From Marinilongibacter aquaticus (GTDB taxonomy: Bacteria > Bacteroidota > Bacteroidia > Cytophagales > Spirosomataceae), in the NCBI RefSeq assembly GCF_020149935.1, contig NZ_CP083757.1, positions 744,001-808,000 of the forward strand: DNA of 64,000 nt, written 5' to 3'. This document shows, one piece after another, positions 1 through 64,000 of the stretch. Each line of letters begins with the position of its first letter. Position 1 is the first letter of the stretch. Position numbers and translations under genes: made by a program. The notes beneath the pieces were generated by a model. The model did not search any database. It saw only the letters and a list, made by a program, of their open reading frames with translations, and was not told the origin of the DNA.

Positions 1-2086
1 GTTTCAAATTTATCCCGGCCTTCACTTGCTCGTTCGGGTTCTCCACATACGGAATCTGGTCATTGATTCCTTTCAACACTTCGTCCTTATCAAAAGAAAT
101 GGGCAAGGCTTCCGATTCATAGGTTTCGCGTTTCATCTGATCGATGTACCAATCCGTACCCAAAAGGCTCAAATTACATACCCGTACATCGGTTCTGAAC
201 CCTTCCACTTCTTGCACATACCACAAAGGGAAAGTATCGTTATCTCCGCCCGTGAAAAGTATGGCATTGGGTGCCACCGAACTCAATAAGTTTCGGGCAA
301 AATCGACCTGGTGCACACGTCCCGAACGGTCGTGGCCACGCCAAGTTTGCGTCACCATTTGAATCGGAATCAATAAACCTAAGGCCGAAGCTACAATGGC
401 CGAACTTTTGCTTTGCTTCATGAATTTCAAGGCAAAATCAGCCAAAGCCATTACGCCCAGCCCTATCCACATGGCAAAAATGTAAAAAGAACCCACATAG
501 ATATAGTCTCGCTCACGCGGTTCCACAGGCGGCGAATTCAGATAAACCACTAAGCCCGCACCCGTAAGCAAGAAGAGCAGGAACATGACTATAAAGTCGC
601 GGTCTCGTTTAAAATATTGATACAAAAGACCGATCAAGCCCAAAAGCAAGGGCAATGCAAAGAAATTGGTGCGTCCCCAATTGTTTTGCAAAGAAGACGG
701 CAAATCTGATTTCGACTCGAGTATGCTCGTTTTGCCCGTATCGGCAATATCGCTGGCCCGTCCCCAGAAATTCCAGAGGAAATATCGCCAATACATATGC
801 CCCAATTGATACGAGAACATGTAATCCATATTGTCGCCCATTTTGGGTGCTTGCCCCGGAGACAAGCCCAATTTGCTTTCGTACAAGCGGATATGATTCG
901 GATCTTGGCTCCAAATACGTGGCAGCAACATCTGATTACTCCATTTGTACGAAGGCGTATAATCGTAAATTTCGTATTCTCCGTGTCCTACTTTATAATT
1001 CGCCGTGCCCTTGTCAATGGCCATCAATTTAGACGAATAAATCGGCCCGTACATTAAAGGACGGCTGCCGTATTGTTCACGTTTCAGATAATAGGTAAAG
1101 CCCAATACATCGCTCGGATCGTTTTCGTTGATCGGAGGATTGTAATTCGAACGAATCAAAGCAATGGTATAAGACGAATAGCCTATCAGAATAAAGGCAA
1201 AGGAAATCAAAGCCGTGTTGATCATGACTTTCTTGTTTCGGCTCGACCAGATGATGCCATAAACCAAAGCGGCAATCAGCACGATCAAGAAGAAAATCAT
1301 ACCCGAAGCAAATGGCAGCCCCAAAGTATTGACAAAGAATTTATCAAACGAAAAACTGAAAGAAGGGATGCCCGTAATGACACCGACCATAATCACTCCC
1401 AAAATCACCAAACCCACCAGAAAAGCGAAAATACCGCCTTTCCAAGTCACTTTGTTCGCCTTTTTGTAATACACCCAAAGTCCCAAAGCCGGGATGGTCA
1501 CGAGGTTCAAAAGGTGTACCCCAATCGAAAGCCCCACCAAATAGGCAATAAAAATCATCCATTTGTTTGCCGCCGCTTCGTCGTCGATCAACTCCCATTT
1601 CAAGACCGCCCAGATTACGATGGCCGTAAAGAAAGACGACATTCCGTACACTTCGGCTTCTACGGCCGAAAACCAAAACGAGTCGGACCAAGTGTAAACC
1701 AAAGAACCCACCAAACTTGCCCCTAAAACAAGAATGATATTACGCTCAGACAATTCTTCTGCTTTTTGACCGATAATCTTTCTCGCCAACAGCGAAATCG
1801 ACCAAAACATAAACAGGATGGTGAACGCACTGGAAAGCACCGAAACCATATTCACCATTAAGGCTACTTTGGCCACATTGCCCAAAGCAAACAAAGAGGC
1901 GATTCGGCCCAACAAAAGGAAAAAAGGTGCCCCGGCAGGGTGCGGTACTTGCAATTTGTAGGCACAAGCGATGAATTCGCCGCAATCCCAAAAACTGGCG
2001 GTGGGTTCAACAGTGAGTGTGTAGGTTATAAGGGCGATCAGAAACGCCGCCCATCCTCCGTAAGTATTTAACTTTTTAAAGTTCAT
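1..2086 (-). CDS. DUF2723 family membrane protein (predicted glycosyltransferase), 3' end outside window
   Basis: Reading the minus strand from an ATG at 2086 gives an open frame that runs off the left edge, about 695 codons long. The N-terminus has a hydrophobic segment followed by the family signature TASFWDCGEFIA and then HPAGAPFF and LLGRIASLF, typical of DUF2723 proteins. These are large multi-pass membrane proteins of Bacteroidota, related to protein O-mannosyltransferase folds and placed among predicted lipid-linked-sugar glycosyltransferases. The acidic D/E in DCGEF are the likely catalytic residues by analogy. The sequence shows alternating hydrophobic stretches throughout. Function in this organism is inference. 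The C-terminal part is missing because the window ends. Confidence 0.85.
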   Translation of the reverse strand, partial: MNFKKLNTYGGWAAFLIALITYTLTVEPTASFWDCGEFIACAYKLQVPHPAGAPFFLLLGRIASLFALGNVAKVALMVNMVSVLSSAFTILFMFWSISLLARKIIGQKAEELSERNIILVLGASLVGSLVYTWSDSFWFSAVEAEVYGMSSFFTAIVIWAVLKWELIDDEAAANKWMIFIAYLVGLSIGVHLLNLVTIPALGLWVYYKKANKVTWKGGIFAFLVGLVILGVIMVGVITGIPSFSFSFDKFFVNTLGLPFASGMIFFLIVLIAALVYGIIWSSRNKKVMINTALISFAFILIGYSSYTIALIRSNYNPPINENDPSDVLGFTYYLKREQYGSRPLMYGPIYSSKLMAIDKGTANYKVGHGEYEIYDYTPSYKWSNQMLLPRIWSQDPNHIRLYESKLGLSPGQAPKMGDNMDYMFSYQLGHMYWRYFLWNFWGRASDIADTGKTSILESKSDLPSSLQNNWGRTNFFALPLLLGLIGLLYQYFKRDRDFIVMFLLFLLTGAGLVVYLNSPPVEPRERDYIYVGSFYIFAMWIGLGVMALADFALKFMKQSKSSAIVASALGLLIPIQMVTQTWRGHDRSGRVHQVDFARNLLSSVAPNAILFTGGDNDTFPLWYVQEVEGFRTDVRVCNLSLLGTDWYIDQMKRETYESEALPISFDKDEVLKGINDQIPYVENPNEQVKAGINLK

Positions 2087-2186
2087 AAGTGTATTTTACG
2101 AAAAGGCAATATTTATTTTAAGGGTAATTTTGGCTCAAAGTAACGAAATTCGATTCAAAGACTTTTAGCCGAGCAATTAAATAGTG

Positions 2187-2816
2187 TTAAATCTTGAGCT
2201 GTTTGCCCAGATTGATCTGCTTCTCAATCTGCTTTGTGATGCTGCGAAAATCGCTTTCATTTTGCACAAAATCCATTTCATTCACATCAATTGTAATCAG
2301 TTTCCCGTGTTTGTAGCGACCAGAGAATTCAGCATAAAGCGTATTTAAACTCGCCAAATAATTGGGATCGATGCTGCGTTCATAATCACGCCCTCTTTTT
2401 TGAATTTGCTCAAGCAGTTTTGGCACATCGGCACGCAAATAAATCATGAGGTCTGGGGGAGAAACGGCCTGCATAATTGTCTGAAAAAGTGATTTATACG
2501 TAGAAAAATCCGTAGGGTTCAACTTCCCGCTGTCGGCCAAGTTCTGAGCGAAAATATAGGCATCTTCATAGATTGTTCGGTCCTGGATAATGGTCTTATC
2601 TTCTTGGCCTTTGATCTTCAAAACCTGCTCAAAACGGCTGTTCAGAAAGAAAACCTGCAGATGAAAAGCCCATTTTTCCATGTCGGTATAAAAATCGGCC
2701 AAATAGGGGTTTCCGTCCACGGCCTCATAATACACCTCCCATCCATAATGATCGGCAAGTTTTTCGGCCAGCGTGGTTTTTCCTGCCCCAATATTCCCCG
2801 TAATGGCAATATGCAT
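2187..2816 (-). CDS. Deoxynucleoside kinase
   Basis: The 209-residue protein begins with the P-loop GNIGAGKTT (residues 7-15), followed by an acidic EAVDGNPYL stretch and a DRTIYED motif near residue 80. This order matches the deoxyadenosine/deoxyguanosine kinase family (dNK, NK-type fold) which phosphorylates deoxynucleosides for dNTP salvage in the cytoplasm. Length is normal for the bacterial family (about 200-220). The arginine-rich lid (KRGRDYERSID) lies near residue 140. Substrate preference cannot be read from the sequence. It is transcribed away from trhO, and a good minus-strand -7 element lies just upstream of its ATG. Confidence 0.9.
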   Translation of the reverse strand: MHIAITGNIGAGKTTLAEKLADHYGWEVYYEAVDGNPYLADFYTDMEKWAFHLQVFFLNSRFEQVLKIKGQEDKTIIQDRTIYEDAYIFAQNLADSGKLNPTDFSTYKSLFQTIMQAVSPPDLMIYLRADVPKLLEQIQKRGRDYERSIDPNYLASLNTLYAEFSGRYKHGKLITIDVNEMDFVQNESDFRSITKQIEKQINLGKQLKI

Positions 2817-2837
2817 GCTTCAATTTTTGATAAGGGG

Positions 2838-2845
2838 CAAAAATA
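2838..2845 (-). promoter_or_regulatory. Bacteroidota-type -7 element for the deoxynucleoside kinase
   Basis: The plus strand reads CAAAAATA, so the minus strand reads TATTTTTG, an exact match to the Bacteroidota -7 consensus TAnnTTTG. It sits 22 bp ahead of the kinase ATG. I see no clear -33 TTTG at the usual spacing. Confidence 0.5.
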
Positions 2846-2891
2846 GCGATTCTACTAGAAAGCCCATGGTGATAAGGTACAGGCTTTTTTG

Positions 2892-2899
2892 TATTTTTG
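2892..2899 (+). promoter_or_regulatory. Bacteroidota-type -7 element for trhO
   Basis: TATTTTTG matches the TAnnTTTG consensus and lies 23 bp before the trhO ATG at 2923. It faces away from the kinase promoter, making a compact divergent promoter region. No clear -33 box is visible. Confidence 0.5.
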
Positions 2900-2922
2900 C
2901 ACAAATTTTCAAAAGTATAGAG

Positions 2923-3909
2923 ATGGAAGCTTACAGCGTACTCTTATATTACATCTATTCGCCGATCGAAAATGTGGTGGAATACCGCGATATCCACCAT
3001 CAATTTTGCTTAGATCACAATCTTTTGGGTCGCATCATTGTGGCTCCCGAAGGCCTGAACGGTACGGTTTCCGGCAAAAAGGAAGATTGCGAAGCCTACA
3101 TGGAATGGGTGAAAGCCGATCCGCGGTTCACGAAAGTCGATTTCAAAGTGGAGCAGCACGAAGGCCATGCCTTTAAAAAACTCTACGTACGCATTAAAAA
3201 GGAAATTGTGCATTCGGAATTGCCCGTGGATCCTTTGAAAAAAACAGGTGTTCACCTCGAACCTGCGGATTTCAAAAAAATGATGCACGACGAAGATGTG
3301 GTTTTGGTGGATATGCGTTCGAACTACGAACATATGGTGGGCCGATTCAAGAATGCGGTGACCTTCGACATGGAAAACCTCCGCGAATTGCCCGAGCACA
3401 TGCACGAGATCGAACATTTGAAAAACAAAAAAGTGATTACCTATTGCACAGGCGGCATAAAATGTGAAAAGGCTTCGGCCTATCTTCTGGATCAAGGCTT
3501 TGAAAACGTATACCAATTGCACGGCGGCATTATCAAATACGGCCTGGAAGAAGGTGGAGAAGATTTCGACGGCAAATGCTATGTTTTCGATGGCCGCTTG
3601 ACCACCGATGTGAACAAGATCAATCCTGAAGTGATCTCAAAATGTCACATTTGCGGCACCCAAAGTGACCGCATGGTGAACTGTGCCAATCCCGAATGCA
3701 ACGAGCATGTACCCATTTGCGAAAGTTGCGGTGTGAAAATGGAAGGGGCTTGTTCTGAAGAATGCCGTACACATCCGAAAAAACGAGCTTACGACGGCAC
3801 AGGTTACTACCAAAGAAATACAGAGGGCTACAATCCCGAAGTGGCCGCACGTACACGGAAAAACACCAAAAAGCTGCACATTGTAGAAGACTTGGGTCTC
3901 GAACAATAA
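2923..3909 (+). CDS. trhO: tRNA uridine(34) hydroxylase, rhodanese-type (TrhO/YceA)
   Basis: The 328-residue protein matches the TrhO/YceA family, which forms 5-hydroxyuridine at tRNA position 34 using O2. An N-terminal acylphosphatase-like domain is followed by a rhodanese domain (about 113-215) with the active-site loop YCTGGIKC, putting the catalytic cysteine at 175 and a second conserved cysteine at 181. A C-terminal cysteine cluster (CHICG, CANPEC, CESCG, CSEEC) is the family's usual zinc-ribbon-like tail. An upstream in-frame start at 2773 exists, but MEAYSVLLYY is the usual family start and a promoter element lies directly ahead of it, so 2923 is chosen. It is a single gene ended by a strong terminator. 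Confidence 0.92.
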   Translation: MEAYSVLLYYIYSPIENVVEYRDIHHQFCLDHNLLGRIIVAPEGLNGTVSGKKEDCEAYMEWVKADPRFTKVDFKVEQHEGHAFKKLYVRIKKEIVHSELPVDPLKKTGVHLEPADFKKMMHDEDVVLVDMRSNYEHMVGRFKNAVTFDMENLRELPEHMHEIEHLKNKKVITYCTGGIKCEKASAYLLDQGFENVYQLHGGIIKYGLEEGGEDFDGKCYVFDGRLTTDVNKINPEVISKCHICGTQSDRMVNCANPECNEHVPICESCGVKMEGACSEECRTHPKKRAYDGTGYYQRNTEGYNPEVAARTRKNTKKLHIVEDLGLEQ

Positions 3910-3910
3910 A

Positions 3911-3941
3911 AAAAATCCCCTCAAATGAGGGGATTTTCCTT
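3911..3941. terminator. Rho-independent terminator after trhO, probably bidirectional
   Basis: A perfect stem AAATCCCCTC / GAGGGGATTT with an AAAT loop sits between the convergent trhO and mscS genes, with an A run on the left and T-rich sequence on the right. Confidence 0.8.
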
Positions 3942-3966
3942 TAATATACCACTATTCATTCTCGCC

Positions 3967-4779
3967 TCAATTCCCGTGCACATGCACATCCATTTGCGGG
4001 AAAGGAATATTCAGGCCTTCTTTCTCGAAAGTGTCGTACACTTTACGGTTCATTTCGAAAAATACAGCCCAATAATCTCCAGCTTCAACCCAAGCACGCA
4101 CCACAAAATTGACAGAACTGTCGGCCAATTCAGACAAGGCAATGAAAACCTCTGGGTCTTTCAGAATACGTGGATCTTCATCGCAAAGCCTTTTGATCAC
4201 CTCTTCGGCTTTGGCGGCACTGTCGCCATATCCGATGCCAAAGGTCCAATCTACTCGTCTTCTGGCTTCCGCCGAATAGTTAGTCAGTGAAGAATTCGAC
4301 AAACCGCCATTGGGAATAACCACCGTGACATTGTCAGGCGTTTTCAAGATCGTGTTGAAGATTTGAATTTCTTTCACCGTGCCCCCATAACCCTGTGCTT
4401 TGATGTAGTCGCCTACTTTAAAGGGCTTGAACAACAAAATCATCACTCCACCGGCAAAATTTTGCAGCGTGCCCGAAAGTGCCATACCCACCGCCAAACC
4501 TATTGCACCCAAAACCGCCACGAAGGACGTCATTTCTATGCCCATAGTTGCCAGTACACTCAACACAAGCATGATTTTGAGCAAGGTATTCACGGTGCCT
4601 TGCAAGAATGGCCGCAACGAAGCGTCCACCTCCCTCCTTTCCATTGTTTTAATGAAGGTTTTCGTAAGGCCACGCACCACCCAAGTACCAATAAGCCACA
4701 CCGCAATGGCCGCCAACAACCTTGGACCGTAATCAATAATTATTTCTGTAATTCGATTCAAAATGTGTTCAAAATTCAT
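3967..4779 (-). CDS. Small-conductance mechanosensitive channel, MscS family
   Basis: The protein (270 residues from the ATG at 4779) has three N-terminal membrane segments, the third being the glycine/alanine-rich pore helix (GLAVGMALSGTLQNFAGG, then FKPFKVGDYI), which is diagnostic of MscS. A beta-domain (VKEIQIFNTIL, VVIPNGGLS) and an alpha/beta C-domain follow. It resembles the short MscS type that releases solutes during osmotic downshock at the inner membrane. A TTG three codons upstream (4788) is possible, but MNFEHILNRI is the more natural start. It is monocistronic and convergent with trhO. Confidence 0.92.
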   Translation of the reverse strand: MNFEHILNRITEIIIDYGPRLLAAIAVWLIGTWVVRGLTKTFIKTMERREVDASLRPFLQGTVNTLLKIMLVLSVLATMGIEMTSFVAVLGAIGLAVGMALSGTLQNFAGGVMILLFKPFKVGDYIKAQGYGGTVKEIQIFNTILKTPDNVTVVIPNGGLSNSSLTNYSAEARRRVDWTFGIGYGDSAAKAEEVIKRLCDEDPRILKDPEVFIALSELADSSVNFVVRAWVEAGDYWAVFFEMNRKVYDTFEKEGLNIPFPQMDVHVHGN

Positions 4780-5187
4780 AAAGTTCAACTGGTTTTGTTT
4801 CTATTTTTTCTTTCGAGATTTCCGAATTCGTTCTTTCCGATCAATGGTTTGCAGCGGTTTCTTTCAACCCAAACCTCCACCGAAACGCTTCCTACCGTAT
4901 AAGTGCATACGCAAAAGCATCGTTTTCTTTCAATTGGCCTTTTAAACAGCCCCGAACACGCAAGAATTCCACGAAAAGCGAAAGTTCTCCATATCCGAAA
5001 ACAGATTATTCCATAATTGCAATTCTCGAATTGGCCGCATTGGGCCCAATTTGTTGTTCACAATTTCAATTTCAGGCAAAGAATTATTGATCCTGTTAAT
5101 TATTTTGGAAACCTTTGCGATTATTTCAAATCAGATCGGAAGAGAATCGGGTGTTTTTGCACACACTATACATTAAACAGTTTGTAA
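4780..5187. other. Intergenic region between divergent mscS and acyltransferase genes
   Basis: About 410 bp with no convincing ORF or RNA gene. It must hold the promoters of both flanking genes. The half next to the acyltransferase is AT-rich and has partial matches to TAnnTTTG, for example AACCTTTG near 5111, but none is complete. A short palindrome AATTGCAATT lies near 5015. A chance match to a sequencing adapter core (5133-5144) is discussed under rejected items. Confidence 0.5.
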
Positions 5188-6273
5188 ATGAGGTTAACAA
5201 AATTGGATGGATTGAGAGGCTTATTCAGCCTGATGGTGGTTTTCTACCACTATCCTCAAAACCAAATTCCAGAAAGCCTCGCTCAGTTTTTCCTCTTCAG
5301 GCAATCCTATGTTTTCGTCGATTTCTTCTTTTGCCTCAGCGGTTTCGTCATTTCGTACAATTACCATACACTGCACAAATGGAGTGAATTTACGGTGTAC
5401 ATGGTCAAAAGGTTTATCCGCCTCTACCCTTCTCTGTTTTTGGCCGTTTCGGTGTACTTTTTCGGCTACCTTTTTGTAGGCCTGCCCACAGACGACAAGG
5501 CCCCTTTGATCAACTTTTTGGAAACGGCCCTAATGACCAACTCTACTCCACTTTTGGGCACAAATCCGGGCTTTAATGAGGCTTCTTGGTCCATTTCTTC
5601 CGAAATGGTCTCTTATCTCGTTATCGGATTAACTTTTTTGATTTTTCCGAAAAGAAGAACGGTTCCCGTTTTACTGACGATTCTACTGGCCTACTTTATT
5701 CTTTTCAGAAGCGGGCAGTTCTTTCACACTTTCGAATACGGTTTTCTACGCGGCCTCGTAAGTTTCAATTTGGGTTTTGTGGTATGGAAATTGAGTAAGT
5801 ACGATTTCAAAGCGAATAATTATCTCGAATTCTTGATCCCGATCTTGCTCATTGTTTTGCTCTATTTTGTACACAATTTTACGCGGGTCAATGAAATGGA
5901 AACGCCTTCGGGAGCACTTTTCAATATGCTCGTGATCCCGCTGTTTTTTGCAAGCAGTATTTTGTTGTTGCTCAAAACCGATGGTCCTGTATCTCATTTT
6001 TTGGATACCAAACCGGTGCAATACCTCGGAAAAATATCCTACTCCATTTACATCAACCAAGGTTTCATGTTTCACTTGGCTATTATCGCCTTCTCTAAGA
6101 TATACAAGGTTGAAACCACCGCCGACATGCTCGTGCAACTCTTTTTTGTGGTAAGCATGATTCTCCTGGTTTCGCATTTTACAAACAAGTACGTCGAAGT
6201 AAAGCTTGGGCGATATCTGAAACAAAAGGCCCTGGGAAAACCCCGTCTTGCCAAAAGCAAAACTACGGTTTAG
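5188..6273 (+). CDS. Acyltransferase 3 family protein (OafA/YrhL-like)
   Basis: The 361-residue integral membrane protein starts with the family signature RLTKLDGLRGLFSL and the H-bearing VVFYHY (catalytic histidine region), followed by FVDFFFCLSGFVISY and an RLYPSL motif. About ten hydrophobic segments are visible. Acyltransferase-3 proteins transfer acetyl or other acyl groups from the cytoplasm to extracytoplasmic glycans, O-antigen or peptidoglycan. The acceptor cannot be told from context, since the neighbours are an MscS channel and a thioredoxin. The C-terminus is basic (KALGKPRLAKSK). The gene stands alone. Confidence 0.88.
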   Translation: MRLTKLDGLRGLFSLMVVFYHYPQNQIPESLAQFFLFRQSYVFVDFFFCLSGFVISYNYHTLHKWSEFTVYMVKRFIRLYPSLFLAVSVYFFGYLFVGLPTDDKAPLINFLETALMTNSTPLLGTNPGFNEASWSISSEMVSYLVIGLTFLIFPKRRTVPVLLTILLAYFILFRSGQFFHTFEYGFLRGLVSFNLGFVVWKLSKYDFKANNYLEFLIPILLIVLLYFVHNFTRVNEMETPSGALFNMLVIPLFFASSILLLLKTDGPVSHFLDTKPVQYLGKISYSIYINQGFMFHLAIIAFSKIYKVETTADMLVQLFFVVSMILLVSHFTNKYVEVKLGRYLKQKALGKPRLAKSKTTV

Positions 6274-6428
6274 CGTATTCTTGTAAGTAACAAATGCAGG
6301 GGCAAGGCCCCGAGTTTAAGATTAATATTTCTTTATTAATTGGCGAATCGCTTGATTTTCCTTCCTTCAAAACACATTTTTGAACCGATATAGCATTCGC
6401 CCAAACCTTTTCTATTCACTAAAAGTCC

Positions 6429-7265
6429 ATGAAAAAATTACTGCTGATTTTCGGCCTTGTTCTCCTTTTTACAGCAAGTCATGCCCAATCGAGGTGGACA
6501 CACTCTTATGAGCAGGCCAGAGCCATGTCTTTGCTCGAACACAAATTGATTTTGGTTGATTTCACAGCTTCTTGGTGTGGCCCATGCCGAAAAATGGAAG
6601 TTTTGGTATGGCCCCGAGCCCAGATTAAAACCTTATCCGAAAAGTTTATTCTTCTAAAAGTAGATATCGACGCCAACCCAGATCTGGCCCAGAAATACGA
6701 TGTAAAGTCCATTCCAAGGGTCGTTCTCATCGATGTGGCCGAATCGCCATTGGAAGAGCGTGTAGGCTACCAAAACGAACTGGCCATGTTTCAATTGATG
6801 ACCGAATATCCGGGAAACGTGAAAATCATCAACGATGCCTTGATGCCCTTGCTGCAAGACAAGAAAAATTTCATTGCTCATTACAATACAGGCGTCGCCT
6901 ACGGGAGGTACTTAAACGCCTTGAAAGGCGATGCGAAAAAGAATTTCTATCGTATTGGCGAAGAACACCTCGAGCTTGCCCAAAAACACGCGAAAAAAAA
7001 CAAATCTGTTCGTTACATAGAGAAAAGCATACTCGAACAAGCCTTGAATTTGGCCCGAACCGATACGCACGACAAAGTGGTGAAAAGTATTGAAGACTAT
7101 GGATACGATAAATTTATGCCCGAAAACAAAAGCTACATGTACTTTATCTTGGGCTATTCGGCCAAACGTTCGGGTCTTTCGGAAGAATTGGCCATGTACA
7201 AAGACAAGCTCGACAAGGAACCCGGTGGGGCACATTTCATGAATATCCTCGACAAGATAGACTGA
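6429..7265 (+). CDS. Secreted thioredoxin-domain protein
   Basis: A Sec signal peptide (MKKLLLIFGLVLLFTASHAQ) precedes a thioredoxin fold with active site WCGPC at residues 49-53 and the cis-proline segment SIPRVVLID. Beyond about residue 135 the protein continues for another 140 residues of helical, TPR-like sequence, so it is longer than a plain thioredoxin (278 against about 110). It probably works in the periplasm as a thiol-disulfide reductase or isomerase; its partners are unknown. A good terminator follows. There is no obvious operon partner. Confidence 0.85.
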   Translation: MKKLLLIFGLVLLFTASHAQSRWTHSYEQARAMSLLEHKLILVDFTASWCGPCRKMEVLVWPRAQIKTLSEKFILLKVDIDANPDLAQKYDVKSIPRVVLIDVAESPLEERVGYQNELAMFQLMTEYPGNVKIINDALMPLLQDKKNFIAHYNTGVAYGRYLNALKGDAKKNFYRIGEEHLELAQKHAKKNKSVRYIEKSILEQALNLARTDTHDKVVKSIEDYGYDKFMPENKSYMYFILGYSAKRSGLSEELAMYKDKLDKEPGGAHFMNILDKID

Positions 7266-7310
7266 GTCTTCTATTTGAGCCAACACGTTTTTACGTATAT
7301 ATATGCATTT

Positions 7311-7333
7311 AGGCTTCCCTTTGAAGCCTTTTT
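7311..7333 (+). terminator. Rho-independent terminator after the thioredoxin gene
   Basis: Stem AGGCTTC / GAAGCCT with a five-base loop is followed by a T run and more T-rich sequence. Confidence 0.8.
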
Positions 7334-7463
7334 CCTTTTTACAGGAAGGACATAATTTTCAATGACAATTACAATATCCTGATTTTCAACTAATTGATTG
7401 AAAAGTATATTTTTTTTCATTATATTCAAATGTATTTTATCCTCCACATTTTAATGACCACAT

Positions 7464-8357
7464 ATGAAAAAACTTATACTTACCGTTCCATTTCTGTACC
7501 TCAGTTCCATCCTTCATGCTCAGCTTGTCGATGATGTGCTCAACTTTTATTCAGGTACAGAACAAGAGGCCTACTTCTCTCCTGTGGCCGATATCATGAC
7601 CTCTGCTTCACATGCAGGTTTGGTGGATAGAATGCCGCTCGAAGAAGGCTTTCACCTCAGCTTCAAAATTGTGACCAGTGCCTCTTTTGTCTTTGGCGAT
7701 CAGCTGAAATATTTCAATCCCGAAGAAGATGATAATTACAACTATCCGGCAAATTTTCAAGCCCCTACTTTTTTAGGTCCTGCCGAAACTGTTTTTGTTC
7801 AAAATGAAGAAAACGGCACCGCCAAAGCCCATTCACCAGGCTTGGGTACCCGATATTTGACTTCGGGTGTGCCGCAACTGACTATTGGTAATTTTGCCCA
7901 AACGTCTGTCGCCCTTCGCGGTTTGATTGTACCCATCAAATCAGCCGATGGAAGTCTCACTTGGCTTGGCGGAACCATACAACATAATTTGGGGCAGTAC
8001 TTTATCGAATCCGCCGATTGGGGCTTGGTTTTGGCCCTATCTTATCAGCAGGTCAAACTCAAAAACCATTTCGATTTCAGCAGTCAGCATGTACAATTAC
8101 GCTTTGGCAAACAAAAAGAGAAATTCCACTATCAAGCCTTTTTGGCCTATCAAAACGGTAAACTGAATACGGATTTCGAATACGAAAAAAATGGAGGCGG
8201 GCAGGATAAATTCATCAACAGCTATACGAACAACAACAAACTGGCCGGTGGTATCGGTGCAGGTTTGAACCTCTCGGGTTTTACATTGAACAGCGACATT
8301 ACTTTTTTGAATCCCACAGTGGTTTCGGCTCAATTGGGTTTTATGATCGGCAAATAA
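7464..8357 (+). CDS. Exported protein, DUF6588-like, probable outer-membrane beta-barrel
   Basis: The 297-residue protein has a signal peptide ending near HAQ (residues 18-20). The rest is rich in alternating hydrophobic and polar residues with FGP, GNFAQ and repeated aromatic strands, as in small Bacteroidota beta-barrels. The overall layout (a GF-led strand, a phrase ending in a glycine-proline, then an R-L-I-V-P strand) resembles DUF6588 proteins, but I am not certain of the family. No enzymatic motif is visible. A lipoprotein gene follows 10 bp downstream, so the two are likely co-transcribed and may act together at the envelope. Confidence 0.6.
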   Translation: MKKLILTVPFLYLSSILHAQLVDDVLNFYSGTEQEAYFSPVADIMTSASHAGLVDRMPLEEGFHLSFKIVTSASFVFGDQLKYFNPEEDDNYNYPANFQAPTFLGPAETVFVQNEENGTAKAHSPGLGTRYLTSGVPQLTIGNFAQTSVALRGLIVPIKSADGSLTWLGGTIQHNLGQYFIESADWGLVLALSYQQVKLKNHFDFSSQHVQLRFGKQKEKFHYQAFLAYQNGKLNTDFEYEKNGGGQDKFINSYTNNNKLAGGIGAGLNLSGFTLNSDITFLNPTVVSAQLGFMIGK

Positions 8358-8367
8358 TTGAAATTCT

Positions 8368-8994
8368 ATGAAAACGACAGTAGCAAGCATATGTGCGGTT
8401 TTGACCTTTTTCCTGACCTCTTGTTTCGAAAAAGGCAAGTTTCATTACGTCAAAAGCATCAATCAAAGCTTCCGTTTTGAGTTGAACAAATCGGGTTCTT
8501 TCAACGACGTGGCCTTTCTCGATGCCCAACAGATTGCGGATCAATTGCTCGATCTTGACAATGTCGACAATTACGAAATCGAGGAAGTTGAAGTATCAGG
8601 AGTAAAAATGAAATTCAATTTGGGCAATGGCAATACCGCAAATAGCCTGAACTACAGGGTATATGCCGCAGACGAAAGCGAAACAAGCACATTTATTAGC
8701 AATGAAGGAGAAACCTCAATCCCCCAAGGCTTTCTGGCCCAATTGGCTATCGAAACGATAGTGAATAAATACCTGAACACCAAAGGGGTGGCTTTGGTAA
8801 AAAAACATGTAACAAGGCTCTTGAAAGGTGCAAACTCGGACAATGCCACGGCCAAAGGCATGTTTGTCGAGATTGAGGGCAATGTGCCTTCAGGCCAATT
8901 AGTAGCCAATATCAGTATCGATGTGGCCATCGACATCACCTACAACACCTGCGAAGACGTGCCCATGGGTATGGCCAGCGAAGCGTGCGATTGA
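8368..8994 (+). CDS. Uncharacterised lipoprotein
   Basis: The 208-residue protein has a lipobox LTSC (cysteine near residue 19) after a hydrophobic signal, so it should be lipidated. The mature part is soluble-looking and I recognise no known family. It has a segment rich in acidic residues near 70 (NYEIEEVEVSG) and a C-terminal half with long beta-strand-like stretches ending in CEDVPMGMASEACD, where two cysteines could form a disulfide. It lies 10 bp after the DUF6588-like gene and is followed by a weak terminator. Confidence 0.65.
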   Translation: MKTTVASICAVLTFFLTSCFEKGKFHYVKSINQSFRFELNKSGSFNDVAFLDAQQIADQLLDLDNVDNYEIEEVEVSGVKMKFNLGNGNTANSLNYRVYAADESETSTFISNEGETSIPQGFLAQLAIETIVNKYLNTKGVALVKKHVTRLLKGANSDNATAKGMFVEIEGNVPSGQLVANISIDVAIDITYNTCEDVPMGMASEACD

Positions 8995-8998
8995 GACC

Positions 8999-9029
8999 CG
9001 GCTTTATGAAAAAGGCCGTTTTCATTTTT
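8999..9029 (+). terminator. Probable terminator after the lipoprotein gene
   Basis: CGGCTTT pairs with AAAGGCCG, with one bulged G, and is followed by T-rich sequence. It sits just after the stop codon at 8994. Confidence 0.5.
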
Positions 9030-9042
9030 CTAAGTTTTAGGG

Positions 9043-9050
9043 TATTTTTG
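9043..9050 (+). promoter_or_regulatory. -7 element for the carboxylesterase gene
   Basis: TATTTTTG matches TAnnTTTG and lies 16 bp before the ATG at 9067, giving a very short leader. Confidence 0.5.
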
Positions 9051-9066
9051 TTCAAACCCTAATGAC

Positions 9067-10596
9067 ATGAAACGACATATACTCGCCTTCGCGGCTTTGG
9101 CTCTATTCGGCTTCGCTTGCCAATCTCCCACACTCGATATTGTACAAACAAATAGTGGTCAAATCAGTGGCTCACTGGAAGACAGCGTACACATTTTCAA
9201 AGGCATTCCTTTTGCCAAACCGCCAGTAGGCGATTTACGTTGGAAAGCCCCCCAAAGCCCCGAACCTTGGGACGGCGTAAAAGACTGTTCGTCCTTTTCT
9301 GCGAGCCCGATGCAAAGGCATCCCGAACCCTTTTTCTGCTGGACCGAAGAATTCATCAGCCCGCCCGAGCCCTTAAGCGAAGATTGTTTGTATTTGAACG
9401 TATGGACAGCCGCCCAAAAAGCCGAAGAGAGGCGTCCGGTTTTCGTGTGGATATATGGTGGTGGATTCAATTCAGGCTCTGCGGCCTGTGCCATTTACGA
9501 TGGCAAAGCGTATGCCAAACGTGGTGTGGTATTTATAAGCCTCAACTACCGAGTAGGAGCCTTGGGCTTTTTGGCTCATCCCGCACTTTCGCAAGAGCAA
9601 GAAGGCCACAGCGGCAATTATGGCTTACTCGATCAAATCGCAGCCCTAAAATGGGTGCAGGAAAACATTGCTTCTTTCGGTGGTGATCCGAATAACGTCA
9701 CCATTGCCGGGCAATCGGCGGGCTCTATGAGTGTAAATGCCCTTGTCGCTTCGCCTTTGGCCAAGGGTCTTTTTCAGAAAGCCATAGCCCAAAGCGGCGG
9801 TTTATTGGGCAACCGTTTAAAAAACACTTTGAGTGAAGCCGAAAGCCAAGGCGAAAAGTTTGAAAAAGTGCTGAAAGCCGAAAACCTTGCCGACTTACTG
9901 GCATTGCCTGCCGAAAGCATTCAAATGGCCTACGACACAGCGGGCATACGCATGCTGCCCGCCCTCGACGACTATGTGCTTCCGAAAAACGTAGAAGAGC
10001 ATTTCGGAGCAGATAAACACAATGACGTACCCACAATGGTCGGTTGGGTGACGGGCGATGGAGCTTTGCTCAGCGGTGCAGCCGTAGACAAAGCAGCTTT
10101 CCTCAAAAATGCCCAAGAAACATACGGAAAAGACACCAATACCTTTTTGACACTTTTTCCAACCGAAACTGACAAAAAAGTACAAGAGGCCAAGCATACA
10201 ATTGGCTTAATCCATTTTGCGGTGCTGCCCGCCTATATATGGGCTCAAACCAACAAAAAGAATCCCACTTTCGTATATGAGGTGACGCACGTACCTACTG
10301 ACAAGCCCGATTTCCCGAATTATGGGGCCTTTCACACTTCAGAAGTGCCCTATGCTTTGCACAATCTGCACACATGGCAAAGACCTTGGCAGGCCCACGA
10401 TTACAGCGTAGAAGAAACCATGAGCAATTATTGGCTTAATTTCATTAAAACAGGCAATCCGAACGGCCCGAATGCCCTGGAATGGCAGGCCTTCGATCCG
10501 GCAAAAGACAATGTAATGGTATTGGATTCCCTAAGCCAAATGGCCGAGGGGAAATACAAAGCCGCAGTGGATTTCTTTCGGAGCCATCGTGATTAA
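9067..10596 (+). CDS. Carboxylesterase, type B, predicted lipoprotein
   Basis: The 509-residue protein has a signal with lipobox GFAC (C18). The type-B carboxylesterase fold is clear: FKGIPFAKPPVGDLRW near 44-59, EDCLYLNVW at 105-113, oxyanion GGGF at 131-134, nucleophile elbow GQSAGS with Ser217, and the catalytic histidine region FHTSEVPYALHN. It should hydrolyse carboxylic esters at the cell surface or in the periplasm; the natural substrate is unknown. Length is normal for the family. The gene has its own promoter and is followed 66 bp later by surE, which also has its own promoter element. Confidence 0.92.
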   Translation: MKRHILAFAALALFGFACQSPTLDIVQTNSGQISGSLEDSVHIFKGIPFAKPPVGDLRWKAPQSPEPWDGVKDCSSFSASPMQRHPEPFFCWTEEFISPPEPLSEDCLYLNVWTAAQKAEERRPVFVWIYGGGFNSGSAACAIYDGKAYAKRGVVFISLNYRVGALGFLAHPALSQEQEGHSGNYGLLDQIAALKWVQENIASFGGDPNNVTIAGQSAGSMSVNALVASPLAKGLFQKAIAQSGGLLGNRLKNTLSEAESQGEKFEKVLKAENLADLLALPAESIQMAYDTAGIRMLPALDDYVLPKNVEEHFGADKHNDVPTMVGWVTGDGALLSGAAVDKAAFLKNAQETYGKDTNTFLTLFPTETDKKVQEAKHTIGLIHFAVLPAYIWAQTNKKNPTFVYEVTHVPTDKPDFPNYGAFHTSEVPYALHNLHTWQRPWQAHDYSVEETMSNYWLNFIKTGNPNGPNALEWQAFDPAKDNVMVLDSLSQMAEGKYKAAVDFFRSHRD

Positions 10597-10641
10597 TCTG
10601 AAAAAGGCGGTTTCAAATTCGGTCTTTCCTGAAAGCCCGTG

Positions 10642-10649
10642 TATTTTTG
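10642..10649 (+). promoter_or_regulatory. -7 element for surE
   Basis: TATTTTTG matches TAnnTTTG and lies 13 bp before the surE ATG at 10663. Confidence 0.5.
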
Positions 10650-10662
10650 AAAAAAAATAACA

Positions 10663-11430
10663 ATGAAACCACTCATTCTGGTCACAAACGACGACGGCAT
10701 CACTTCGAAAGGTATTTCGGTTTTAATACACATTGTAAAGAATTTGGGTGAAGTGGTGGTGGTGGCTCCCGATAGCCCACAATCGGGCATGGGACATGCC
10801 ATTTCCGTAGACAGCACCATTCACCTAAAGAAAGCCAATATTTTTGAAGGTATCGAGGCCTACGAATGCAGCGGCACACCCGCCGACTGTGTGAAATTGG
10901 CCAAGCACCACATCTTGAAAGACAAAAAAATCGACCTGGTGGTGAGCGGCATCAACCACGGGCACAATGCCTCCGTTTCGGTTTTGTATTCGGGTACAAT
11001 GGCTGCCGCCCGTGAGGCCTCAATCGAGGGAATTCCGGCTATCGGCTTCTCATTGGACGATTACAGATACGATGCAGACTTTTCGCACGTGGAGTCATCA
11101 ATTGAAAAAATCTGTTCACTCGTTTTGGAAAAGGGCATCAAAAAACATACAGCCTTGAACGTGAATTTTCCGGTGAAACAAGAAAAACCTTTGCAGGGCG
11201 TGAAAACCGTGCGTCAAACTTATGGTTTTTGGAAAGAAGAATTCGAAGAACGCAAAGACCCAAGTGGAAGACCTTATTTTTGGTTGGGCGGCGAATTTAT
11301 TAATTTGGAACCCGGAAACGAAGACACCGATTTTTGGTGCATCAAAAACAATTACGCGGCCGTAGTGCCTTGTCAATTCGACATGACGGATTATAAATCG
11401 TTATCAACAATCTCAAACTGGGAACTCTAA
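10663..11430 (+). CDS. surE: 5'/3'-nucleotidase SurE
   Basis: The 255-residue protein has the SurE hallmark TNDDG at residues 8-12, whose aspartates bind the metal, plus SPQSGMGHAIS, the SGTPADCVKLA segment and SGINHGHN. SurE dephosphorylates nucleoside 5'- and 3'-monophosphates and short polyphosphate. Length matches the family (about 250). The GH3 gene starts 1 bp after its stop, so the pair is almost certainly translationally coupled. Why SurE should be linked to a GH3 ligase is not known; see findings. Confidence 0.95.
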   Translation: MKPLILVTNDDGITSKGISVLIHIVKNLGEVVVVAPDSPQSGMGHAISVDSTIHLKKANIFEGIEAYECSGTPADCVKLAKHHILKDKKIDLVVSGINHGHNASVSVLYSGTMAAAREASIEGIPAIGFSLDDYRYDADFSHVESSIEKICSLVLEKGIKKHTALNVNFPVKQEKPLQGVKTVRQTYGFWKEEFEERKDPSGRPYFWLGGEFINLEPGNEDTDFWCIKNNYAAVVPCQFDMTDYKSLSTISNWEL

Positions 11431-11431
11431 A

Positions 11432-13006
11432 ATGGCTGTATTAGGAAATGTGTTGAAAGGGGGCATCAAGTTCACAAATACCTTAAAGAACATTCGCCAG
11501 CCCAAGCCTTTCAAATGGCAAAAAAAAGCATTGACCAAACTTTGTCACACGGCTCGCGAAACGCAGTTTGGGCAAAAATACCATTTCGAAGATATACTGA
11601 AAGCCACCATGTTGGGCGAAAAAAGGGACTTCTATGAATTGTTCAAACAGAATGTACCCGTATACGATTACAACAAAATTTACGAACAATGGTGGAAACG
11701 CATCCGTCACGGTGAAGTAGACGTAACTTGGCCGGGCATCATTCGCAATTTCGCCTTGAGCTCGGGCACTTCCGAAGCTTCTTCAAAAGCCATTCCCGTG
11801 TCTACCGATATGATACGGGCCATCCAACGGACCAGCATCAACCAGATCATTTCTTTGGGCAATTACAAAGGCCTGCCTTCGAATATCTTCGAAAAAGGCT
11901 ATTTGATGTTGGGTGGCAGCACGCTTCTGAGCGAAGTGGGCCACCACTACGAGGGCGACCTCAGCGGCATTACCCAAAAAACCTTGCCCGCTTGGTTTCA
12001 CCGCTTTTACAAACCGGGCAAAAAAATAGCTCAAGAAAAAGATTGGGCTAAAAAACTCGACGAAATAACCGAAAAAGCCAAAGACTGGGATATTGGATTT
12101 CTTGCTGGCGTACCTGCTTGGATTCAGCTTTTGATGGAAAAAATAATTGAGCGTCACGGTGTAAAAAACATACACGAAGTATGGCCCAACCTGACGGCCT
12201 TTGCCTGGGGAGGCGTGTCGCTCGATCCCTACAAGAAAGATTTTGAAAAACTGCTCGGCCGACCGATAATTTATATTGAAACCTATTTGGCTTCCGAAGG
12301 TTTTTTGGCCTACCAAGTGCGTCCAGAAGGCGGATTGCAATTGGTTTTGAACAACGGCATCTTCTTTGAATTTGTGCCTTTCAACGATGAAAATTTCGAC
12401 GAAGACGGCAATATGTACGACAATCCAGAAACCTTGATGGTCGACGAGGTAGAACCCGGAAAAGACTATGCTTTGCTGATATCCACTTGCTCGGGAGCTT
12501 GGCGTTATTTGATCGGCGACACCATTCGTTTCACCAATGTGCAAAGGGCCGAAATTGTCATTACAGGCAGAACGAAGCATTTCCTCAGCCTTTGCGGCGA
12601 ACACCTATCGGTAGACAACATGAACAAAGCCATTGATGCTGCGGCAGAGCATTTTGGTATTTCCATCCGCGAATTCTCAGTCATCGGCATCAAACACCCG
12701 CCTCTATTTGCCCACCAGTGGTACATCGGCACAGACAAGGAAGTAGACGACGACGAACTGGGCCGCTTTATCGATGCCCGTTTGCACGAACTGAACGACG
12801 ATTATGCAGTAGAAAGAGGACACGCCCTGAAAAACATTTTTTGTCGCACATTGCCCAACAAAGCGTTTTATGAATGGATGAAAATGCAAGGCAAAGAGGG
12901 CGGTCAGAATAAATTTCCTCGCGTATTGAAAGGCAACAACCAACTGGATTGGGAACGGTTCGTAAAACTCAATTACCCTTTGCAGCAACTCTACGATCAG
13001 GAATAG
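11432..13006 (+). CDS. GH3-family acyl-adenylate/amide synthetase
   Basis: The 524-residue protein matches the GH3 (auxin-responsive promoter) family across its length: the N-terminal FALSSGTSE motif is the ATP-binding P-loop of the adenylating superfamily, FAWGG and YIETYLASEG lie mid-protein, and CSGAWRYLIGDTIRF with ITGRTKHFLSLCGEHLS marks the hinge and C-domain. Plant GH3 enzymes join amino acids to jasmonate or indoleacetate through an acyl-adenylate. The bacterial members, common in Bacteroidota, have no established substrate. It is coupled to surE. The 3' end overlaps the convergent lysE-like gene by 10 bp. Confidence 0.9.
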   Translation: MAVLGNVLKGGIKFTNTLKNIRQPKPFKWQKKALTKLCHTARETQFGQKYHFEDILKATMLGEKRDFYELFKQNVPVYDYNKIYEQWWKRIRHGEVDVTWPGIIRNFALSSGTSEASSKAIPVSTDMIRAIQRTSINQIISLGNYKGLPSNIFEKGYLMLGGSTLLSEVGHHYEGDLSGITQKTLPAWFHRFYKPGKKIAQEKDWAKKLDEITEKAKDWDIGFLAGVPAWIQLLMEKIIERHGVKNIHEVWPNLTAFAWGGVSLDPYKKDFEKLLGRPIIYIETYLASEGFLAYQVRPEGGLQLVLNNGIFFEFVPFNDENFDEDGNMYDNPETLMVDEVEPGKDYALLISTCSGAWRYLIGDTIRFTNVQRAEIVITGRTKHFLSLCGEHLSVDNMNKAIDAAAEHFGISIREFSVIGIKHPPLFAHQWYIGTDKEVDDDELGRFIDARLHELNDDYAVERGHALKNIFCRTLPNKAFYEWMKMQGKEGGQNKFPRVLKGNNQLDWERFVKLNYPLQQLYDQE

Positions 13007-13611
13007 AAAATATCCCAGACCAAACGTATCGCCAGCAGAATAAAAACAGTGGCTGTAAAAATCTTAATGGCTCGCATAACCCTTGGGTTGAGCCATTTTT
13101 TTATTTTTCCCGAATAATAAGCGATCGCACATTCGGTAAAAAAAATCGTAAACAAGCAGGTGATTACAAAACTAATCTTCTCGTTTTGCTCCAACGAAAA
13201 ACTCTGAATCGCGGCAAAAACAAAAAACCAAGTGAGGAAATTGACGGGATTGAGGATATTCAACAAAAAACCTTTGCCGAAATAATAGAAAAAACGAGCG
13301 ATGCGGAATTCACGTACAATGGTAACCGGTGTGGAGTCGCGGAATTGAGCCACCGCCATACCCACCAAAAAAACAGCGGCCAAAGCCCTTGAATATTCGG
13401 CGATGTGCGGAATTTCGGGTAAAAAAGACGTACCGAAAAACACGACACAAACCATTAAGAAATCGCTGAACAATACGCCAGAGGCTATTTTTATGCCCGT
13501 TTTGAAACCGTACTCGATGCTGTTCTGAATCAAGACAAAGAAAACAGAGCCAAAACCGAAACTGAGTATAAAACCTGTGAAAATCGCATAGAGCAGGGCT
13601 TGCCAAACCAT
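12997..13611 (-). CDS. LysE/RhtB family amino-acid exporter
   Basis: The 204-residue protein has about six membrane segments and an N-terminal motif with FSFGFGSVFFVLIQNSIEYG, equivalent to the conserved GPxxxxxxxxxxxxGxxxG of LysE translocators but with the usual proline absent. The KGFLLNILNPVNFLTW stretch is typical of the family. It likely exports an amino acid or derivative. It is the last gene of the minus-strand group that starts with queD; its ATG lies 1 bp after the nudix stop codon. Confidence 0.85.
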   Translation of the reverse strand: MVWQALLYAIFTGFILSFGFGSVFFVLIQNSIEYGFKTGIKIASGVLFSDFLMVCVVFFGTSFLPEIPHIAEYSRALAAVFLVGMAVAQFRDSTPVTIVREFRIARFFYYFGKGFLLNILNPVNFLTWFFVFAAIQSFSLEQNEKISFVITCLFTIFFTECAIAYYSGKIKKWLNPRVMRAIKIFTATVFILLAIRLVWDIFYS

Positions 13612-13612
13612 C

Positions 13613-14161
13613 TCAATACCCTTTTAATCTGGCCACCTTCAAGATTCCAGCCACGCTCAGCGAATCGGTGATTTCATTGTTCAAAACCATTTCCAGAGCC
13701 TCTTTCAAATGCACTTTTTTTACGGTCAATTGTTCGGTGTCCTCTGGTTCGGCCAGTTCTTGGCTCAGGCCTTCGGCCAAATAAACGTAACCCACTTCAC
13801 GGCAAACAGAATTCGACGTATGAATTTTTGAGAGTAATTCAAGCTTTTCGGCCCGAAGCCCGGTTTCTTCTTTCAATTCTCGTTTTGCGGTGTCTTCCGG
13901 AGATTCGCCTTCGGGGCATCCACCTTCGGGGATTTCCCAACTGTATTCTTCGATAGGAAAGCGGTATTGGCCAACCAACCACGTGTACCCTTCGTCGTCA
14001 ATCGGGATAATGCCAATCGCCAAGTTTTTAAAATTCACCTGTCCGTATATACCTGGATTGCCGTTGGGGTTCAACACCTCTTTGTGTACCACTTCAATCC
14101 AATTGTTGGCATAAACGACCTCCTCACTTTTGACAGTCCACGGGTTTTTCTCTGCAATCAT
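13613..14161 (-). CDS. NUDIX hydrolase, ADP-ribose pyrophosphatase-like
   Basis: The 182-residue protein carries a complete Nudix box at residues 80-102 (G80, E86, R94-E95, E98-E99, G101), with the magnesium-binding glutamates all present. The LVGQYRFP and WEIPEGG segments ahead of it are typical of ADP-ribose/nucleotide-sugar pyrophosphatases. Because it lies just after folE (33 bp gap), a role on dihydroneopterin triphosphate is possible, but the sequence resembles the ADP-ribose type more. That assignment is inference from context only. Confidence 0.9.
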   Translation of the reverse strand: MIAEKNPWTVKSEEVVYANNWIEVVHKEVLNPNGNPGIYGQVNFKNLAIGIIPIDDEGYTWLVGQYRFPIEEYSWEIPEGGCPEGESPEDTAKRELKEETGLRAEKLELLSKIHTSNSVCREVGYVYLAEGLSQELAEPEDTEQLTVKKVHLKEALEMVLNNEITDSLSVAGILKVARLKGY

Positions 14162-14194
14162 TCGGCAAAAATAGCAAATCCAAGGTATTCGAGA

Positions 14195-14890
14195 TCAATC
14201 TTTTATTCTGATCATCTTCAAAAACTCTTCCTTTTTCGCATCCTTTTGAAAAACACCGCTGTAAAAGGCGGTCACGGTCGAAGAACTTTGATCGCCCACA
14301 CCGCGAGAAGAAACACACATATGGTCGGCGTCGAGAATCACGGCCACATCTTCGGTTTGCAAAGCTTCTTTCAGGGCATTGCCCACTTGAATGGTCATTC
14401 GCTCTTGCACCTGCGGTCTACGGGCATAATAATTCACGATACGGTGTAGCTTAGAAAGGCCAATCACCTTACCAGTAGACACATAAGCCACATGAGCATG
14501 CCCCACGATGGGCACAAAGTGGTGTTCGCAATTGGAGTGGAACTTAATGTTTCTCTCCACCAGCATTTCACCGTATTTGTAGTCGTTGGTAAACAAAGTA
14601 AGAGCTGGCATATTTTGGGGATTCAAGCCCGAAAACAACTCTTTGATGTACATTTTGGCCACTCGTCTGGGCGTGCCTTTCAGGCTTTCGTCGCTCAGGT
14701 CGAGTCCCATGATTTCCATAATTTGATGAAAATGCTTTTCGATGAGCTCGATTTTGGTTTCGTCGTCGAGTTCAAATGCATCGTCACGGAGTGGAGTTTT
14801 AATATTCGTCATTGCGTGTTGTTCGCCCACTTCATCAATCAACTCATCCAAATCAGGCTGGATATTCAACGTAATTTCTTTCTGTTTCAT
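14195..14890 (-). CDS. folE: GTP cyclohydrolase I, FolE type
   Basis: The 231-residue protein shows the FolE core: GTPRRVAKMY, the zinc/GTP-site segment NCEHHFVPIVGHAHVAY, GLSKLHRIV, and RRPQVQERMT. It makes 7,8-dihydroneopterin triphosphate, the first step to folate and, with QueD, to queuosine. The ATG at 14890 overlaps the end of queD by 38 bp. An internal ATG at 14812 (MTNIKTPLR) would remove the overlap, but the longer start is kept because its N-terminus reads like other Bacteroidota FolE proteins. Translational coupling with queD is likely. Confidence 0.95.
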   Translation of the reverse strand: MKQKEITLNIQPDLDELIDEVGEQHAMTNIKTPLRDDAFELDDETKIELIEKHFHQIMEIMGLDLSDESLKGTPRRVAKMYIKELFSGLNPQNMPALTLFTNDYKYGEMLVERNIKFHSNCEHHFVPIVGHAHVAYVSTGKVIGLSKLHRIVNYYARRPQVQERMTIQVGNALKEALQTEDVAVILDADHMCVSSRGVGDQSSSTVTAFYSGVFQKDAKKEEFLKMIRIKD

Positions 14891-15269
14891 AAAGTCGAAT
14901 TTTCAGTTCGAGTTCAGGTCTGGCCAAAGCCTTTTCCAACCTTTCGAAGATCACCCAGGCGATATTTTCGGCGGTCGGGTTCAAATCTTGAAACTCGGGT
15001 ACTTCTATATTTAAGTTTTTGTGGTCAAAATGATCCAACACGTGCTCTTTTATCAAATCCGACAGAATTTTCATGTCGTACACATAGCCCGTTCTCGGAT
15101 CTACCTCACCAGCCAAGCGTACTTCCAAATTGTAATTGTGCCCATGAAAATGTGGGTTGTTGCATTTGCCAAACACTTTTTGGTTTGTTTCGGCATCCCA
15201 TTCGGGATTATGCAAACGGTGAGCAGCATTGAAATGCTCTAAACGGTATACAGCTACTTTTCTTTTCAA
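14853..15269 (-). CDS. queD: 6-carboxy-5,6,7,8-tetrahydropterin synthase (QueD/PTPS family), TTG start
   Basis: The 138-residue protein has the zinc ligands of the PTPS fold: FNAAHRL near residue 15 and FHGHNY near 41-46, plus the cysteine of GKCNNPHFHGH that marks QueD-type catalysis. A conserved D-H pair (LDHFDHKNLN) and PTAENIAW follow. QueD converts dihydroneopterin triphosphate to 6-carboxytetrahydropterin in queuosine synthesis. The only sensible start is TTG at 15269; there is no nearby ATG that keeps the first strand. It heads the group queD-folE-nudix-lysE and is followed directly by folE, which supplies its substrate. Confidence 0.88.
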   Translation of the reverse strand: MKRKVAVYRLEHFNAAHRLHNPEWDAETNQKVFGKCNNPHFHGHNYNLEVRLAGEVDPRTGYVYDMKILSDLIKEHVLDHFDHKNLNIEVPEFQDLNPTAENIAWVIFERLEKALARPELELKIRLYETERNYVEYPA

Positions 15270-15489
15270 ATTAATTCAATTTCCCGACCCAGTTCACCTG
15301 AACAAAGTTTGTGCTCTAAATCCCTGAATCGTTCGGATTTTTAATCCTTTGCAGAACTCCACTACAACAGGCTTATGATACGATTAGTTCTATTTTTTGT
15401 CATTTTGAATGAAAAAGTTTCAAATATCCCTTAAGAAACGTAAACTAGGCATCTCATTTCAACCTGAAAAATTTTGACCATATTGAACT

Positions 15490-16833
15490 ATGAAACGACG
15501 CGACTTTATTTCAACAACCGCAGCCGCCGCTGCACTGCCCTACATTCCCTTGCGGAGCAAAATCAACTCTTCGTCGAAAGTACGTTTGGGCTTTATCGGA
15601 ACCGGCCTGCGAGGAAGAACGCATGTCAGGCAAGCTTTGTTTCGCGAAGATGTGGAAATCACCGCCATTTGTGATATCGACCCCGAAGCCATCAAATACA
15701 CTTTGGAACTTTTCGACAAAATGGGCAAGCCCAAACCCGAAGTGTATGCCAAAGGCGAGTACGATTTCAAAAACCTTTGTAAACGTCAAGATATCGACGG
15801 TATAGTCATTGCCACTCCTTGGGAATGGCACGTGCCGATGGCTTTGGAAAGCATGAATGCGGGCAAATACACCGCCGTGGAAGTTTCGGCTACGGTGACT
15901 TTACAAGAATCTTGGGATTTGGTCAATACTTTCGAAAGAACGGGTTCGCATTGCATGATTCTCGAAAATGTATGCTACCGAAGAGATATCATGGCCATTC
16001 TGAATATGATACGGAAAGGCCTTTTTGGCGAAATGCTCTACGCCCATTGCGGATACCAACACGATCTGCGTGAAGTGAAATTCAATGACGGAAAGCATTT
16101 CCACGGGCACGGTGTCGAATTTGGCGAGAAAGCCATTTCCGAGGCCAAATGGAGGACGCAACACTCTGTGGACAGAAACGGAGACATCTACCCCACTCAC
16201 GGACTCGGGCCCGTAGCCCATTGGTTCGACATCAACCGCGGCAATAAATTCAATTACCTGACATCGATGGCCACAAAATCGCGTGGTTTGCACAAATATA
16301 TTGTAGATGAAGGCGGAGAAGATCACCCGAACGCCAAAGTAAAGTTCAAACTTGGCGACATTGTCACTACAACCATTTCTTGCGAAAACGGAGAAAATAT
16401 TGTGATTATTCATGACACCAATTCGCCTAGGCCCTATTCTTTGGGTTTTCGGGCACAGGGTACAGAAGGGCTTTGGATGCGAGATGGCAACACCATCTAT
16501 TTGCAAGGTGTTTCTGAAAAAGCACACCAGTGGGAGTCTTTCGATAAGTATCAAGAAAAATACGATCACCCTCTTTGGAGAAAATTTTCCAATGATGCTC
16601 AAAATGCTGGGCACGGCGGAATCGACTTCTTTGTATTGCGTGGTTTTATCGAATCGATCAAAAGAAATGTAGCTCCGCCAATCGATGTGTACGATGCGGC
16701 GGCTTGGTCGGCCATCAGCCCCCTCTCCGAATTGTCGATTGCCAGAGGAAGCTCGCCCGTGGAAATCCCCGATTTCACGCGAGGGGCATGGAAAAACAAC
16801 ACACGTATTTTCGGCTTAAACGACGAATATTGA
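15490..16833 (+). CDS. GH109-type oxidoreductase/glycosidase (Gfo/Idh/MocA family), Tat-like signal
   Basis: The 447-residue protein starts MKRRDFISTTAAAAAL, a twin-arginine-like signal. A Rossmann domain follows (GFIGTGLRGRTHV near 36-48, ICDIDPEAI) and then the GH109-specific segments ENVCYRRDIMAILNM, CGYQHDL, VEFGEKAISEAKWRT and YPTHGLGPVAHW. The match to the characterised Elizabethkingia alpha-N-acetylgalactosaminidase (NAD-dependent GH109) is close over the full length. It probably cleaves alpha-GalNAc or a related terminal sugar in the periplasm, with NAD tightly bound. A terminator separates it from the sugar MFS gene downstream, so they are neighbours rather than a proven operon. Confidence 0.88.
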   Translation: MKRRDFISTTAAAAALPYIPLRSKINSSSKVRLGFIGTGLRGRTHVRQALFREDVEITAICDIDPEAIKYTLELFDKMGKPKPEVYAKGEYDFKNLCKRQDIDGIVIATPWEWHVPMALESMNAGKYTAVEVSATVTLQESWDLVNTFERTGSHCMILENVCYRRDIMAILNMIRKGLFGEMLYAHCGYQHDLREVKFNDGKHFHGHGVEFGEKAISEAKWRTQHSVDRNGDIYPTHGLGPVAHWFDINRGNKFNYLTSMATKSRGLHKYIVDEGGEDHPNAKVKFKLGDIVTTTISCENGENIVIIHDTNSPRPYSLGFRAQGTEGLWMRDGNTIYLQGVSEKAHQWESFDKYQEKYDHPLWRKFSNDAQNAGHGGIDFFVLRGFIESIKRNVAPPIDVYDAAAWSAISPLSELSIARGSSPVEIPDFTRGAWKNNTRIFGLNDEY

Positions 16834-16836
16834 TTG

Positions 16837-16864
16837 AAGGCAAGGGATTTTCTCCTTGCCTTTT
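16837..16864 (+). terminator. Rho-independent terminator after the GH109 gene
   Basis: A nine-base perfect stem AAGGCAAGG / CCTTGCCTT with an eight-base loop is followed by TTTT. It lies 3 bp after the stop codon. Confidence 0.75.
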
Positions 16865-17083
16865 CCATTTGAAAGACCTACCGTTTTTAATAAGGCAATT
16901 TTACTCATTTACATGATTTAGGCCTTACGGAAGTCGAACTTTATGATATAAAACTGCACGATTTATAATATTTTCGACAAAAAAATGCGGTTCGGAAAAT
17001 CCCAGTAGTCGGATTTGTAGGAAATCTTCATACATTTAAAAAAAATTTAAAAAATCAATTAAACCTTTTTTATAACCTACGAT

Positions 17084-18400
17084 ATGGCATCTCAACAAAC
17101 CAAGAACTTTGTATTACCCTTGATTATCATCGGGATTCTATACTTCATTTTGGGGTTTGTCACCTGGATCAACGGAGCTTTGATCCCCTTCATGAAAACA
17201 ATCAATGAACTCACCGATGCCCAATCGTATCTTGTGGCTTCAGCCTCTTACATCTCTTTCGTGGTGATGGCCCTACCGGCCTCGTATGTCATCAATAAAG
17301 TAGGCTATAGAAAAGGCATGTCTTTGGGTTTGGCCTTGATGGCCGCCGGAGCCTTGGTTTTCATTCCGGCAGCCGAAGCCCGTACGTATTGGGTTTTCCT
17401 TACGGGAATTTTCATTCAGGGTACAGGAATGACCATTTTGCAAACGGCCATAAATCCGTATGTGACAATTTTGGGCCCGATAGATTCTGCAGCCAAGCGG
17501 ATTTCTTTGATGGGTATTTGCAATAAAACAGCCGGAGCCTTGGGTTCTTTTATTTTCGGGGCCTTGTTGCTTTCGGGCATCGACGATATCAAACAGAAAC
17601 TAACCGAGGTGTCTGCGGATGAAAAAGTGACTCTTTTGAACGAAATGGCCGACAGCGTGGTGGTACCTTATATCACCATGGCCATCGCTTTGGGTTTCCT
17701 TTCTCTATTGATTATAAAAGCATCTTTGCCGCATGTAGAAGCGGCCGACAACGAAGAAGCGGATGCACAGGAAGGAGCAAGCAAGAAAACCAGTATTTTC
17801 CAGTTCCCGCACTTGTGGCTTGGTGTATTGGCCTTGTTTGTCTATGTGGGTGTTGAAGTAATTGCAGGCGATACGATCATTTCTTACGGTCTTTCATTGG
17901 GTATGCCCGGTGAGAAAGCCAAATCGTTTACTTTGATGACCCTCTTTGCCATGGTGGGCACCTACGGAATTGGAGCTCTTTTGATTCCGCGTTTCATCAG
18001 CCAGAAAACAGCACTTACGGTCAGTGCGATTTTGGGTATTGTTTTTGGAATAGGTATCGTTTCCACCACCGGATTTGTATCGGTGCTTTTTGTAGCCGCT
18101 CTCGGTATTGCCAACGCCCTTGTATGGCCTTCCATTTGGCCTTTGGCTTTGAACGGTTTGGGTAAATTCACGAAAACCGCTTCTGCACTATTGGTTATGG
18201 CCATTTCGGGTGGAGCCATCATTCCGCCACTCTATGGGCTTCTTGTAGACAGCAAAAAAGCCGAACAGATTGGCCAAGGCGTCGAACAGGCCGTAGCTCA
18301 ATCACAGGCAGCCACTTCGAGCTATTGGATATTATTCCCATGTTATGCCATTATACTTTATTATGCTCTTCATGGGCATAAAGTGGGTTTGAAAAAATAA
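17084..18400 (+). CDS. Sugar MFS transporter, FucP/GluP family
   Basis: The 438-residue protein has twelve hydrophobic segments and the family phrases LYFILGFVTWINGALIPFMK, GYRKGMSLGLALMAAGAL and QTAINPYV. FucP/GluP carriers import fucose, glucose/galactose or amino sugars with protons across the inner membrane. A central cytoplasmic loop (about 220-240) is acidic. It lies 250 bp after the GH109 gene, which would release a hexosamine or similar sugar, so import of that sugar is a reasonable guess. A terminator follows. Confidence 0.9.
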   Translation: MASQQTKNFVLPLIIIGILYFILGFVTWINGALIPFMKTINELTDAQSYLVASASYISFVVMALPASYVINKVGYRKGMSLGLALMAAGALVFIPAAEARTYWVFLTGIFIQGTGMTILQTAINPYVTILGPIDSAAKRISLMGICNKTAGALGSFIFGALLLSGIDDIKQKLTEVSADEKVTLLNEMADSVVVPYITMAIALGFLSLLIIKASLPHVEAADNEEADAQEGASKKTSIFQFPHLWLGVLALFVYVGVEVIAGDTIISYGLSLGMPGEKAKSFTLMTLFAMVGTYGIGALLIPRFISQKTALTVSAILGIVFGIGIVSTTGFVSVLFVAALGIANALVWPSIWPLALNGLGKFTKTASALLVMAISGGAIIPPLYGLLVDSKKAEQIGQGVEQAVAQSQAATSSYWILFPCYAIILYYALHGHKVGLKK

Positions 18401-18422
18401 GACTTGCACTGCACTTCATCAA

Positions 18423-18457
18423 GAGGCCGTCACGCAAAAACGTGATGGCCTTTTTTG
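18423..18457 (+). terminator. Rho-independent terminator after the sugar transporter
   Basis: Ten-base stem GGCCGTCACG / CGTGATGGCC, with one G-T pair, a loop of CAAAAA type, and six T afterwards. Confidence 0.85.
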
Positions 18458-18504
18458 TTTGCCGATCCAAGCCCATTGTACAAGGCTTTAAAAGGCAAAA
18501 TCCC

Positions 18505-18512
18505 TATTTTTG
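18505..18512 (+). promoter_or_regulatory. -7 element for leuS
   Basis: TATTTTTG matches TAnnTTTG and ends 27 bp before the leuS ATG. An in-frame start at 18510 would lie inside this element, which argues for the ATG at 18540. Confidence 0.5.
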
Positions 18513-18539
18513 CCGAAAATTTTATCAAGACCTTATTTC

Positions 18540-21359
18540 ATGGCAAATTATACTCACGGCGAAATCGAAAAGAAATGGCAAAAGTACTGGGACGAACACA
18601 GCACTTATGCCGTAGATATTGACCCCGAAAAGCCCAAATATTACATTCTCGATATGTTTCCCTACCCCTCTGGAGCCGGACTGCACGTAGGCCATCCGCT
18701 GGGATATATCGCCTCGGATATTTTTGCCCGATATAAAAAGTTAAAGGGTTTCAATGTATTGCACCCCATGGGTTTCGACTCCTTTGGTTTGCCGGCAGAG
18801 CAATACGCCATTCAAACAGGGCAACATCCCGCCATTACCACAAAGAAAAACATCGAAACCTATATCGGTCAATTGAAAAACATTGGCTTTGGCTACGATT
18901 GGAGCCGAGAAATCCGTACCTCTGATCCTGCATATTACAAATGGACACAATGGATTTTCATGCAATTGTTCAACTCTTGGTACAATTTGGAGAGCAACAA
19001 GGCGGAAGACATTGAAACGCTGAAAAGTAAATTCGAAGCGGGAGGATCGGCCGCTGCCAAAGCGGTATGTGCTGAAGATTTGCCCGAATTTACAGCGGAA
19101 GAATGGAAGGCCATGAGCGAGGAAGAACAATATGAAACCACGCTGGCCTACCGCATGACCTACCTTTCTGAATCGGTGGTAAACTTTTGCCCTGCTTTGG
19201 GCATGGTTTTGTCGAACGACGAAGTAAAGGATGGCGTATCTGAACGCGGTGGATACCCGGTGATCCAGAAAAAAATGAGACAATGGGTGATGCGAATCAC
19301 CGCCTATTGCGATAGACTAATCGATGGTTTGGACGGCGTGGATTGGTCCGAATCTTTAAAAGAACAACAACGCAATTGGATCGGTCGCTCGAAAGGAGCT
19401 TCTGTGAAATTCGCTTTGGCCGAAAACGTAGAATTGGACGGAAAAGCAGTCGATCATGTGGAAGTATTCACCACGCGCATCGATACCATTTATGGCGTAA
19501 GTTTCATGGTTTTGGCCCCCGAAAACGAATTGGTGCCGCTCATTACCACCGCCGACAGAAAAGAGGCCGTAGAGCACTATATCGCCGAAACAGCCAAGAA
19601 ATCAGAATTGGATCGCATGTCAAACGTGAAAACGGTTTCGGGCACATTTACAGGTGCTTATTGCGTGCATCCGCTCACGGGCGAAAAAGTGCCCATCTGG
19701 ATAGCCGATTACGTATTGGCGGGTTACGGCACAGGAGCCGTAATGGCCGTGCCCAGCGGCGATCAACGGGATTATGATTTTGCCAAACATTTCGATTTGC
19801 CCATTCTGCCCATATCCGATGCCCAACAAAATTTGGATGAAGCCGCCGATGCAAGCAAAGAGGGCCGTTACATCAATTCGGAAATGATCAACGGCATGGC
19901 TTATGACGAAGCCGTGGATACGCTGATCCGTTATGTAGAAGACAAAAAAATCGGAAAAGGCAAAGTAAACTATCGCCTACGCGATGCGGTTTTTGCTCGA
20001 CAAAGGTATTGGGGCGAACCCGTGCCCGTTTATTTCAAGGAAAATACAAAAGGCGAGGCTCTTCCCTATTTGATCGACGAATCGGATTTGCCTTTGGAAT
20101 TGCCGAAAATAGACGAATACAAACCCACCGAAACGGGTGAACCTCCTTTGGGCCGTGCCAAAGGTTGGAAATACAAAGGCCAGTATGAATATGAATTGTC
20201 GACCATGCCCGGTTGGGCCGGAAGCAGCTGGTATTGGTATCGCTACATGGACCCCAAAAACGAAAAGGCCTTTGCCTCGAAAGAAGCTTTGGCTTATTGG
20301 AAAGACGTGGATTTGTACTTGGGCGGTACCGAACACGCCACAGGGCACTTGCTTTACAGTCGTTTTTGGAATAAATTCTTGAAAGACAAAGGCTTTGTAC
20401 AAGAAGAAGAATTTGCAAAAAAACTGATCAACCAAGGAATGATTCAAGGGCGATCGAGTTTTGTGTACCGCATTAAAAATGCAGACGAAATCACTTTTGT
20501 GTCTTACGGTTTAAAAGACCAATACGATACGGCAAAATTGCATGTGGATGTAAATTTGGTCGACAACGATGTGTTGGATGTGCAAGCCTTTATCAGCAGC
20601 AGAAACGATATCGGAGAGAATCCGAAATTCATTTTGGAAGACGGCAAATACGTCTGCGGCTCTGAAGTAGAGAAAATGTCGAAATCCAAATTCAATGTGG
20701 TCAATCCCGATGATTTGGTGGAGAAATACGGAGCCGACACCCTTCGCCTTTATGAAATGTTCTTGGGTCCGCTCACCGAAGCCAAACCTTGGGACACAAA
20801 AGGTATTGAAGGTACTTCGCGATTCTTGAAAAAGCTGTGGCGTTTGTTCTTCGACAATCAGGGAGAAAGCATTGTGAGTGCCGAAAAAGCCAGCAAAGAA
20901 GAGTTGAAAGCCCTGCACAAGGCCATCAAAAAAGTGGGCGAAGACATCGAAAACTTTTCCTTCAACACTTCGGTGAGTACTTTCATGATTTGCGTGAACG
21001 AACTTACCGATCTGAAATGCCATAAAAAGGAGATTCTCGAGCAATTGCTTATCATTCTTTCGCCGTACGCTCCGCACATTGCCGAAGAACTTTGGGCACA
21101 AATTGGGAATGCAGAAGGTACGATTACCGTGCAAAGATTCCCCGCCTTCAATGCGGAATACCTGAAAGAAGACAGTTTTGAATACCCGATTCAAATTGGT
21201 GGAAAAGTACGCCTGAAATTGAGCTTTGCCGCCGATGCTTCGAAAGAAGAAATCGAAAAAGGAGTTTTGGAAAACGAAACCGTTCAAAAATGGATGGAAG
21301 GGAAACCGCTTCGAAAAATCATCGTCGTACCAAAACGTATCGTAAACGTAGTGGTTTAA
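18540..21359 (+). CDS. leuS: Leucyl-tRNA synthetase
   Basis: The 939-residue class I synthetase begins MANYTHGEIEKKWQ, with the HIGH-type motif HVGH at 49-52 and KMSKS at about 712-716. The CP1 editing domain is present (TTRIDTIYGVSFMVLAPE, GTGAVMAVPSGDQRD). Just before KMSKS there is an extra stretch of roughly 70 residues (from NQGMIQGRSS to VCGSEVE) beyond the short E. coli-type loop; I have seen this in Bacteroidota LeuRS and consider it normal. The gene charges tRNA-Leu in the cytoplasm. It stands alone and is convergent with the next gene. Confidence 0.97.
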   Translation: MANYTHGEIEKKWQKYWDEHSTYAVDIDPEKPKYYILDMFPYPSGAGLHVGHPLGYIASDIFARYKKLKGFNVLHPMGFDSFGLPAEQYAIQTGQHPAITTKKNIETYIGQLKNIGFGYDWSREIRTSDPAYYKWTQWIFMQLFNSWYNLESNKAEDIETLKSKFEAGGSAAAKAVCAEDLPEFTAEEWKAMSEEEQYETTLAYRMTYLSESVVNFCPALGMVLSNDEVKDGVSERGGYPVIQKKMRQWVMRITAYCDRLIDGLDGVDWSESLKEQQRNWIGRSKGASVKFALAENVELDGKAVDHVEVFTTRIDTIYGVSFMVLAPENELVPLITTADRKEAVEHYIAETAKKSELDRMSNVKTVSGTFTGAYCVHPLTGEKVPIWIADYVLAGYGTGAVMAVPSGDQRDYDFAKHFDLPILPISDAQQNLDEAADASKEGRYINSEMINGMAYDEAVDTLIRYVEDKKIGKGKVNYRLRDAVFARQRYWGEPVPVYFKENTKGEALPYLIDESDLPLELPKIDEYKPTETGEPPLGRAKGWKYKGQYEYELSTMPGWAGSSWYWYRYMDPKNEKAFASKEALAYWKDVDLYLGGTEHATGHLLYSRFWNKFLKDKGFVQEEEFAKKLINQGMIQGRSSFVYRIKNADEITFVSYGLKDQYDTAKLHVDVNLVDNDVLDVQAFISSRNDIGENPKFILEDGKYVCGSEVEKMSKSKFNVVNPDDLVEKYGADTLRLYEMFLGPLTEAKPWDTKGIEGTSRFLKKLWRLFFDNQGESIVSAEKASKEELKALHKAIKKVGEDIENFSFNTSVSTFMICVNELTDLKCHKKEILEQLLIILSPYAPHIAEELWAQIGNAEGTITVQRFPAFNAEYLKEDSFEYPIQIGGKVRLKLSFAADASKEEIEKGVLENETVQKWMEGKPLRKIIVVPKRIVNVVV

Positions 21360-21366
21360 AAAATAT

Positions 21367-21402
21367 ACGGGTGGCTAAAGGTAAATTTAGCTTCCCGTTT
21401 TA
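21367..21402. terminator. Bidirectional terminator between leuS and the metalloprotease-like gene
   Basis: Stem ACGGGTGGCTAAA / TTTAGCTTCCCGT, with one T-T mismatch, is followed by TTTT on the plus side and preceded by A-rich sequence. It fills the 40 bp convergent gap. Confidence 0.75.
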
Positions 21403-24219
21403 ATTTCCGATCAACAATTCGATGAAGAGTGGCTTATCAAATTGAATGTGCGGATTGGGCAAACGATAGCCAAAACGTACGCCTATTGGAATATTGTAAA
21501 GATTCAGGGCAGTTTCATCAAAAAGCAGTTCTAGGCCAAAAGATTTAAACTGCGTGTCCAGGTTCAAGGCTTTCACTTGAGCAAAATCAAAGAAGAAATT
21601 TCCCCGCACACGTTTGATGTAAGTCAGGCCGTTGATTCCCCAATCGGGGTACAAAAGAGGCAATTGGTAATTGGCCGAAAAACGCCAGCCGCCCTCGAGT
21701 CCACCCACAGAAAATCCCCTTGCAAAGGCAAAGTCATCGGCCAGTTGGTACAAATTCAACAAGCTTTCTTCTTGATAAACCGTATTCAGACGCAGGCCGT
21801 GGTTTCGGCCAATACCGGGCAAATAGGCGTTCAGACTCGTCGTTAATTTTTCAGCAATGCCCGCTTGCAATGATTTTTGGTAATTGGCGTACACACTTGC
21901 TCCCAATCGCGGCTGCACATGCTGATAGGCCGTTTGTCGCAAGACAGAAAAACTTCCAATCATTTGATAAAGGCCAAATTTGTCGGAAAAAATACCTCTT
22001 TGTTCTGAACTTTGAAAAGGCTGCAAACCTTTCCAAAAGGCCGAAAAATTTGATCGATATGCGAAATTGTGTTTCAGTGTGTACAAAGGCACTTCCACGC
22101 CGGCCTGCAATTCCTGCTCATCAAAACGAAGAATTCGGTTTCCGCGATTGGCCTCGATAGATCGCCCTCTGAAATTATAACCCAAGTGGAAAATTGGGAA
22201 AAAACGCCCATACGTATAATCAAATCCGTAGCCATTTTCCTTTTCATTGAAATAGCGATCATAGTGCACGGTCAAGCCATGCCGACCCAGAATATCGTTC
22301 ATGAGCAAATAGGCCTGGGCCGTGTTCACCGTGAAATTACCCGACGCCTTGCTGAAAGAACTCACCAGACCATAAGAGTGCACCTTGAAGCCATCGAACA
22401 GGGTATTGTATTTCCGAATTGTGTAATCTTTTTCAGGAATGGAGTCCAATATGTTTCCCGCTTCACTGAAAGTCAATAAAGGCTTGTAAAGGGGCAAATC
22501 CTTAGCCGCTACAGGTTGAAAATTTTCGGTTTGAAAGGCCGTTCGCACCCATCGACTGCCGTGCATATCGTAATTGGCAAAATAGAGCGAGTCGCCCTTT
22601 CCAGCAGGAAAACCAGCCGCCACGGGCACAGCACTCAACCTGTAAACCAACCCCTTGCCCGATTTATCTAAAGCGTAAATATTGTCTATTCCGTCGAAAC
22701 CCGCTCGGAAAAGCAGCAGGCCTTTAAAAAAGGAAGGCTCCACCACCGCAAATGTATACCAATCGCTGATCCGTTCGCTCCGGTCCTGCGAAATGTCGTG
22801 GCGTATCCACGCTTGCTTTCCATCAAATTTTATCGTGTAATAGAGTTGATTTTGATCAGCGGGGTCGAAAATAGGATAGCCGATTGTTTCATGAGCAGGA
22901 GCATGAAGCTGTTTGAAACTTTCTGGATTTTCAAGCTCACGAATTTTCAAGCTATAATGTTGAGTCGAATCGAATTCCACACAGGCCAAATGCTGACTCG
23001 AAGGGTCAATTGCCGCAAAATAGATTCGCTTTTTAGCCAAAATTTCCACTTTCTTCCTTTTCCTAAAATCAAATCCGACCAAGCGTGTAAAATCCACATT
23101 CCCCCAGCGAGCCTGCGGCTGACTTTCGACCCATACGGCCATATCATCACTGTACGAAACGTATGGATTATCTTGAAACCCGATTTTAGTCCATTCTTCT
23201 GTCGAACCATTTTCAAAATGCATCAAAACAGGTGTGCGATTGTAGGCCGAAAAACGGAAAACCAAACTCTCGTCTTTCATGAAATGGGGATACGAAACAT
23301 AGGACACACTACTTTTTGTATCGCCCCAAAGCGTATCCAAAATACTGAGCTTACGGCTTTCTAAATCCGTTTCCACTTGCCGCTCGAAATCCTTGTAGGC
23401 CGCTTTGTACAATTGGCTCGCTCTCAAACCCGTATTCTTTTTGATTGCTCCTGAAAATGGGTACAAAATCGGTTCAAAACGATTGGCATTCCTTAAAACC
23501 TTGGCCCAAACATCTTCGCCAAATTGTGTTCTGGCATAAAGATTTAAGCGATAACCAAAGGGATAAATCGAAGGCATTTGATTTTTATACGAACCGTTGC
23601 GAGCCTTGGCATAGGAAAATTGCTTTTGGGCGTAAAAAAACGCACGTTGAGACATCGAAAACGAAGGCAAGCGACCACGGCCACTTTCGGTAAAAAGTGT
23701 TTCGGTCATCACGGCATCGCCTTCAGAAAACCAACTGGGCCGCGTGACAGCCTGTATTGTCGACCAACCGTTTCTTCCGGTCAGTATGCGGGTCAAATGC
23801 GTGAGGCCTACATCCGAATTGCTGGCTTGTAACACATGCCGATATTCATGAATGGCCAGAAGATCGAACCAGTTGCTCGGCCCCACATTGTTCCAATCGG
23901 GTATGGTTTGCGGATAAAATTCTGACCGAAACGGCACAGAAGCCACAAAGCCATTCGATTCCAAACTGAGCGTGTTCAAAATAATGGGCACTTGCAGCAC
24001 ACGGCTTCCAATGGATTCGGTTTTTTCACGAGCGATATAATCGATTACAGATCCGACACGAAAGGCCTCTTTTTCGAAACCTTCCGGAAAAACAATTTTC
24101 GATTTATTGTTTTCAATAACTCGCCATTTCAAGCTCGGCGGGTTAGCCGACTCGATAGAAGCTTGTGATTGGGCACGGAATGCTCCCAATATCAACAGAA
24201 AGAAAAGGATTTTTTTCAC
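21400..24219 (-). CDS. Large exported protein: gluzincin-like metalloprotease signature, propeller-like middle, C-terminal outer-membrane barrel
   Basis: The 939-residue protein, read from a GTG at 24219, has a signal peptide ending near AQS (16-19). At 124-128 there is HEYRH, an HExxH zinc site inside LLAIHEYRHVLQ, and at 163-173 WFSEGDAVMTE supplies a plausible third ligand (E166), the pattern of gluzincin peptidases. From about 300 to 620 the sequence has repeated blade-like units of the type YPIFDPADQNQLYY and SLYFANYDMHGSRW, as in TolB/WD40-like propellers. From about 650 to the end it is amphipathic beta-strand sequence like an outer-membrane barrel. I infer a surface protein; proteolysis is unproven. 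The combination in one chain is unusual. Confidence 0.7.
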   Translation of the reverse strand: MKKILFFLLILGAFRAQSQASIESANPPSLKWRVIENNKSKIVFPEGFEKEAFRVGSVIDYIAREKTESIGSRVLQVPIILNTLSLESNGFVASVPFRSEFYPQTIPDWNNVGPSNWFDLLAIHEYRHVLQASNSDVGLTHLTRILTGRNGWSTIQAVTRPSWFSEGDAVMTETLFTESGRGRLPSFSMSQRAFFYAQKQFSYAKARNGSYKNQMPSIYPFGYRLNLYARTQFGEDVWAKVLRNANRFEPILYPFSGAIKKNTGLRASQLYKAAYKDFERQVETDLESRKLSILDTLWGDTKSSVSYVSYPHFMKDESLVFRFSAYNRTPVLMHFENGSTEEWTKIGFQDNPYVSYSDDMAVWVESQPQARWGNVDFTRLVGFDFRKRKKVEILAKKRIYFAAIDPSSQHLACVEFDSTQHYSLKIRELENPESFKQLHAPAHETIGYPIFDPADQNQLYYTIKFDGKQAWIRHDISQDRSERISDWYTFAVVEPSFFKGLLLFRAGFDGIDNIYALDKSGKGLVYRLSAVPVAAGFPAGKGDSLYFANYDMHGSRWVRTAFQTENFQPVAAKDLPLYKPLLTFSEAGNILDSIPEKDYTIRKYNTLFDGFKVHSYGLVSSFSKASGNFTVNTAQAYLLMNDILGRHGLTVHYDRYFNEKENGYGFDYTYGRFFPIFHLGYNFRGRSIEANRGNRILRFDEQELQAGVEVPLYTLKHNFAYRSNFSAFWKGLQPFQSSEQRGIFSDKFGLYQMIGSFSVLRQTAYQHVQPRLGASVYANYQKSLQAGIAEKLTTSLNAYLPGIGRNHGLRLNTVYQEESLLNLYQLADDFAFARGFSVGGLEGGWRFSANYQLPLLYPDWGINGLTYIKRVRGNFFFDFAQVKALNLDTQFKSFGLELLFDETALNLYNIPIGVRFGYRLPNPHIQFDKPLFIELLIGN

Positions 24220-24354
24220 GGAAAGATTTTGGGTTACAATTCAATAAACGAAGTTTTTAACTCATTTGTCCACTGCCCGAAGCTTAATTTAACAAAATAC
24301 CAAACCGCGTTTTCTATTTTCTCGTAATCTCTAATATCAACATTAAATTTGAAA

Positions 24355-24750
24355 ATGAGCCCTTTTAAAAAATATTTAGGACGGCTACTGCGTATAGCCG
24401 TGGCCATTATTTTTCTTCAAACCCTTTACTTCAAATTCTCGGCTCACCCCGATTCTGTCTACATCTTCTCTAAACTTGGCGTAGAACCATACGGACGAAT
24501 CGGTTTGGGCATTTTAGAACTCATTACGGGAATATTGATCTTGATTCCGAAAACGGCGAAATATGGAATGTTTAGCGGACTCGTTCTCATCTCTGGAGCC
24601 TTGGCCAGTCATCTCGGCCCACTGGGCATCGAAATTCGAGGCGATGGAGGCACCCTTTTTTATCTGGCCGTGCTCACTTTTGCATTGACGCTCGTTTGGT
24701 GGGGCCTGAATTTCCAAGAAATCAAATCGTGGATAAAACCTAAAGCGTGA
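24355..24750 (+). CDS. DoxX-like small membrane protein
   Basis: The 131-residue protein has four hydrophobic segments and the DoxX-like layout: an N-terminal helix with IFLQTLYFKFSAHPDS, then GLGILELITGILILIPKTA, and two more helices. DoxX-family proteins are small membrane proteins of uncertain role, some linked to oxidative stress. A TTG two codons upstream (24349) could also serve, but the ATG at 24355 is preferred. The 3' end overlaps the convergent DUF5686 gene by 11 bp. Confidence 0.75.
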   Translation: MSPFKKYLGRLLRIAVAIIFLQTLYFKFSAHPDSVYIFSKLGVEPYGRIGLGILELITGILILIPKTAKYGMFSGLVLISGALASHLGPLGIEIRGDGGTLFYLAVLTFALTLVWWGLNFQEIKSWIKPKA

Positions 24751-27223
24751 TTTCCGCCGAGAATTTGACTCCAAACTTTTTCACCCCTGGGTTGTCCAGA
24801 TAAGTGAGTCTGTGAATGGCCTCTACCCTGAAAAGTTTGAAAATATTGCTGATCCCGTAACCCATTTCTATATACGGTTTATAGGGATCTAAACCCTTCA
24901 CAGCCAAAGCCTGATCGGAGACCAATCCTGTATTGTTTATGCTTTTGTTCTGCTCGCTCAAAGAGCCAAAAAGAATTTTCCCCGTGGCGAAAGTGCGTAG
25001 TTTAAGTTTTTTAATCAGTGGAATCCGGTTGAATATCAAACCTTCCAAATCTTGATGAAAACGTCCCCAAAAGTATTGGTCGCTGGTAAATTCGTAATAG
25101 TTCATCAAATTGAATCCGCTGGTTATGATCAGCGGTGTTTGATTGCCCAAATGGTTTTTCAGAATGGGATACGGCACCGTACCAAAAATTTTCCCGGCCT
25201 CGAAACGATAATAGGTTTTCCCCAACGAACCCAAACTCAGGGTGTGCTTGTATCGGAGCATCACATGGGAATAAGTAAAATCGCTGCCCAAGACATTCGG
25301 TAACCCCAAAATGTATTTCAAAGTAACCGTGGGCGATCGCACCGTGCCCATATCGATTCGCTCATTGTCGTTGATCAAATTGATCTGATCTCTGGCCATT
25401 GTGATTTCACCAACCAGCTCAGATGTCCTGAAATACGATCTCGCTTCACCGGGCTCAGAATAATAGGAAAAAGAATAAAGCGGCGAGAAATCTCGGGTAC
25501 GGAAAGCCATTTTGGCCGTCAGTCCTTTACTCATTTCTCGTTCGGCTTCGATATTGATCTCATTCTCATAATATGGTCTGAGCAAGGTACCGAAGCGTAC
25601 GGCCGCCGAAAAAATTGAGCCGAGCCCCACATCTTCTTCTTTCAGACCCACCTGTTCCAAATCCTTTTTAAAACCTATTTTGGCCGTACTCCATGGCGAT
25701 TTCGAGAAAATCCGCATCACTTCTCCCCCACCTTTCCATTTCCCGTCCTTTGTACCGTAGGCCGTATAGCCTTTAAGTACCCAGCTTTTACTGAAATCGG
25801 TATTGGTGCGTAAACCCAAACGCATACGTGCTCCTTCTGTGTTGTTGATGGCTCCCGTGTGCACCAAAGGCCCGATATCCACACCGTGTACAAAAGGCAC
25901 ATAACCCGTAGTGGCAATATTGGTCAATGTAGTAATGCGTTGCACAGTGGGCAACTGCTTCATGCTGTCGATCATGGCATAAGCCTTGCGGTCGTCCATG
26001 CTCAAACTTTCGGGTCTTATTTTCCGCCAAAAATCATCTTCATTTTCTCGGTAATCGTCAGAAAGGATAATCGGATTGTTGAAGAATGCCGGTTCCTTGG
26101 GTTGATTCAAGCTTATGTTTTCGTTGTAACTGACAAACTTGAGCAAAAGTCCCGAAGAGTTTTTGGAAAGCTGATCCACGTCGATGACCACTCGGCTTTT
26201 GACCGGAAAATACACCGCACCCACTTGCTCTAAATCTTGTTGGATTTTGATGCGGTCGACAAAGTTGAGGTTCGCTTCCTTCCCAATGGTGGCATCGATC
26301 ATCACAAGAGCGTAATTGGCCTTGCTGATCCACATTACCCCAGAAAAAGCCAAATCCTGTTTGTTTTTCGGTTCGAACTCAATGCGGTAAACAAACTCCC
26401 CGCCAAGTGTCAGGCTATCGGCCAAATAATAATCGTAAACCAAACGCCAATCGTTGGCAATAGGCGAAGAGAAATTCTTGTTCAAGATATTCAGTCGACT
26501 TCCGTAGAAATTGTATTGCTGGAAAGTCGATCCAATGAGCTGCGAGGTCAAGCTGCCGTCGGTGGTCGCAATGCCCTTTACGTGTGTTTTCTTTATTACC
26601 TCTTTCGAGAGCGAAGGATTTGTACGGTAATAATAATGCGAGTAGGATTCCGAGATAAACATGGGAATCAGTTTCTCGCCCGAATCGTCCGTAAGCTCGC
26701 CAACCGTCTCGGCGGCTCCTTCTATTTTTCTGTAAATTTTACGCTCACCCAGTTTATCCGAAATCTTATTGGCATCGATTTCCACCTTGTTGTAGCTATC
26801 GTAATCGTAGGCTTCGAGCTGTTTGTAATCGTTCTGCTTGCGGTTATCGACCACTTTTCTCAGAATTCGCCAGGCCGGGTTTTCTCCCGCGTGCACCACC
26901 ACTTCATTCAACAAAACAGAAGAAGGGCTTAAAGAAACTTGGATTTCCTGACTTTGGGCATCGTGAGAAAGCGGAATTTTCATCGTTTCAAAACCCATGG
27001 AACTGATCAAAAGCGTATCGCCTTGGTTTGCGGGAAAAGCCAGAGCAAAAGCCCCTTCGAAATCGCTTAAAGTTCCGAAACTTGTACCCAAAAGACTTAC
27101 CGATGCATACGGAATAGGCTCATTGTTGCTTTTATCAGACACTTTCCCCGTCACCTGAATGTCCTGAGCAAAAGCCCCAACAGTGGCCAACAGCCAAAAT
27201 AAACTGAGGGTTATTCTTTTCAT
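24740..27223 (-). CDS. DUF5686 family outer-membrane protein with carboxypeptidase-like regulatory domain
   Basis: Starting at the ATG at 27223, the 827-residue protein has a signal peptide (KRITLSLFWLLATVGAFAQ), then an N-terminal beta-sandwich of the CarboxypepD_reg type (VTGKVSDKSNNEPIPYASVS, GTLSDFEGAFALAFP, SPSSVLLNEVVVHAG). The rest matches the DUF5686 family: AWRILRKVVDNRKQNDY, YDSYNKVEIDAN, and a long C-terminal beta-strand-rich part ending in FGVKFSAEITL, as expected for a barrel. These proteins are abundant in Bacteroidota outer membranes and have no known function. An in-frame start at 27298 would add 25 residues ahead of the signal and is rejected. It overlaps the DoxX-like gene tail-to-tail. 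Confidence 0.85.
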   Translation of the reverse strand: MKRITLSLFWLLATVGAFAQDIQVTGKVSDKSNNEPIPYASVSLLGTSFGTLSDFEGAFALAFPANQGDTLLISSMGFETMKIPLSHDAQSQEIQVSLSPSSVLLNEVVVHAGENPAWRILRKVVDNRKQNDYKQLEAYDYDSYNKVEIDANKISDKLGERKIYRKIEGAAETVGELTDDSGEKLIPMFISESYSHYYYRTNPSLSKEVIKKTHVKGIATTDGSLTSQLIGSTFQQYNFYGSRLNILNKNFSSPIANDWRLVYDYYLADSLTLGGEFVYRIEFEPKNKQDLAFSGVMWISKANYALVMIDATIGKEANLNFVDRIKIQQDLEQVGAVYFPVKSRVVIDVDQLSKNSSGLLLKFVSYNENISLNQPKEPAFFNNPIILSDDYRENEDDFWRKIRPESLSMDDRKAYAMIDSMKQLPTVQRITTLTNIATTGYVPFVHGVDIGPLVHTGAINNTEGARMRLGLRTNTDFSKSWVLKGYTAYGTKDGKWKGGGEVMRIFSKSPWSTAKIGFKKDLEQVGLKEEDVGLGSIFSAAVRFGTLLRPYYENEINIEAEREMSKGLTAKMAFRTRDFSPLYSFSYYSEPGEARSYFRTSELVGEITMARDQINLINDNERIDMGTVRSPTVTLKYILGLPNVLGSDFTYSHVMLRYKHTLSLGSLGKTYYRFEAGKIFGTVPYPILKNHLGNQTPLIITSGFNLMNYYEFTSDQYFWGRFHQDLEGLIFNRIPLIKKLKLRTFATGKILFGSLSEQNKSINNTGLVSDQALAVKGLDPYKPYIEMGYGISNIFKLFRVEAIHRLTYLDNPGVKKFGVKFSAEITL

Positions 27224-27471
27224 GCTTAATTCATACGGGGGAAACAACGCTTTTGCAGCCCAATTTTTGCTCTCATTCGAAAATAAATGAAATAACAATG
27301 TAAACTGATTTTCTTTTGGAATGGTTTGCCCATTTTGCTTTAAAATCCAAGAAAATATCGACTTTATTCAGCAATCCTTTTTCACATTTCCATGCCCTAT
27401 ACTTTTTCCGTGTTTTTGACAGAAAATGGTTTAGTTTTGAACATCCATTTTACGAATCCCAAATACCCGAC

Positions 27472-28344
27472 ATGTCGAAGAATTTCCTTTTCCTTTTCCT
27501 GCTCAGCGGTCTTTTGTTTTCCTGCCGCGTCGACAAAACAAATTCTGGCAAAAATGCACAAAGCCTAGTCCAACATTTTCATTATCCACAAAATGAAAAA
27601 CGCGTATCGATTCACCGTGGCGGCGGTTTTGAAAGCGATTGGCCCGAAAACTGCATCGAAGGTTTTGCCCATTATCAAAAAGCCATTCCCAATGCCCTGA
27701 TCGAATGCGATGTGCGTGTAAGCCAAGACGGGAAAATGCTTCTGTTGCATGATGGTTTTCTCGAACGTACCACAAGCATGGGCGGATTAGTGAAAAACAC
27801 CGATTTGGAAAAACTTCAGGAGGGCTTTCTTTTGGATAAATCGAAAAAACAAACGCCCTATCGTATTCCTTCACTGGATCAGGTTTTAGCCCAAATGCCC
27901 GCAAATGCCATTTACACGCTCGACGTGAAAAAAGAAACGCCATACGAATGGGTTTGCGAAGCCGTGAGAAAACACAAAAAGGAAAACCAATGCATTATCA
28001 TCACTTATTCGGCCGATCAAGCCAAGAAAGTATATGAAATTGCTCCGGAATTGATGATTTCGGTGACAGCCTACAATGAAGCCGATTACCAACGTTTACA
28101 CGAGCTGGGCATACCCGATCAAAACATGATTGCTTTTATTGGCACCCGAAAACCCAAAAAGGAATTCATCGATTTCATGCATGAAAAAGGAATTCTTTGT
28201 ATTTTGGGTACTTTGGGAAACCTCGACAAACAAGCCGCAAATCAAAACAATACGCTTTACAGTGAATTAGCCAATTTGGGCGTCGATATTTTTGCTACAG
28301 ACCGACCGCTGGATGTACAAAATGTGTTAAATCAAAACCCCTAA
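27472..28344 (+). CDS. Glycerophosphodiester phosphodiesterase family lipoprotein
   Basis: From the ATG at 27472 the 290-residue protein has a signal with lipobox LFSC (C18), then the GDPD core: IHRGGG with the catalytic histidine, WPENCIEGF with the glutamate, ECDVRVSQDGKMLLLHD with the metal-binding acid and second histidine, and YTLDVKKE. It hydrolyses glycerophosphodiesters or related phosphodiesters at the envelope. A longer reading from 27316 would put about 50 residues before the signal and is unlikely. It begins a tight run with the M20 gene 3 bp after its stop. Confidence 0.9.
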   Translation: MSKNFLFLFLLSGLLFSCRVDKTNSGKNAQSLVQHFHYPQNEKRVSIHRGGGFESDWPENCIEGFAHYQKAIPNALIECDVRVSQDGKMLLLHDGFLERTTSMGGLVKNTDLEKLQEGFLLDKSKKQTPYRIPSLDQVLAQMPANAIYTLDVKKETPYEWVCEAVRKHKKENQCIIITYSADQAKKVYEIAPELMISVTAYNEADYQRLHELGIPDQNMIAFIGTRKPKKEFIDFMHEKGILCILGTLGNLDKQAANQNNTLYSELANLGVDIFATDRPLDVQNVLNQNP

Positions 28345-28347
28345 ATT

Positions 28348-29643
28348 TTGAAAGTTTTATTTACTTTTTTCCTTCTTTTTAATGCAGCGTTTACCCTTTT
28401 GGGGCAAGAATCGCTGAAAAAACAAATGGCCGCAGAAGCCGAAGGGCTTGAAGATAAACTCATTGCATGGCGAAGAGATTTCCATACTCACCCCGAATTG
28501 AGCAATCAAGAATTCAGAACGGCTGAAATTGTTGCCAAACATTTGAAAAGTTTGGGTTTGGAAGTGCAAACGGGCGTCGCCGAAACAGGCGTAGTAGGCA
28601 TTTTAAAGGGTGGACTTCCCGGTCCTGTAATGGCCCTTCGGGCAGATATGGACGCATTGCCGGTAAGTGAACGTACCGATGTACCCTTTAAATCTGCGGT
28701 TACGACGACTTTCAATGAGCAGCAAACCGGAGTGATGCATGCCTGCGGTCACGATAGCCATATAGCCATTCTGATGGCCACGGCCGAAGTGCTGGCCAAG
28801 CACAAAACCGAATTGAAAGGTACGGTCAAATTCATTTTCCAACCCGCCGAAGAAGGCGTTTTCGGTTCGGGAAAAGCCTTTGGTGCAGACCTTATGGTAC
28901 AGGAAGGCGTATTGGAAAACCCAAAAGTGGAAGCCGTATTCGGTTTGCACATTAATTCGCAAACGCCTGCAGGAGCGATCAAATACAAACCGGGGCCTGA
29001 AATGGCGGCTGTAGACCAATTGTACATCGATGTGCTGGGCACACAAACCCACGGAGCCTATCCTTGGTCGGGCGTGGATCCCGTGACCACCGCTTCTCAA
29101 ATAGTGATGGGCTTGCAAACCATCGTCAGCCGAAATGTAAAGCTCATCGACAATCCGGCGGTGGTAAGCGTGGGAGCTATTCACGGGGGAATTCGCCACA
29201 ACATCATTCCCGAGAAGGTATCTTTGGTGGGTACGATTCGTACATTCAGCGAAGCACAACAACAATTGGTGCACAGGAGAATTCGGGAAATTGCAGAAAA
29301 TATCGCAAAAAGTGCCGGAGCAGAAGCCAAAGTGAAAATAGAACGCGGCTATCCCGTGACTTATAATGATCCCGAATTATCCGAAAAAATGAGACCGAGC
29401 TTGGAAGAGGCGGCGGGTTCTGAAAATGTGATCGGCAGCACTTTAGTGATGGGAGCCGAAGATTTCTCCTATTTCGCAAAAAAAGTACCCGGATTGTTCT
29501 TCTTTTTGGGCGGAATGGACCCACAGAAAAAGCCCGAAGAGGTGGCTCCACACCATACGCCCGATTTTTATTTGGACGAATCGGGATTTGTAGTGGGTGT
29601 TAAAGCATTTTGCAATTTAATTGTCGACTACGGCAATCAATAA
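28348..29643 (+). CDS. M20D amidohydrolase (hippurate/IAA-conjugate hydrolase type), exported, TTG start
   Basis: The 431-residue protein matches M20D amidohydrolases (RRDFHTHPELSNQEFRTAE, VMALRADMDALPV, MHACGHDSHIA, FQPAEEG, VFGLHIN, HGAYPW). The metal ligands are H/C/E residues in these motifs. A signal peptide (VLFTFFLLFNAAFTLLG) precedes it. The start is TTG at 28348; the next in-frame ATG (near residue 27) would cut off the signal. It likely removes acyl or aromatic groups from amino acids or peptides in the periplasm. The gene sits between the GDPD gene (3 bp gap) and tsaC (1 bp gap). Confidence 0.9.
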   Translation: MKVLFTFFLLFNAAFTLLGQESLKKQMAAEAEGLEDKLIAWRRDFHTHPELSNQEFRTAEIVAKHLKSLGLEVQTGVAETGVVGILKGGLPGPVMALRADMDALPVSERTDVPFKSAVTTTFNEQQTGVMHACGHDSHIAILMATAEVLAKHKTELKGTVKFIFQPAEEGVFGSGKAFGADLMVQEGVLENPKVEAVFGLHINSQTPAGAIKYKPGPEMAAVDQLYIDVLGTQTHGAYPWSGVDPVTTASQIVMGLQTIVSRNVKLIDNPAVVSVGAIHGGIRHNIIPEKVSLVGTIRTFSEAQQQLVHRRIREIAENIAKSAGAEAKVKIERGYPVTYNDPELSEKMRPSLEEAAGSENVIGSTLVMGAEDFSYFAKKVPGLFFFLGGMDPQKKPEEVAPHHTPDFYLDESGFVVGVKAFCNLIVDYGNQ

Positions 29644-29644
29644 A

Positions 29645-30274
29645 ATGGAAGCAGAGGTAATACGAATATACGAGAGCGAACCCGATCTGGACAAAATCGA
29701 GCAGGTGGTACGTGTCTTGAAAGACGGAGGCATTATCATATATCCTACCGATACGGTTTATGCCATGGGCTGCGACATTTACCAGAACAGGGCTGTGGAG
29801 AAGCTTTCGCAACTGAAAGGGATGAAAGTGAAGAAAAACAATTTCTCCATTGTTTGTGCCGATCTCAGCGACATTGCCGATTATGCCCGCGTGAGCGACA
29901 AAGCCTTTAAGGTCATGAAAAAAGCCTTTCCGGGGCCTTTTACCTTTATTCTGCCTGCAAGCAATAAATTACCCAAAATACTGCAATCCAACAGGAAAAG
30001 CATCGGAATTCGTGTGCCCGATCACCCGATTCCGAAAGCTTTGGTCCGACACTTGGGCAATCCCATTATCACCACATCTGTTAAAGACGACGTGGATGAT
30101 CTGCTGGAATATCCCAATGAAATTGACATCATTATCAATCAAAACATGAACAAAGCCGACATGATTATCGATGGCGGTTGGAGCGGAATAACTCCTTCAA
30201 CCGTGGTTTCGGCCTTGGACGATGAATTTGAGGTAGTCCGCGAGGGGCTTGGCGACTTTGATGAAATTTTGTAA
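29645..30274 (+). CDS. tsaC: L-threonylcarbamoyladenylate synthase, TsaC/YrdC type
   Basis: The 209-residue protein has the YrdC fold: IIIYPTDTVYAMGC, KLSQLKGMKVKKNNFSIVC and the PGPFTFILPAS segment, with RKSIGIRVPDHP and a TSVKDDVDDL site where ATP binds. It makes threonylcarbamoyl-AMP from threonine, bicarbonate and ATP, for the t6A37 modification of ANN-decoding tRNAs. Length matches TsaC, without the Sua5 C-terminal domain. A TTG start at 29621 would overlap the M20 gene and is not favoured; the ATG at 29645 follows its stop by 1 bp. Confidence 0.93.
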   Translation: MEAEVIRIYESEPDLDKIEQVVRVLKDGGIIIYPTDTVYAMGCDIYQNRAVEKLSQLKGMKVKKNNFSIVCADLSDIADYARVSDKAFKVMKKAFPGPFTFILPASNKLPKILQSNRKSIGIRVPDHPIPKALVRHLGNPIITTSVKDDVDDLLEYPNEIDIIINQNMNKADMIIDGGWSGITPSTVVSALDDEFEVVREGLGDFDEIL

Positions 30275-30307
30275 AAAGCTGCTGCATTCAAAAAAGCAAT
30301 TTGCCCA

Positions 30308-31186
30308 TTAATTGTGCGGGCGTTTGTGCTTCCACCGCTTGTGACTCCAAAGCCACAATTCTGGTTTTTCTTTGATTTGTTCTTCAAGCAATTGGGCATG
30401 TTTTTCGAGTATTGCCCCGTCCAGATCCTTCTGAGGTTCTTTCGTAATCCATTCAAATCCGATACTGTAGTATCCACGCTGGGGCCGCGTCATCCGAACA
30501 AAAATTACAGGCATACCGTACTTCTTTGGGATCTTTTCCGTACCCCAAAAAAAGGAAGTATCTTGATTCAAGAAAGTAGTCCAATACGATTGTTTTGGCG
30601 GTGCCGATTGGTCATTGGCCAAACCAACCACAAAATGCCTTTCCCGTTTTTGGCGTATGGCCCACATGGTCTCTCGGGTAGGAAAAAGGACTGTGCCGAA
30701 ACGACTTCTCGCTTTTAGAAAAAGCCGATCGAAATACGGATTGGCCAATACATGGTAGGGAGCCAAAACTTGCTGATAAATCAAAAGGTCAAAAGCTTGC
30801 ACAAGCCATTCGTAATTGCCGTAATGGCCCATGGTCAACACACCATCCAAATCCATGGCCTCAAGCTCTTCAAAAAGCCTTTTGGTTTCCTCCAAATGCA
30901 CACGCTTACGCAATTCCTTTTCAGAAATGGTAAAAGATTTAATCGATTCTACGAACAAATCGCACAAATAATGGTAAAAACGAACCTCGATTTCTATTCT
31001 TTCTTGTTCCGTTTTTTCGGGAAAGGCATTCTCCAAATTTTTACGGACTACAGCTTTACGGTAGGCCAAAAGCTTATAAAGTACGGGATAAATCAATACA
31101 TCAGAAACCGCATAAAGTACCGGAAAAGGCAGATACGATACAGCATAAATGAAAGGTAAAGACAAATAAAAGGCTACAGCTTTCAA
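30308..31186 (-). CDS. LpxL/HtrB-type lysophospholipid acyltransferase, TTG start
   Basis: The 292-residue protein has a hydrophobic N-terminus (VAFYLSLPFIYAVSYLPF), a basic RKAVVRKNLENAFPEK segment, and the catalytic H-x4-E motif H121-E126 in MGHYGNYEW. These are the features of Kdo2-lipid A lauroyl/myristoyl transferases of the LpxL family at the inner membrane. The start is TTG at 31186, two bases after the TAA of the upstream gene; the longer reading into that gene would place a long unrelated N-terminus first. In this phylum such proteins may also acylate other lipids, so the substrate is open. Confidence 0.88.
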   Translation of the reverse strand: MKAVAFYLSLPFIYAVSYLPFPVLYAVSDVLIYPVLYKLLAYRKAVVRKNLENAFPEKTEQERIEIEVRFYHYLCDLFVESIKSFTISEKELRKRVHLEETKRLFEELEAMDLDGVLTMGHYGNYEWLVQAFDLLIYQQVLAPYHVLANPYFDRLFLKARSRFGTVLFPTRETMWAIRQKRERHFVVGLANDQSAPPKQSYWTTFLNQDTSFFWGTEKIPKKYGMPVIFVRMTRPQRGYYSIGFEWITKEPQKDLDGAILEKHAQLLEEQIKEKPELWLWSHKRWKHKRPHN

Positions 31187-31187
31187 A

Positions 31188-31781
31188 TTAGTTTTTGGCG
31201 TTAATGTACTCGAAATAGTCCTCTTTGCTATCCAAATCGATTCGTCCTTCGGGAAAATCGATGGTATCAATCTCTTTTGCATGTTTCTTGAAAATTTGTC
31301 GGGCACCTTGGTCCCCTTCCAATTCAAGCAATTCGGTAAAAAGAGGTCTTTTTATAATCGCCGGCACGCCCTTCACCTCGCCGTATTGGCTGCACACAAT
31401 AAGTGAATCACTGGTTTGGGCCTTCTCCAAAAGCCTTCTGATCACATGCTCATCTACTTCGGGCATATCTACCGTACATATCAACACCGCATCCAAGGCT
31501 TTGGTAATCAAATAGCTGCCCACCATGCCCATTTTCAAAGAACTGGCCATGCCAGTTTGCCAATGCGGATTGTCTACGATATTGATAGGCAAATCGACCA
31601 ACATCGGGGCCACTGCCTGCTTGTGTGCTCCCAAAACTACCGTAACGGGAAAAACCGTATTGGCCAAAGCGGCGTCAATGGTTCGCAAAAGCATCGGTCT
31701 GCCGAAAAGATCGAGTGTTTGTTTGGGCAAGCCCATTCTTTTCGATTCGCCCGCCGCTAAAATTATGATTCCTACGTTCAT
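31188..31781 (-). CDS. MobA-like nucleotidyltransferase
   Basis: The 197-residue protein has the nucleotidyltransferase start IILAAGESKRMGLPKQTLDLFG, VTVVLGAHK, and ICTVDMPEVD with the metal-binding aspartate, followed by VPAIIKRPLF and GDQGARQIF. This matches the MobA-like / MocA cytidylyltransferase group (transfer of CMP or GMP to molybdopterin or similar). The real substrate is unknown since no other molybdenum-cofactor gene is in view. It is directly followed on the minus strand by the LpxL-like gene. Confidence 0.85.
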   Translation of the reverse strand: MNVGIIILAAGESKRMGLPKQTLDLFGRPMLLRTIDAALANTVFPVTVVLGAHKQAVAPMLVDLPINIVDNPHWQTGMASSLKMGMVGSYLITKALDAVLICTVDMPEVDEHVIRRLLEKAQTSDSLIVCSQYGEVKGVPAIIKRPLFTELLELEGDQGARQIFKKHAKEIDTIDFPEGRIDLDSKEDYFEYINAKN

Positions 31782-31878
31782 CTACTTATATTTACTGCAA
31801 AATTACGAGATTTTCACGGGCGTAAATAATGAATCCGAGAAATGACCGTTTGAATTACGTGCTTTAAAATTAGACAAC

Positions 31879-32892
31879 ATGAAACTCCTAAAGAACTTGC
31901 CCTTTGCAAAGGGCGTGCTTTTCCTCGTTCCATTTTTGTTTTTCGCCTGCAACAGCGGGAAAGATCCTGGGCCTTCCGGTAAAACCTTCGAAATCTACAT
32001 TGATTTCTGGAATACCTACGGTACGAACCCAAAAATTCGCTTCGATGAATTGAACACTTCAAGAGAAGTGAAAATCGATTTTTCGAAGACTTTTGAAGGC
32101 GTGGCAGAAGGCAATACTTTCACTAAAGTGCTGATCGATAACTTTAGAATTGTCGACAACAATGCCAACAATTACAACATCAAAGACATCACGGCATACG
32201 AACTTCGCGATGAAAAATGGAAAAAGGATGTGGAGTTTACCATGAGCTACAGCCAATCGGAAGATATTTCTGTGGTTTTGGTGCTCGATAGATCCGAATC
32301 TTTGGGCGAAGATTTCTCGACCATCAAGAGCTATGCCAATGATTTTATCGATAAGATATTCTCTGAACGCCAATCGGTAAAAATGGGGATTGTCGATTTC
32401 GCTGATGACGTAAAAGGTCATCCGCTTACTTCTGACAAAGAGGATTTGAAAGATTACGTGAACAGCCTTCAACAAGGGAAATTCACTACTTTATACAATG
32501 CCATGGATATGGGTATAGACATGCTGCAAGATTCGGGCTCGCAGAGTAAAGTACTCTTCGTATTTACCGATGGAACAGACAACAACTCTTCTCCAAACGT
32601 GGATTCTGACTACCTTTTGGGTAGATTGCAAAACACAAAAGACGGAATCAGTATCAGTAGTTTTGCTATTGGATTGGATGGCAACGGTGGTGTAGACAAG
32701 AATATCCTGACTAAGCTTTCGGGCAATGGCGGTACTTCCAGTTTTCCGAAAACGGTATCGGAAGCCAAGGGCGTTTTCGAGAAGTTTTCCAAAGTTATTT
32801 CCACCGTATACAGCTTGGAATACCTGAGAAACCAGCAGATTATTCCGAGGGAAAAACCAGCCAAACTGAAGTTTGAAATTACTGCGGAATAG
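31879..32892 (+). CDS. VWA-domain lipoprotein
   Basis: The 337-residue protein has a lipobox FFAC (C24). Its first 130 residues are beta-rich and unfamiliar. A von Willebrand A domain spans about 132-310, with a complete MIDAS motif DxSxS (D137, S139, S141 in VVLVLDRSES) and later FVFTDGTDNN for the metal-binding aspartate. It is predicted to bind a divalent metal and a protein partner on the cell surface or periplasmic face. Partner and role are unknown. The gene is alone, with a strong bidirectional terminator after it. Confidence 0.85.
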   Translation: MKLLKNLPFAKGVLFLVPFLFFACNSGKDPGPSGKTFEIYIDFWNTYGTNPKIRFDELNTSREVKIDFSKTFEGVAEGNTFTKVLIDNFRIVDNNANNYNIKDITAYELRDEKWKKDVEFTMSYSQSEDISVVLVLDRSESLGEDFSTIKSYANDFIDKIFSERQSVKMGIVDFADDVKGHPLTSDKEDLKDYVNSLQQGKFTTLYNAMDMGIDMLQDSGSQSKVLFVFTDGTDNNSSPNVDSDYLLGRLQNTKDGISISSFAIGLDGNGGVDKNILTKLSGNGGTSSFPKTVSEAKGVFEKFSKVISTVYSLEYLRNQQIIPREKPAKLKFEITAE

Positions 32893-32907
32893 AAAAAATA
32901 ATCTTAC

Positions 32908-32945
32908 AAAAAAAAGGCCGGCGATTTCATCGCCGGCCTTTTTTT
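32908..32945. terminator. Strong bidirectional terminator after the VWA gene
   Basis: An eleven-base perfect stem AGGCCGGCGAT / ATCGCCGGCCT with a TTC loop is flanked by a run of A on the left and seven T on the right, serving both convergent genes. Confidence 0.92.
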
Positions 32946-33363
32946 AATCTTCTTCTATAAACTCCAAATAAGCATAGGGAGAATTGAGATTTTCCACCAT
33001 AATGCGGTAGGTATATTTACCCTGTTTCAAAGGTGTTTCGCCCACATAATCCAAAGGCTGTATAGTGAAAGCCTTTCCATTGATTTTAAAAGAAACAAAA
33101 GCATAACGATACGCCGAATTGAATTGCCTGTAGAACGAATGCTGGCCATTTTTTACCGTGCCGTAGTCGTTCTCCCCTCCACCGGTATCCACATACATAT
33201 TCTCCATACTGTATTTCGAGTCATTCCAGATACGTATACTGATATCACCCGACCCATTAGAGCCATCCGCATCCAACATCCCATTGGGTCCAAGATCAGC
33301 CTTATCTCCCTTGGAGCAGGCACAGACCACTAACATCACAATCCCTAAAAGCGTAAATTTCAT
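32944..33363 (-). CDS. Small uncharacterised lipoprotein
   Basis: The 139-residue protein has a hydrophobic signal with a VCAC lipobox (cysteine at 16). The mature part opens with a Gly/Asp/Asn-rich linker (LGPNGMLDADGSNGSG) and then a beta-rich domain with ISIRIWNDSKYSMENMYVDT and GKYTYRIMVENL, perhaps an immunoglobulin-like fold. I recognise no family. It is convergent with the VWA lipoprotein gene. The minus-strand gene starts at 33363, and the palindromes of the YeeE promoter lie only 66 bp away on the other side. Confidence 0.65.
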   Translation of the reverse strand: MKFTLLGIVMLVVCACSKGDKADLGPNGMLDADGSNGSGDISIRIWNDSKYSMENMYVDTGGGENDYGTVKNGQHSFYRQFNSAYRYAFVSFKINGKAFTIQPLDYVGETPLKQGKYTYRIMVENLNSPYAYLEFIEED

Positions 33364-33428
33364 GTCGCAAAATTATATAAGTATGATTATCTATCCATAT
33401 AAATAGTTGCCGACAGACTTTAAAATTG

Positions 33429-33475
33429 AACTAAATCTTAGTTAACGGAGTTAGTCTACCAAATCTATAGACTAA
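33429..33475. promoter_or_regulatory. Two palindromes ahead of the YeeE pair, likely operator
   Basis: AACTAA-ATC-TTAGTT (33429-33443) is a perfect 6+6 inverted repeat. TTAGTCTA (33451-33458) and TAGACTAA (33468-33475) form a perfect 8+8 inverted repeat with a 9 bp spacer. All four arms share the half-site TTAGT. The group ends 6 bp before the ATG at 33482, so a bound protein would cover the start region of transcription. Confidence 0.6.
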
Positions 33476-33481
33476 AATATT

Positions 33482-34048
33482 ATGTGGGAATTGATTTTGA
33501 AACCGTGGCCCTGGTATGTGGCGGGGCCTTTGATAGGCTTGATGGTTCCACTGCTGTTGCTATTGGGAAACAAGCCTTTTGGCATTTCCAGCAGTATGCG
33601 ACATATATGTGCGGCCGTGATGCCCGCTAAAATCCCATTTTTTCAATACGATTGGCGGAAAGAATTCTGGCTTTTGATTTTTGTCGGAGGTGTCATTCTC
33701 GGGGCCTTTGTAGCTACCCAGTACCTTAGCGACCATACTACTGCCCATCTGAATCCCCAAACAATTACAGACCTGAAAGCTTTAGGGGTGAATCAATTCG
33801 ACGGCATGCTGCCCGCCAACATTTTCAATTTCTCTAGCCTTCTTTCTTTAAAGGGTCTTGTTTTTATCGTTTTGGGCGGATTTTTAGTGGGCTTCGGTAC
33901 ACGTTACGCAGGTGGCTGTACTTCGGGACACTCCATTATGGGTTTATCCAATTTACAATGGCCTTCGCTGATTGCCACAATTTGCTTTATGCTCGGTGGT
34001 TTTCTCATGGTACACATCGGCTATCCTTTGATCTTTAAATTGTTTTAA
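33482..34048 (+). CDS. YeeE/YedE family sulfur transporter, N-terminal half
   Basis: The 188-residue membrane protein carries the YeeE signature [13 protein letters not shown] near residue 142-154, with the conserved cysteine in the pore. Together with the next gene it makes a two-part YeeE/YedE transporter. Family members import thiosulfate (TsuA) or are linked to sulfide and persulfide handling. The two genes lie 2 bp apart. Regulation is suggested by the inverted repeats directly upstream. cysD and cysN are far off in the window, so co-regulation is not shown. Confidence 0.9.
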
Positions 34049-34050
34049 TC

Positions 34051-34530
34051 ATGCAGTTTACAATCGAAAAAGAAATAGAATCTAACAAATCACCAAAAGT
34101 GGAGCCCAAAATAACTTCAGATTCCAACCTGAAGTACCTCCTTGCCGGAGCGATTTTCGGTATCGTACTCATCAAAAGTGAAGTGGTTTCTTGGTTTCGT
34201 ATACAAGAAATGTTCCGTTTGCAAAGCTTCCACATGTACGGTGTAATCGGCTCTGCCGTACTTACTGGTGCTATTTCGGTATGGCTTATCAAGAAATTCA
34301 AAGTCAAGAGTTTCGACGGCACATTGATTCAGATCGCTCCCAAAAGCTTTTCGAAAGGGCAAATTTTCGGCGGACTTTCTTTTGGTCTGGGTTGGGCTTT
34401 AACGGGTGCCTGTCCAGGACCAATTTACGCCCAAATTGGAGCGGGTTTTGGCGTCACTTTCGTAACCTTACTTTCGGCCTTGGCGGGCGTTTGGGTATAC
34501 GGCCGATTCAAGGATAAGTTACCGCATTAA
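34051..34530 (+). CDS. DUF6691 / YeeE-type sulfur transporter, C-terminal half
   Basis: The 159-residue protein has about four membrane segments and the second YeeE-type motif LGWALTGACPGPIYAQIG, with the pore cysteine. It complements the upstream half. The N-terminus is a polar cytoplasmic tail (IEKEIESNKSPKVEPK) before the first helix. In fused TsuA-type proteins both motifs sit in one chain; here they are split, as is common in Bacteroidota. Confidence 0.9.
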   Translation: MQFTIEKEIESNKSPKVEPKITSDSNLKYLLAGAIFGIVLIKSEVVSWFRIQEMFRLQSFHMYGVIGSAVLTGAISVWLIKKFKVKSFDGTLIQIAPKSFSKGQIFGGLSFGLGWALTGACPGPIYAQIGAGFGVTFVTLLSALAGVWVYGRFKDKLPH

Positions 34531-34566
34531 AATTTACCTTATATTCGTGTCTCCGAATACCGTGAA

Positions 34567-35151
34567 TTGAACAAAAACTATGCACATGCTTTGGCCCGCC
34601 TGATTTCCAATTTGGGCCACCCCATTGTACTGGCTTGTGCCAGTTTGCTCTTTGTTAATTTTCAGGAATTTTCCTTGAAAAAAGCCGTACAATTAAGTGG
34701 ATTAACACTGATAATTGCCGTTTTTCCCTTGATTACCTATGTCTATTATCAAATCCAAAAGGGGAATTTCAAGGATTTCGACGTCTCGGATCAGAAAAAA
34801 AGAAACGGCCTTTATCCTATTCTCATTGCTTTGCAACTGATCCTGTTGCTTGTCCTTTACCTGATGGATTTTTCTTGGACCATACGCCTCGGCTTGCTCT
34901 CTTGCCTTTTTCTTCTGGTGCTTTCGTATATTCTTAATTTCTACATCAAAGTTTCGCTTCACAGTTCTTTTTCGGTGTTTGTTTCGGTTTTGCTCTACAC
35001 CCTCGAGCCCAAATATGCCTTCAGCCTCTTTCTTTTTGCTCTGATGATTGCCCACTCTCGCGTATATTTAGGACGTCATAGTTTAATTGAAGTGGTTTTG
35101 GGCACAATAATCGGCCTGATTTCGGGTTATATTTTTCACCTTTGGATTTAA
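34567..35151 (+). CDS. PAP2-superfamily-like membrane protein, TTG start
   Basis: The 194-residue protein has about six membrane segments. The C-terminal segments KVSLHSSFSV and RVYLGRHSLIEVVLG are recognisable as the two phosphatase motifs of the PAP2 superfamily (histidines at the active site), so it may be a lipid or isoprenoid phosphatase at the inner membrane. The first motif (KxxxxxxRP) is weak or missing. The only start that gives the whole N-terminal helix is TTG at 34567. It lies 36 bp after the YeeE pair and 12 bp before ybeY. Confidence 0.7.
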   Translation: MNKNYAHALARLISNLGHPIVLACASLLFVNFQEFSLKKAVQLSGLTLIIAVFPLITYVYYQIQKGNFKDFDVSDQKKRNGLYPILIALQLILLLVLYLMDFSWTIRLGLLSCLFLLVLSYILNFYIKVSLHSSFSVFVSVLLYTLEPKYAFSLFLFALMIAHSRVYLGRHSLIEVVLGTIIGLISGYIFHLWI

Positions 35152-35163
35152 TAAAACACGCCC

Positions 35164-35586
35164 ATGATACTCTTCGAATCTCAGCTTGAAGGTTTTGAAC
35201 TTAAGGAAAAAAGAAAGGCCAAAGAATGGTTGAAGGAGATAGCCGAATCGGAAGGCTACGAAATGTCGGAACTGAATTACATTTTCATGTCGGATGAAAA
35301 CCTGCTCGAAATCAATATCGAATATTTGGATCACGACACCTACACCGACATTATTACTTTCGACAATTCGGATGACGAACACAAAATCGAAGGCGATGTG
35401 TTCATTAGCGTGGATCGTGTAAAAGAAAATGCCGAAAAATTTGAGGTGATCTTCGAGGAAGAATTGCGACGCGTAATGGCTCACGGACTTCTGCACCTTT
35501 GCGGTTACAAAGACAAAAGCGAATCGGAATCGCAACTGATGAGAGAAAAAGAAAATTGGGCTTTGACTTTATACAAATCCGAGTAG
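35164..35586 (+). CDS. ybeY: Endoribonuclease YbeY (rRNA maturation)
   Basis: The 140-residue protein matches YbeY: INIEYLDHDTYTDIITF, then the metal site MAHGLLHLCGYKDKS, with two of the three usual histidines; the third position, usually H in GYDH, is K-D-K here, as in other Bacteroidota YbeY that I recall. It acts in 16S rRNA 3'-end processing and ribosome quality control. It follows the PAP2-like gene by 12 bp. Confidence 0.9.
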   Translation: MILFESQLEGFELKEKRKAKEWLKEIAESEGYEMSELNYIFMSDENLLEINIEYLDHDTYTDIITFDNSDDEHKIEGDVFISVDRVKENAEKFEVIFEEELRRVMAHGLLHLCGYKDKSESESQLMREKENWALTLYKSE

Positions 35587-35703
35587 ACCGTCTTTAGCCG
35601 AACCCTTCCCTTTCCTGAACAATTTGACTTCAATCGCAACTACTTCCGAAAAGACTTCTTAATTTTATTTCCTTGTGCAGACAACCTATTAATTATAAAG
35701 CAA

Positions 35704-36120
35704 ATGGAGACAACAAAAGTAAGCATTGAAGCCCATATTTTGGCGGATGCCCAGAAAGTTTGGGCATATTATACCGAGCCGGAACACATTACACAATGGA
35801 ACTTTGCCGACCCTTCTTGGCATTGCCCGCAAGCAGAAAACGATTTACGCGTTGGTGGAAAATACAAGGCCAGAATGGAAGCGAAAGACGGCAGTTTTGG
35901 TTTCGATTTTGAAGCCCTATACGATGAAGTAGAAGAAGGAAAGAAGATTGTATACACAATGGGCGATGGCCGAAATTGTACGGTCAGCTTCGAAAGCACG
36001 GACGAGGGCACAAAAGTCACCACGGTATTCGATGCAGAAAATCAGAACCCAATTGAAATGCAAAAAAACGGTTGGCAGGCCATTCTCAACAATTTCAAAA
36101 GCTATACCGAAACGCATTGA
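35704..36120 (+). CDS. SRPBCC/AHSA1-domain protein
   Basis: The 138-residue protein is a single START-like SRPBCC domain (IEAHILADAQKVWAYYTEPEHITQWNFAD, VGGKYKARM, NNPIEMQKNGWQAIL-like end), of the Aha1-type family. It binds small hydrophobic ligands in known members, but no ligand can be assigned. Unlike the second SRPBCC gene at 52135, it has no ArsR partner. Confidence 0.88.
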   Translation: METTKVSIEAHILADAQKVWAYYTEPEHITQWNFADPSWHCPQAENDLRVGGKYKARMEAKDGSFGFDFEALYDEVEEGKKIVYTMGDGRNCTVSFESTDEGTKVTTVFDAENQNPIEMQKNGWQAILNNFKSYTETH

Positions 36121-36127
36121 GTTTTAT

Positions 36128-36157
36128 CACGAAATGCCAAAACAATGGCATTTCGTG
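36128..36157. repeat. Perfect 12 bp hairpin between SRPBCC and Lrp genes
   Basis: CACGAAATGCCA (36128-36139) pairs perfectly with TGGCATTTCGTG (36146-36157) around an AAACAA loop. No T run follows on either strand, so it is not a standard terminator, though it fills the 43 bp gap between convergent genes and may still end transcription or stabilise the mRNA 3' ends. Confidence 0.6.
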
Positions 36158-36163
36158 GCCACT

Positions 36164-36634
36164 TTAGCTCAATTCGGGCAAAAAAACGTTTTCGTTTTTA
36201 ATCTCACCCATCACAAAAATGCTCTGCGTGCTCCCGATATTGGCCAATGAAGCGAGTTTATTCATAATGAAACTCTGGTATTCACGCATGTCTTCCACCA
36301 CCACTTTGACCTGGAAATCATAATCTCCTGAAATATTCAGGCATTCGACCACTTCTTCCAATTCCACAATTTCTTTCACAAATTGGGCTCCTGCCTTTTG
36401 TTCATGTTCTTTCAGGCGAATGTTGCAGAGCACCATCAGGTCTTTTCCTACTTTTTCGCGATCGACCAAAGCCACATACCGTTTGATCACGCCTTCGTTT
36501 TCCATACGTTTCACGCGTTCGTATACAGGTGTGGGCGAAAGATTCAGTCTACCCGCCAATTCCTTGGTTGTCAGTTTGGCATCCTCTTGCAAGTATTTCA
36601 AGATAAACTTATCGGTCTCGTCGAATTTCGGCAT
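36164..36634 (-). CDS. Lrp/AsnC family transcriptional regulator
   Basis: The 156-residue protein has an N-terminal winged helix-turn-helix (FILKYLQEDAKLTTKELAGRLNLSPTPVYERVKRMENEG) and a C-terminal RAM ligand-binding domain (VVECLNISGDYDFQVKVVVEDM). It should sense an amino acid or similar metabolite. It is divergent from metH across 144 bp, so control of metH by this regulator is a reasonable guess. I see no strong inverted repeat there. Confidence 0.93.
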   Translation of the reverse strand: MPKFDETDKFILKYLQEDAKLTTKELAGRLNLSPTPVYERVKRMENEGVIKRYVALVDREKVGKDLMVLCNIRLKEHEQKAGAQFVKEIVELEEVVECLNISGDYDFQVKVVVEDMREYQSFIMNKLASLANIGSTQSIFVMGEIKNENVFLPELS

Positions 36635-36741
36635 AATGTAAATTTTGCTTCAATTTTAGAGAAAACAACAATCGAAAACAATATTTAGCAGATGATTTAT
36701 CTAAAATATCAATAAATCACCCATAATTTTATCTTTTCAGC

Positions 36742-36749
36742 TATCTTTG
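36742..36749 (+). promoter_or_regulatory. -7 element for metH
   Basis: TATCTTTG matches TAnnTTTG and lies 29 bp before the metH ATG at 36779. No SAM or cobalamin riboswitch is visible in the 144 bp upstream. Confidence 0.55.
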
Positions 36750-36778
36750 CAGTTTGAAATAGAAAAGTATTTTTCCGA

Positions 36779-39700
36779 ATGGCAAATATAAAAGAAGCAC
36801 TGCAAGAACGAATTTTGATCCTCGACGGAGCCATGGGCACCATGATCCAGCGGTATCAACTGAGTGACGCCGACTACCGCGGTGAGCGTTTCAAAGATTT
36901 TCCGCATGAAATAAAAGGAAACAATGACCTGCTCTCTTTGACCCGCCCCCATGTAATCTCGGAAATTCATAAAGCCTACCTCGAGGCAGGAGCCGACATT
37001 ATTGAAACCAACACTTTCAGTGCCAATTCAATATCGATGGAAGATTACCAGATGCAACATCTGGTTTACGAAATCAATTTGGAAAGTGCAAAACTTGCCC
37101 GTGCAGCAGCGGATGAAATTACCGCGAAAGATCCCCGCAAGCCCCGTTTTGTGGGCGGTTCTATGGGACCAACCACGAAATTGTCTTCGCTCTCTCCCGA
37201 TGTAAACAATCCCGGTTTTCGTGCCGTCACCTTCGACCAATTGGTGGCTTCGTTCAAAGAACAGGTAGAAGCCCTTGTGGAAGGCGGTGTAGACTTGCTC
37301 ATCATGGAAACCTCCACCGACACCCTCAACAGCAAAGCATCTATTTATGCTGCTCAGTTGGTGATTGAAGAGAAGCGGAAAACCAAGCCCGATTTCGATA
37401 TTCCGATCCTTATCTCAGGCACCATTACCGACCAATCGGGCCGTACACTGACCGGACAAACTACCGAGGCGTTTTACAATTCGCTACGCCATGGCGACCT
37501 GCTGGCCATCGGCCTGAACTGTGCCTTAGGTGCCCGAGCCATGAAGCCTTATTTGGCCGAAATGTCGAGAATCTCCGATTGTTTCGTCAGCGTGTATCCG
37601 AATGCCGGCTTGCCAAACGAAATGGGACAATACGATGAATCGCCCGAATTTATGGGCGAGCAAGTCCGTGAATTTTTGGAAGAAGGCTATGTGAATATTC
37701 TAGGCGGATGCTGCGGTACCACGCCCGAACACATTGCCGAATTTGCACGAATTGCCGCTGAATATACGCCGAGAGTGCCTGCAAAACCCAAAAAAATGCT
37801 TCGCTTAAGTGGATTGGAACCACTCACACTGACGAAAGAATTGGGTTTTGTGAATGTTGGAGAACGTACCAATGTAACGGGCTCAAAGAAGTTTCTACGC
37901 CTGATCAAAAATGAAGAGTTTGAAGCGGCATTATCCGTTGCTCTCGATCAAGTGGAAGGCGGAGCGAACGTAATCGACGTCAACATGGACGAAGGCATGC
38001 TCGACGGCATAGAAAGCATGACCACTTTCTTGAATTTGATGGCCTCTGAACCCGACATTGCCCGAATTCCGGTCATGGTCGATTCCTCGAAATGGGAAAT
38101 CATTGAAGCGGGATTGAAATGTGTGCAGGGCAAAGGCATTGTCAATTCCATTTCGCTGAAAGGTGGTGAAGAAGAATTCAAACGCCAGGCGGGAATCGTG
38201 AAAAAATTCGGAGCGGCCGTCATTGTAATGGCCTTTGATGAACAAGGTCAGGCCGACACCACAGCACGCCGAATCGAGATCGCGAAACGATCCTACGATA
38301 TTCTGGTAAACGAAGTCCATTTTCCAGCAGAAGACATCATTTTCGATTTGAATATTTTTCCGGTGGCCACGGGAATCGAAGAGCACAGAATCAATGCCAT
38401 TTCATTTTTCGAAGCCACCAAATGGGTACGCGAAAATCTTCCTTTTGCTCACGTGAGCGGTGGAGTAAGTAACGTATCTTTCTCGTTTCGCGGAAACAAT
38501 AAAGTACGCGAGGCCATACATTCAGCCTTTTTGTATCATGGCCGACAGGCGGGAATGGACATGGGGATTGTGAACCCGGCCATGCTCGAAATTTATGACG
38601 ACATTCCGAAAGAACTGCTCGAGCTTGTTGAAGATGTGCTGTTGAACCGTCGCGACGACGCCACAGAACGTTTGCTCGACTACGCCGAAAGCATCAAAGG
38701 CAATACCGAAGAGCAGGCCAAAGCCGTACAAGAATGGCGAAACGAAACTGTACAAAAACGTATTGAACATGCCTTGGTTAAAGGCATTGTTGAATTCATA
38801 GATGAAGACGTAGAAGAGGCCCGCTTGGCTTACGACACACCGCTTCAGGTAATTGAGGGGCCCTTGATGGACGGCATGAATGTGGTGGGCGACCTCTTTG
38901 GTTCGGGAAAGATGTTCTTGCCCCAAGTGGTAAAATCGGCCCGCGTGATGAAAAAAGCAGTGGCTTATCTTCTGCCCTTTTTGGAAGAAGAGAAACTTAG
39001 GAGCGGGAATACGGCAAAAAACAACGGAAAAATCCTTTTGGCTACGGTAAAAGGGGATGTACACGACATTGGAAAAAACATTGTCGGTGTGGTTTTGGCT
39101 TGCAATAATTTTGAAATTATTGACTTGGGCGTGATGGTTCCCGCCGAAAAAATATTGGAAGAAGCCGTGAAACAAGAAGTGGACATGATTGGCCTCAGTG
39201 GCCTGATTACTCCCTCTCTTGACGAAATGGTGTACGTGGCCAAGGAGATGCAAAAAAGACAGATGCACATGCCGCTGCTCATTGGTGGAGCCACCACTTC
39301 TCGAGTGCACACGGCTGTGAAAATCGACCCGCACTACACCGGTGCCGTGGTGCATGTTCTGGATGCTTCCAAATCTGTTCCTGTGGCAAGCAGCCTGTTG
39401 AGCAACGAACAAAAGGAGCCTTTCAAAGCTAAATACAAAGCAGAATACGAGCAATTCAGAATCGATTACCAAAATAGACAAGCAGACAAGGTAAGTATTC
39501 CGATCACCGAGGCAAGGGCCAATAAACTACCCATCGATTGGAAAAACACCGCAATTGCGAAACCCAGCTTTTTGGGCACAAAAGTCATCGAAAACCAAAA
39601 TTTACGCGAAATCATAAAATACATCGATTGGACACCCTTCTTCCAATCTTGGGATTTGCACGGCCGTTATCCCAAAATCCTAGAAGATAAAGTGGTGGGT

Positions 39701-40531
39701 GACGAAGCCAAACGTGTGTTTGCAGATGCCCAAAAAATGTTGGATCAGATTGTTTCGGAAAAATGGTTTACCGCAAAAGCGGTATTCGGTTTTTGGCCGA
39801 GCAATGTCGACGAAAACGATTCGCAGCTGATTTATGATTTCGAAATACACGACGAAGGCCACAGTTCTTCTTGCAGCGATCTGGCCCATGATCATAAAGT
39901 GTATTTGCCGAAACAACAAGTCATTGGTCAATTTCATCATCTTCGCCAGCAGGGTAAAAAAGGCAAAGGTATTCCAAACCTGTCTTTGGCCGACTTTGTG
40001 ATACCTAAAGCAAGCGGTCAGACCGACTACTTTGGCGGTTTTGCGGTCTGTATTTTCGGAGCAGAAGAAAAAGCTCAGGCCTTTTTGAAAAACCACGACG
40101 ACTACAACAGCATCATGGTGAAAACGTTGGCCGATCGATTTGCCGAAGCCTTTACCGAGCTTTTGCACGAAAAAGTGCGAAAACAATATTGGGGCTACGC
40201 CAAAGATGAAACCTACGACAACGAAGCCCTCATTCGTGAGAAATATCAAGGCATTCGTCCTGCTCCGGGCTATCCGGCTTGTCCAGACCACACGTTGAAA
40301 ACCGAGCTTTTCAGACTATTGGATGCCGAAAAGGCCATTGGAATTGAACTGACAGAAAGCTTGGCAATGTGGCCTGCATCGGCGGTGAGTGGATTTTTCT
40401 TTAGCCATCCCGAAAGCAAGTATTTTGGTCTTGGCAAAATTGGCAAAGATCAGGTCGAAGATTACGTGGCACGCCGAGGAATAAGCTTGGATGAAGCAGA
40501 AAGGTGGCTTTCGCCCGTCTTGAATTATTGA
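36779..40531 (+). CDS. metH: Cobalamin-dependent methionine synthase MetH
   Basis: The 1250-residue protein has all four MetH modules: the homocysteine domain (about 1-330) with zinc cysteines in GLNCALG near 247 and GGCCGTT near 308; the methyltetrahydrofolate domain (about 345-610, [12 protein letters not shown]); the cobalamin domain with DVHDIGKNI (the B12 histidine near 761); and the SAM-dependent activation domain (to the end, DETYDNE and GYPACPDH). It transfers methyl from 5-methyl-THF to homocysteine. Length is normal. The cobalamin requirement must be met by import or synthesis not seen here. Confidence 0.97.
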
Positions 40532-40533
40532 TT

Positions 40534-40570
40534 GTGAAGGAAAGCTTGCATATGGCTTTCCTCACGTTTT
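40534..40570 (+). terminator. Terminator after metH
   Basis: Stem GTGAAGGAAAGC / GCTTTCCTCAC, with one bulge, loop of about nine bases, then GTTTTG. It lies 2 bp after the stop codon. Confidence 0.65.
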
Positions 40571-40592
40571 GACTTATCCCAAAAAAACAAGT

Positions 40593-41060
40593 CTAGGCTG
40601 TCACTTCAGGCTGATGCGAAACCGGAAAATTGCAAGAATTGGCAATAAAGCATTTTTGGTTGGCCTCGTGGTGTAAAGCTAGGGCTTTTTTGATCAAAGT
40701 CAAGTCGCTTATGCGGACCTTCGGCTGCAAGGTCACTGCTGAAAATTGCCCCGAACCGTCGCTATTTTCCTGCATCGTACCCTCCGCAGAATCCGAGTAA
40801 TCCAGCACCGCGATTCCATTGACCGCACACAGATGCAAGTACCAAAGCATATGGCAAGAGGACAAAGAGGCCAAAAACAGCTCTTCTGGATTGTATCTCG
40901 ATGGGTCTCCGCGAAAGGATGGATCTGAAGAAGCGGGGATGAAATCGGTTTTCCCATCTGCTAAAATCTCGTGATCGCGACTGTAGCTTTTATAGTCGCT
41001 TGTACCCGTTCCGCAATTACCGATCCATTTAATCTGGGTTTTGTAGAAATGTGTTTTCAT
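40593..41060 (-). CDS. OsmC family peroxidase-like protein
   Basis: The 155-residue protein has the two OsmC/Ohr cysteines: one in LASLSSCHMLWYLHLC and one in NQKCFIANS, with R-x-x-D-P-S-like positions near the N-terminus. OsmC enzymes reduce organic hydroperoxides with the cysteine pair. The start codon overlaps the stop of the upstream dehydrogenase by 4 bp (ATGA), so the two are translationally coupled. Confidence 0.92.
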   Translation of the reverse strand: MKTHFYKTQIKWIGNCGTGTSDYKSYSRDHEILADGKTDFIPASSDPSFRGDPSRYNPEELFLASLSSCHMLWYLHLCAVNGIAVLDYSDSAEGTMQENSDGSGQFSAVTLQPKVRISDLTLIKKALALHHEANQKCFIANSCNFPVSHQPEVTA

Positions 41061-41998
41061 TGACGATTTTTTAACAAATAGCGTGCTATTTTATCCCGCA
41101 GCACGACATTGATCTTATAATACGATTCTACCGACCAACCGGCCACATGCGGACTGAGCATTACATTTTCATGGGCAGCCAAATACGCAAACACTTCCTT
41201 TTGCTCTTCGCTCAATTTGTGTAATTTTTCATTTTCGAGCACATCCAAGCAAGCTCCCTTTACTTTTCCATCTTTAAGGGCTTCCACCAAATCGCTGAGT
41301 TTCACAATTTCGCCACGGGCAATGTTACAGAGCACAATGGGTTTCTTGAAACGATCGAAAAAATCTGCATTCACCCAAGCTTGGGTATCGGCAGTAAGCG
41401 GCACATGCAAGCTCACAATATCGGCCTGCTCGAAGATCTCCTCCATACTGCTCTCCCCAATCAAATGCGTGCCAAAACCATATTTGAACTTATCGTAAGC
41501 CAATATCTTGCAACCAAAAGCCGCCAACCTTTCGGCTGTAGCCCGCCCGTTGTTCCCCAAGCCTATGATGCCCACGGTTTTTCCGAAAAGTTCGACGCCA
41601 CGGTTTCCTTCTCGATCCCAAACACCCGCTTTCACTTCGCTGTTTCCTTTGGGAATGCTGTGCAGAAGCCCCAAGAGCATACCCATCAGATGCTCGGCCA
41701 CCGCTACTTTATTCGCCTCGTTGGCACTGAAAACCGCGACATCGGCCACTTTGCATGCTGTAAGATCAATCAAATCCAATCCTGCTCCAGCTCTGGCAAT
41801 AAATTTCAAACGGCTTGCCAATTTTAAGAATTCCGCACCAATGCTGAATTTACTGCGAATGACCAAACCTTCGTATGCGTGGATGATTTTCTGGGTTTCC
41901 TTCAATTTGTATTCGGGGCAATAATCGACTTCCAAACCCAATTCGGAGAGCATATTTACAATGGACTCATGCATTTCGTCCACAATCAAAACTTTCAT
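41057..41998 (-). CDS. D-isomer 2-hydroxyacid dehydrogenase (SerA/PdxB-like)
   Basis: The 313-residue protein has the NAD motif GIIGLGNNGRATAERL (about 143-158) and the catalytic R in NIARGEIV, E in LDVLENEK, and H in SPHVAGW. No ACT domain follows, so it is the short form. It could act as 3-phosphoglycerate dehydrogenase or, given its divergent partner pdxA, as a 4-phosphoerythronate dehydrogenase. It is coupled to the OsmC gene. The 47 bp divergent region to pdxA must hold both promoters. Confidence 0.9.
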   Translation of the reverse strand: MKVLIVDEMHESIVNMLSELGLEVDYCPEYKLKETQKIIHAYEGLVIRSKFSIGAEFLKLASRLKFIARAGAGLDLIDLTACKVADVAVFSANEANKVAVAEHLMGMLLGLLHSIPKGNSEVKAGVWDREGNRGVELFGKTVGIIGLGNNGRATAERLAAFGCKILAYDKFKYGFGTHLIGESSMEEIFEQADIVSLHVPLTADTQAWVNADFFDRFKKPIVLCNIARGEIVKLSDLVEALKDGKVKGACLDVLENEKLHKLSEEQKEVFAYLAAHENVMLSPHVAGWSVESYYKINVVLRDKIARYLLKNRQ

Positions 41999-42014
41999 TA
42001 CACAGAGTTTTATG

Positions 42015-42022
42015 TACCTTTG
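42015..42022 (+). promoter_or_regulatory. -7 element for pdxA
   Basis: TACCTTTG matches TAnnTTTG, 23 bp before the pdxA ATG. A CTTTC about 18 bp upstream could be a weak -33 site, inside the start of the divergent dehydrogenase. Confidence 0.5.
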
Positions 42023-42045
42023 GCAAAGTTATAGAAAGTGACCCT

Positions 42046-43128
42046 ATGGACAACGATTTCCTGCCGAGAATAGGAATTACAATTGGCGATATAAACGGAA
42101 TAGGCCCCGAAGTTATCATTAAAGCCCTGGCCAAATCGAAGATTACACGCCTGTGTACTCCGATCATTTATGGCTCGGCAAAGCATTTGAGCAAATACAA
42201 ATCCGATCTCGATTTTCACGATTGGAACTTCTTCACCATACAACATCCCGATCAGGCCAACCGCAAGAAAGTAAACTTGATAAACTGTTATCAAGGGCCC
42301 AAATTCGAGGTAGAATATGGGCAACTGAACAAAGATGCAGGTTTACTCGCCTTTCAATCTTTGCAAAAAGCTACGGCAGATTTGAAAGATGGCCATATCC
42401 AAGCTCTGGTCACGGCTCCGATTTCCAAAGACAATATACAGGGCGAAGGCTTTGACTTTCCTGGGCATACCGAATTTTTGGCCAAGAGTTTTGAGAAAGA
42501 AAGTGTCTTGATGTTTTTGGTAAGCGAGGAACTGAAAATCGGTGTGGTTACTGGACACATTCCTCTCGAGCAAGTGAAGAAGCGAATCAACAAACAGAGC
42601 ATTCGGGATAAAATAAAAATGATCAAAGAGAGTTTGGTCAAAGATTTCAATATTCAAAAACCGCGTATCGCCGTTCTTGGCTTAAATCCACATGCGGGCG
42701 AAAACGGACTTTTGGGTATGGAAGAACAGGAAATAATCAGCCCTGTGGTTGAAGAATTCCGCGAGAAAGGCAATTTGGTTTTTGGGCCGTTTCCCACCGA
42801 TGGCTTCTTTGCCACGCAAAAATGGAAGCAATTCGATGCTGTGCTGGCCATGTACCACGATCAGGGATTGACACCTTTCAAGATGCTGGCTTTTGATAGT
42901 GGCGTGAATTTCACGGCCGCCTTGCCCGCCGTACGCACTTCACCCGATCATGGCACCGCTTTTGAAATTGCCGGAAAAAATGAGGCCGATCCGGGCTCAA
43001 TGCTCAATGCCATTTTCACAGCCATCGACATTTACCGAAACCGTTCGATGAACGATGAATTGCAAGCAAATGCCATTTCGCCTGTAGAAATCAAGAAATT
43101 GATTAAATCTAATAAAGAGAAAAATTGA
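42046..43128 (+). CDS. pdxA: 4-hydroxythreonine-4-phosphate dehydrogenase PdxA
   Basis: The 360-residue protein begins RIGITIGDINGIGPEVIIKAL, the PdxA signature, with FPGHTEFLA, GLNPHAGENGLLG and MYHDQGLTPFKML, whose histidines bind the metal. It oxidises 4-hydroxythreonine 4-phosphate in the DXP-dependent route to pyridoxal phosphate. Length is close to the usual 330. Its 3' end overlaps the convergent recombinase gene by 20 bp. Confidence 0.97.
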   Translation: MDNDFLPRIGITIGDINGIGPEVIIKALAKSKITRLCTPIIYGSAKHLSKYKSDLDFHDWNFFTIQHPDQANRKKVNLINCYQGPKFEVEYGQLNKDAGLLAFQSLQKATADLKDGHIQALVTAPISKDNIQGEGFDFPGHTEFLAKSFEKESVLMFLVSEELKIGVVTGHIPLEQVKKRINKQSIRDKIKMIKESLVKDFNIQKPRIAVLGLNPHAGENGLLGMEEQEIISPVVEEFREKGNLVFGPFPTDGFFATQKWKQFDAVLAMYHDQGLTPFKMLAFDSGVNFTAALPAVRTSPDHGTAFEIAGKNEADPGSMLNAIFTAIDIYRNRSMNDELQANAISPVEIKKLIKSNKEKN

Positions 43129-43966
43129 GTTCGCCTTCGTGAAGATTGATATCCTCGATAGGATTTCGCAGTTTATCGAGGCGAATTTCCGCCAATTGAT
43201 TGTAAATGGACGTCGTCTGCAAGAAATTATGTCCCAATATTTCCTGCAAAATGTGGATGTCCATTCCCATTTCCAAGGCATGTACAGCAAAACTGTGCCT
43301 TAGCGTATGCACAGTGGCATTCTTTGAAACACCCGATTTCTTTAAGGCCGCCTGAAAAAACAATTGCACATTTCGTGAACTGTAGGGTGTGCCTTTCTCA
43401 CCCGGGAACAAAATATCGCTCGGTTTATCCTTTACAAAATACCGTCTCAAGAAATCGATCACATTTGAAGAAAGAGCCAAAATACGTGCATTTTCACGCT
43501 CTTTATCCCAAATGCGGATCGTTCGTTTTTCCAAATTCAAATCCTCCACTTTAAGGTTTATTACCTCGCTGATACGCAATCCTGTATTGTAAATCAAAAG
43601 CAGTACGCATTTGTGCTTGATGTTGGTGACGGCATAGAGAATTTGTTTCACCTCATTCTTCGACAGAATTTCAGGTAATTTCTCCTCTTTGCTTTCGCCC
43701 GTGGATTTGATGCCCAGTTTGCGATTGAAAATAACCTCGTAGAAGAGTTTCAAAGCCTTACCGGCTTGCATGGCCTCGTTTTTATCCTTTTTGTCGGCCA
43801 ATTCGATCAAATAATTGCCAATGAACTCGTCTGTTATTTTGCTTTGTGGCATATCGCGAACCAAATTGTAAAACACAAAAATGGCATTACGATAGGCTAC
43901 AATCGTTTGGTGGTTGTATTTCCCAGATTTTAAATGTTCTGTAAATCGTTCGATTAGATGCGTCAT
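43109..43966 (-). CDS. Tyrosine recombinase / XerD-like integrase
   Basis: The 285-residue protein has the SAM-like core-binding domain (about 1-85) and a complete catalytic domain: R131 (GLRISEV), K155 in the beta-hairpin, H220 and R223 (HTLRHSF), H246 (LGHNF) and nucleophile Y255. It is an active-looking recombinase. No att-like repeats, integron cassettes or phage genes lie nearby; the neighbours are pdxA and a flavoprotein. It could be a chromosome-dimer (Xer) enzyme, an invertase for a distant promoter, or a relic of a mobile element. It has a good promoter of its own. Confidence 0.9.
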   Translation of the reverse strand: MTHLIERFTEHLKSGKYNHQTIVAYRNAIFVFYNLVRDMPQSKITDEFIGNYLIELADKKDKNEAMQAGKALKLFYEVIFNRKLGIKSTGESKEEKLPEILSKNEVKQILYAVTNIKHKCVLLLIYNTGLRISEVINLKVEDLNLEKRTIRIWDKERENARILALSSNVIDFLRRYFVKDKPSDILFPGEKGTPYSSRNVQLFFQAALKKSGVSKNATVHTLRHSFAVHALEMGMDIHILQEILGHNFLQTTSIYNQLAEIRLDKLRNPIEDINLHEGELNFSLY

Positions 43967-43979
43967 ATTGGAACAAAAG

Positions 43980-43989
43980 GACTTAAGTC
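43980..43989. promoter_or_regulatory. Palindrome at the predicted start site of the recombinase gene
   Basis: GACTTAAGTC is a perfect 10 bp palindrome. It lies 6 bp beyond the -7 element (minus direction), where transcription should begin, and 13 bp before the recombinase ATG. An arm of it (AAGTCT) repeats in inverted form as AGACTT at 44013-44018, between the -7 and -33 elements. Confidence 0.45.
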
Positions 43990-43995
43990 TTTATG

Positions 43996-44024
43996 CAAAT
44001 CTAACCAAGCCTAGACTTTACAAA
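43996..44024 (-). promoter_or_regulatory. Promoter of the recombinase gene, with both -7 and -33 elements
   Basis: On the minus strand TTTG (44024-44021), a 17 bp spacer and TAGATTTG (44003-43996) match the Bacteroidota consensus TTTG-N17-20-TAnnTTTG. This is the best full promoter match that I found in the window. Confidence 0.65.
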
Positions 44025-44035
44025 AAACTTTAAAT

Positions 44036-45253
44036 CTACTTTTTTTGCGAAACCGTCTTTTCTCCGACACTTTTCGCGATATGCCAGGCCGCTGTCCAAG
44101 CCGCTTGAAAGTTAAAACCGCCAGTTAGAGCATCGATATTCAATATTTCGCCAGCCATGTACAAATTTTCAAATTCCTTCAGCCCAAAGCATTCGGAATC
44201 AATTTGATGCAGCTCTACCCCACCCGCCGTTACGAACTCTTCTTTGAAAGTACTTTTCCCCACCACCTTGAATTGTGCCCCTTTCAAGAATTGATTCAAG
44301 GCCTTTTTGTGTTTTTTGCCCGTCTCCGACCAATTTTGGTATTCGCCAATCGCATTTTTATCGCAGACATACTCCCAAAAACGTTTGGTGACAAAAGGTG
44401 GAACCGTATTCCGTACTTTCTTTTTGGGACTTGTTTCTTGTTGTGCCTGCCAAAAAGCATTGAGCTTTTCAAGCGGAACATCCTGAAGCCAATCCACTTG
44501 AATATCGAATTGGTAGTTCTTTTCGTGCAAAGCCAAAGCCCCAAAGGCAGAAAGTTTCAAAACCGCAGGGCCCGAAAAACCCCAATGGGTAATCAGCAAA
44601 GGACCTTCAGAGCGAAAGCCAGGCATTTTCAAAGCCGCTTTTTCAAAACTGATGCCCGCCAAAGCATGCAATTCTTTATCCTCGATTTGAAAAGTAAAAA
44701 GTGAGGGCACTGGTGCGGCAATCTCGATTCCCATTTTAGCCAAACGGTCCCAAATTCGCTTTTCGCTACCCGTCGCCAAAACCAAATTGTGTGCGGTGTA
44801 ATTTCCTTGTTCTGTTTCAACGAGCCAATCTTCGCCCTCTTTGCTGAAATCCACCACTTTGGAAGAAAGCTCGAGCTGCACAGATTTGGTCCGCATTTCT
44901 CTCAAAAAACAATCGATAACACTTTGCGAAGAGTCGGAAACTGGAAACATTCGGCCATCGCTCTCTGTTTTGGTTCGCACTCCCCGTTTTTCAAACCAAT
45001 TTACCGTATCTGTGGGATTAAACCTTTTGAACGGCTCCAGCAAAAACGAGCTCCCGCGAGGATAAGATTGGCAAAGTACTTCAGGATCGAAGCAATGGTG
45101 AGTCAGGTTGCAGCGTCCTCCACCCGAAACCTTGACTTTCTGTAAAGGCCTTCGGTCCTTTTCAAGAATGAGTACTTTAAAATTTGAAGGGACATTCAAA
45201 GCCGTAAAAAAACCAGCGGCTCCACCGCCGACAATAATCAGATCGTATTTCAC
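44036..45253 (-). CDS. BaiN/HI0933-like NAD(P)/FAD-dependent oxidoreductase
   Basis: The 405-residue protein starts VKYDLIIVGGGAAGFF, the FAD Rossmann motif, with VKVSGGGRCNLTH, the HI0933 signature, and TGGFNFQAAWTAAWHIA at the C-terminus. It belongs to the flavoprotein family that includes BaiN. The reaction is unknown. GTG at 45253 lies 1 bp after the stop of the upstream lipoprotein gene and gives the standard N-terminus; a GTG at 45298 is further upstream but overlaps that gene by 44 bp. Confidence 0.9.
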   Translation of the reverse strand: MKYDLIIVGGGAAGFFTALNVPSNFKVLILEKDRRPLQKVKVSGGGRCNLTHHCFDPEVLCQSYPRGSSFLLEPFKRFNPTDTVNWFEKRGVRTKTESDGRMFPVSDSSQSVIDCFLREMRTKSVQLELSSKVVDFSKEGEDWLVETEQGNYTAHNLVLATGSEKRIWDRLAKMGIEIAAPVPSLFTFQIEDKELHALAGISFEKAALKMPGFRSEGPLLITHWGFSGPAVLKLSAFGALALHEKNYQFDIQVDWLQDVPLEKLNAFWQAQQETSPKKKVRNTVPPFVTKRFWEYVCDKNAIGEYQNWSETGKKHKKALNQFLKGAQFKVVGKSTFKEEFVTAGGVELHQIDSECFGLKEFENLYMAGEILNIDALTGGFNFQAAWTAAWHIAKSVGEKTVSQKK

Positions 45254-45254
45254 T

Positions 45255-45725
45255 TTATTGGGGCAAATGCTTTTCGGCAAAAGCCAGTCTTTGTTCACGG
45301 AGCAAAGTAATTAATTTTTCGATGCCTTCTACTTCATGCCCATATTCAAAGGTGACACGGTGGTTTTTCACGCCAGAGCTAATTTCAATATATTCCGCTC
45401 CACCGTCGGCACAATCGGGACAACCGTAAACCGAATTCAATTTGAAAAAAGTATCCAAATCCACTTCGGCCAATATCTCTTCCCAATCGTCTTTATTCAG
45501 TTGATCGGTATAGGATTTAGACTTCGCATCACGTACATTGAAAAACTCCATTTCGATATTTTGCGAGGCATCTGTCAATCGCATTTCCTGCATACAATAG
45601 CCCAAACAGAAACCAAAAGATGACCCGCTGACGACCTTCAGCCCTCCATCGGCCTCGACAGGAGACGAAGTACAAGCCAAAAAGATTGTGGAAAAGAAAG
45701 CCAAAACGAAACCAATTTTCCTCAT
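45255..45725 (-). CDS. Cysteine-rich uncharacterised lipoprotein
   Basis: The 156-residue protein has a lipobox FLAC (C18). Four further cysteines are arranged as FCLGYC and CPDC, a pattern suggesting two disulfides or a metal site. The sequence between is polar with acidic stretches. I cannot name the family; it is loosely like DUF6438 proteins. It is immediately followed by the BaiN-like gene on the same strand, so the two are probably co-transcribed. Confidence 0.65.
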   Translation of the reverse strand: MRKIGFVLAFFSTIFLACTSSPVEADGGLKVVSGSSFGFCLGYCMQEMRLTDASQNIEMEFFNVRDAKSKSYTDQLNKDDWEEILAEVDLDTFFKLNSVYGCPDCADGGAEYIEISSGVKNHRVTFEYGHEVEGIEKLITLLREQRLAFAEKHLPQ

Positions 45726-45779
45726 TTAGAATTCACATTTTTGTACTCCAAAGATGCAAACAAAAGAAATTTAGTTGGA

Positions 45780-47897
45780 ATGCTCAACACATCACAAATC
45801 CGTTTTATTCAATCCGAAATCAACCAGTCGACACAAGCCATTCAACAGGTTATTCAATTGTTGGAAGAAGGAGCGACAGTACCGTTCATTGCCCGATATC
45901 GAAAAGAGAAAACCGAAGGCATGGATGAAGTGCAGATTCAACACATAAAAAAGAGTTTCGAAAAATTCATTGAAGCCGACAAAAGAAGAGAAGCCATCAT
46001 TTCTTCCATTGAAGAACAAGGCAAAATGAATCCCGAATTGCTGAAAGCATTGAAAAACGCTTTGCACCTTTCTGAACTTGAAGACCTTTATTTGCCCTAC
46101 AAGCAAAAAAGAAAAACACGGGCCACCATGGCCAAAGAAAAAGGGCTTGAGCCTTTGGCCGACCGCATTTTTGCCCAAAACGTGAGCAACTTGAATGCAT
46201 TGGCCGAGACTTTCATCAACGAAGAAGTGCCGAACCTCGACGAAGCTCTACAGGGAGCCCGCGACATCATCGCCGAACGCATAAACGAAGACATTAAAGC
46301 CCGAAACAGTGTACGAAAAGCGTTCAACCACGATGCTCTGCTCGAAAGCGTGGTGAAAAAAGGAAAAGAAAAAGAGGGCGAAAAATACGCCGACTATTTC
46401 GATTACGCCGAAAGCCTGAAACACATTCCATCGCACCGATTATTGGCCATTCGCCGAGGTGAAAACGAAGGCTTTTTGAAAGTAAAAATCACCGTGGACG
46501 ACGACGAGGCTATCAATCAACTGGAAAGGTTGTATGTGAAAGGCTCGACCGCCTGCCGCGAACAAATCGAATTGGCGATATCCGATGCCTACAAAAGACT
46601 GCTGTACTCTTCTGTGGAAAATGAATACGCAGGTTTGAGCAAAGACAAAGCAGACGACGAAGCCATTTCTATCTTTACCAAAAACTTGCGTCAATTGCTA
46701 CTTTCGGCCCCTTTGGGCCAAAAACGTGTATTGGCTATCGATCCCGGATTTCGTACAGGTTGCAAAACCGTTGTATTGAGCGAAGTGGGCGATCTGCTTT
46801 TCGATACCGTGATTTACCCCACTCACAAAATTGCAGAAGCCGAAAAAGCAGTTCGGGAGCTGGTAAAGAAGTACAAAATTCAGGCCATAGCAATTGGCAA
46901 CGGTACCGCAAGTAGAGAAACCGAACAATTCGTAAAAGGCTTAAATCTGGAATTGGAAAACGGTGTTTTCGTGGTTTCCGAGCAAGGTGCCTCCATTTAT
47001 TCGGCATCGAGTATTGCCCGTGAAGAGTTTCCAGACAAAGACATTACCGTGCGTGGAGCCGTTTCCATTGGCCGTCGCCTGAAAGACCCTTTGGCCGAAT
47101 TGGTAAAAATCGACCCCAAATCGATCGGTGTTGGTCAATATCAGCACGATGTCAATCAAAAAACCTTGAAAGAAAGTTTGGATACCGTAGTGGAAAGCTG
47201 CGTAAATGCCGTAGGTGTGGAATTGAATACGGCCTCTGAACACCTGCTGAGTTACGTATCGGGTTTGGGGCCCAGCTTGGCCAAAAACATTGTGCTTTAC
47301 AGAAGCGAAAAAGGGAAATTCAAATCGCGGAAAGAATTGTTGAAAGTGCCGAGACTCGGCGGAAAAGCCTTTGAACAAGCGGCTGGCTTTCTGCGTATCC
47401 ATGGAGCCAAAAATATGCTCGACAATACCGCGGTACACCCCGAACGCTACGATTTAGTGAAAAAAATTGCCCAAGATCAAAAGGTCGAAATTCTAGATCT
47501 GATAGGAAAAGAAAGTTTGCGAAAGCGTGTAGACCTTAAGAAATATGTCTCTGAAGATGTGGGCTTGCCCACTTTGAACGACATCATGGAAGAACTTGCC
47601 AAACCCGGTCGCGACCCAAGAGAACAGCTCGAGGCCTTCGAATTTGGCAATGTGCATAAAATAGAAGACCTGAAAACAGGCATGACTTTGCCCGGTATCG
47701 TCACAAACATTACGGCTTTCGGCTGTTTTGTAGACATCGGTGTTCACCAAGATGGCCTTGTGCACATTTCGCATTTGGCCAATAAATTTGTGAAAGATCC
47801 GAATGATGTGGTTCAAGTGCATCAAAAAGTACAGGTAAAAGTGTTGGAAGTGAACGCCAGTAGAAAACGCATTTCGTTGAGCATGAAAGACGCCTAA
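45780..47897 (+). CDS. tex: Tex-family RNA-binding transcription accessory protein
   Basis: The 705-residue protein (ATG at 45780) matches Tex: an N-terminal helical domain (QLLEEGATVPFIARYRKEKT), YqgF/RNase H-like domain (VLAIDPGFRTGCKTVVL), helix-hairpin-helix region (GPSLAKNIVLYRSEKG, LLKVPRLGGKAFEQAAGFLRI) and a C-terminal S1 domain (about 635-703, GIVTNITAFGCFVDIGVHQDGLVH). Tex acts in transcription and RNA metabolism. An upstream TTG at 45741 is not needed. It is divergent from the lipoprotein gene. Confidence 0.96.
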   Translation: MLNTSQIRFIQSEINQSTQAIQQVIQLLEEGATVPFIARYRKEKTEGMDEVQIQHIKKSFEKFIEADKRREAIISSIEEQGKMNPELLKALKNALHLSELEDLYLPYKQKRKTRATMAKEKGLEPLADRIFAQNVSNLNALAETFINEEVPNLDEALQGARDIIAERINEDIKARNSVRKAFNHDALLESVVKKGKEKEGEKYADYFDYAESLKHIPSHRLLAIRRGENEGFLKVKITVDDDEAINQLERLYVKGSTACREQIELAISDAYKRLLYSSVENEYAGLSKDKADDEAISIFTKNLRQLLLSAPLGQKRVLAIDPGFRTGCKTVVLSEVGDLLFDTVIYPTHKIAEAEKAVRELVKKYKIQAIAIGNGTASRETEQFVKGLNLELENGVFVVSEQGASIYSASSIAREEFPDKDITVRGAVSIGRRLKDPLAELVKIDPKSIGVGQYQHDVNQKTLKESLDTVVESCVNAVGVELNTASEHLLSYVSGLGPSLAKNIVLYRSEKGKFKSRKELLKVPRLGGKAFEQAAGFLRIHGAKNMLDNTAVHPERYDLVKKIAQDQKVEILDLIGKESLRKRVDLKKYVSEDVGLPTLNDIMEELAKPGRDPREQLEAFEFGNVHKIEDLKTGMTLPGIVTNITAFGCFVDIGVHQDGLVHISHLANKFVKDPNDVVQVHQKVQVKVLEVNASRKRISLSMKDA

Positions 47898-47990
47898 AGC
47901 GGCCAAAACTTGACTTTGGGAATAGTTTTTGCTATATTCTTCTAACGCGGCACTGAAAAAGCCGTGATTAAAACCTAAAACACAATATTT

Positions 47991-48275
47991 ATGAACAAGA
48001 ATGAAGTGAAGAACGAAGCAAAACGTGCAATTGATGAAATTTTTGAGAAAATTGACGAATTGAATCAAAGAAAAGAAGAAGTCAAAGAAGAGCTGAAAAA
48101 AGATTACGAGCAGAAAATCGAAGAGCTGAAAGCGAAAAAAAGTGATCTGGAAACCAAATATGAAGCTCTGGAAAAAGCCTCTGACGACAAGCGTAAAGAA
48201 ATGAAAGTTTCTTTTGACGAGGCCATGAGCTCTTTCAAAGAAGGCTTTTCAAGTTTGGCCTCCATGTTTAAGTAA
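47991..48275 (+). CDS. Small charged coiled-coil protein
   Basis: The 94-residue protein is nearly all charged helix: runs of E and K spaced as heptads (IDEIFEKIDELNQRKEEV, EELKAKKSDLETKYEALEKA) make a long coiled coil to about residue 80. The C-terminus is amphipathic (FKEGFSSLASMFK). No signal, no membrane segment and no recognised family. It has its own terminator directly after and a 93 bp gap before it, so it looks like a separate, expressed gene. It could be a stress or structural protein; this is inference. Confidence 0.65.
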   Translation: MNKNEVKNEAKRAIDEIFEKIDELNQRKEEVKEELKKDYEQKIEELKAKKSDLETKYEALEKASDDKRKEMKVSFDEAMSSFKEGFSSLASMFK

Positions 48276-48295
48276 AATTTAAAAGATGTAAATTT

Positions 48296-48328
48296 AGCGG
48301 TTCGCCAACAAGCGAACCGCTTTTTTTG
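48296..48328 (+). terminator. Strong terminator after the coiled-coil gene
   Basis: A ten-base perfect stem AGCGGTTCGC / GCGAACCGCT with a CAACAA loop is followed by seven T. Confidence 0.92.
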
Positions 48329-48347
48329 TACCCAAAAATCCAGAATC

Positions 48348-49661
48348 TTGAACAAACTGAAATACGTCTGGGAAAAAGTAAATGCCAGTTTTTGGTTCAT
48401 TCCTTTGCTTTTCATTTTTGCCGGAATTTTCGCTGCCGCATTGGGCCTATACCTCGATCGCGAAATCAATCTGTCGCTCTCCGAGGAATACAATTTTTTG
48501 TTCTCTTTCAATGCCGATTCGGCACGCAGCATTCTATCGACGATCTCTGGAGCCATGATCGGTGTGGCGGGCACCGTCTTTTCCATTACACTGGTGGCCC
48601 TCACTTTGGCCTCTTCCAGTTTCGGCTCGCGGTTGTTGCGAAATTTCATGTACGACAAACTCAACCAAGTGGTCCTGGGGACCTATTTGGCCACGTTTTT
48701 ATACTGTTTGCTTATTCTCAACGCCGTGCACGATGGCGAGGACTTTCATTTCATTCCCGAGATTTCAGTTTTTGTGGCCATTCTTTTTGCGGTCTTCAAT
48801 ATCATTTTGCTCATCGTTTTTATTCATCATATTGCCGTGAGCATACAATCGGACCAAATTATTTCGAACATCACAAAATTGCTCAATACCCAAATCGAAA
48901 AGCATTTGAACCGTGAAGACGAGCTAAAAATGGATGCCCATTTCGATCTGGAAAAAGTGAAATACAATTTTTGCAACGGTATCCCATCTGAACAACCCGG
49001 CTATATTCAATCGATAAACTACAAAGCCCTTCGGGAGTTGGCCGCTGAAAGCGACATCTTGATACGCCTCGATTTACGAGCAGGACATTTCGTGACCGAG
49101 GGCGGACTGCTTTGCAAAATCTGGAGCAAAAATCAATTAAATCCAGATTTGGTGCTGGATATAAACAAAACCTGCATAGTGGGCAACCAAAGATCGGCCA
49201 TTCAGGATATCGAATTTATGGTGCACCAACTGGTTGAAATTGCCTGTCGTGCCCTTTCTCCCGGAATCAACGACCCGTACACCGCCATTGCCTGCATCGA
49301 TAACCTGACCGCCTCTTTGGGCAAATTAAGCCGCATGCATTTTCATTCGGGACATTATTTCGACGAAAAGCAAACCTTACGCTTGAGCAGCAAAGAGCTG
49401 CATTTCGAGGGTATATTGGACACCGCCTTTCACCAAATCCGGCAGAATGGGAAGCAGAATCCACCGATTTTAATTCGCCAAATGGAATCTTTGCTCACCA
49501 TTGTCGAAATGAACGAAAATCCAGATTACCGATTGGCTTTGGAAAAACATGCAGAAGTTTTACACAATACGGCCAAGAGGAATTTCGAAGAGCCCGTCGA
49601 TTTAGCCGACTTCAAGAAAATTTACAATCAATTCCCAAAAAGCAAACCTTCGACAAAATAA
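48348..49661 (+). CDS. DUF2254 membrane protein, TTG start
   Basis: The 437-residue protein matches DUF2254: an N-terminal helix (FWFIPLLFIFAGIFAAAL), the ARSILSTISGAMIGVAGTVFS block, two more membrane helices, then a soluble part with YIQSINYKAL and the conserved SPGINDPYTA motif. Function is unknown. The start is TTG at 48348, 20 bp after the previous terminator; the next in-frame ATG would remove the first helices. It is followed 28 bp later by the CDF gene, which has its own -7 element. Confidence 0.85.
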   Translation: MNKLKYVWEKVNASFWFIPLLFIFAGIFAAALGLYLDREINLSLSEEYNFLFSFNADSARSILSTISGAMIGVAGTVFSITLVALTLASSSFGSRLLRNFMYDKLNQVVLGTYLATFLYCLLILNAVHDGEDFHFIPEISVFVAILFAVFNIILLIVFIHHIAVSIQSDQIISNITKLLNTQIEKHLNREDELKMDAHFDLEKVKYNFCNGIPSEQPGYIQSINYKALRELAAESDILIRLDLRAGHFVTEGGLLCKIWSKNQLNPDLVLDINKTCIVGNQRSAIQDIEFMVHQLVEIACRALSPGINDPYTAIACIDNLTASLGKLSRMHFHSGHYFDEKQTLRLSSKELHFEGILDTAFHQIRQNGKQNPPILIRQMESLLTIVEMNENPDYRLALEKHAEVLHNTAKRNFEEPVDLADFKKIYNQFPKSKPSTK

Positions 49662-49664
49662 GCT

Positions 49665-49672
49665 TAACTTTG
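49665..49672 (+). promoter_or_regulatory. -7 element for the CDF transporter
   Basis: TAACTTTG matches TAnnTTTG, lying right after the DUF2254 stop codon and 17 bp before the ATG at 49690. Confidence 0.5.
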
Positions 49673-49689
49673 CATTCGGATTTGCAGCA

Positions 49690-50559
49690 ATGGAAACAGG
49701 GAAAGAGGTAGTAAAAACATCGATTTATAGCCTGATAGGCAATTTTCTTTTGGCTTTGGTTAAATTCTTCTCGGGGTATTTTGGCCACTCCTACGCCTTG
49801 ATTGCCGATGCCATCGAATCGACCACAGATGTATTTTCCTCACTCATGATTTTGTTGGGTTTGCGGTATGCTCACAAACCAGCCGATGAGAATCACCCTT
49901 ATGGGCACGGCAAGATTGAACCCCTTATCACCTTTTTGATCGTGGTCTTCCTGATTGTTTCAGCTACCATCATCGCCTACGAAAGTATTCTGCACATTCT
50001 TACCCCCCACAAAAGCCCCGCTCCGTGGACCTTGCTGGTTTTGGGGCTCATCATCGTTTGGAAAGAAATCGCCTACCGATTGGTTTTAAAAAAAGGAAAA
50101 GAAACCAACAGCAGTGTGTTGCAGGCCGAAGCCTGGCATCACCGCAGCGACGCCATCAGTTCGGTAACGGCCTTTGTTGGCATTTCGATCGCCCTCATTT
50201 TTGGAAAAGGCTACGAAACCGCCGATGATTGGGCAGCTTTGGTGGCTTCAGTTCTGATCTATTACAACAGCTTCTTGATTTTCCGTCCGGCTTTGGGCGA
50301 GATTTTGGATGAAAACCGATACGACGATTTAATTCAGGAAATAAGGGTTTGGGCGAAAGAAGTGGACGGCATTCTGGATACAGAGAAATGCTTGATTCGC
50401 AAAAACGGCACTCAATACCATGTCGATTTACACGCCATAGTGGACGGTAAAATAAGCGTAAAAGCTGGACATGACCTGGCCCATAAACTAAAAGATCATC
50501 TGATGGAAGCCAACCCAAACTTGGCAGACATCCTGATTCACATAGAGCCCAACGAATAA
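49690..50559 (+). CDS. Cation diffusion facilitator family metal exporter
   Basis: The 289-residue protein has about six membrane segments, the transmembrane metal site ADAIESTTD in helix 2, the HHRSDAIS site in helix 5, and a short cytoplasmic C-terminal domain with H-x-D-x-H (QYHVDLHAIVDG). CDF proteins export Zn, Fe, Co or Mn in exchange for protons. The metal cannot be told from the motif alone. Length is normal. Confidence 0.93.
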   Translation: METGKEVVKTSIYSLIGNFLLALVKFFSGYFGHSYALIADAIESTTDVFSSLMILLGLRYAHKPADENHPYGHGKIEPLITFLIVVFLIVSATIIAYESILHILTPHKSPAPWTLLVLGLIIVWKEIAYRLVLKKGKETNSSVLQAEAWHHRSDAISSVTAFVGISIALIFGKGYETADDWAALVASVLIYYNSFLIFRPALGEILDENRYDDLIQEIRVWAKEVDGILDTEKCLIRKNGTQYHVDLHAIVDGKISVKAGHDLAHKLKDHLMEANPNLADILIHIEPNE

Positions 50560-50612
50560 AATCCGTCCCTGAAAAAAGCAGACTTGCCGTAAAATAAACC
50601 ATTCTCTTTGGG

Positions 50613-50620
50613 TAAATTTG
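50613..50620 (+). promoter_or_regulatory. -7 element for the sulfatase gene
   Basis: TAAATTTG matches TAnnTTTG, 43 bp before the ATG at 50664. Confidence 0.45.
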
Positions 50621-50663
50621 GAAGCCTTATAGCTTTTTGGAACAACCCTTTAATCGAAACAAC

Positions 50664-52049
50664 ATGCGGTGCCGAATCTTTTCTATCGCCCTCATTCTCT
50701 CTTCTCTTTTTGCCTTTGCCCAACACGATAAACCCAATATCGTACTGATCAATGTTGACGATCTGGGTTGGCGAGACTTGGGTTTTATGGGCAGTAAGTA
50801 CTACGAAACGCCCAACATAGATCGCTTGGCAAAAGAAGGTATGCGGTTTATGAATGGCTATGCTGGGGCATCGAACTGTGCCCCCAGTAGAGCTTGCCTG
50901 CTCACTGGGCAATGGTCGCCTAGGCACGGTATCTACACAGTGGGCAGCTCTGAAAGAGGAGCTTCGAAAGACCGCAAACTGATTCCCACTCAAAACACCA
51001 TTTACCTCGAAAAGCGTTTTCGTACATTTCCCGAAATGTTACACAACTCTGGTTACCAAACCATCATCGCCGGAAAATGGCATGTAAGCGAAAATCCAAC
51101 GGATTTTGGTTTCGATATCAACATTGGCGGCAGTCGGGCGGGGCATCCGAAAAGTTACTTTCCACCTTATGGAAACGTGGCATTGGAACCCAATTCACCC
51201 GATCAAAACCTCACCGATTTGATCATGGACAAGACTTTGGAAGTCATCGGCAAAGTGGAATCACCCTTTTTCCTTTATTACGCCTCTTATGCTGTGCACT
51301 CCCCTATCCAGCCAGAGAAAGATCTGCTCGATAAATACCAAAAAAAGGAGGGTTGGAACGGCCAAGAAAATGCACAATACGCCACAATGGTCGAAAATAT
51401 TGATCAGAATATCGGTCGTTTGATCGATGGCTTAAAGTCCAAAGGCCTCTACGAAAACACGCTTATTGTGTTTACCAGTGACAATGGAGGCGTTTTTGGC
51501 ATTACGAACATGAAACCGCTGCGGGCTGGAAAAGGCAGCTATTACGAAGGCGGAATCCGTGAACCTTTTGTCTTTGTTTGGCCAAAACACATTGAGCCGA
51601 ATACCGTCAATCAATCTTTAATGACCAACCTCGACCTCTTCCCTACATTTTTGGCCGCTGTAGGAATCGATCAAAATGGACTGGTTTTAGATGGTGAAAA
51701 CCTTCTGCCTGTACTTTTGGGTAAAGAACTGCGAACAGACCGCAGCTTGTTTTGGCATTTCCCCGTTTATCTTGAAGCCTACCAGAAAAACAATGCCGAA
51801 AACCGTGATCCCGTATTTCGTACACGTCCGGGTTCGGCCATTCGCAAAGGCTCTTGGAAATTGCATTATTATTTTGAAGACAAGGGTATTGAATTGTACA
51901 ATTTGAGCCAAGACATTGGCGAAAAAAACGATTTGGCTGAAAGTAACCCCGAAAAACGCGAAGAGCTTTTACGCGAACTCAAACAATGGTGGAGCGATAC
52001 GCAAGCCCCAATTCCTCAGACTTTAAATCCCGAATTTCAAGCTAAGTAG
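50664..52049 (+). CDS. Type I sulfatase, secreted
   Basis: The 461-residue protein has a signal peptide (IFSIALILSSLFAFA), the metal site VDDLGW at 31-36, and the sulfatase signature CAPSR with C72, the residue converted to formylglycine, followed by TGQ. It then shows the usual GKWH (near 128-131), DNGG and RPGSAIRKG stretches. It hydrolyses a sulfate ester of a glycan or other organic sulfate. Activity requires an anaerobic sulfatase-maturating enzyme or FGE, which is not in this window. An earlier in-frame start at 50637 lies before the signal and is not used. Confidence 0.92.
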   Translation: MRCRIFSIALILSSLFAFAQHDKPNIVLINVDDLGWRDLGFMGSKYYETPNIDRLAKEGMRFMNGYAGASNCAPSRACLLTGQWSPRHGIYTVGSSERGASKDRKLIPTQNTIYLEKRFRTFPEMLHNSGYQTIIAGKWHVSENPTDFGFDINIGGSRAGHPKSYFPPYGNVALEPNSPDQNLTDLIMDKTLEVIGKVESPFFLYYASYAVHSPIQPEKDLLDKYQKKEGWNGQENAQYATMVENIDQNIGRLIDGLKSKGLYENTLIVFTSDNGGVFGITNMKPLRAGKGSYYEGGIREPFVFVWPKHIEPNTVNQSLMTNLDLFPTFLAAVGIDQNGLVLDGENLLPVLLGKELRTDRSLFWHFPVYLEAYQKNNAENRDPVFRTRPGSAIRKGSWKLHYYFEDKGIELYNLSQDIGEKNDLAESNPEKREELLRELKQWWSDTQAPIPQTLNPEFQAK

Positions 52050-52089
52050 TGCGAACCTGCTCATTGAATAAATTTCTTTCGATTGCTTT

Positions 52090-52111
52090 TATGTAACCAA
52101 ATAGTTACATA
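52090..52111. promoter_or_regulatory. Operator overlapping the SRPBCC-ArsR promoter
   Basis: TATGTAAC (52090-52097) and GTTACATA (52104-52111) form a perfect 8+8 inverted repeat with a 6 bp spacer, of the type bound by ArsR-family winged-helix dimers. Its right arm shares bases with the -7 element at 52110-52117, so binding would block transcription. Confidence 0.7.
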
Positions 52112-52117
52112 TTTTTG
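52110..52117 (+). promoter_or_regulatory. -7 element for the SRPBCC-ArsR operon
   Basis: TATTTTTG matches TAnnTTTG, 17 bp before the ATG at 52135. It overlaps the ArsR-type operator. Confidence 0.55.
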
Positions 52118-52134
52118 AGTCAAAATTTAGCAAA

Positions 52135-52581
52135 ATGAACAAGACAATCGAACAAACTTGGCATTTCGATCAACCCGTCGAATTGGTGTGGGAATACCTC
52201 ACAAAACCCGAGTTACTATCCCAATGGCTAATGGAAAGCGATTTCAAATTGGAAATTGGTCATGAATTTCAATTCGATACCAAACCCAAAGTGAAACTGG
52301 GTTTCGATGGTCATATTTTCTGTAAAGTACTGAGTTTTGAACTGCACAAATCACTCTCCTATTCTTGGAAAGGTGGCCCAGGCCCGGGTAAGATCACATT
52401 GGATTCGGTGGTGACGTGGACGCTTCAGGCCAATGGAGAAGGCACAATTCTTCATTTGGAACACCGCGGTTTCAAAGGTGTACGCAATTATTTGCCGTAT
52501 TTGATCATGGGCAAAGGATGGGAAATCAATATTCAGCGAAAATTGGGAGAACGCCTTCAAAATCATGCAAACACTCAATAA
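52135..52581 (+). CDS. SRPBCC/AHSA1-domain protein in an ArsR operon
   Basis: The 148-residue protein is a single SRPBCC domain (EQTWHFDQPVELVWEYLTKPELLSQWLMESDF, LEHRGFKGV, GWEINIQRKLGERL). Such genes are widely paired with an ArsR-type regulator; its ligand is not known. The ArsR gene starts inside its last codons (17 bp overlap), so the two are translationally coupled. Confidence 0.9.
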   Translation: MNKTIEQTWHFDQPVELVWEYLTKPELLSQWLMESDFKLEIGHEFQFDTKPKVKLGFDGHIFCKVLSFELHKSLSYSWKGGPGPGKITLDSVVTWTLQANGEGTILHLEHRGFKGVRNYLPYLIMGKGWEINIQRKLGERLQNHANTQ

Positions 52582-52900
52582 GGATCCATTTTATGCTCTT
52601 GCCGACAAAAGTCGGCGAGCCATGCTCATGCTTATCGCCCAAGAAAAAAGAAGCATCAATCAATTGGCCGAAAACTTCGAGATGAGCCGTCCTGCGGTAT
52701 CGAAACACCTGAAAATATTGAACCTTGCCGGTTTGGTCGAAATTGAAAATCAAGGTCGCGAACGGTATTGCACTTTAAATCCTTCGGGATTTGCACTCGT
52801 TCGCAATTGGTTTAACTATTTTGATCAATTCTGGACCGAAAAACTTCAAAACTTGGATCAATTGATGAAAAAACACAATGCCCCAAAACAAGATCAATAA
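52565..52900 (+). CDS. ArsR-family winged-helix repressor
   Basis: The 111-residue protein is a winged helix (about 10-75, with MSRPAVSKHLKILNLAGLVE the recognition region and RERYCTL the wing). The cysteine-based metal sites of ArsR/SmtB are absent, which fits the AHSA1-linked subgroup that senses something other than metal. It probably represses its own operon through the inverted repeat at 52090-52111. Its 3' end overlaps the convergent membrane-protein gene by 7 bp. Confidence 0.92.
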   Translation: MQTLNKDPFYALADKSRRAMLMLIAQEKRSINQLAENFEMSRPAVSKHLKILNLAGLVEIENQGRERYCTLNPSGFALVRNWFNYFDQFWTEKLQNLDQLMKKHNAPKQDQ

Positions 52901-53583
52901 ATGAAGGGAATCAGCATTTTCGTCTTTTTGGCATAGTCTTCGTATGCTGCTCCGTATTTTTCTTTCAAATAGGCGTCCAATTGCGGAGCATTGAAAAAGG
53001 CAAAAAAGCAGAAAAGAAAGAGTGGAATGGTCACCGACCAAGGATTTCGCGTGATGAGGGCATAGGCAATTACCCAAAGTAAATCGCCAAAATAATTAAT
53101 GTGCCGTGCATATTTGAAAAAGCCTTCGGTGTAAATTTTGCCCTTGTTTTCAGGACGTTTCTTCCATTGATTTCTTAAGATTTCGCCACCCGAATTGAGG
53201 ATAGAACCACAGAGAAAAAGAAAAATGGCAAAGAAATCCAGTGTATCGATCTTCTGAGATACCGGCAAAACAAAAAGAGAAAAACCTATATAGTACAGGG
53301 CAAAGGCCAGCGGAACACTGATACTTTCTTCCCACGGGATTTTCCGTTTCAGCAAAAAGAACATCATATAACCCAACCGGACAAACACGATCAGGTTGAA
53401 AACGAAGATAAGTTGCCTCCTGAGCAACACATCCGAGGCATTTTCAATGGACAGTATTTTCGCAAACCAATCGCCCCCTTCTTGAAAAAGAATCCAATAG
53501 GACAAAATCAAAAACACAATCTCCAAAATATGAATGACCGCCTTTTGAGCTAAGCTTCTGCTGTATTTTCCGTAGAGTTCCAT
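52894..53583 (-). CDS. DUF1295/isoprenylcysteine methyltransferase-like membrane protein
   Basis: The 229-residue protein has about six membrane segments and a C-terminal part typical of the steroid reductase/ICMT-like DUF1295 group: YTEGFFKYARHINYFGDLLWVIAYAL, then YLKEKYGAAYEDYAKKTKMLIPF. Such enzymes methylate or reduce lipids. The real activity is unknown. The gene is 58 bp upstream-to-downstream of the Crp/Fnr gene on the same strand. Confidence 0.8.
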   Translation of the reverse strand: MELYGKYSRSLAQKAVIHILEIVFLILSYWILFQEGGDWFAKILSIENASDVLLRRQLIFVFNLIVFVRLGYMMFFLLKRKIPWEESISVPLAFALYYIGFSLFVLPVSQKIDTLDFFAIFLFLCGSILNSGGEILRNQWKKRPENKGKIYTEGFFKYARHINYFGDLLWVIAYALITRNPWSVTIPLFLFCFFAFFNAPQLDAYLKEKYGAAYEDYAKKTKMLIPFIY

Positions 53584-53641
53584 GGGTAAATTTTTATATC
53601 ACAAAACTCGGAAAACACAGACAAAGCCCACTTTACATTTG

Positions 53642-54238
53642 TTAAGAATTCGTTTTGAGCTGCTTTCCCGAACGAATCCGCGAAATCGAAACGGGCGAAA
53701 GGTTGAGCATGGAAGCTATGTCTTTCAAAGGAGCTACTTTTAGGAAATCGGAAAAGTACTCCTCAATGAATGCATAATTTTCGCTGGCATTGTTATGAAA
53801 CATGACCGTAAACAGCTCGTGAATGCGTACATGGTAGGTCTCCATGAGCTTCAAACCAAAAATCGACCACGATTTATAGTTCTCGTATAAATACCACAGT
53901 TCGTTACGAGTAATGCTCCACACCTCTGTATCCTGATAAAATTGTATGGAAAAACGTGAAGGTTTGGCTTGAATAAAGCTTTCGAAATCGGTAATGAACA
54001 GGCATTCGGGTTCAAGCCAAATTGTTTTTTCTTCGCCCTCAGCATCGATAAAATAGCAACGGCAGACCGAACTTTTGGCCAGCCAAAGGCTCTCCGACAC
54101 CTTACCCGCTTCCAAAATATGACTTTTGGCCTTAAACCGTTGCTTCTTAAAATGTTTCAATCCCAAATTCATTTCTTCATCATCAAATTTGGGGTTGTAT
54201 TTACGCAACTCTTCGATCAAAATTTCTGCTTTGTCCAC
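53642..54238 (-). CDS. Crp/Fnr family transcriptional regulator, GTG start
   Basis: The 198-residue protein has a cyclic-nucleotide-binding-like beta-roll (ILEAGKVSESLWLAKSSVCRCYFIDAEGEEKTIW) and a shortened C-terminal helix-turn-helix (APLKDIASMLNLSPVSISRIR). The cNMP-binding signature is not obvious, so a different effector is likely. The start is GTG at 54238. It is divergent from the DUF1080 gene with 165 bp between; it may regulate that gene, but I see no clear inverted repeat there. Confidence 0.87.
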   Translation of the reverse strand: MDKAEILIEELRKYNPKFDDEEMNLGLKHFKKQRFKAKSHILEAGKVSESLWLAKSSVCRCYFIDAEGEEKTIWLEPECLFITDFESFIQAKPSRFSIQFYQDTEVWSITRNELWYLYENYKSWSIFGLKLMETYHVRIHELFTVMFHNNASENYAFIEEYFSDFLKVAPLKDIASMLNLSPVSISRIRSGKQLKTNS

Positions 54239-54403
54239 GGCTCACTGTTTTGCAAACCAATTTAGTCATCTTCTGGAAATGACGCCGACCCTGCCCAGAA
54301 AATTTAAAATAATCGGCTTAATCCTTTGATTTGAATGCTTTATCGAATCTATTGAAAGATTTTCGACACAAATAATTAATTTTAAGCGAAATTTAAGATA
54401 AGC

Positions 54404-55126
54404 ATGAAACTGTATTCTTTGCTGGCCCTATTGATCGCAGCATTTACACTTACTTCTTGCAGTTCTTCGCCGAAAGAATCGCAAGATTTGGCTATTGCCG
54501 AAAACGCATGGACCGTACTTTTCGATGGAGAACAAACACACGACCTTCGTGGCTACGGCATTAAGTCTTTTCCCGAAGGCGTTTGGTATATTGAAGAGGG
54601 TAAATTGACCACCAACCCCGATACGGCCAACCGCGATTTAGTGACAAACGACGAATTTAAAAACTTTGAACTTGAATACGACTGGGCTGTGGATACGGCG
54701 GCCAACTCGGGTGTGTTTTTCCATGTACAAGAGAAAAAAGCCATGGAATCGGGAAATGGAAACAGCCCCAACTGGTTGGACAATTTCGAGATTCAAATTT
54801 TGGACGACCTCTATTTTCCAGATACCGCCAAGATTCGCTCTGCCGGGGCTCTGTATGATTTGATTATTCCGCAAAATAAAGAATTGAAAACCATAGGCGA
54901 ATTCAACCATGCCCGCTTGAAAGTGAAAAACAAACATGTGGAACATTGGCTAAATGGCCACAAGGTTTTGGATTTTGAAATCGGCAGCAAAGACTTGAAT
55001 CAAAGAATTGCGAACAGTAAATTCAAGGACAATCCAGATTTTGCGGTCGACACAGTAGGCCACATCATGTTTCAACATCACGGCCAAAAAGTGTATTTCA
55101 AGAATATACGCATTCGCGAAATCTAA
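54404..55126 (+). CDS. DUF1080 (3-keto-disaccharide hydrolase) lipoprotein
   Basis: The 240-residue protein has a lipobox LTSC (C19) and the DUF1080 fold: [57 protein letters not shown], and [12 protein letters not shown] with HIMFQHHG near the end. Members cleave 3-keto-glycosides after oxidation of the sugar. In other Bacteroidota they work with Gfo/Idh/MocA oxidoreductases; one such enzyme (GH109) is in this window but 38 kb away. It overlaps rnhB by 4 bp tail-to-tail. Confidence 0.9.
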
Positions 55127-55704
55127 TCTTTGAGCAAACGAAAAGTTTTGCGGTGCAATGGGCTTGCCCCGTGTTGCCTTATTCCCTCTCGGTGGGCCTT
55201 TGTGGGGTATCCGGCATTTCGCTCCCAAGCGTAAAAAGGAAATTCCTCGGCGTATTTCTCCATCAGTTCGTCTCTATAGGTTTTGGCCAAAATACTGGCC
55301 GCGGCAATATTTTGGTATTTGCCATCTCCTTTTACAATACAGGTATGCGGAATCCCCATATAGGGTTTAAAACGATTGCCATCGACCAACAGATGCTCAG
55401 GGCTGATCTGCAATTGCTCCACAGCCTTGTGCATGGCCTTAATGCTGGCCCAAAGGATATTCAATGTGTCAATCTCTTCGGGAGAACAAATGCCAATGGC
55501 ATGAGCCAAAGCCTCTTCTTTAATTAGCATTTTCAGTTCATTGCGTTGAGCCTTTTCCATTTTCTTCGAATCATTGAGCAGCGGATGACTGAACCCCTCG
55601 GGGAAAATCACTGCCGCCGCCACCACAGGCCCCGCCAAACAACCGCGACCCGCCTCATCGAGGCCCGCTTCTTTTAAACCCGTAGAATAGGAAGGTAATA
55701 ACAT
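55123..55704 (-). CDS. rnhB: Ribonuclease HII
   Basis: The 193-residue protein (ATG at 55704) has the RNase HII core [21 protein letters not shown] (first catalytic aspartate-glutamate), SKKMEKAQR, the LVDGNRF aspartate, and [21 protein letters not shown]. It removes RNA from DNA/RNA hybrids and misincorporated ribonucleotides. An in-frame start at 55767 adds 21 unrelated residues and is not chosen. The 3' end overlaps DUF1080 by 4 bp. Confidence 0.95.
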
Positions 55705-55796
55705 CGATTGTGTTCCAATTGACCTTAAAGATAGGCAATCTGATTTTGTTTCAGCTATTGTAAACAAGGAAGGCCTACACCTTGCTAAGTAAAATA

Positions 55797-55838
55797 AAAA
55801 AAGGCCGCCACATCTTGGTGCAGCAGCCTTTTTTAAAA
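55797..55838 (-). terminator. Terminator after gltD
   Basis: On the minus strand AAAAAAGGC ... GCCTTTTTT surrounds an inner CAC/GTG pair, giving an imperfect long stem with a T run. It lies 19 bp beyond the gltD stop codon. Confidence 0.75.
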
Positions 55839-55856
55839 ATATGTATTTGGTGTCAA

Positions 55857-57371
55857 TTAAACACCCAAATAATTCGGAGAAATCATAGAAACCGCTTTGG
55901 CCTCTAAGAAAGATTCGCCCATCAGGTACTCGTCTACCGCACGAGCCGCCTCACGGCCTTCAGAAATTGCCCATACAACCAACGATTGTCCGCGACGCAT
56001 ATCACCAGCCGCAAAAACCTTTTCGTTGCTCGTTTGGTACTTTGCAGCCTGTACATTGCCGCGTTGATCAAATTCCACACCAAGATCATTCAAAAGACCT
56101 TCGTGCTGAGGATGCAAGAAGCCCGCCGCCAAAAGGGCCAATTCGCAAGGCACCTCTTTCTCGGTTCCTGGAATTTCCTTCATCACCATGCGTTCGTTTT
56201 CTCTCACCCATTCAATTTCAACCAATTTCAAAGCTTTGAGGTTGCCGTTTTCGTCACCAATGAACTCTTTCGTATTGATAGACCATCTGCGTTCCACACC
56301 TTCTTCGTGCGAGGTACTGGTACGCAACATCATCGGCCACTGAGGCCAAGGTGTGCTTTCTGCTCTGTCTTTTGGTGGCATTGGCATAATTTCGATCTGA
56401 GCAATGCTTTTGGCTTTGTGACGGTTTGAAGTCCCCACACAGTCGGAACCCGTATCTCCACCACCAATAACAACCACATTTTTATCTGTGGCCCACAACT
56501 CACCATTGGCATACGCCTTGCCTTGATGATCTACAGATTGGTCCACAGTTTTGCCCGCAGCTTCTGCCACACGCTTATTCTGCTGGCTCAAAAACTCCAT
56601 GGCAAAATGAATGCCCTTCAACTCACGACCTGGGATATTCAGATCACGTGGCACAGTCGAACCGCCTGTCAAAACCACGGCATCGAAATCACGAAGCAAT
56701 TGATCGCCCTTCACATCCACGCCCACATTGGTGCTCGTCTTGAAAGTTACGCCCTCGGCTTCCATCACCTGAATACGGCGATCGATGATATCCTTATTCA
56801 ATTTGAAATCAGGAATACCGTAGCGAACCAATCCACCGATTTGGTCGGCACGCTCGAAAAGCACCACGGAGTGACCGGCTTTGTTCAATTGTGAAGCTGC
56901 GGCCATTCCCGCAGGACCAGAGCCCACTACAGCCACTCTTTTGCCCGTTCTGCTTTTCGGCACATTGGGCACAACCCAACCTTCTTCATAGGCCTTTTCA
57001 ATAATCGATTTCTCGATGTATTCAATGGCTACGGGCGGTTTGTTGATACCCAATACACAAGAAGCTTCGCAGGGGGCCGGACAAATACGACCGGTAAACT
57101 CAGGGAAGTTGTTTGTACTCGAAAGCAGCTCGTAAGCCAATTTCCAGTTTTCTTCGTACACCGCATCGTTGAATTCCGGAATGATATTGCCCAAAGGACA
57201 GCCGCTGTGGCAAAACGGAATCCCGCAATCCATACATCTTGCGGCCTGTTCGTTTGTTTGTTGGCCATCAAAAGGCTTTTCCACCTCTTGATAATCTAAT
57301 TTTCTTTCCTCGATTGGTCTTTTGACCGAGGGTTTTCTATCGAATTCTAAAAAACCTGTTGGTTTTCCCAT
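55857..57371 (-). CDS. gltD: Glutamate synthase small subunit
   Basis: The 504-residue protein has the iron-sulfur cysteine pattern [17 protein letters not shown] and [10 protein letters not shown] near the N-terminus, the FAD motif [17 protein letters not shown], and the NAD(P)H motif [15 protein letters not shown]. It supplies electrons to GltB. It is the second gene of gltB-gltD with a 35 bp gap and ends before a terminator. Confidence 0.97.
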
Positions 57372-57406
57372 TTTCTAAATTTCTAATCCTTTTAAAATTG
57401 ATTTCC

Positions 57407-60400
57407 TTAAGCGGCTACCAAAGAGCCTTCGTTCGCTTTGCGAGATTCGATAATGCGTTTGTAATCACGCGGATAAACCTTCACAAAGTTTTTGGATTCT
57501 GTGGCCCAATTGTCCAAAATGGCTTTGGCTACTGTACTTCCTGTAGCGTCCATATGTTTGGTAATCATGCCTTTCAAGGTATCCAAATCGTGCTCGTCGC
57601 TTTCTTCAAGGTCTACCATTTCAGGATTACATTTATCGGCAAAGTTCTTCTCTTTGTCGTACACAAAGGCTAAACCACCGCTCATACCCGCGGCAAAGTT
57701 GCGTCCGGTTTCACCCAACACAATCACCAAGCCGCCAGTCATGTATTCGCATCCGTGATCGCCAATCCCTTCGACCACCACACGAGCACCTGAGTTTCGT
57801 ACGGCGAAACGCTCTCCGGCCAATCCGCGAATAAAGGCTTCGCCCGAAGTCGCTCCGTAGAAGGATACGTTTCCTACCGCCATATTGTGCTCGGCTTCGA
57901 AAGTGGCATCACGATCTGGATAAACAATCAATTCTGCTCCACAAAGGCCTTTGCCAAAGTAATCGTTGGCATCGCCTTCCAATTCCAATTTCAAACCTTT
58001 GGTGGCAAATGCACCGAAAGATTGCCCCGCTGTTCCGCGGTATTTGAAATGAATGGTTCCCGCAGGAAGCCCTTCGCCGTTATATTTTTGCGATACTTTA
58101 TTCGAAAGCAAAGCACCGATGGTTCTGTCCAAGTTATCCACTTTGTATTCGGCTACCACTGGGGTACCGTTGTCCAATGCAGGCTTGGCGTCGATGACCA
58201 TTTTGCGGTCCAAAACCAAATCGATACCGTGATCTTGCTCTTCTTGTTTGTACTGAGCCACATCCAAAGAGATCGGTTCTTTGTACAAGACTTTAGAAAG
58301 ATCCAAGTTTTTGTATTTCCAATGCTTGATATCCGTGCGTTTCTCGAGCAATTGCACCTGACCCACCATTTCGTTGATGGTACGGAAGCCCAATTCTGCC
58401 ATGATTTCACGCATTTCCATAGCCAAATAGGTAAACATGTTCACCACGTGCTCTGGTTTTCCGCTGAAAAGAGCTCTCAACTCTTTGCGTTGCGTGGCGA
58501 TGCCCACCGGACAAGTATTCAAATGACATTTCCGCATCATGATACAACCCGAAGCAACCAAAGCCGCTGTGGCCACACCAAATTCTTCGGCACCCAACAA
58601 GGCTGCAATAGCCAAGTCGCGTCCTGTTCTGATCTGTCCATCCGTTTGCACGACGATACGTCCACGCAATTTATTTTTCACCAAAGTTTGGTGCGTTTCC
58701 GCCAAACCAAGTTCCCAAGGCAAACCCGCGTGACGAATAGAAGAAAGTGGCGAAGCCCCTGTTCCTCCATCGTATCCCGAGATCAACACCACATCTGCAT
58801 GAGCTTTGGATACGCCCGTGGCGATAGTGCCTACACCTGCTTCAGAGACCAGTTTCACATTGATACGGGCATCTTCATTGGCGTTTTTCAGGTCATAAAT
58901 CAATTGAGCCAAATCTTCGATTGAGTAGATATCGTGGTGCGGTGGCGGAGAAATCAAACCTACACCCGGTGTACTGTGACGTACGCGACCGATCCAATCG
59001 TCTACCTTGTGGCCCGGCAATTGTCCACCTTCTCCGGGTTTGGCACCCTGAGCCATTTTGATCTGGATTTCTTTGGCGTTCGACAAATAGTAGCTCGTTA
59101 CGCCAAATCGGCCCGAGGCTACTTGTTTGATATTCGAAGAAAGGTTGTCGCCGTTTTCATCCAAAAGATAGCGTACTTCGTCCTCTCCACCTTCGCCCGA
59201 ATTCGAGCGGCCGCCAATGCGGTTCATTGCAATGGCCAAGGTGGTGTGTGCTTCCCAAGAGATCGAACCAAAAGACATGGCCCCTGTGGCAAAGCGTTTG
59301 AAGATTTCTTCTATCGATTCTACTTGATCCAAAGGAATCGAATCGGATTGTTTGAAACGAAGAAGCCCTCTGATGGTCAATGCATCACGAGTTTGATCGT
59401 TGATCAACTTCGAATATTTCTTGAAAACCCGATATCCTTCTTCTATATCCTTTTCGCCTACGCGACAAGATTGCTGAAGCAAATGAATCGTATCGGGGTT
59501 GAACATGTGTTTTTCACCACGTTGTTTCCACTGATACACACCCCCGACTTCCAAACGGTTTACAGATTCCAAATCGACCGTTGGGTAAGCCACACGGTGG
59601 CGAATCACCACTTCTTTGGCTATTTCGTTGATTCCCAAACCGCCAATTCGCGAAACTGTACCTGCAAAATATTTATCGATTACAGATTTATTCAAGCCCA
59701 AACACTCGAAAATCTGAGCTCCTTGATAAGATTGCAAGGTTGAAATTCCCATTTTCGAGAAGATCTTCAGCAATTCTTTATTCGAAGCTTTGATGTAATT
59801 TTTGTATGCTTCTCCGTCGGTAAATTCGCCGTCGAGCTGACCAGACTTGTTCATCTGGGTCAATGTTTCAAAAGCCAAATACGGACAAACCGCTGCGGCA
59901 CCGTATCCGATCAAAGTTGCAAAATGATGCGTTTCCCATACATCTGCCGCTTCCACAATGATACCCACATTGCCTCGCAAACCTTTGCGAATAAGGTAAT
60001 GGTGTACCGCTGCCGTAGCCAACAATGATGGAATAGCCGCGTGATCAGAATCTACCGCACGGTCTGAAAGAATTAGGATTTCGAAACCATCTTTGATTGC
60101 ATCTTCCGCGTAGCGACAAATACGTTCCAAACCAAAAGCAAGGGCTTTTCCGGGATCATCGGAATTGGCAAAGAAATACGTATTGATTGTTTTCGCCTGA
60201 AAGCCTTCATAATCTACAAAACGCAGTTTGTCGAATTCTTTAGGCGTCAATACCGGCTGTTGCAATTGCACCTGACGGCAATGCCTTGGCGATTCGGTGA
60301 GAATATTTTCCGCAGAACCCACGAAAGAAATCAAAGACATGATCGATCTTTCACGAATCGAGTCGATAGGCGGGTTGGTTACCTGGGCAAACAATTGCTT

Positions 60401-61963
60401 GAAATAAGAAGACAAATGCTGGCTTTGGTTGGAAAGAATAGCCAAAGGCGTATCAATTCCCATTGAGCCGATCGCCTCTTTGCCCAAAGAAGCCATTGGC
60501 CCCAAAATCATACGCAAATCTTCGGAAGTAAAGCCCGCCGTAATTTGACGTTTCTGTAATTTTTCTGGACTGTAATGCGTATACGGACGAATCGATTCAG
60601 GAAGATTCTCAATGTTGATCTTGTATTTATCGATCCATTCTTGATAAGGTTGAAGGCTGCAAATATCGGCTTTCAACTCTTCGTCAGGAATAATTCTTCC
60701 CTGCTCCATATCCACCACAAACATACGGCCGGGCTGCAAACGCCCTTTCGAAACCACTGTCGATTGGTCGATATCCAACACACCTGCTTCTGAAGCCATC
60801 ACCACGGTGTCGTCGTTCAACACCCAGTAACGCGAAGGGCGAAGACCGTTTCTATCCAAGGTTGCCCCTACAATTTTACCATCGGTAAAAGAGATAGAAG
60901 CCGGGCCATCCCAAGGCTCCATGATGGTCGCGTGATATTCGTAGAAAGCCTTTCGTGAAGGATCCATGCTTGTATTGCCATCCCAAGCTTCTGGAATAAG
61001 CATCATCATTACATGTGGCAGCGAGCGGCCAGAAAGGTACAAAAGCTCGATGGCGTTGTCCAGCATGGCCGAATCCGAATTTCCTGCTTCGCAAATCGGA
61101 AGGATCATGTCCATTTCTTCCTTGCTGAAGAATTCGGAATAGAATGAGCTTTCTGCTGCACGAATCCAGTTCACGTTCCCTTTCACCGTATTGATCTCGC
61201 CATTGTGGGCGATGTAGCGGAAAGGCTGAGCCAATTTCCAAGAAGGGAAAGTATTGGTTGAAAAACGTGAGTGTACGATGGCAAAAGCCGAAACCACTTT
61301 TGGATCCTGCAAATCGGGGAAATAATATTTCAGCTGCTCGGTGGTCAACTGCCCTTTGTACGAGATCGTTTGGCTAGAAAGGCTAGAGCAATAGTAGTAC
61401 TCTTTGGCCCCTTTTACCGATTCTTTGATTATACCCGAAGAGTACTGACGCAACACGTAAAGCTTGCGTTCAAAGGTCAATACATCTTCAATATCGTCTG
61501 GTCTTTTGATAAATACTTGCTCAACCCAAGGTTCAACCCTTAGCGAGCCCTCTCCCAATGTATCGTTCAATGTGGGTACCTTTCTGTATCCCAAAATCTC
61601 GAAGTCCAATTCCTTGGCCAACCTGTTGAAGATTTCACGGCATTCTTCCCTCACCTTTTGGTCGAAGGGAAAAAATATCATACCCACACCATACTCGCCT
61701 GCACCGGGTAGCTTAAACCCGTTCTTTCGGCTTTCGGCCACATAAAACTCGTGAGGGATTTGAAGTAAAAGCCCCGCACCATCGCCAGTGTTAGGGTCAC
61801 AGCCGCATGCACCGCGGTGATCCATACGTTCTAGCATCTGAATGGCGTCTGTCACTATGCTGTGTGATTTCCGGCCTTTCAAGTGGGCTCGAAAACCAAT
61901 ACCACAGGCATCGTGCTCAAACTCTTCATGATACAGACCTTGGTTTTGTTGAGTTTCGATCAT
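57407..61963 (-). CDS. gltB: Glutamate synthase large subunit
   Basis: The 1518-residue protein starts with a short propeptide before C20 (HDACGIGF), the N-terminal nucleophile of the glutaminase domain, with HNGEINTVKGN later. The FMN domain shows SGYDGGTGASPLSS and the 3Fe-4S cysteines CIMMRKCHLNTCPVG. The C-terminal GXGXG repeats (GISGEAFIRGLAG-like, GEGIGDHGCEYMTGG) complete it. It makes two glutamates from glutamine and 2-oxoglutarate. Confidence 0.97.
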   Translation of the reverse strand: MIETQQNQGLYHEEFEHDACGIGFRAHLKGRKSHSIVTDAIQMLERMDHRGACGCDPNTGDGAGLLLQIPHEFYVAESRKNGFKLPGAGEYGVGMIFFPFDQKVREECREIFNRLAKELDFEILGYRKVPTLNDTLGEGSLRVEPWVEQVFIKRPDDIEDVLTFERKLYVLRQYSSGIIKESVKGAKEYYYCSSLSSQTISYKGQLTTEQLKYYFPDLQDPKVVSAFAIVHSRFSTNTFPSWKLAQPFRYIAHNGEINTVKGNVNWIRAAESSFYSEFFSKEEMDMILPICEAGNSDSAMLDNAIELLYLSGRSLPHVMMMLIPEAWDGNTSMDPSRKAFYEYHATIMEPWDGPASISFTDGKIVGATLDRNGLRPSRYWVLNDDTVVMASEAGVLDIDQSTVVSKGRLQPGRMFVVDMEQGRIIPDEELKADICSLQPYQEWIDKYKINIENLPESIRPYTHYSPEKLQKRQITAGFTSEDLRMILGPMASLGKEAIGSMGIDTPLAILSNQSQHLSSYFKQLFAQVTNPPIDSIRERSIMSLISFVGSAENILTESPRHCRQVQLQQPVLTPKEFDKLRFVDYEGFQAKTINTYFFANSDDPGKALAFGLERICRYAEDAIKDGFEILILSDRAVDSDHAAIPSLLATAAVHHYLIRKGLRGNVGIIVEAADVWETHHFATLIGYGAAAVCPYLAFETLTQMNKSGQLDGEFTDGEAYKNYIKASNKELLKIFSKMGISTLQSYQGAQIFECLGLNKSVIDKYFAGTVSRIGGLGINEIAKEVVIRHRVAYPTVDLESVNRLEVGGVYQWKQRGEKHMFNPDTIHLLQQSCRVGEKDIEEGYRVFKKYSKLINDQTRDALTIRGLLRFKQSDSIPLDQVESIEEIFKRFATGAMSFGSISWEAHTTLAIAMNRIGGRSNSGEGGEDEVRYLLDENGDNLSSNIKQVASGRFGVTSYYLSNAKEIQIKMAQGAKPGEGGQLPGHKVDDWIGRVRHSTPGVGLISPPPHHDIYSIEDLAQLIYDLKNANEDARINVKLVSEAGVGTIATGVSKAHADVVLISGYDGGTGASPLSSIRHAGLPWELGLAETHQTLVKNKLRGRIVVQTDGQIRTGRDLAIAALLGAEEFGVATAALVASGCIMMRKCHLNTCPVGIATQRKELRALFSGKPEHVVNMFTYLAMEMREIMAELGFRTINEMVGQVQLLEKRTDIKHWKYKNLDLSKVLYKEPISLDVAQYKQEEQDHGIDLVLDRKMVIDAKPALDNGTPVVAEYKVDNLDRTIGALLSNKVSQKYNGEGLPAGTIHFKYRGTAGQSFGAFATKGLKLELEGDANDYFGKGLCGAELIVYPDRDATFEAEHNMAVGNVSFYGATSGEAFIRGLAGERFAVRNSGARVVVEGIGDHGCEYMTGGLVIVLGETGRNFAAGMSGGLAFVYDKEKNFADKCNPEMVDLEESDEHDLDTLKGMITKHMDATGSTVAKAILDNWATESKNFVKVYPRDYKRIIESRKANEGSLVAA

Positions 61964-62259
61964 TCCTTATATCTGTTTTATTTATTTGCACTCAAAGAAG
62001 CTTCTTAAAACACTGAAAATATGGCCTTAGTGGAGATGAAGGCAAAAGATTATATAGTGGTTTCAAGTCACTCTGACATGCAATATAATAACAAAAGGAG
62101 TGGATGTAAACTTTAGAATTTCAGAATTGTTGCCTTAACAAGTAAAAAATTTCTATTTGAAAATAAATAATTAGAATAATACAATACACCTTAGAATTTT
62201 GCAAAAAAAATGGGAATCGTTGCCGACTCCCACATCAAATTATTATAAAATTTTAACAA
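61964..62259. other. Intergenic region upstream of gltB
   Basis: About 296 bp with no ORF. It holds the gltB promoter region, for which I find no clear TAnnTTTG match, a 12 bp palindrome AAGAAGCTTCTT at 61995-62006 about 31 bp before the gltB ATG, and the cysN terminator at its far end. The middle is AT-rich without other structure that I can support. Confidence 0.5.
62203..62232 (-). terminator. Terminator after cysN
   Basis: On the minus strand TGGGAGTCG, a GCAA loop, and CGATTCCCA, with one mismatch, are followed by eight T. It lies 28 bp after the cysN stop. Confidence 0.85.
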
Positions 62260-63516
62260 TTATTGGACAAAACCAAGACCCACTGTATTGTTGCTCATGG
62301 GGTCGATGAGAATAAAAGCTCCATTCGCTGGATTGTCCATATAGGCGTCGGCAAAAATCTCACCTGCCGTTTTCAATTGTATCAAACCGATTTCGTTCAG
62401 AGCGATTTCTGAACGCTCCGAAGATTCCGTAAGGTGCTCGACATCCAACACCGAATCGATGGACACCACCTTGGCTTTTTGGGCGTTCACTCCATGCTGT
62501 AGGATATAATTTTTACCCGCCGACATCGGCGTGCCGTCCATCCAGCACACTTTTGCCGAAAGGGCCTTTCTCCCTTCGGGCTCTTCGCCTGCCTTCACCA
62601 ACATATTGCCTCTGCTTACATCAATATCGTCTTCAAGCGTAACGGCCACCGAATCACCCGCCACAGCATGCTGCAATTGGGTTTCAAACTTTTCGATGGT
62701 CTTGATTTTCGAAGATTGACGCCCCGGCAAAGCCACCACTTCGTCGCCCACAGCGAGATCGCCGCTGGAAATACGGCCAGCGTATCCTCTGTAATCGTGA
62801 TATTCTTCAGTTTTCGGACGGATCACATGCTGTACGCCCATTCGAGCCGGCACTTTTTCACTGCCCACACGCTGCTGACGGTTTTCAATGCCCTCCAATA
62901 CTGAAAGCAAAGAATCGCCACCGTACCAAGGCATTTCTTTCGACTTTGTGGTGATATTCTCTCCATAAAGCGAAGAGATCGGAATAAACGTGATCTTCTG
63001 TCCTTCGAATCCAGATTTGCCCACAGCCGCTTCAAAATCCGCTTTTATTTCTTCAAAACGTGATTGATCGTAACCTACCAAATCCATCTTGTTGACAGCC
63101 ACGATCACTTCCTCAACACGAAGAAGCGAACTGATATAATAGTGCCTTTTGGTTTGTTCAGAAACGCCGTTCCGCGAATCAATCAAAATAATCGACACTG
63201 AGGCATTGCTGGCTCCAGTCACCATATTTCGCGTATATTCGAAATGGCCCGGTGTATCGGCAATGATGTACTTTCTTTGCGGCGTATTGAAATAAATATG
63301 GGCCACATCGATGGTAATCCCCTGCTCTCTTTCGGCAATCAGGCCGTCTGTCAGCAAGGAAAGATCGGTAAAATCCAAACCTTTGCGTTTGGAAGCCGCC
63401 TCCAGGGCTTCGATCTTGTCTTTTGTAATCGATTTTGTTTCGTAGAGCAAGCGGCCGATCAGTGTACTTTTTCCGTCGTCTACAGAGCCTGCCGTAGCTA
63501 TCCTTAATATGTCCAT
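62260..63516 (-). CDS. cysN: Sulfate adenylyltransferase subunit 1 (GTPase)
   Basis: The 418-residue protein (ATG at 63516) has the GTPase motifs GSVDDGKST, DTPGHFEYTRNM and NKMD and two C-terminal beta-barrel domains like EF-Tu. With CysD it makes adenylyl sulfate from ATP and sulfate. There is no fused APS kinase domain (CysC), so the length is that of plain CysN. It lies 81 bp after cysD and ends in a strong terminator. Confidence 0.96.
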   Translation of the reverse strand: MDILRIATAGSVDDGKSTLIGRLLYETKSITKDKIEALEAASKRKGLDFTDLSLLTDGLIAEREQGITIDVAHIYFNTPQRKYIIADTPGHFEYTRNMVTGASNASVSIILIDSRNGVSEQTKRHYYISSLLRVEEVIVAVNKMDLVGYDQSRFEEIKADFEAAVGKSGFEGQKITFIPISSLYGENITTKSKEMPWYGGDSLLSVLEGIENRQQRVGSEKVPARMGVQHVIRPKTEEYHDYRGYAGRISSGDLAVGDEVVALPGRQSSKIKTIEKFETQLQHAVAGDSVAVTLEDDIDVSRGNMLVKAGEEPEGRKALSAKVCWMDGTPMSAGKNYILQHGVNAQKAKVVSIDSVLDVEHLTESSERSEIALNEIGLIQLKTAGEIFADAYMDNPANGAFILIDPMSNNTVGLGFVQ

Positions 63517-63597
63517 TTTCTTCTTTTTGATGTTGAGAACTGCCTGATTTCGTTGCAGTTTCTGCACGATACAGCCCTCAAACTTTCAAATTCTAAA

Positions 63598-64000
63598 TTA
63601 AAAATATCCTTGTTGTTTTCTTTTTTCCATCGCCGCCTCAGAGCGTTTGTCATCAATACGTGCTCCACGCTCCGAAATTTCGGCTTCCAGAATTTCGTCG
63701 ATTATGGTATCGATGTTGTCTGCGGTGGAATCTACTGCGGCCGTACAGGTCATGTCGCCCACGGTGCGGAAACGCACTGTTTTTTCGTAAGGCACCTCAT
63801 CTTCCGATTTGTTGATGAACTCAGAATCCGACCAGATCATGCCGTCGCGATCGAAAACCTGACGTTGGTGAGCAAAATAGATTGAAGGAATATCCATTGC
63901 CTCCTCTTTGATGTAATTCCACACATCCAGTTCGGTCCAGTTCGAGATCGGGAATACACGCACGTTCTCTCCGATTTCGATACGGCCGTTCAACATGTCG
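63598..64000 (-). CDS. cysD: Sulfate adenylyltransferase subunit 2, 5' end outside window
   Basis: The visible 134 codons cover the C-terminal part of CysD: VFPISNWTELDVWNYI, SIYFAHQRQVFDRDG, and VRFRTVGDMTCT, all from the PAPS-reductase-like fold, ending in KRKQQGYF. The start lies beyond 64000. It forms the operon cysD-cysN for sulfate activation. Confidence 0.93.
   Translation of the reverse strand, partial: DMLNGRIEIGENVRVFPISNWTELDVWNYIKEEAMDIPSIYFAHQRQVFDRDGMIWSDSEFINKSEDEVPYEKTVRFRTVGDMTCTAAVDSTADNIDTIIDEILEAEISERGARIDDKRSEAAMEKRKQQGYF

Follow-up and report, generated by a model that had tools for sequence, protein, structure and literature searches.

The gene and its reading frame

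The window examined here is a 64,000-nucleotide stretch of the Marinilongibacter aquaticus genome (contig NZ_CP083757.1). At positions 21400..24219, on the minus strand, it holds a complete gene with a GTG start that encodes a protein of 939 amino acids, the stop codon being included in the coordinates; these bounds are exactly those of the original prediction. All features described below lie on this same minus strand. Within its own 4.64-Mb genome, the protein matches only itself (n = 1). Its hydrophobic N-terminus forms a putative signal peptide (residues 1–18; 24166..24219) with a proposed cut before Q19, a residue found in 80 of 81 aligned rows, the remaining row having a gap. The signal peptide previously proposed is therefore consistent with cleavage by signal peptidase I ahead of Gln, by analogy with the ‘Q-rule’ described for Bacteroidota (PMC5837995, PMC10653852).

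When the whole protein was used as a single-sequence query, Pfam gave nothing above cut-off and NCBIfam gave 0 matches; a Pfam hit to SNaCT11 (E 0.038) lay below the cut-off and was discarded, and two PDB rows at E 0.4 were judged to be chance. The DNA repeats inside the gene are short and chance-like, and Rfam returned no match across positions 14000–32000. Promoter-like sites numbered 9, compared with 5.3 in shuffles, and terminator-like sites 8, compared with 4.4.

Relatives and their distribution

A first scan for related loci, which used the single sequence, detected no relatives. We gathered 49 rows without motif selection, which include the query’s own copy (L001) and exclude three fragments (L008, L024 and L025) and one locus with no hit (L026); alignment A1 comprises 48 rows including the query, the truncated L020 having also been left out. 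Searching named genomes with a pattern derived from A1 confirmed at least 588 stretches; the 80 best, together with the query, form alignment A2 (81 rows). As the pattern used for A2 was PxW[FY]xEGDAV, residues P161, W163 and E166–V170 are non-independent in that alignment. Alignments A3 and A4 hold 38/41 rows (every second A2 member, with three more dropped), and A5 consists of 40 distant proteins hand-picked from among the weaker matches. The best 80 of the at least 588 stretches are mostly from Bacteroidota by title, 77 of the 80 proteins have 900–999 residues, and the closest named relative among them is that of Jiulongibacter sediminis (Cytophagales, Bacteroidota), with 46% identity over residues 1–938. 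Three of the 80, from Candidatus Aminicenantes (L121), Chlorobi (L092) and an uncultured bacterium (L120), are metagenome records that are possibly misbinned; another, L055, comes from a Balneolaceae bin.

In genome searches that scored at most 10–17 first-look candidates per genome, the single-protein query (E ≤ 0.001) found matches in 23 of 39 relative genomes and in 101 of 296 genomes of the phylum, its own genome being counted in each; in the host order, 66 of 148 genomes matched, one of the 66 (G414) with only a 49-position fragment containing stops. Because 16 of the 39 relative genomes and 82 of the 148 order genomes are without a match, the protein appears to be dispensable in many lineages. 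In a family of reduced genomes (0.7–2.7 Mb, which resembles the genome sizes of intracellular symbionts), 19 of 21 genomes retain the N-terminal gluzincin domain described below, HExRH is present in 19/19 copies, and an Omp85 match occurs in 20 of 21 genomes, at 0–3 each. The two genomes without the domain both have the smallest size, 0.7 Mb, and a third 0.7-Mb genome has the domain; one copy (L251) is frame-split, and three others are interrupted at the end of a contig or locus or were read partly.

At the locus itself, the gene is flanked on one side by LeuRS, which is convergent with it, and on the other by a divergent gene that resembles DoxX (below cut-off). LeuRS lies nearby on the opposite strand in 28 of the 81 loci, query included, and every other neighbour family is present at 15 loci or fewer. 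This pattern suggests old vertical inheritance and gives no hint of a substrate.

Three domains in a single chain

An AlphaFold model built from 81 sequences (pLDDT 90.5, pTM 0.91) contains a mixed domain at residues 32–287, 23 strands at residues 295–561 and 16 strands of at least seven residues at 612–937. We compared each of these elements with known folds and families.

First, the N-terminal domain (about residues 30–290; 23350..24132), which folded alone from 38 sequences with a pLDDT of 81, shares its fold with M9, M30 and M1 peptidases. The closest structure was collagenase VhaC (9l5o_A; Z 12.5, 3.7 Å over 220 residues), followed by lugdulysin (Z 11.8) and M1-type aminopeptidases (Z about 9–10). 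By title, the 50 listed fold matches are collagenases, lugdulysin and M1-type aminopeptidases or LTA4 hydrolases, all of which we take to be gluzincins. Two features of the gluzincins of clan MA, an HExxH motif and a gluzincin fold (Z up to 12.5), are thus present, which supports the gluzincin-type domain of the original prediction. Other comparisons gave less: the profile of the domain gave no credible match to PDB sequences, the best Foldseek E-value was only 0.008 with unrelated folds lower in the list, and no match to Peptidase_MA_2 (PF13485) was listed at E ≤ 5, in a search where HMMER filters drop weak ones. One distant relative (L214) matches Peptidase_MA_2 at 48.4 bits against a cut-off of 32.4. 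Membership of M9 was rejected (PF01752, E 0.067, 12.9 bits against a cut-off of 26), and no patatin-like domain, the mark of PL-Omp85 or type Vd proteins, was matched, the N-terminal domain being gluzincin-like instead.

Second, the middle of the protein, which had been described as blade-like, is a predicted TolB-like β-propeller by both profile and fold (about residues 291–566; 22522..23349), with 23 strands and presumably six blades. The A1 profile selects TolB from the PDB by sequence (7mx5_A, E 8.2e-21; TolB entries range from E 1e-14 to 8e-21), and residues 316–566 align structurally with TolB (Z 20.7, 3.0 Å, 236 residues). Because TolB is equalled on Z by some propellers of other kinds, the Diels-Alderase EupfF among them, the designation TolB-like follows from the sequence profile. 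PD40 (Pfam) is matched by 18 of the 48 A1 members. In a Foldseek search with the whole model, the first match was the tricorn protease.

Third, residues 612–937 (21409..22386) form a predicted outer-membrane barrel with 16 strands of at least seven residues and one strand of three. The barrel-like C-terminus of the original prediction was thus confirmed as a barrel, while its extent proved slightly greater than the 290 residues claimed. Residues 611–939 aligned with BamA of the Flavobacterium johnsoniae BAM complex (9n2d_A; Z 19.2, 4.4 Å over 296 residues); BamA of Escherichia coli and Neisseria gave Z 18.7, and TamA and the SAM complex also gave Z 18–19. The Foldseek list for the barrel also includes LptD models. 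We take R834-G835-F836, in the loop that joins strand 11 to strand 12 (21712..21720), to occupy the place of the Omp85 loop-6 motif RG[FY], and F876-x-D878 on strand 13 (21586..21594) that of the strand-13 motif FxD; the query carries both. In A2, R and G are present in 81/81 rows with Y (71) or F (6) as the third residue, and F and D in 79/81, the other two being gaps. A plain RG[FYW] occurs within the last 330 residues of just 20 of the 40 distant proteins, in some possibly located elsewhere, and the loop-6 motif is for this reason firm only in the close family. The 16-stranded Omp85-type barrel by which the Omp85 superfamily has been defined is present (PMC4104836), as is the arrangement that marks WD40-Omp85 proteins, a propeller directly ahead of such a barrel. 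No POTRA domain precedes the barrel; residues 562–611 comprise two short helices only in the model.

The superfamily link stands by fold and by intermediate sequences, not by PF01103 (Omp85), for which Pfam gave no match with the query protein. Among the 40 distant members, Pfam assigns PD40 to 39, Peptidase_MA_2 to 17 and Omp85 to 4 (E ≤ 0.01). The barrel profile gave no credible match to PDB sequences, and its direct comparison with Omp85 proteins (23 of 30 fetched loci, those with an ORF >700 aa) gave a weak similarity in alignments that were not in register, at 45% and 39% probability. A chain of single-pair profile comparisons connects them: the family barrel with distant group B (E 6e-21), the family with group C (2e-8), group B with group C (3e-10), and group C with Omp85 proteins of the M. 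aquaticus genome and its relatives (5e-11). Group B compared directly with Omp85 reached 2.4% probability, so that the link is strong only via group C, in an alignment of 137 columns. The N-terminal domain and the propeller gave nothing against the same Omp85 set, as expected.

Judged from the model, it is almost certain that a gluzincin-type domain, a TolB-like propeller and an Omp85-type barrel follow one another in a single chain; the order protease, propeller, barrel that had been proposed is borne out by the model and the fold matches. We then ran the barrel and gluzincin profiles against 198 phylum genomes; 25 of these gave a barrel match and 104 a gluzincin match. A gluzincin match stands in the same open frame as 24 of the barrel matches, and the remaining one is a 97-residue stretch with stops, a broken fragment; hence no intact barrel without the protease was found in this sample. 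The converse is looser, in that many distant gluzincin matches carry barrels too divergent for the barrel profile. Homologues with the same barrel that had lost HExxH at random, which the original prediction had named as evidence against itself, were looked for and not seen.

A predicted zinc site under strong constraint

The two motifs on which the protease assignment had been based, HEYRH at residues 124–128 (23836..23850) and WFSEGDAVMTE at residues 163–173 (23701..23733), were both found as claimed. HEYRH lies within helix 117–135 of the model and E166 on helix 162–176; the placement of these helices and the fold match are the evidence that bears on whether H124, H128 and E166 meet in space, as the original prediction would require. 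The protein holds one HExxH, where a random protein of equal length and composition would be expected to hold 0.02. By analogy with gluzincins, we take H124, H128 and E166 to be the zinc ligands and E125 the general base, and Y219 (23563..23565), again by analogy, to be a candidate transition-state tyrosine.

In all 49 motif-free rows, H124, E125, R127, H128, Q131, E166, G167, D168, A169, E173 and Y219 are invariant, and W163 is found in 48. The second set gives the same picture, with HExRH in 81/81 rows, residue 126 being the one that varies in the motif, and HExxH is present in all 40 hand-picked distant relatives, whose open frames have 933–1180 residues. Across those 40 rows the alignment-invariant residues are the His, Glu and His of the motif, a later E-G and A, a Tyr, and the Asn of an SNG strand. 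E125 and Y219 are each invariant in the 49, 81 and 40 rows. Counted from the first His, the predicted third ligand comes 42 positions on in 74 of 81 rows and 30–60 positions on in the distant set. This computed conservation points to strong constraint on protease-type residues, including the base E125, which is not a zinc ligand. We infer that the site binds zinc and that the protein is probably an active protease.

This pattern bears on a different reading, in which the barrel still inserts outer-membrane proteins, the propeller behaves like BamB and the gluzincin-type domain binds a client or a metal, proteolysis being beside the point. The BamA-like fold of the barrel is in keeping with such an assembly factor, as is the comparison that Heinz and Lithgow drew between WD40-Omp85 proteins and a fusion of BamA with BamB (PMC4104836). 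However, the invariance of E125 and Y219 is hard to explain without catalysis, N89 varying once (Q in 1 of 81 rows), and we regard this reading as quite improbable.

R127 and D168 occur together in 48/48 A1 rows, gathered without motif selection, and in 81/81 A2 rows, for which D168 belonged to the retrieval pattern, and in 0/40 distant rows, where both positions are uncharged. They likely form a salt bridge beside the predicted zinc site that marks this branch. Their restriction to this family hints at a narrow specificity pocket, such as might suit a maturation protease dedicated to a single type of precursor among the exported proteins, be it propeptides, lipoproteins or cargo of a secretion system, and not to damaged proteins; against this, no substrate gene is linked to the locus and the neighbours vary, so that we consider a dedicated role of this kind unlikely.

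Which side of the membrane?

Where might the enzyme be situated? In the Omp85 superfamily, the N-terminal domains lie in the periplasm, and a barrel with an even number of strands has both ends there. Because the strand number is even, residues 19–611 would begin in the periplasm. The original prediction spoke of a surface-anchored protease, for which the barrel, alone or with BAM, would have to export the propeller and the gluzincin-type domain so that external proteins could be digested. The best fold matches, the bacterial collagenases, are secreted enzymes, which is in favour of such an export. However, the loop-6 R-G and strand-13 F-x-D expected of a plugged Omp85 barrel are kept in the close family, and the gene is retained in reduced genomes. 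The history of PlpD runs in the same direction: this ‘type Vd’ protein was initially regarded as an exporter of its own enzyme, whereas later work assigns that enzyme to the periplasm and considers the passage of a folded domain through a barrel of this type to be unfavourable (PMC11116518). Because of the Omp85 topology and the PlpD precedent, a location on the surface is the less likely one, and ‘surface-anchored’ is not supported; by the same analogy, the soluble part is likely to face the periplasm. Digestion of external proteins at the cell surface we accordingly consider improbable.

A proposed role in the envelope

We tentatively propose, at somewhat less than even probability, that the protein is an active metalloprotease, tethered to the outer membrane on its periplasmic side, that serves the quality control or processing of envelope proteins in the manner of BepA. 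The 16-stranded Omp85-type barrel would anchor the protein, and the propeller and the gluzincin-type domain would hang into the periplasm from its N-terminal end, the position of POTRA domains in other Omp85 proteins. With zinc held by H124, H128 and E166 and with E125 as the base, the protease might cut envelope proteins, such as stalled outer-membrane proteins or precursors, beside the membrane, while the propeller would recruit partners or substrates. In effect, a protease of the BepA type, a propeller of the BamB/TolB type and a barrel of the BamA type would work as one fused protein. We infer the periplasmic side, the role of the propeller and the substrate class from such parallels; taken by itself, a role in envelope quality control or processing has about an even chance of being correct. 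The retention of the gene in reduced genomes with 0–3 Omp85 matches fits a housekeeping role in the envelope better than the digestion of nutrients, and the protein is probably a working part of outer-membrane upkeep in these bacteria. Against the proposed role, no neighbour gene indicates a substrate, the commonest being LeuRS. Assembly and triage might even be united in one chain, with the barrel seam receiving folding outer-membrane proteins, the propeller holding them and the gluzincin-type domain destroying those that stall, a bolder version to which we attach a low probability.

The usual task of Omp85 proteins is to move or insert other proteins, and an enzyme joined to a BamA-type barrel is a departure from it. 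In the periplasmic quality-control reading that we favour, this enzyme would be a protease, in a large family (at least 588 stretches) that has unvaried active-site residues in the aligned rows and is retained in a family of reduced genomes. This raises a testable question: is the quality control of the outer membrane in Bacteroidota seated on the membrane itself?

Comparison with known systems

Our literature search, with preprints and most subscription papers outside its scope, found no gluzincin-propeller-Omp85 protein, and PlpD and its relative FplA were the only studied enzyme-Omp85 fusions that it met. The words ‘peptidase’ and ‘propeller’ have 0 occurrences in the main text of the Flavobacterium BAM paper (PMC12611786); a second paper describes a Bacteroidota BAM (PMC12578637).

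The N-terminal domain shares its fold with M9 (bacterial collagenases), M30 (lugdulysin) and M1 peptidases, with no sequence match above cut-off. The propeller is shared with TolB, a periplasmic protein in its own right that lacks both a protease and a barrel. We take PF00149 to be the calcineurin-like phosphoesterase family. This is the domain of the ‘Metallo’ Omp85 subfamily, which is named as an Omp85-metalloprotease group (PMC4104836). It would accordingly not be an HExxH protease. The WD40-Omp85 proteins of Heinz and Lithgow (2014) are closer, having a propeller, most TolB-like, on an Omp85-type barrel without POTRA; their propeller was compared with TolB and BamB, and the sections of that report that describe these proteins mention no HExxH domain (PMC4104836). 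PlpD and FplA likewise carry, within a single chain, an enzyme ahead of an Omp85 barrel, but theirs is a patatin-like lipase followed by POTRA, in contrast to the protease and propeller found here (PMC11116518). Thus, the fusion of a propeller to an Omp85 barrel was already described in 2014, whereas its combination with a gluzincin-type domain was not met in the literature covered, and the family is apparently unstudied. BepA is a soluble protein that carries TPR repeats and, unlike the present protein, has neither barrel nor propeller. The two are alike in that BepA, too, is a periplasmic zinc metallopeptidase (M48) acting on outer-membrane protein assembly, in E. coli through the biogenesis and degradation of LptD (PMC8423444).

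Genomic neighbourhood

The gene encoding the protease-propeller-barrel protein is accompanied in the window by a leucyl-tRNA synthetase gene (18510-21359), which lies on the opposite strand; the two genes are convergent, as they are in the related locus L054. Among the 81 loci compared (the window and L054-L133, the 80 best of at least 588 confirmed stretches), a leucyl-tRNA synthetase is found near the gene on the opposite strand in 28, counting the window. The two genes are a durable pair with no evident functional link. On the minus strand at 24740-27298, family matches identify an outer-membrane protein with CarboxypepD_reg and DUF5686 domains, the N-terminal part of which has a further match to BamP, a family of BAM subunits (NF053692; E 1.6e-8), at 34.3 bits, far under the cut-off of 230. 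At 15490-18400, a GFO/IDH-type oxidoreductase gene followed on the same strand by that of a NagP/GluP-like sugar transporter possibly constitutes a small sugar operon.

Split and distant relatives

In one reduced genome (L251), the 498 aa that hold the gluzincin domain are encoded in a different frame from the 528 aa that hold the barrel, reflecting either decay or a sequencing error.

The members of a second, more distant branch (L214-L233), whose genomes often also hold a first-branch member, have the first-branch layout in open frames of about 970-1180 aa. Their motifs are mostly HEFTH or HEYTH, followed later by W-x-x-E-G, and several members match Peptidase_MA_2.
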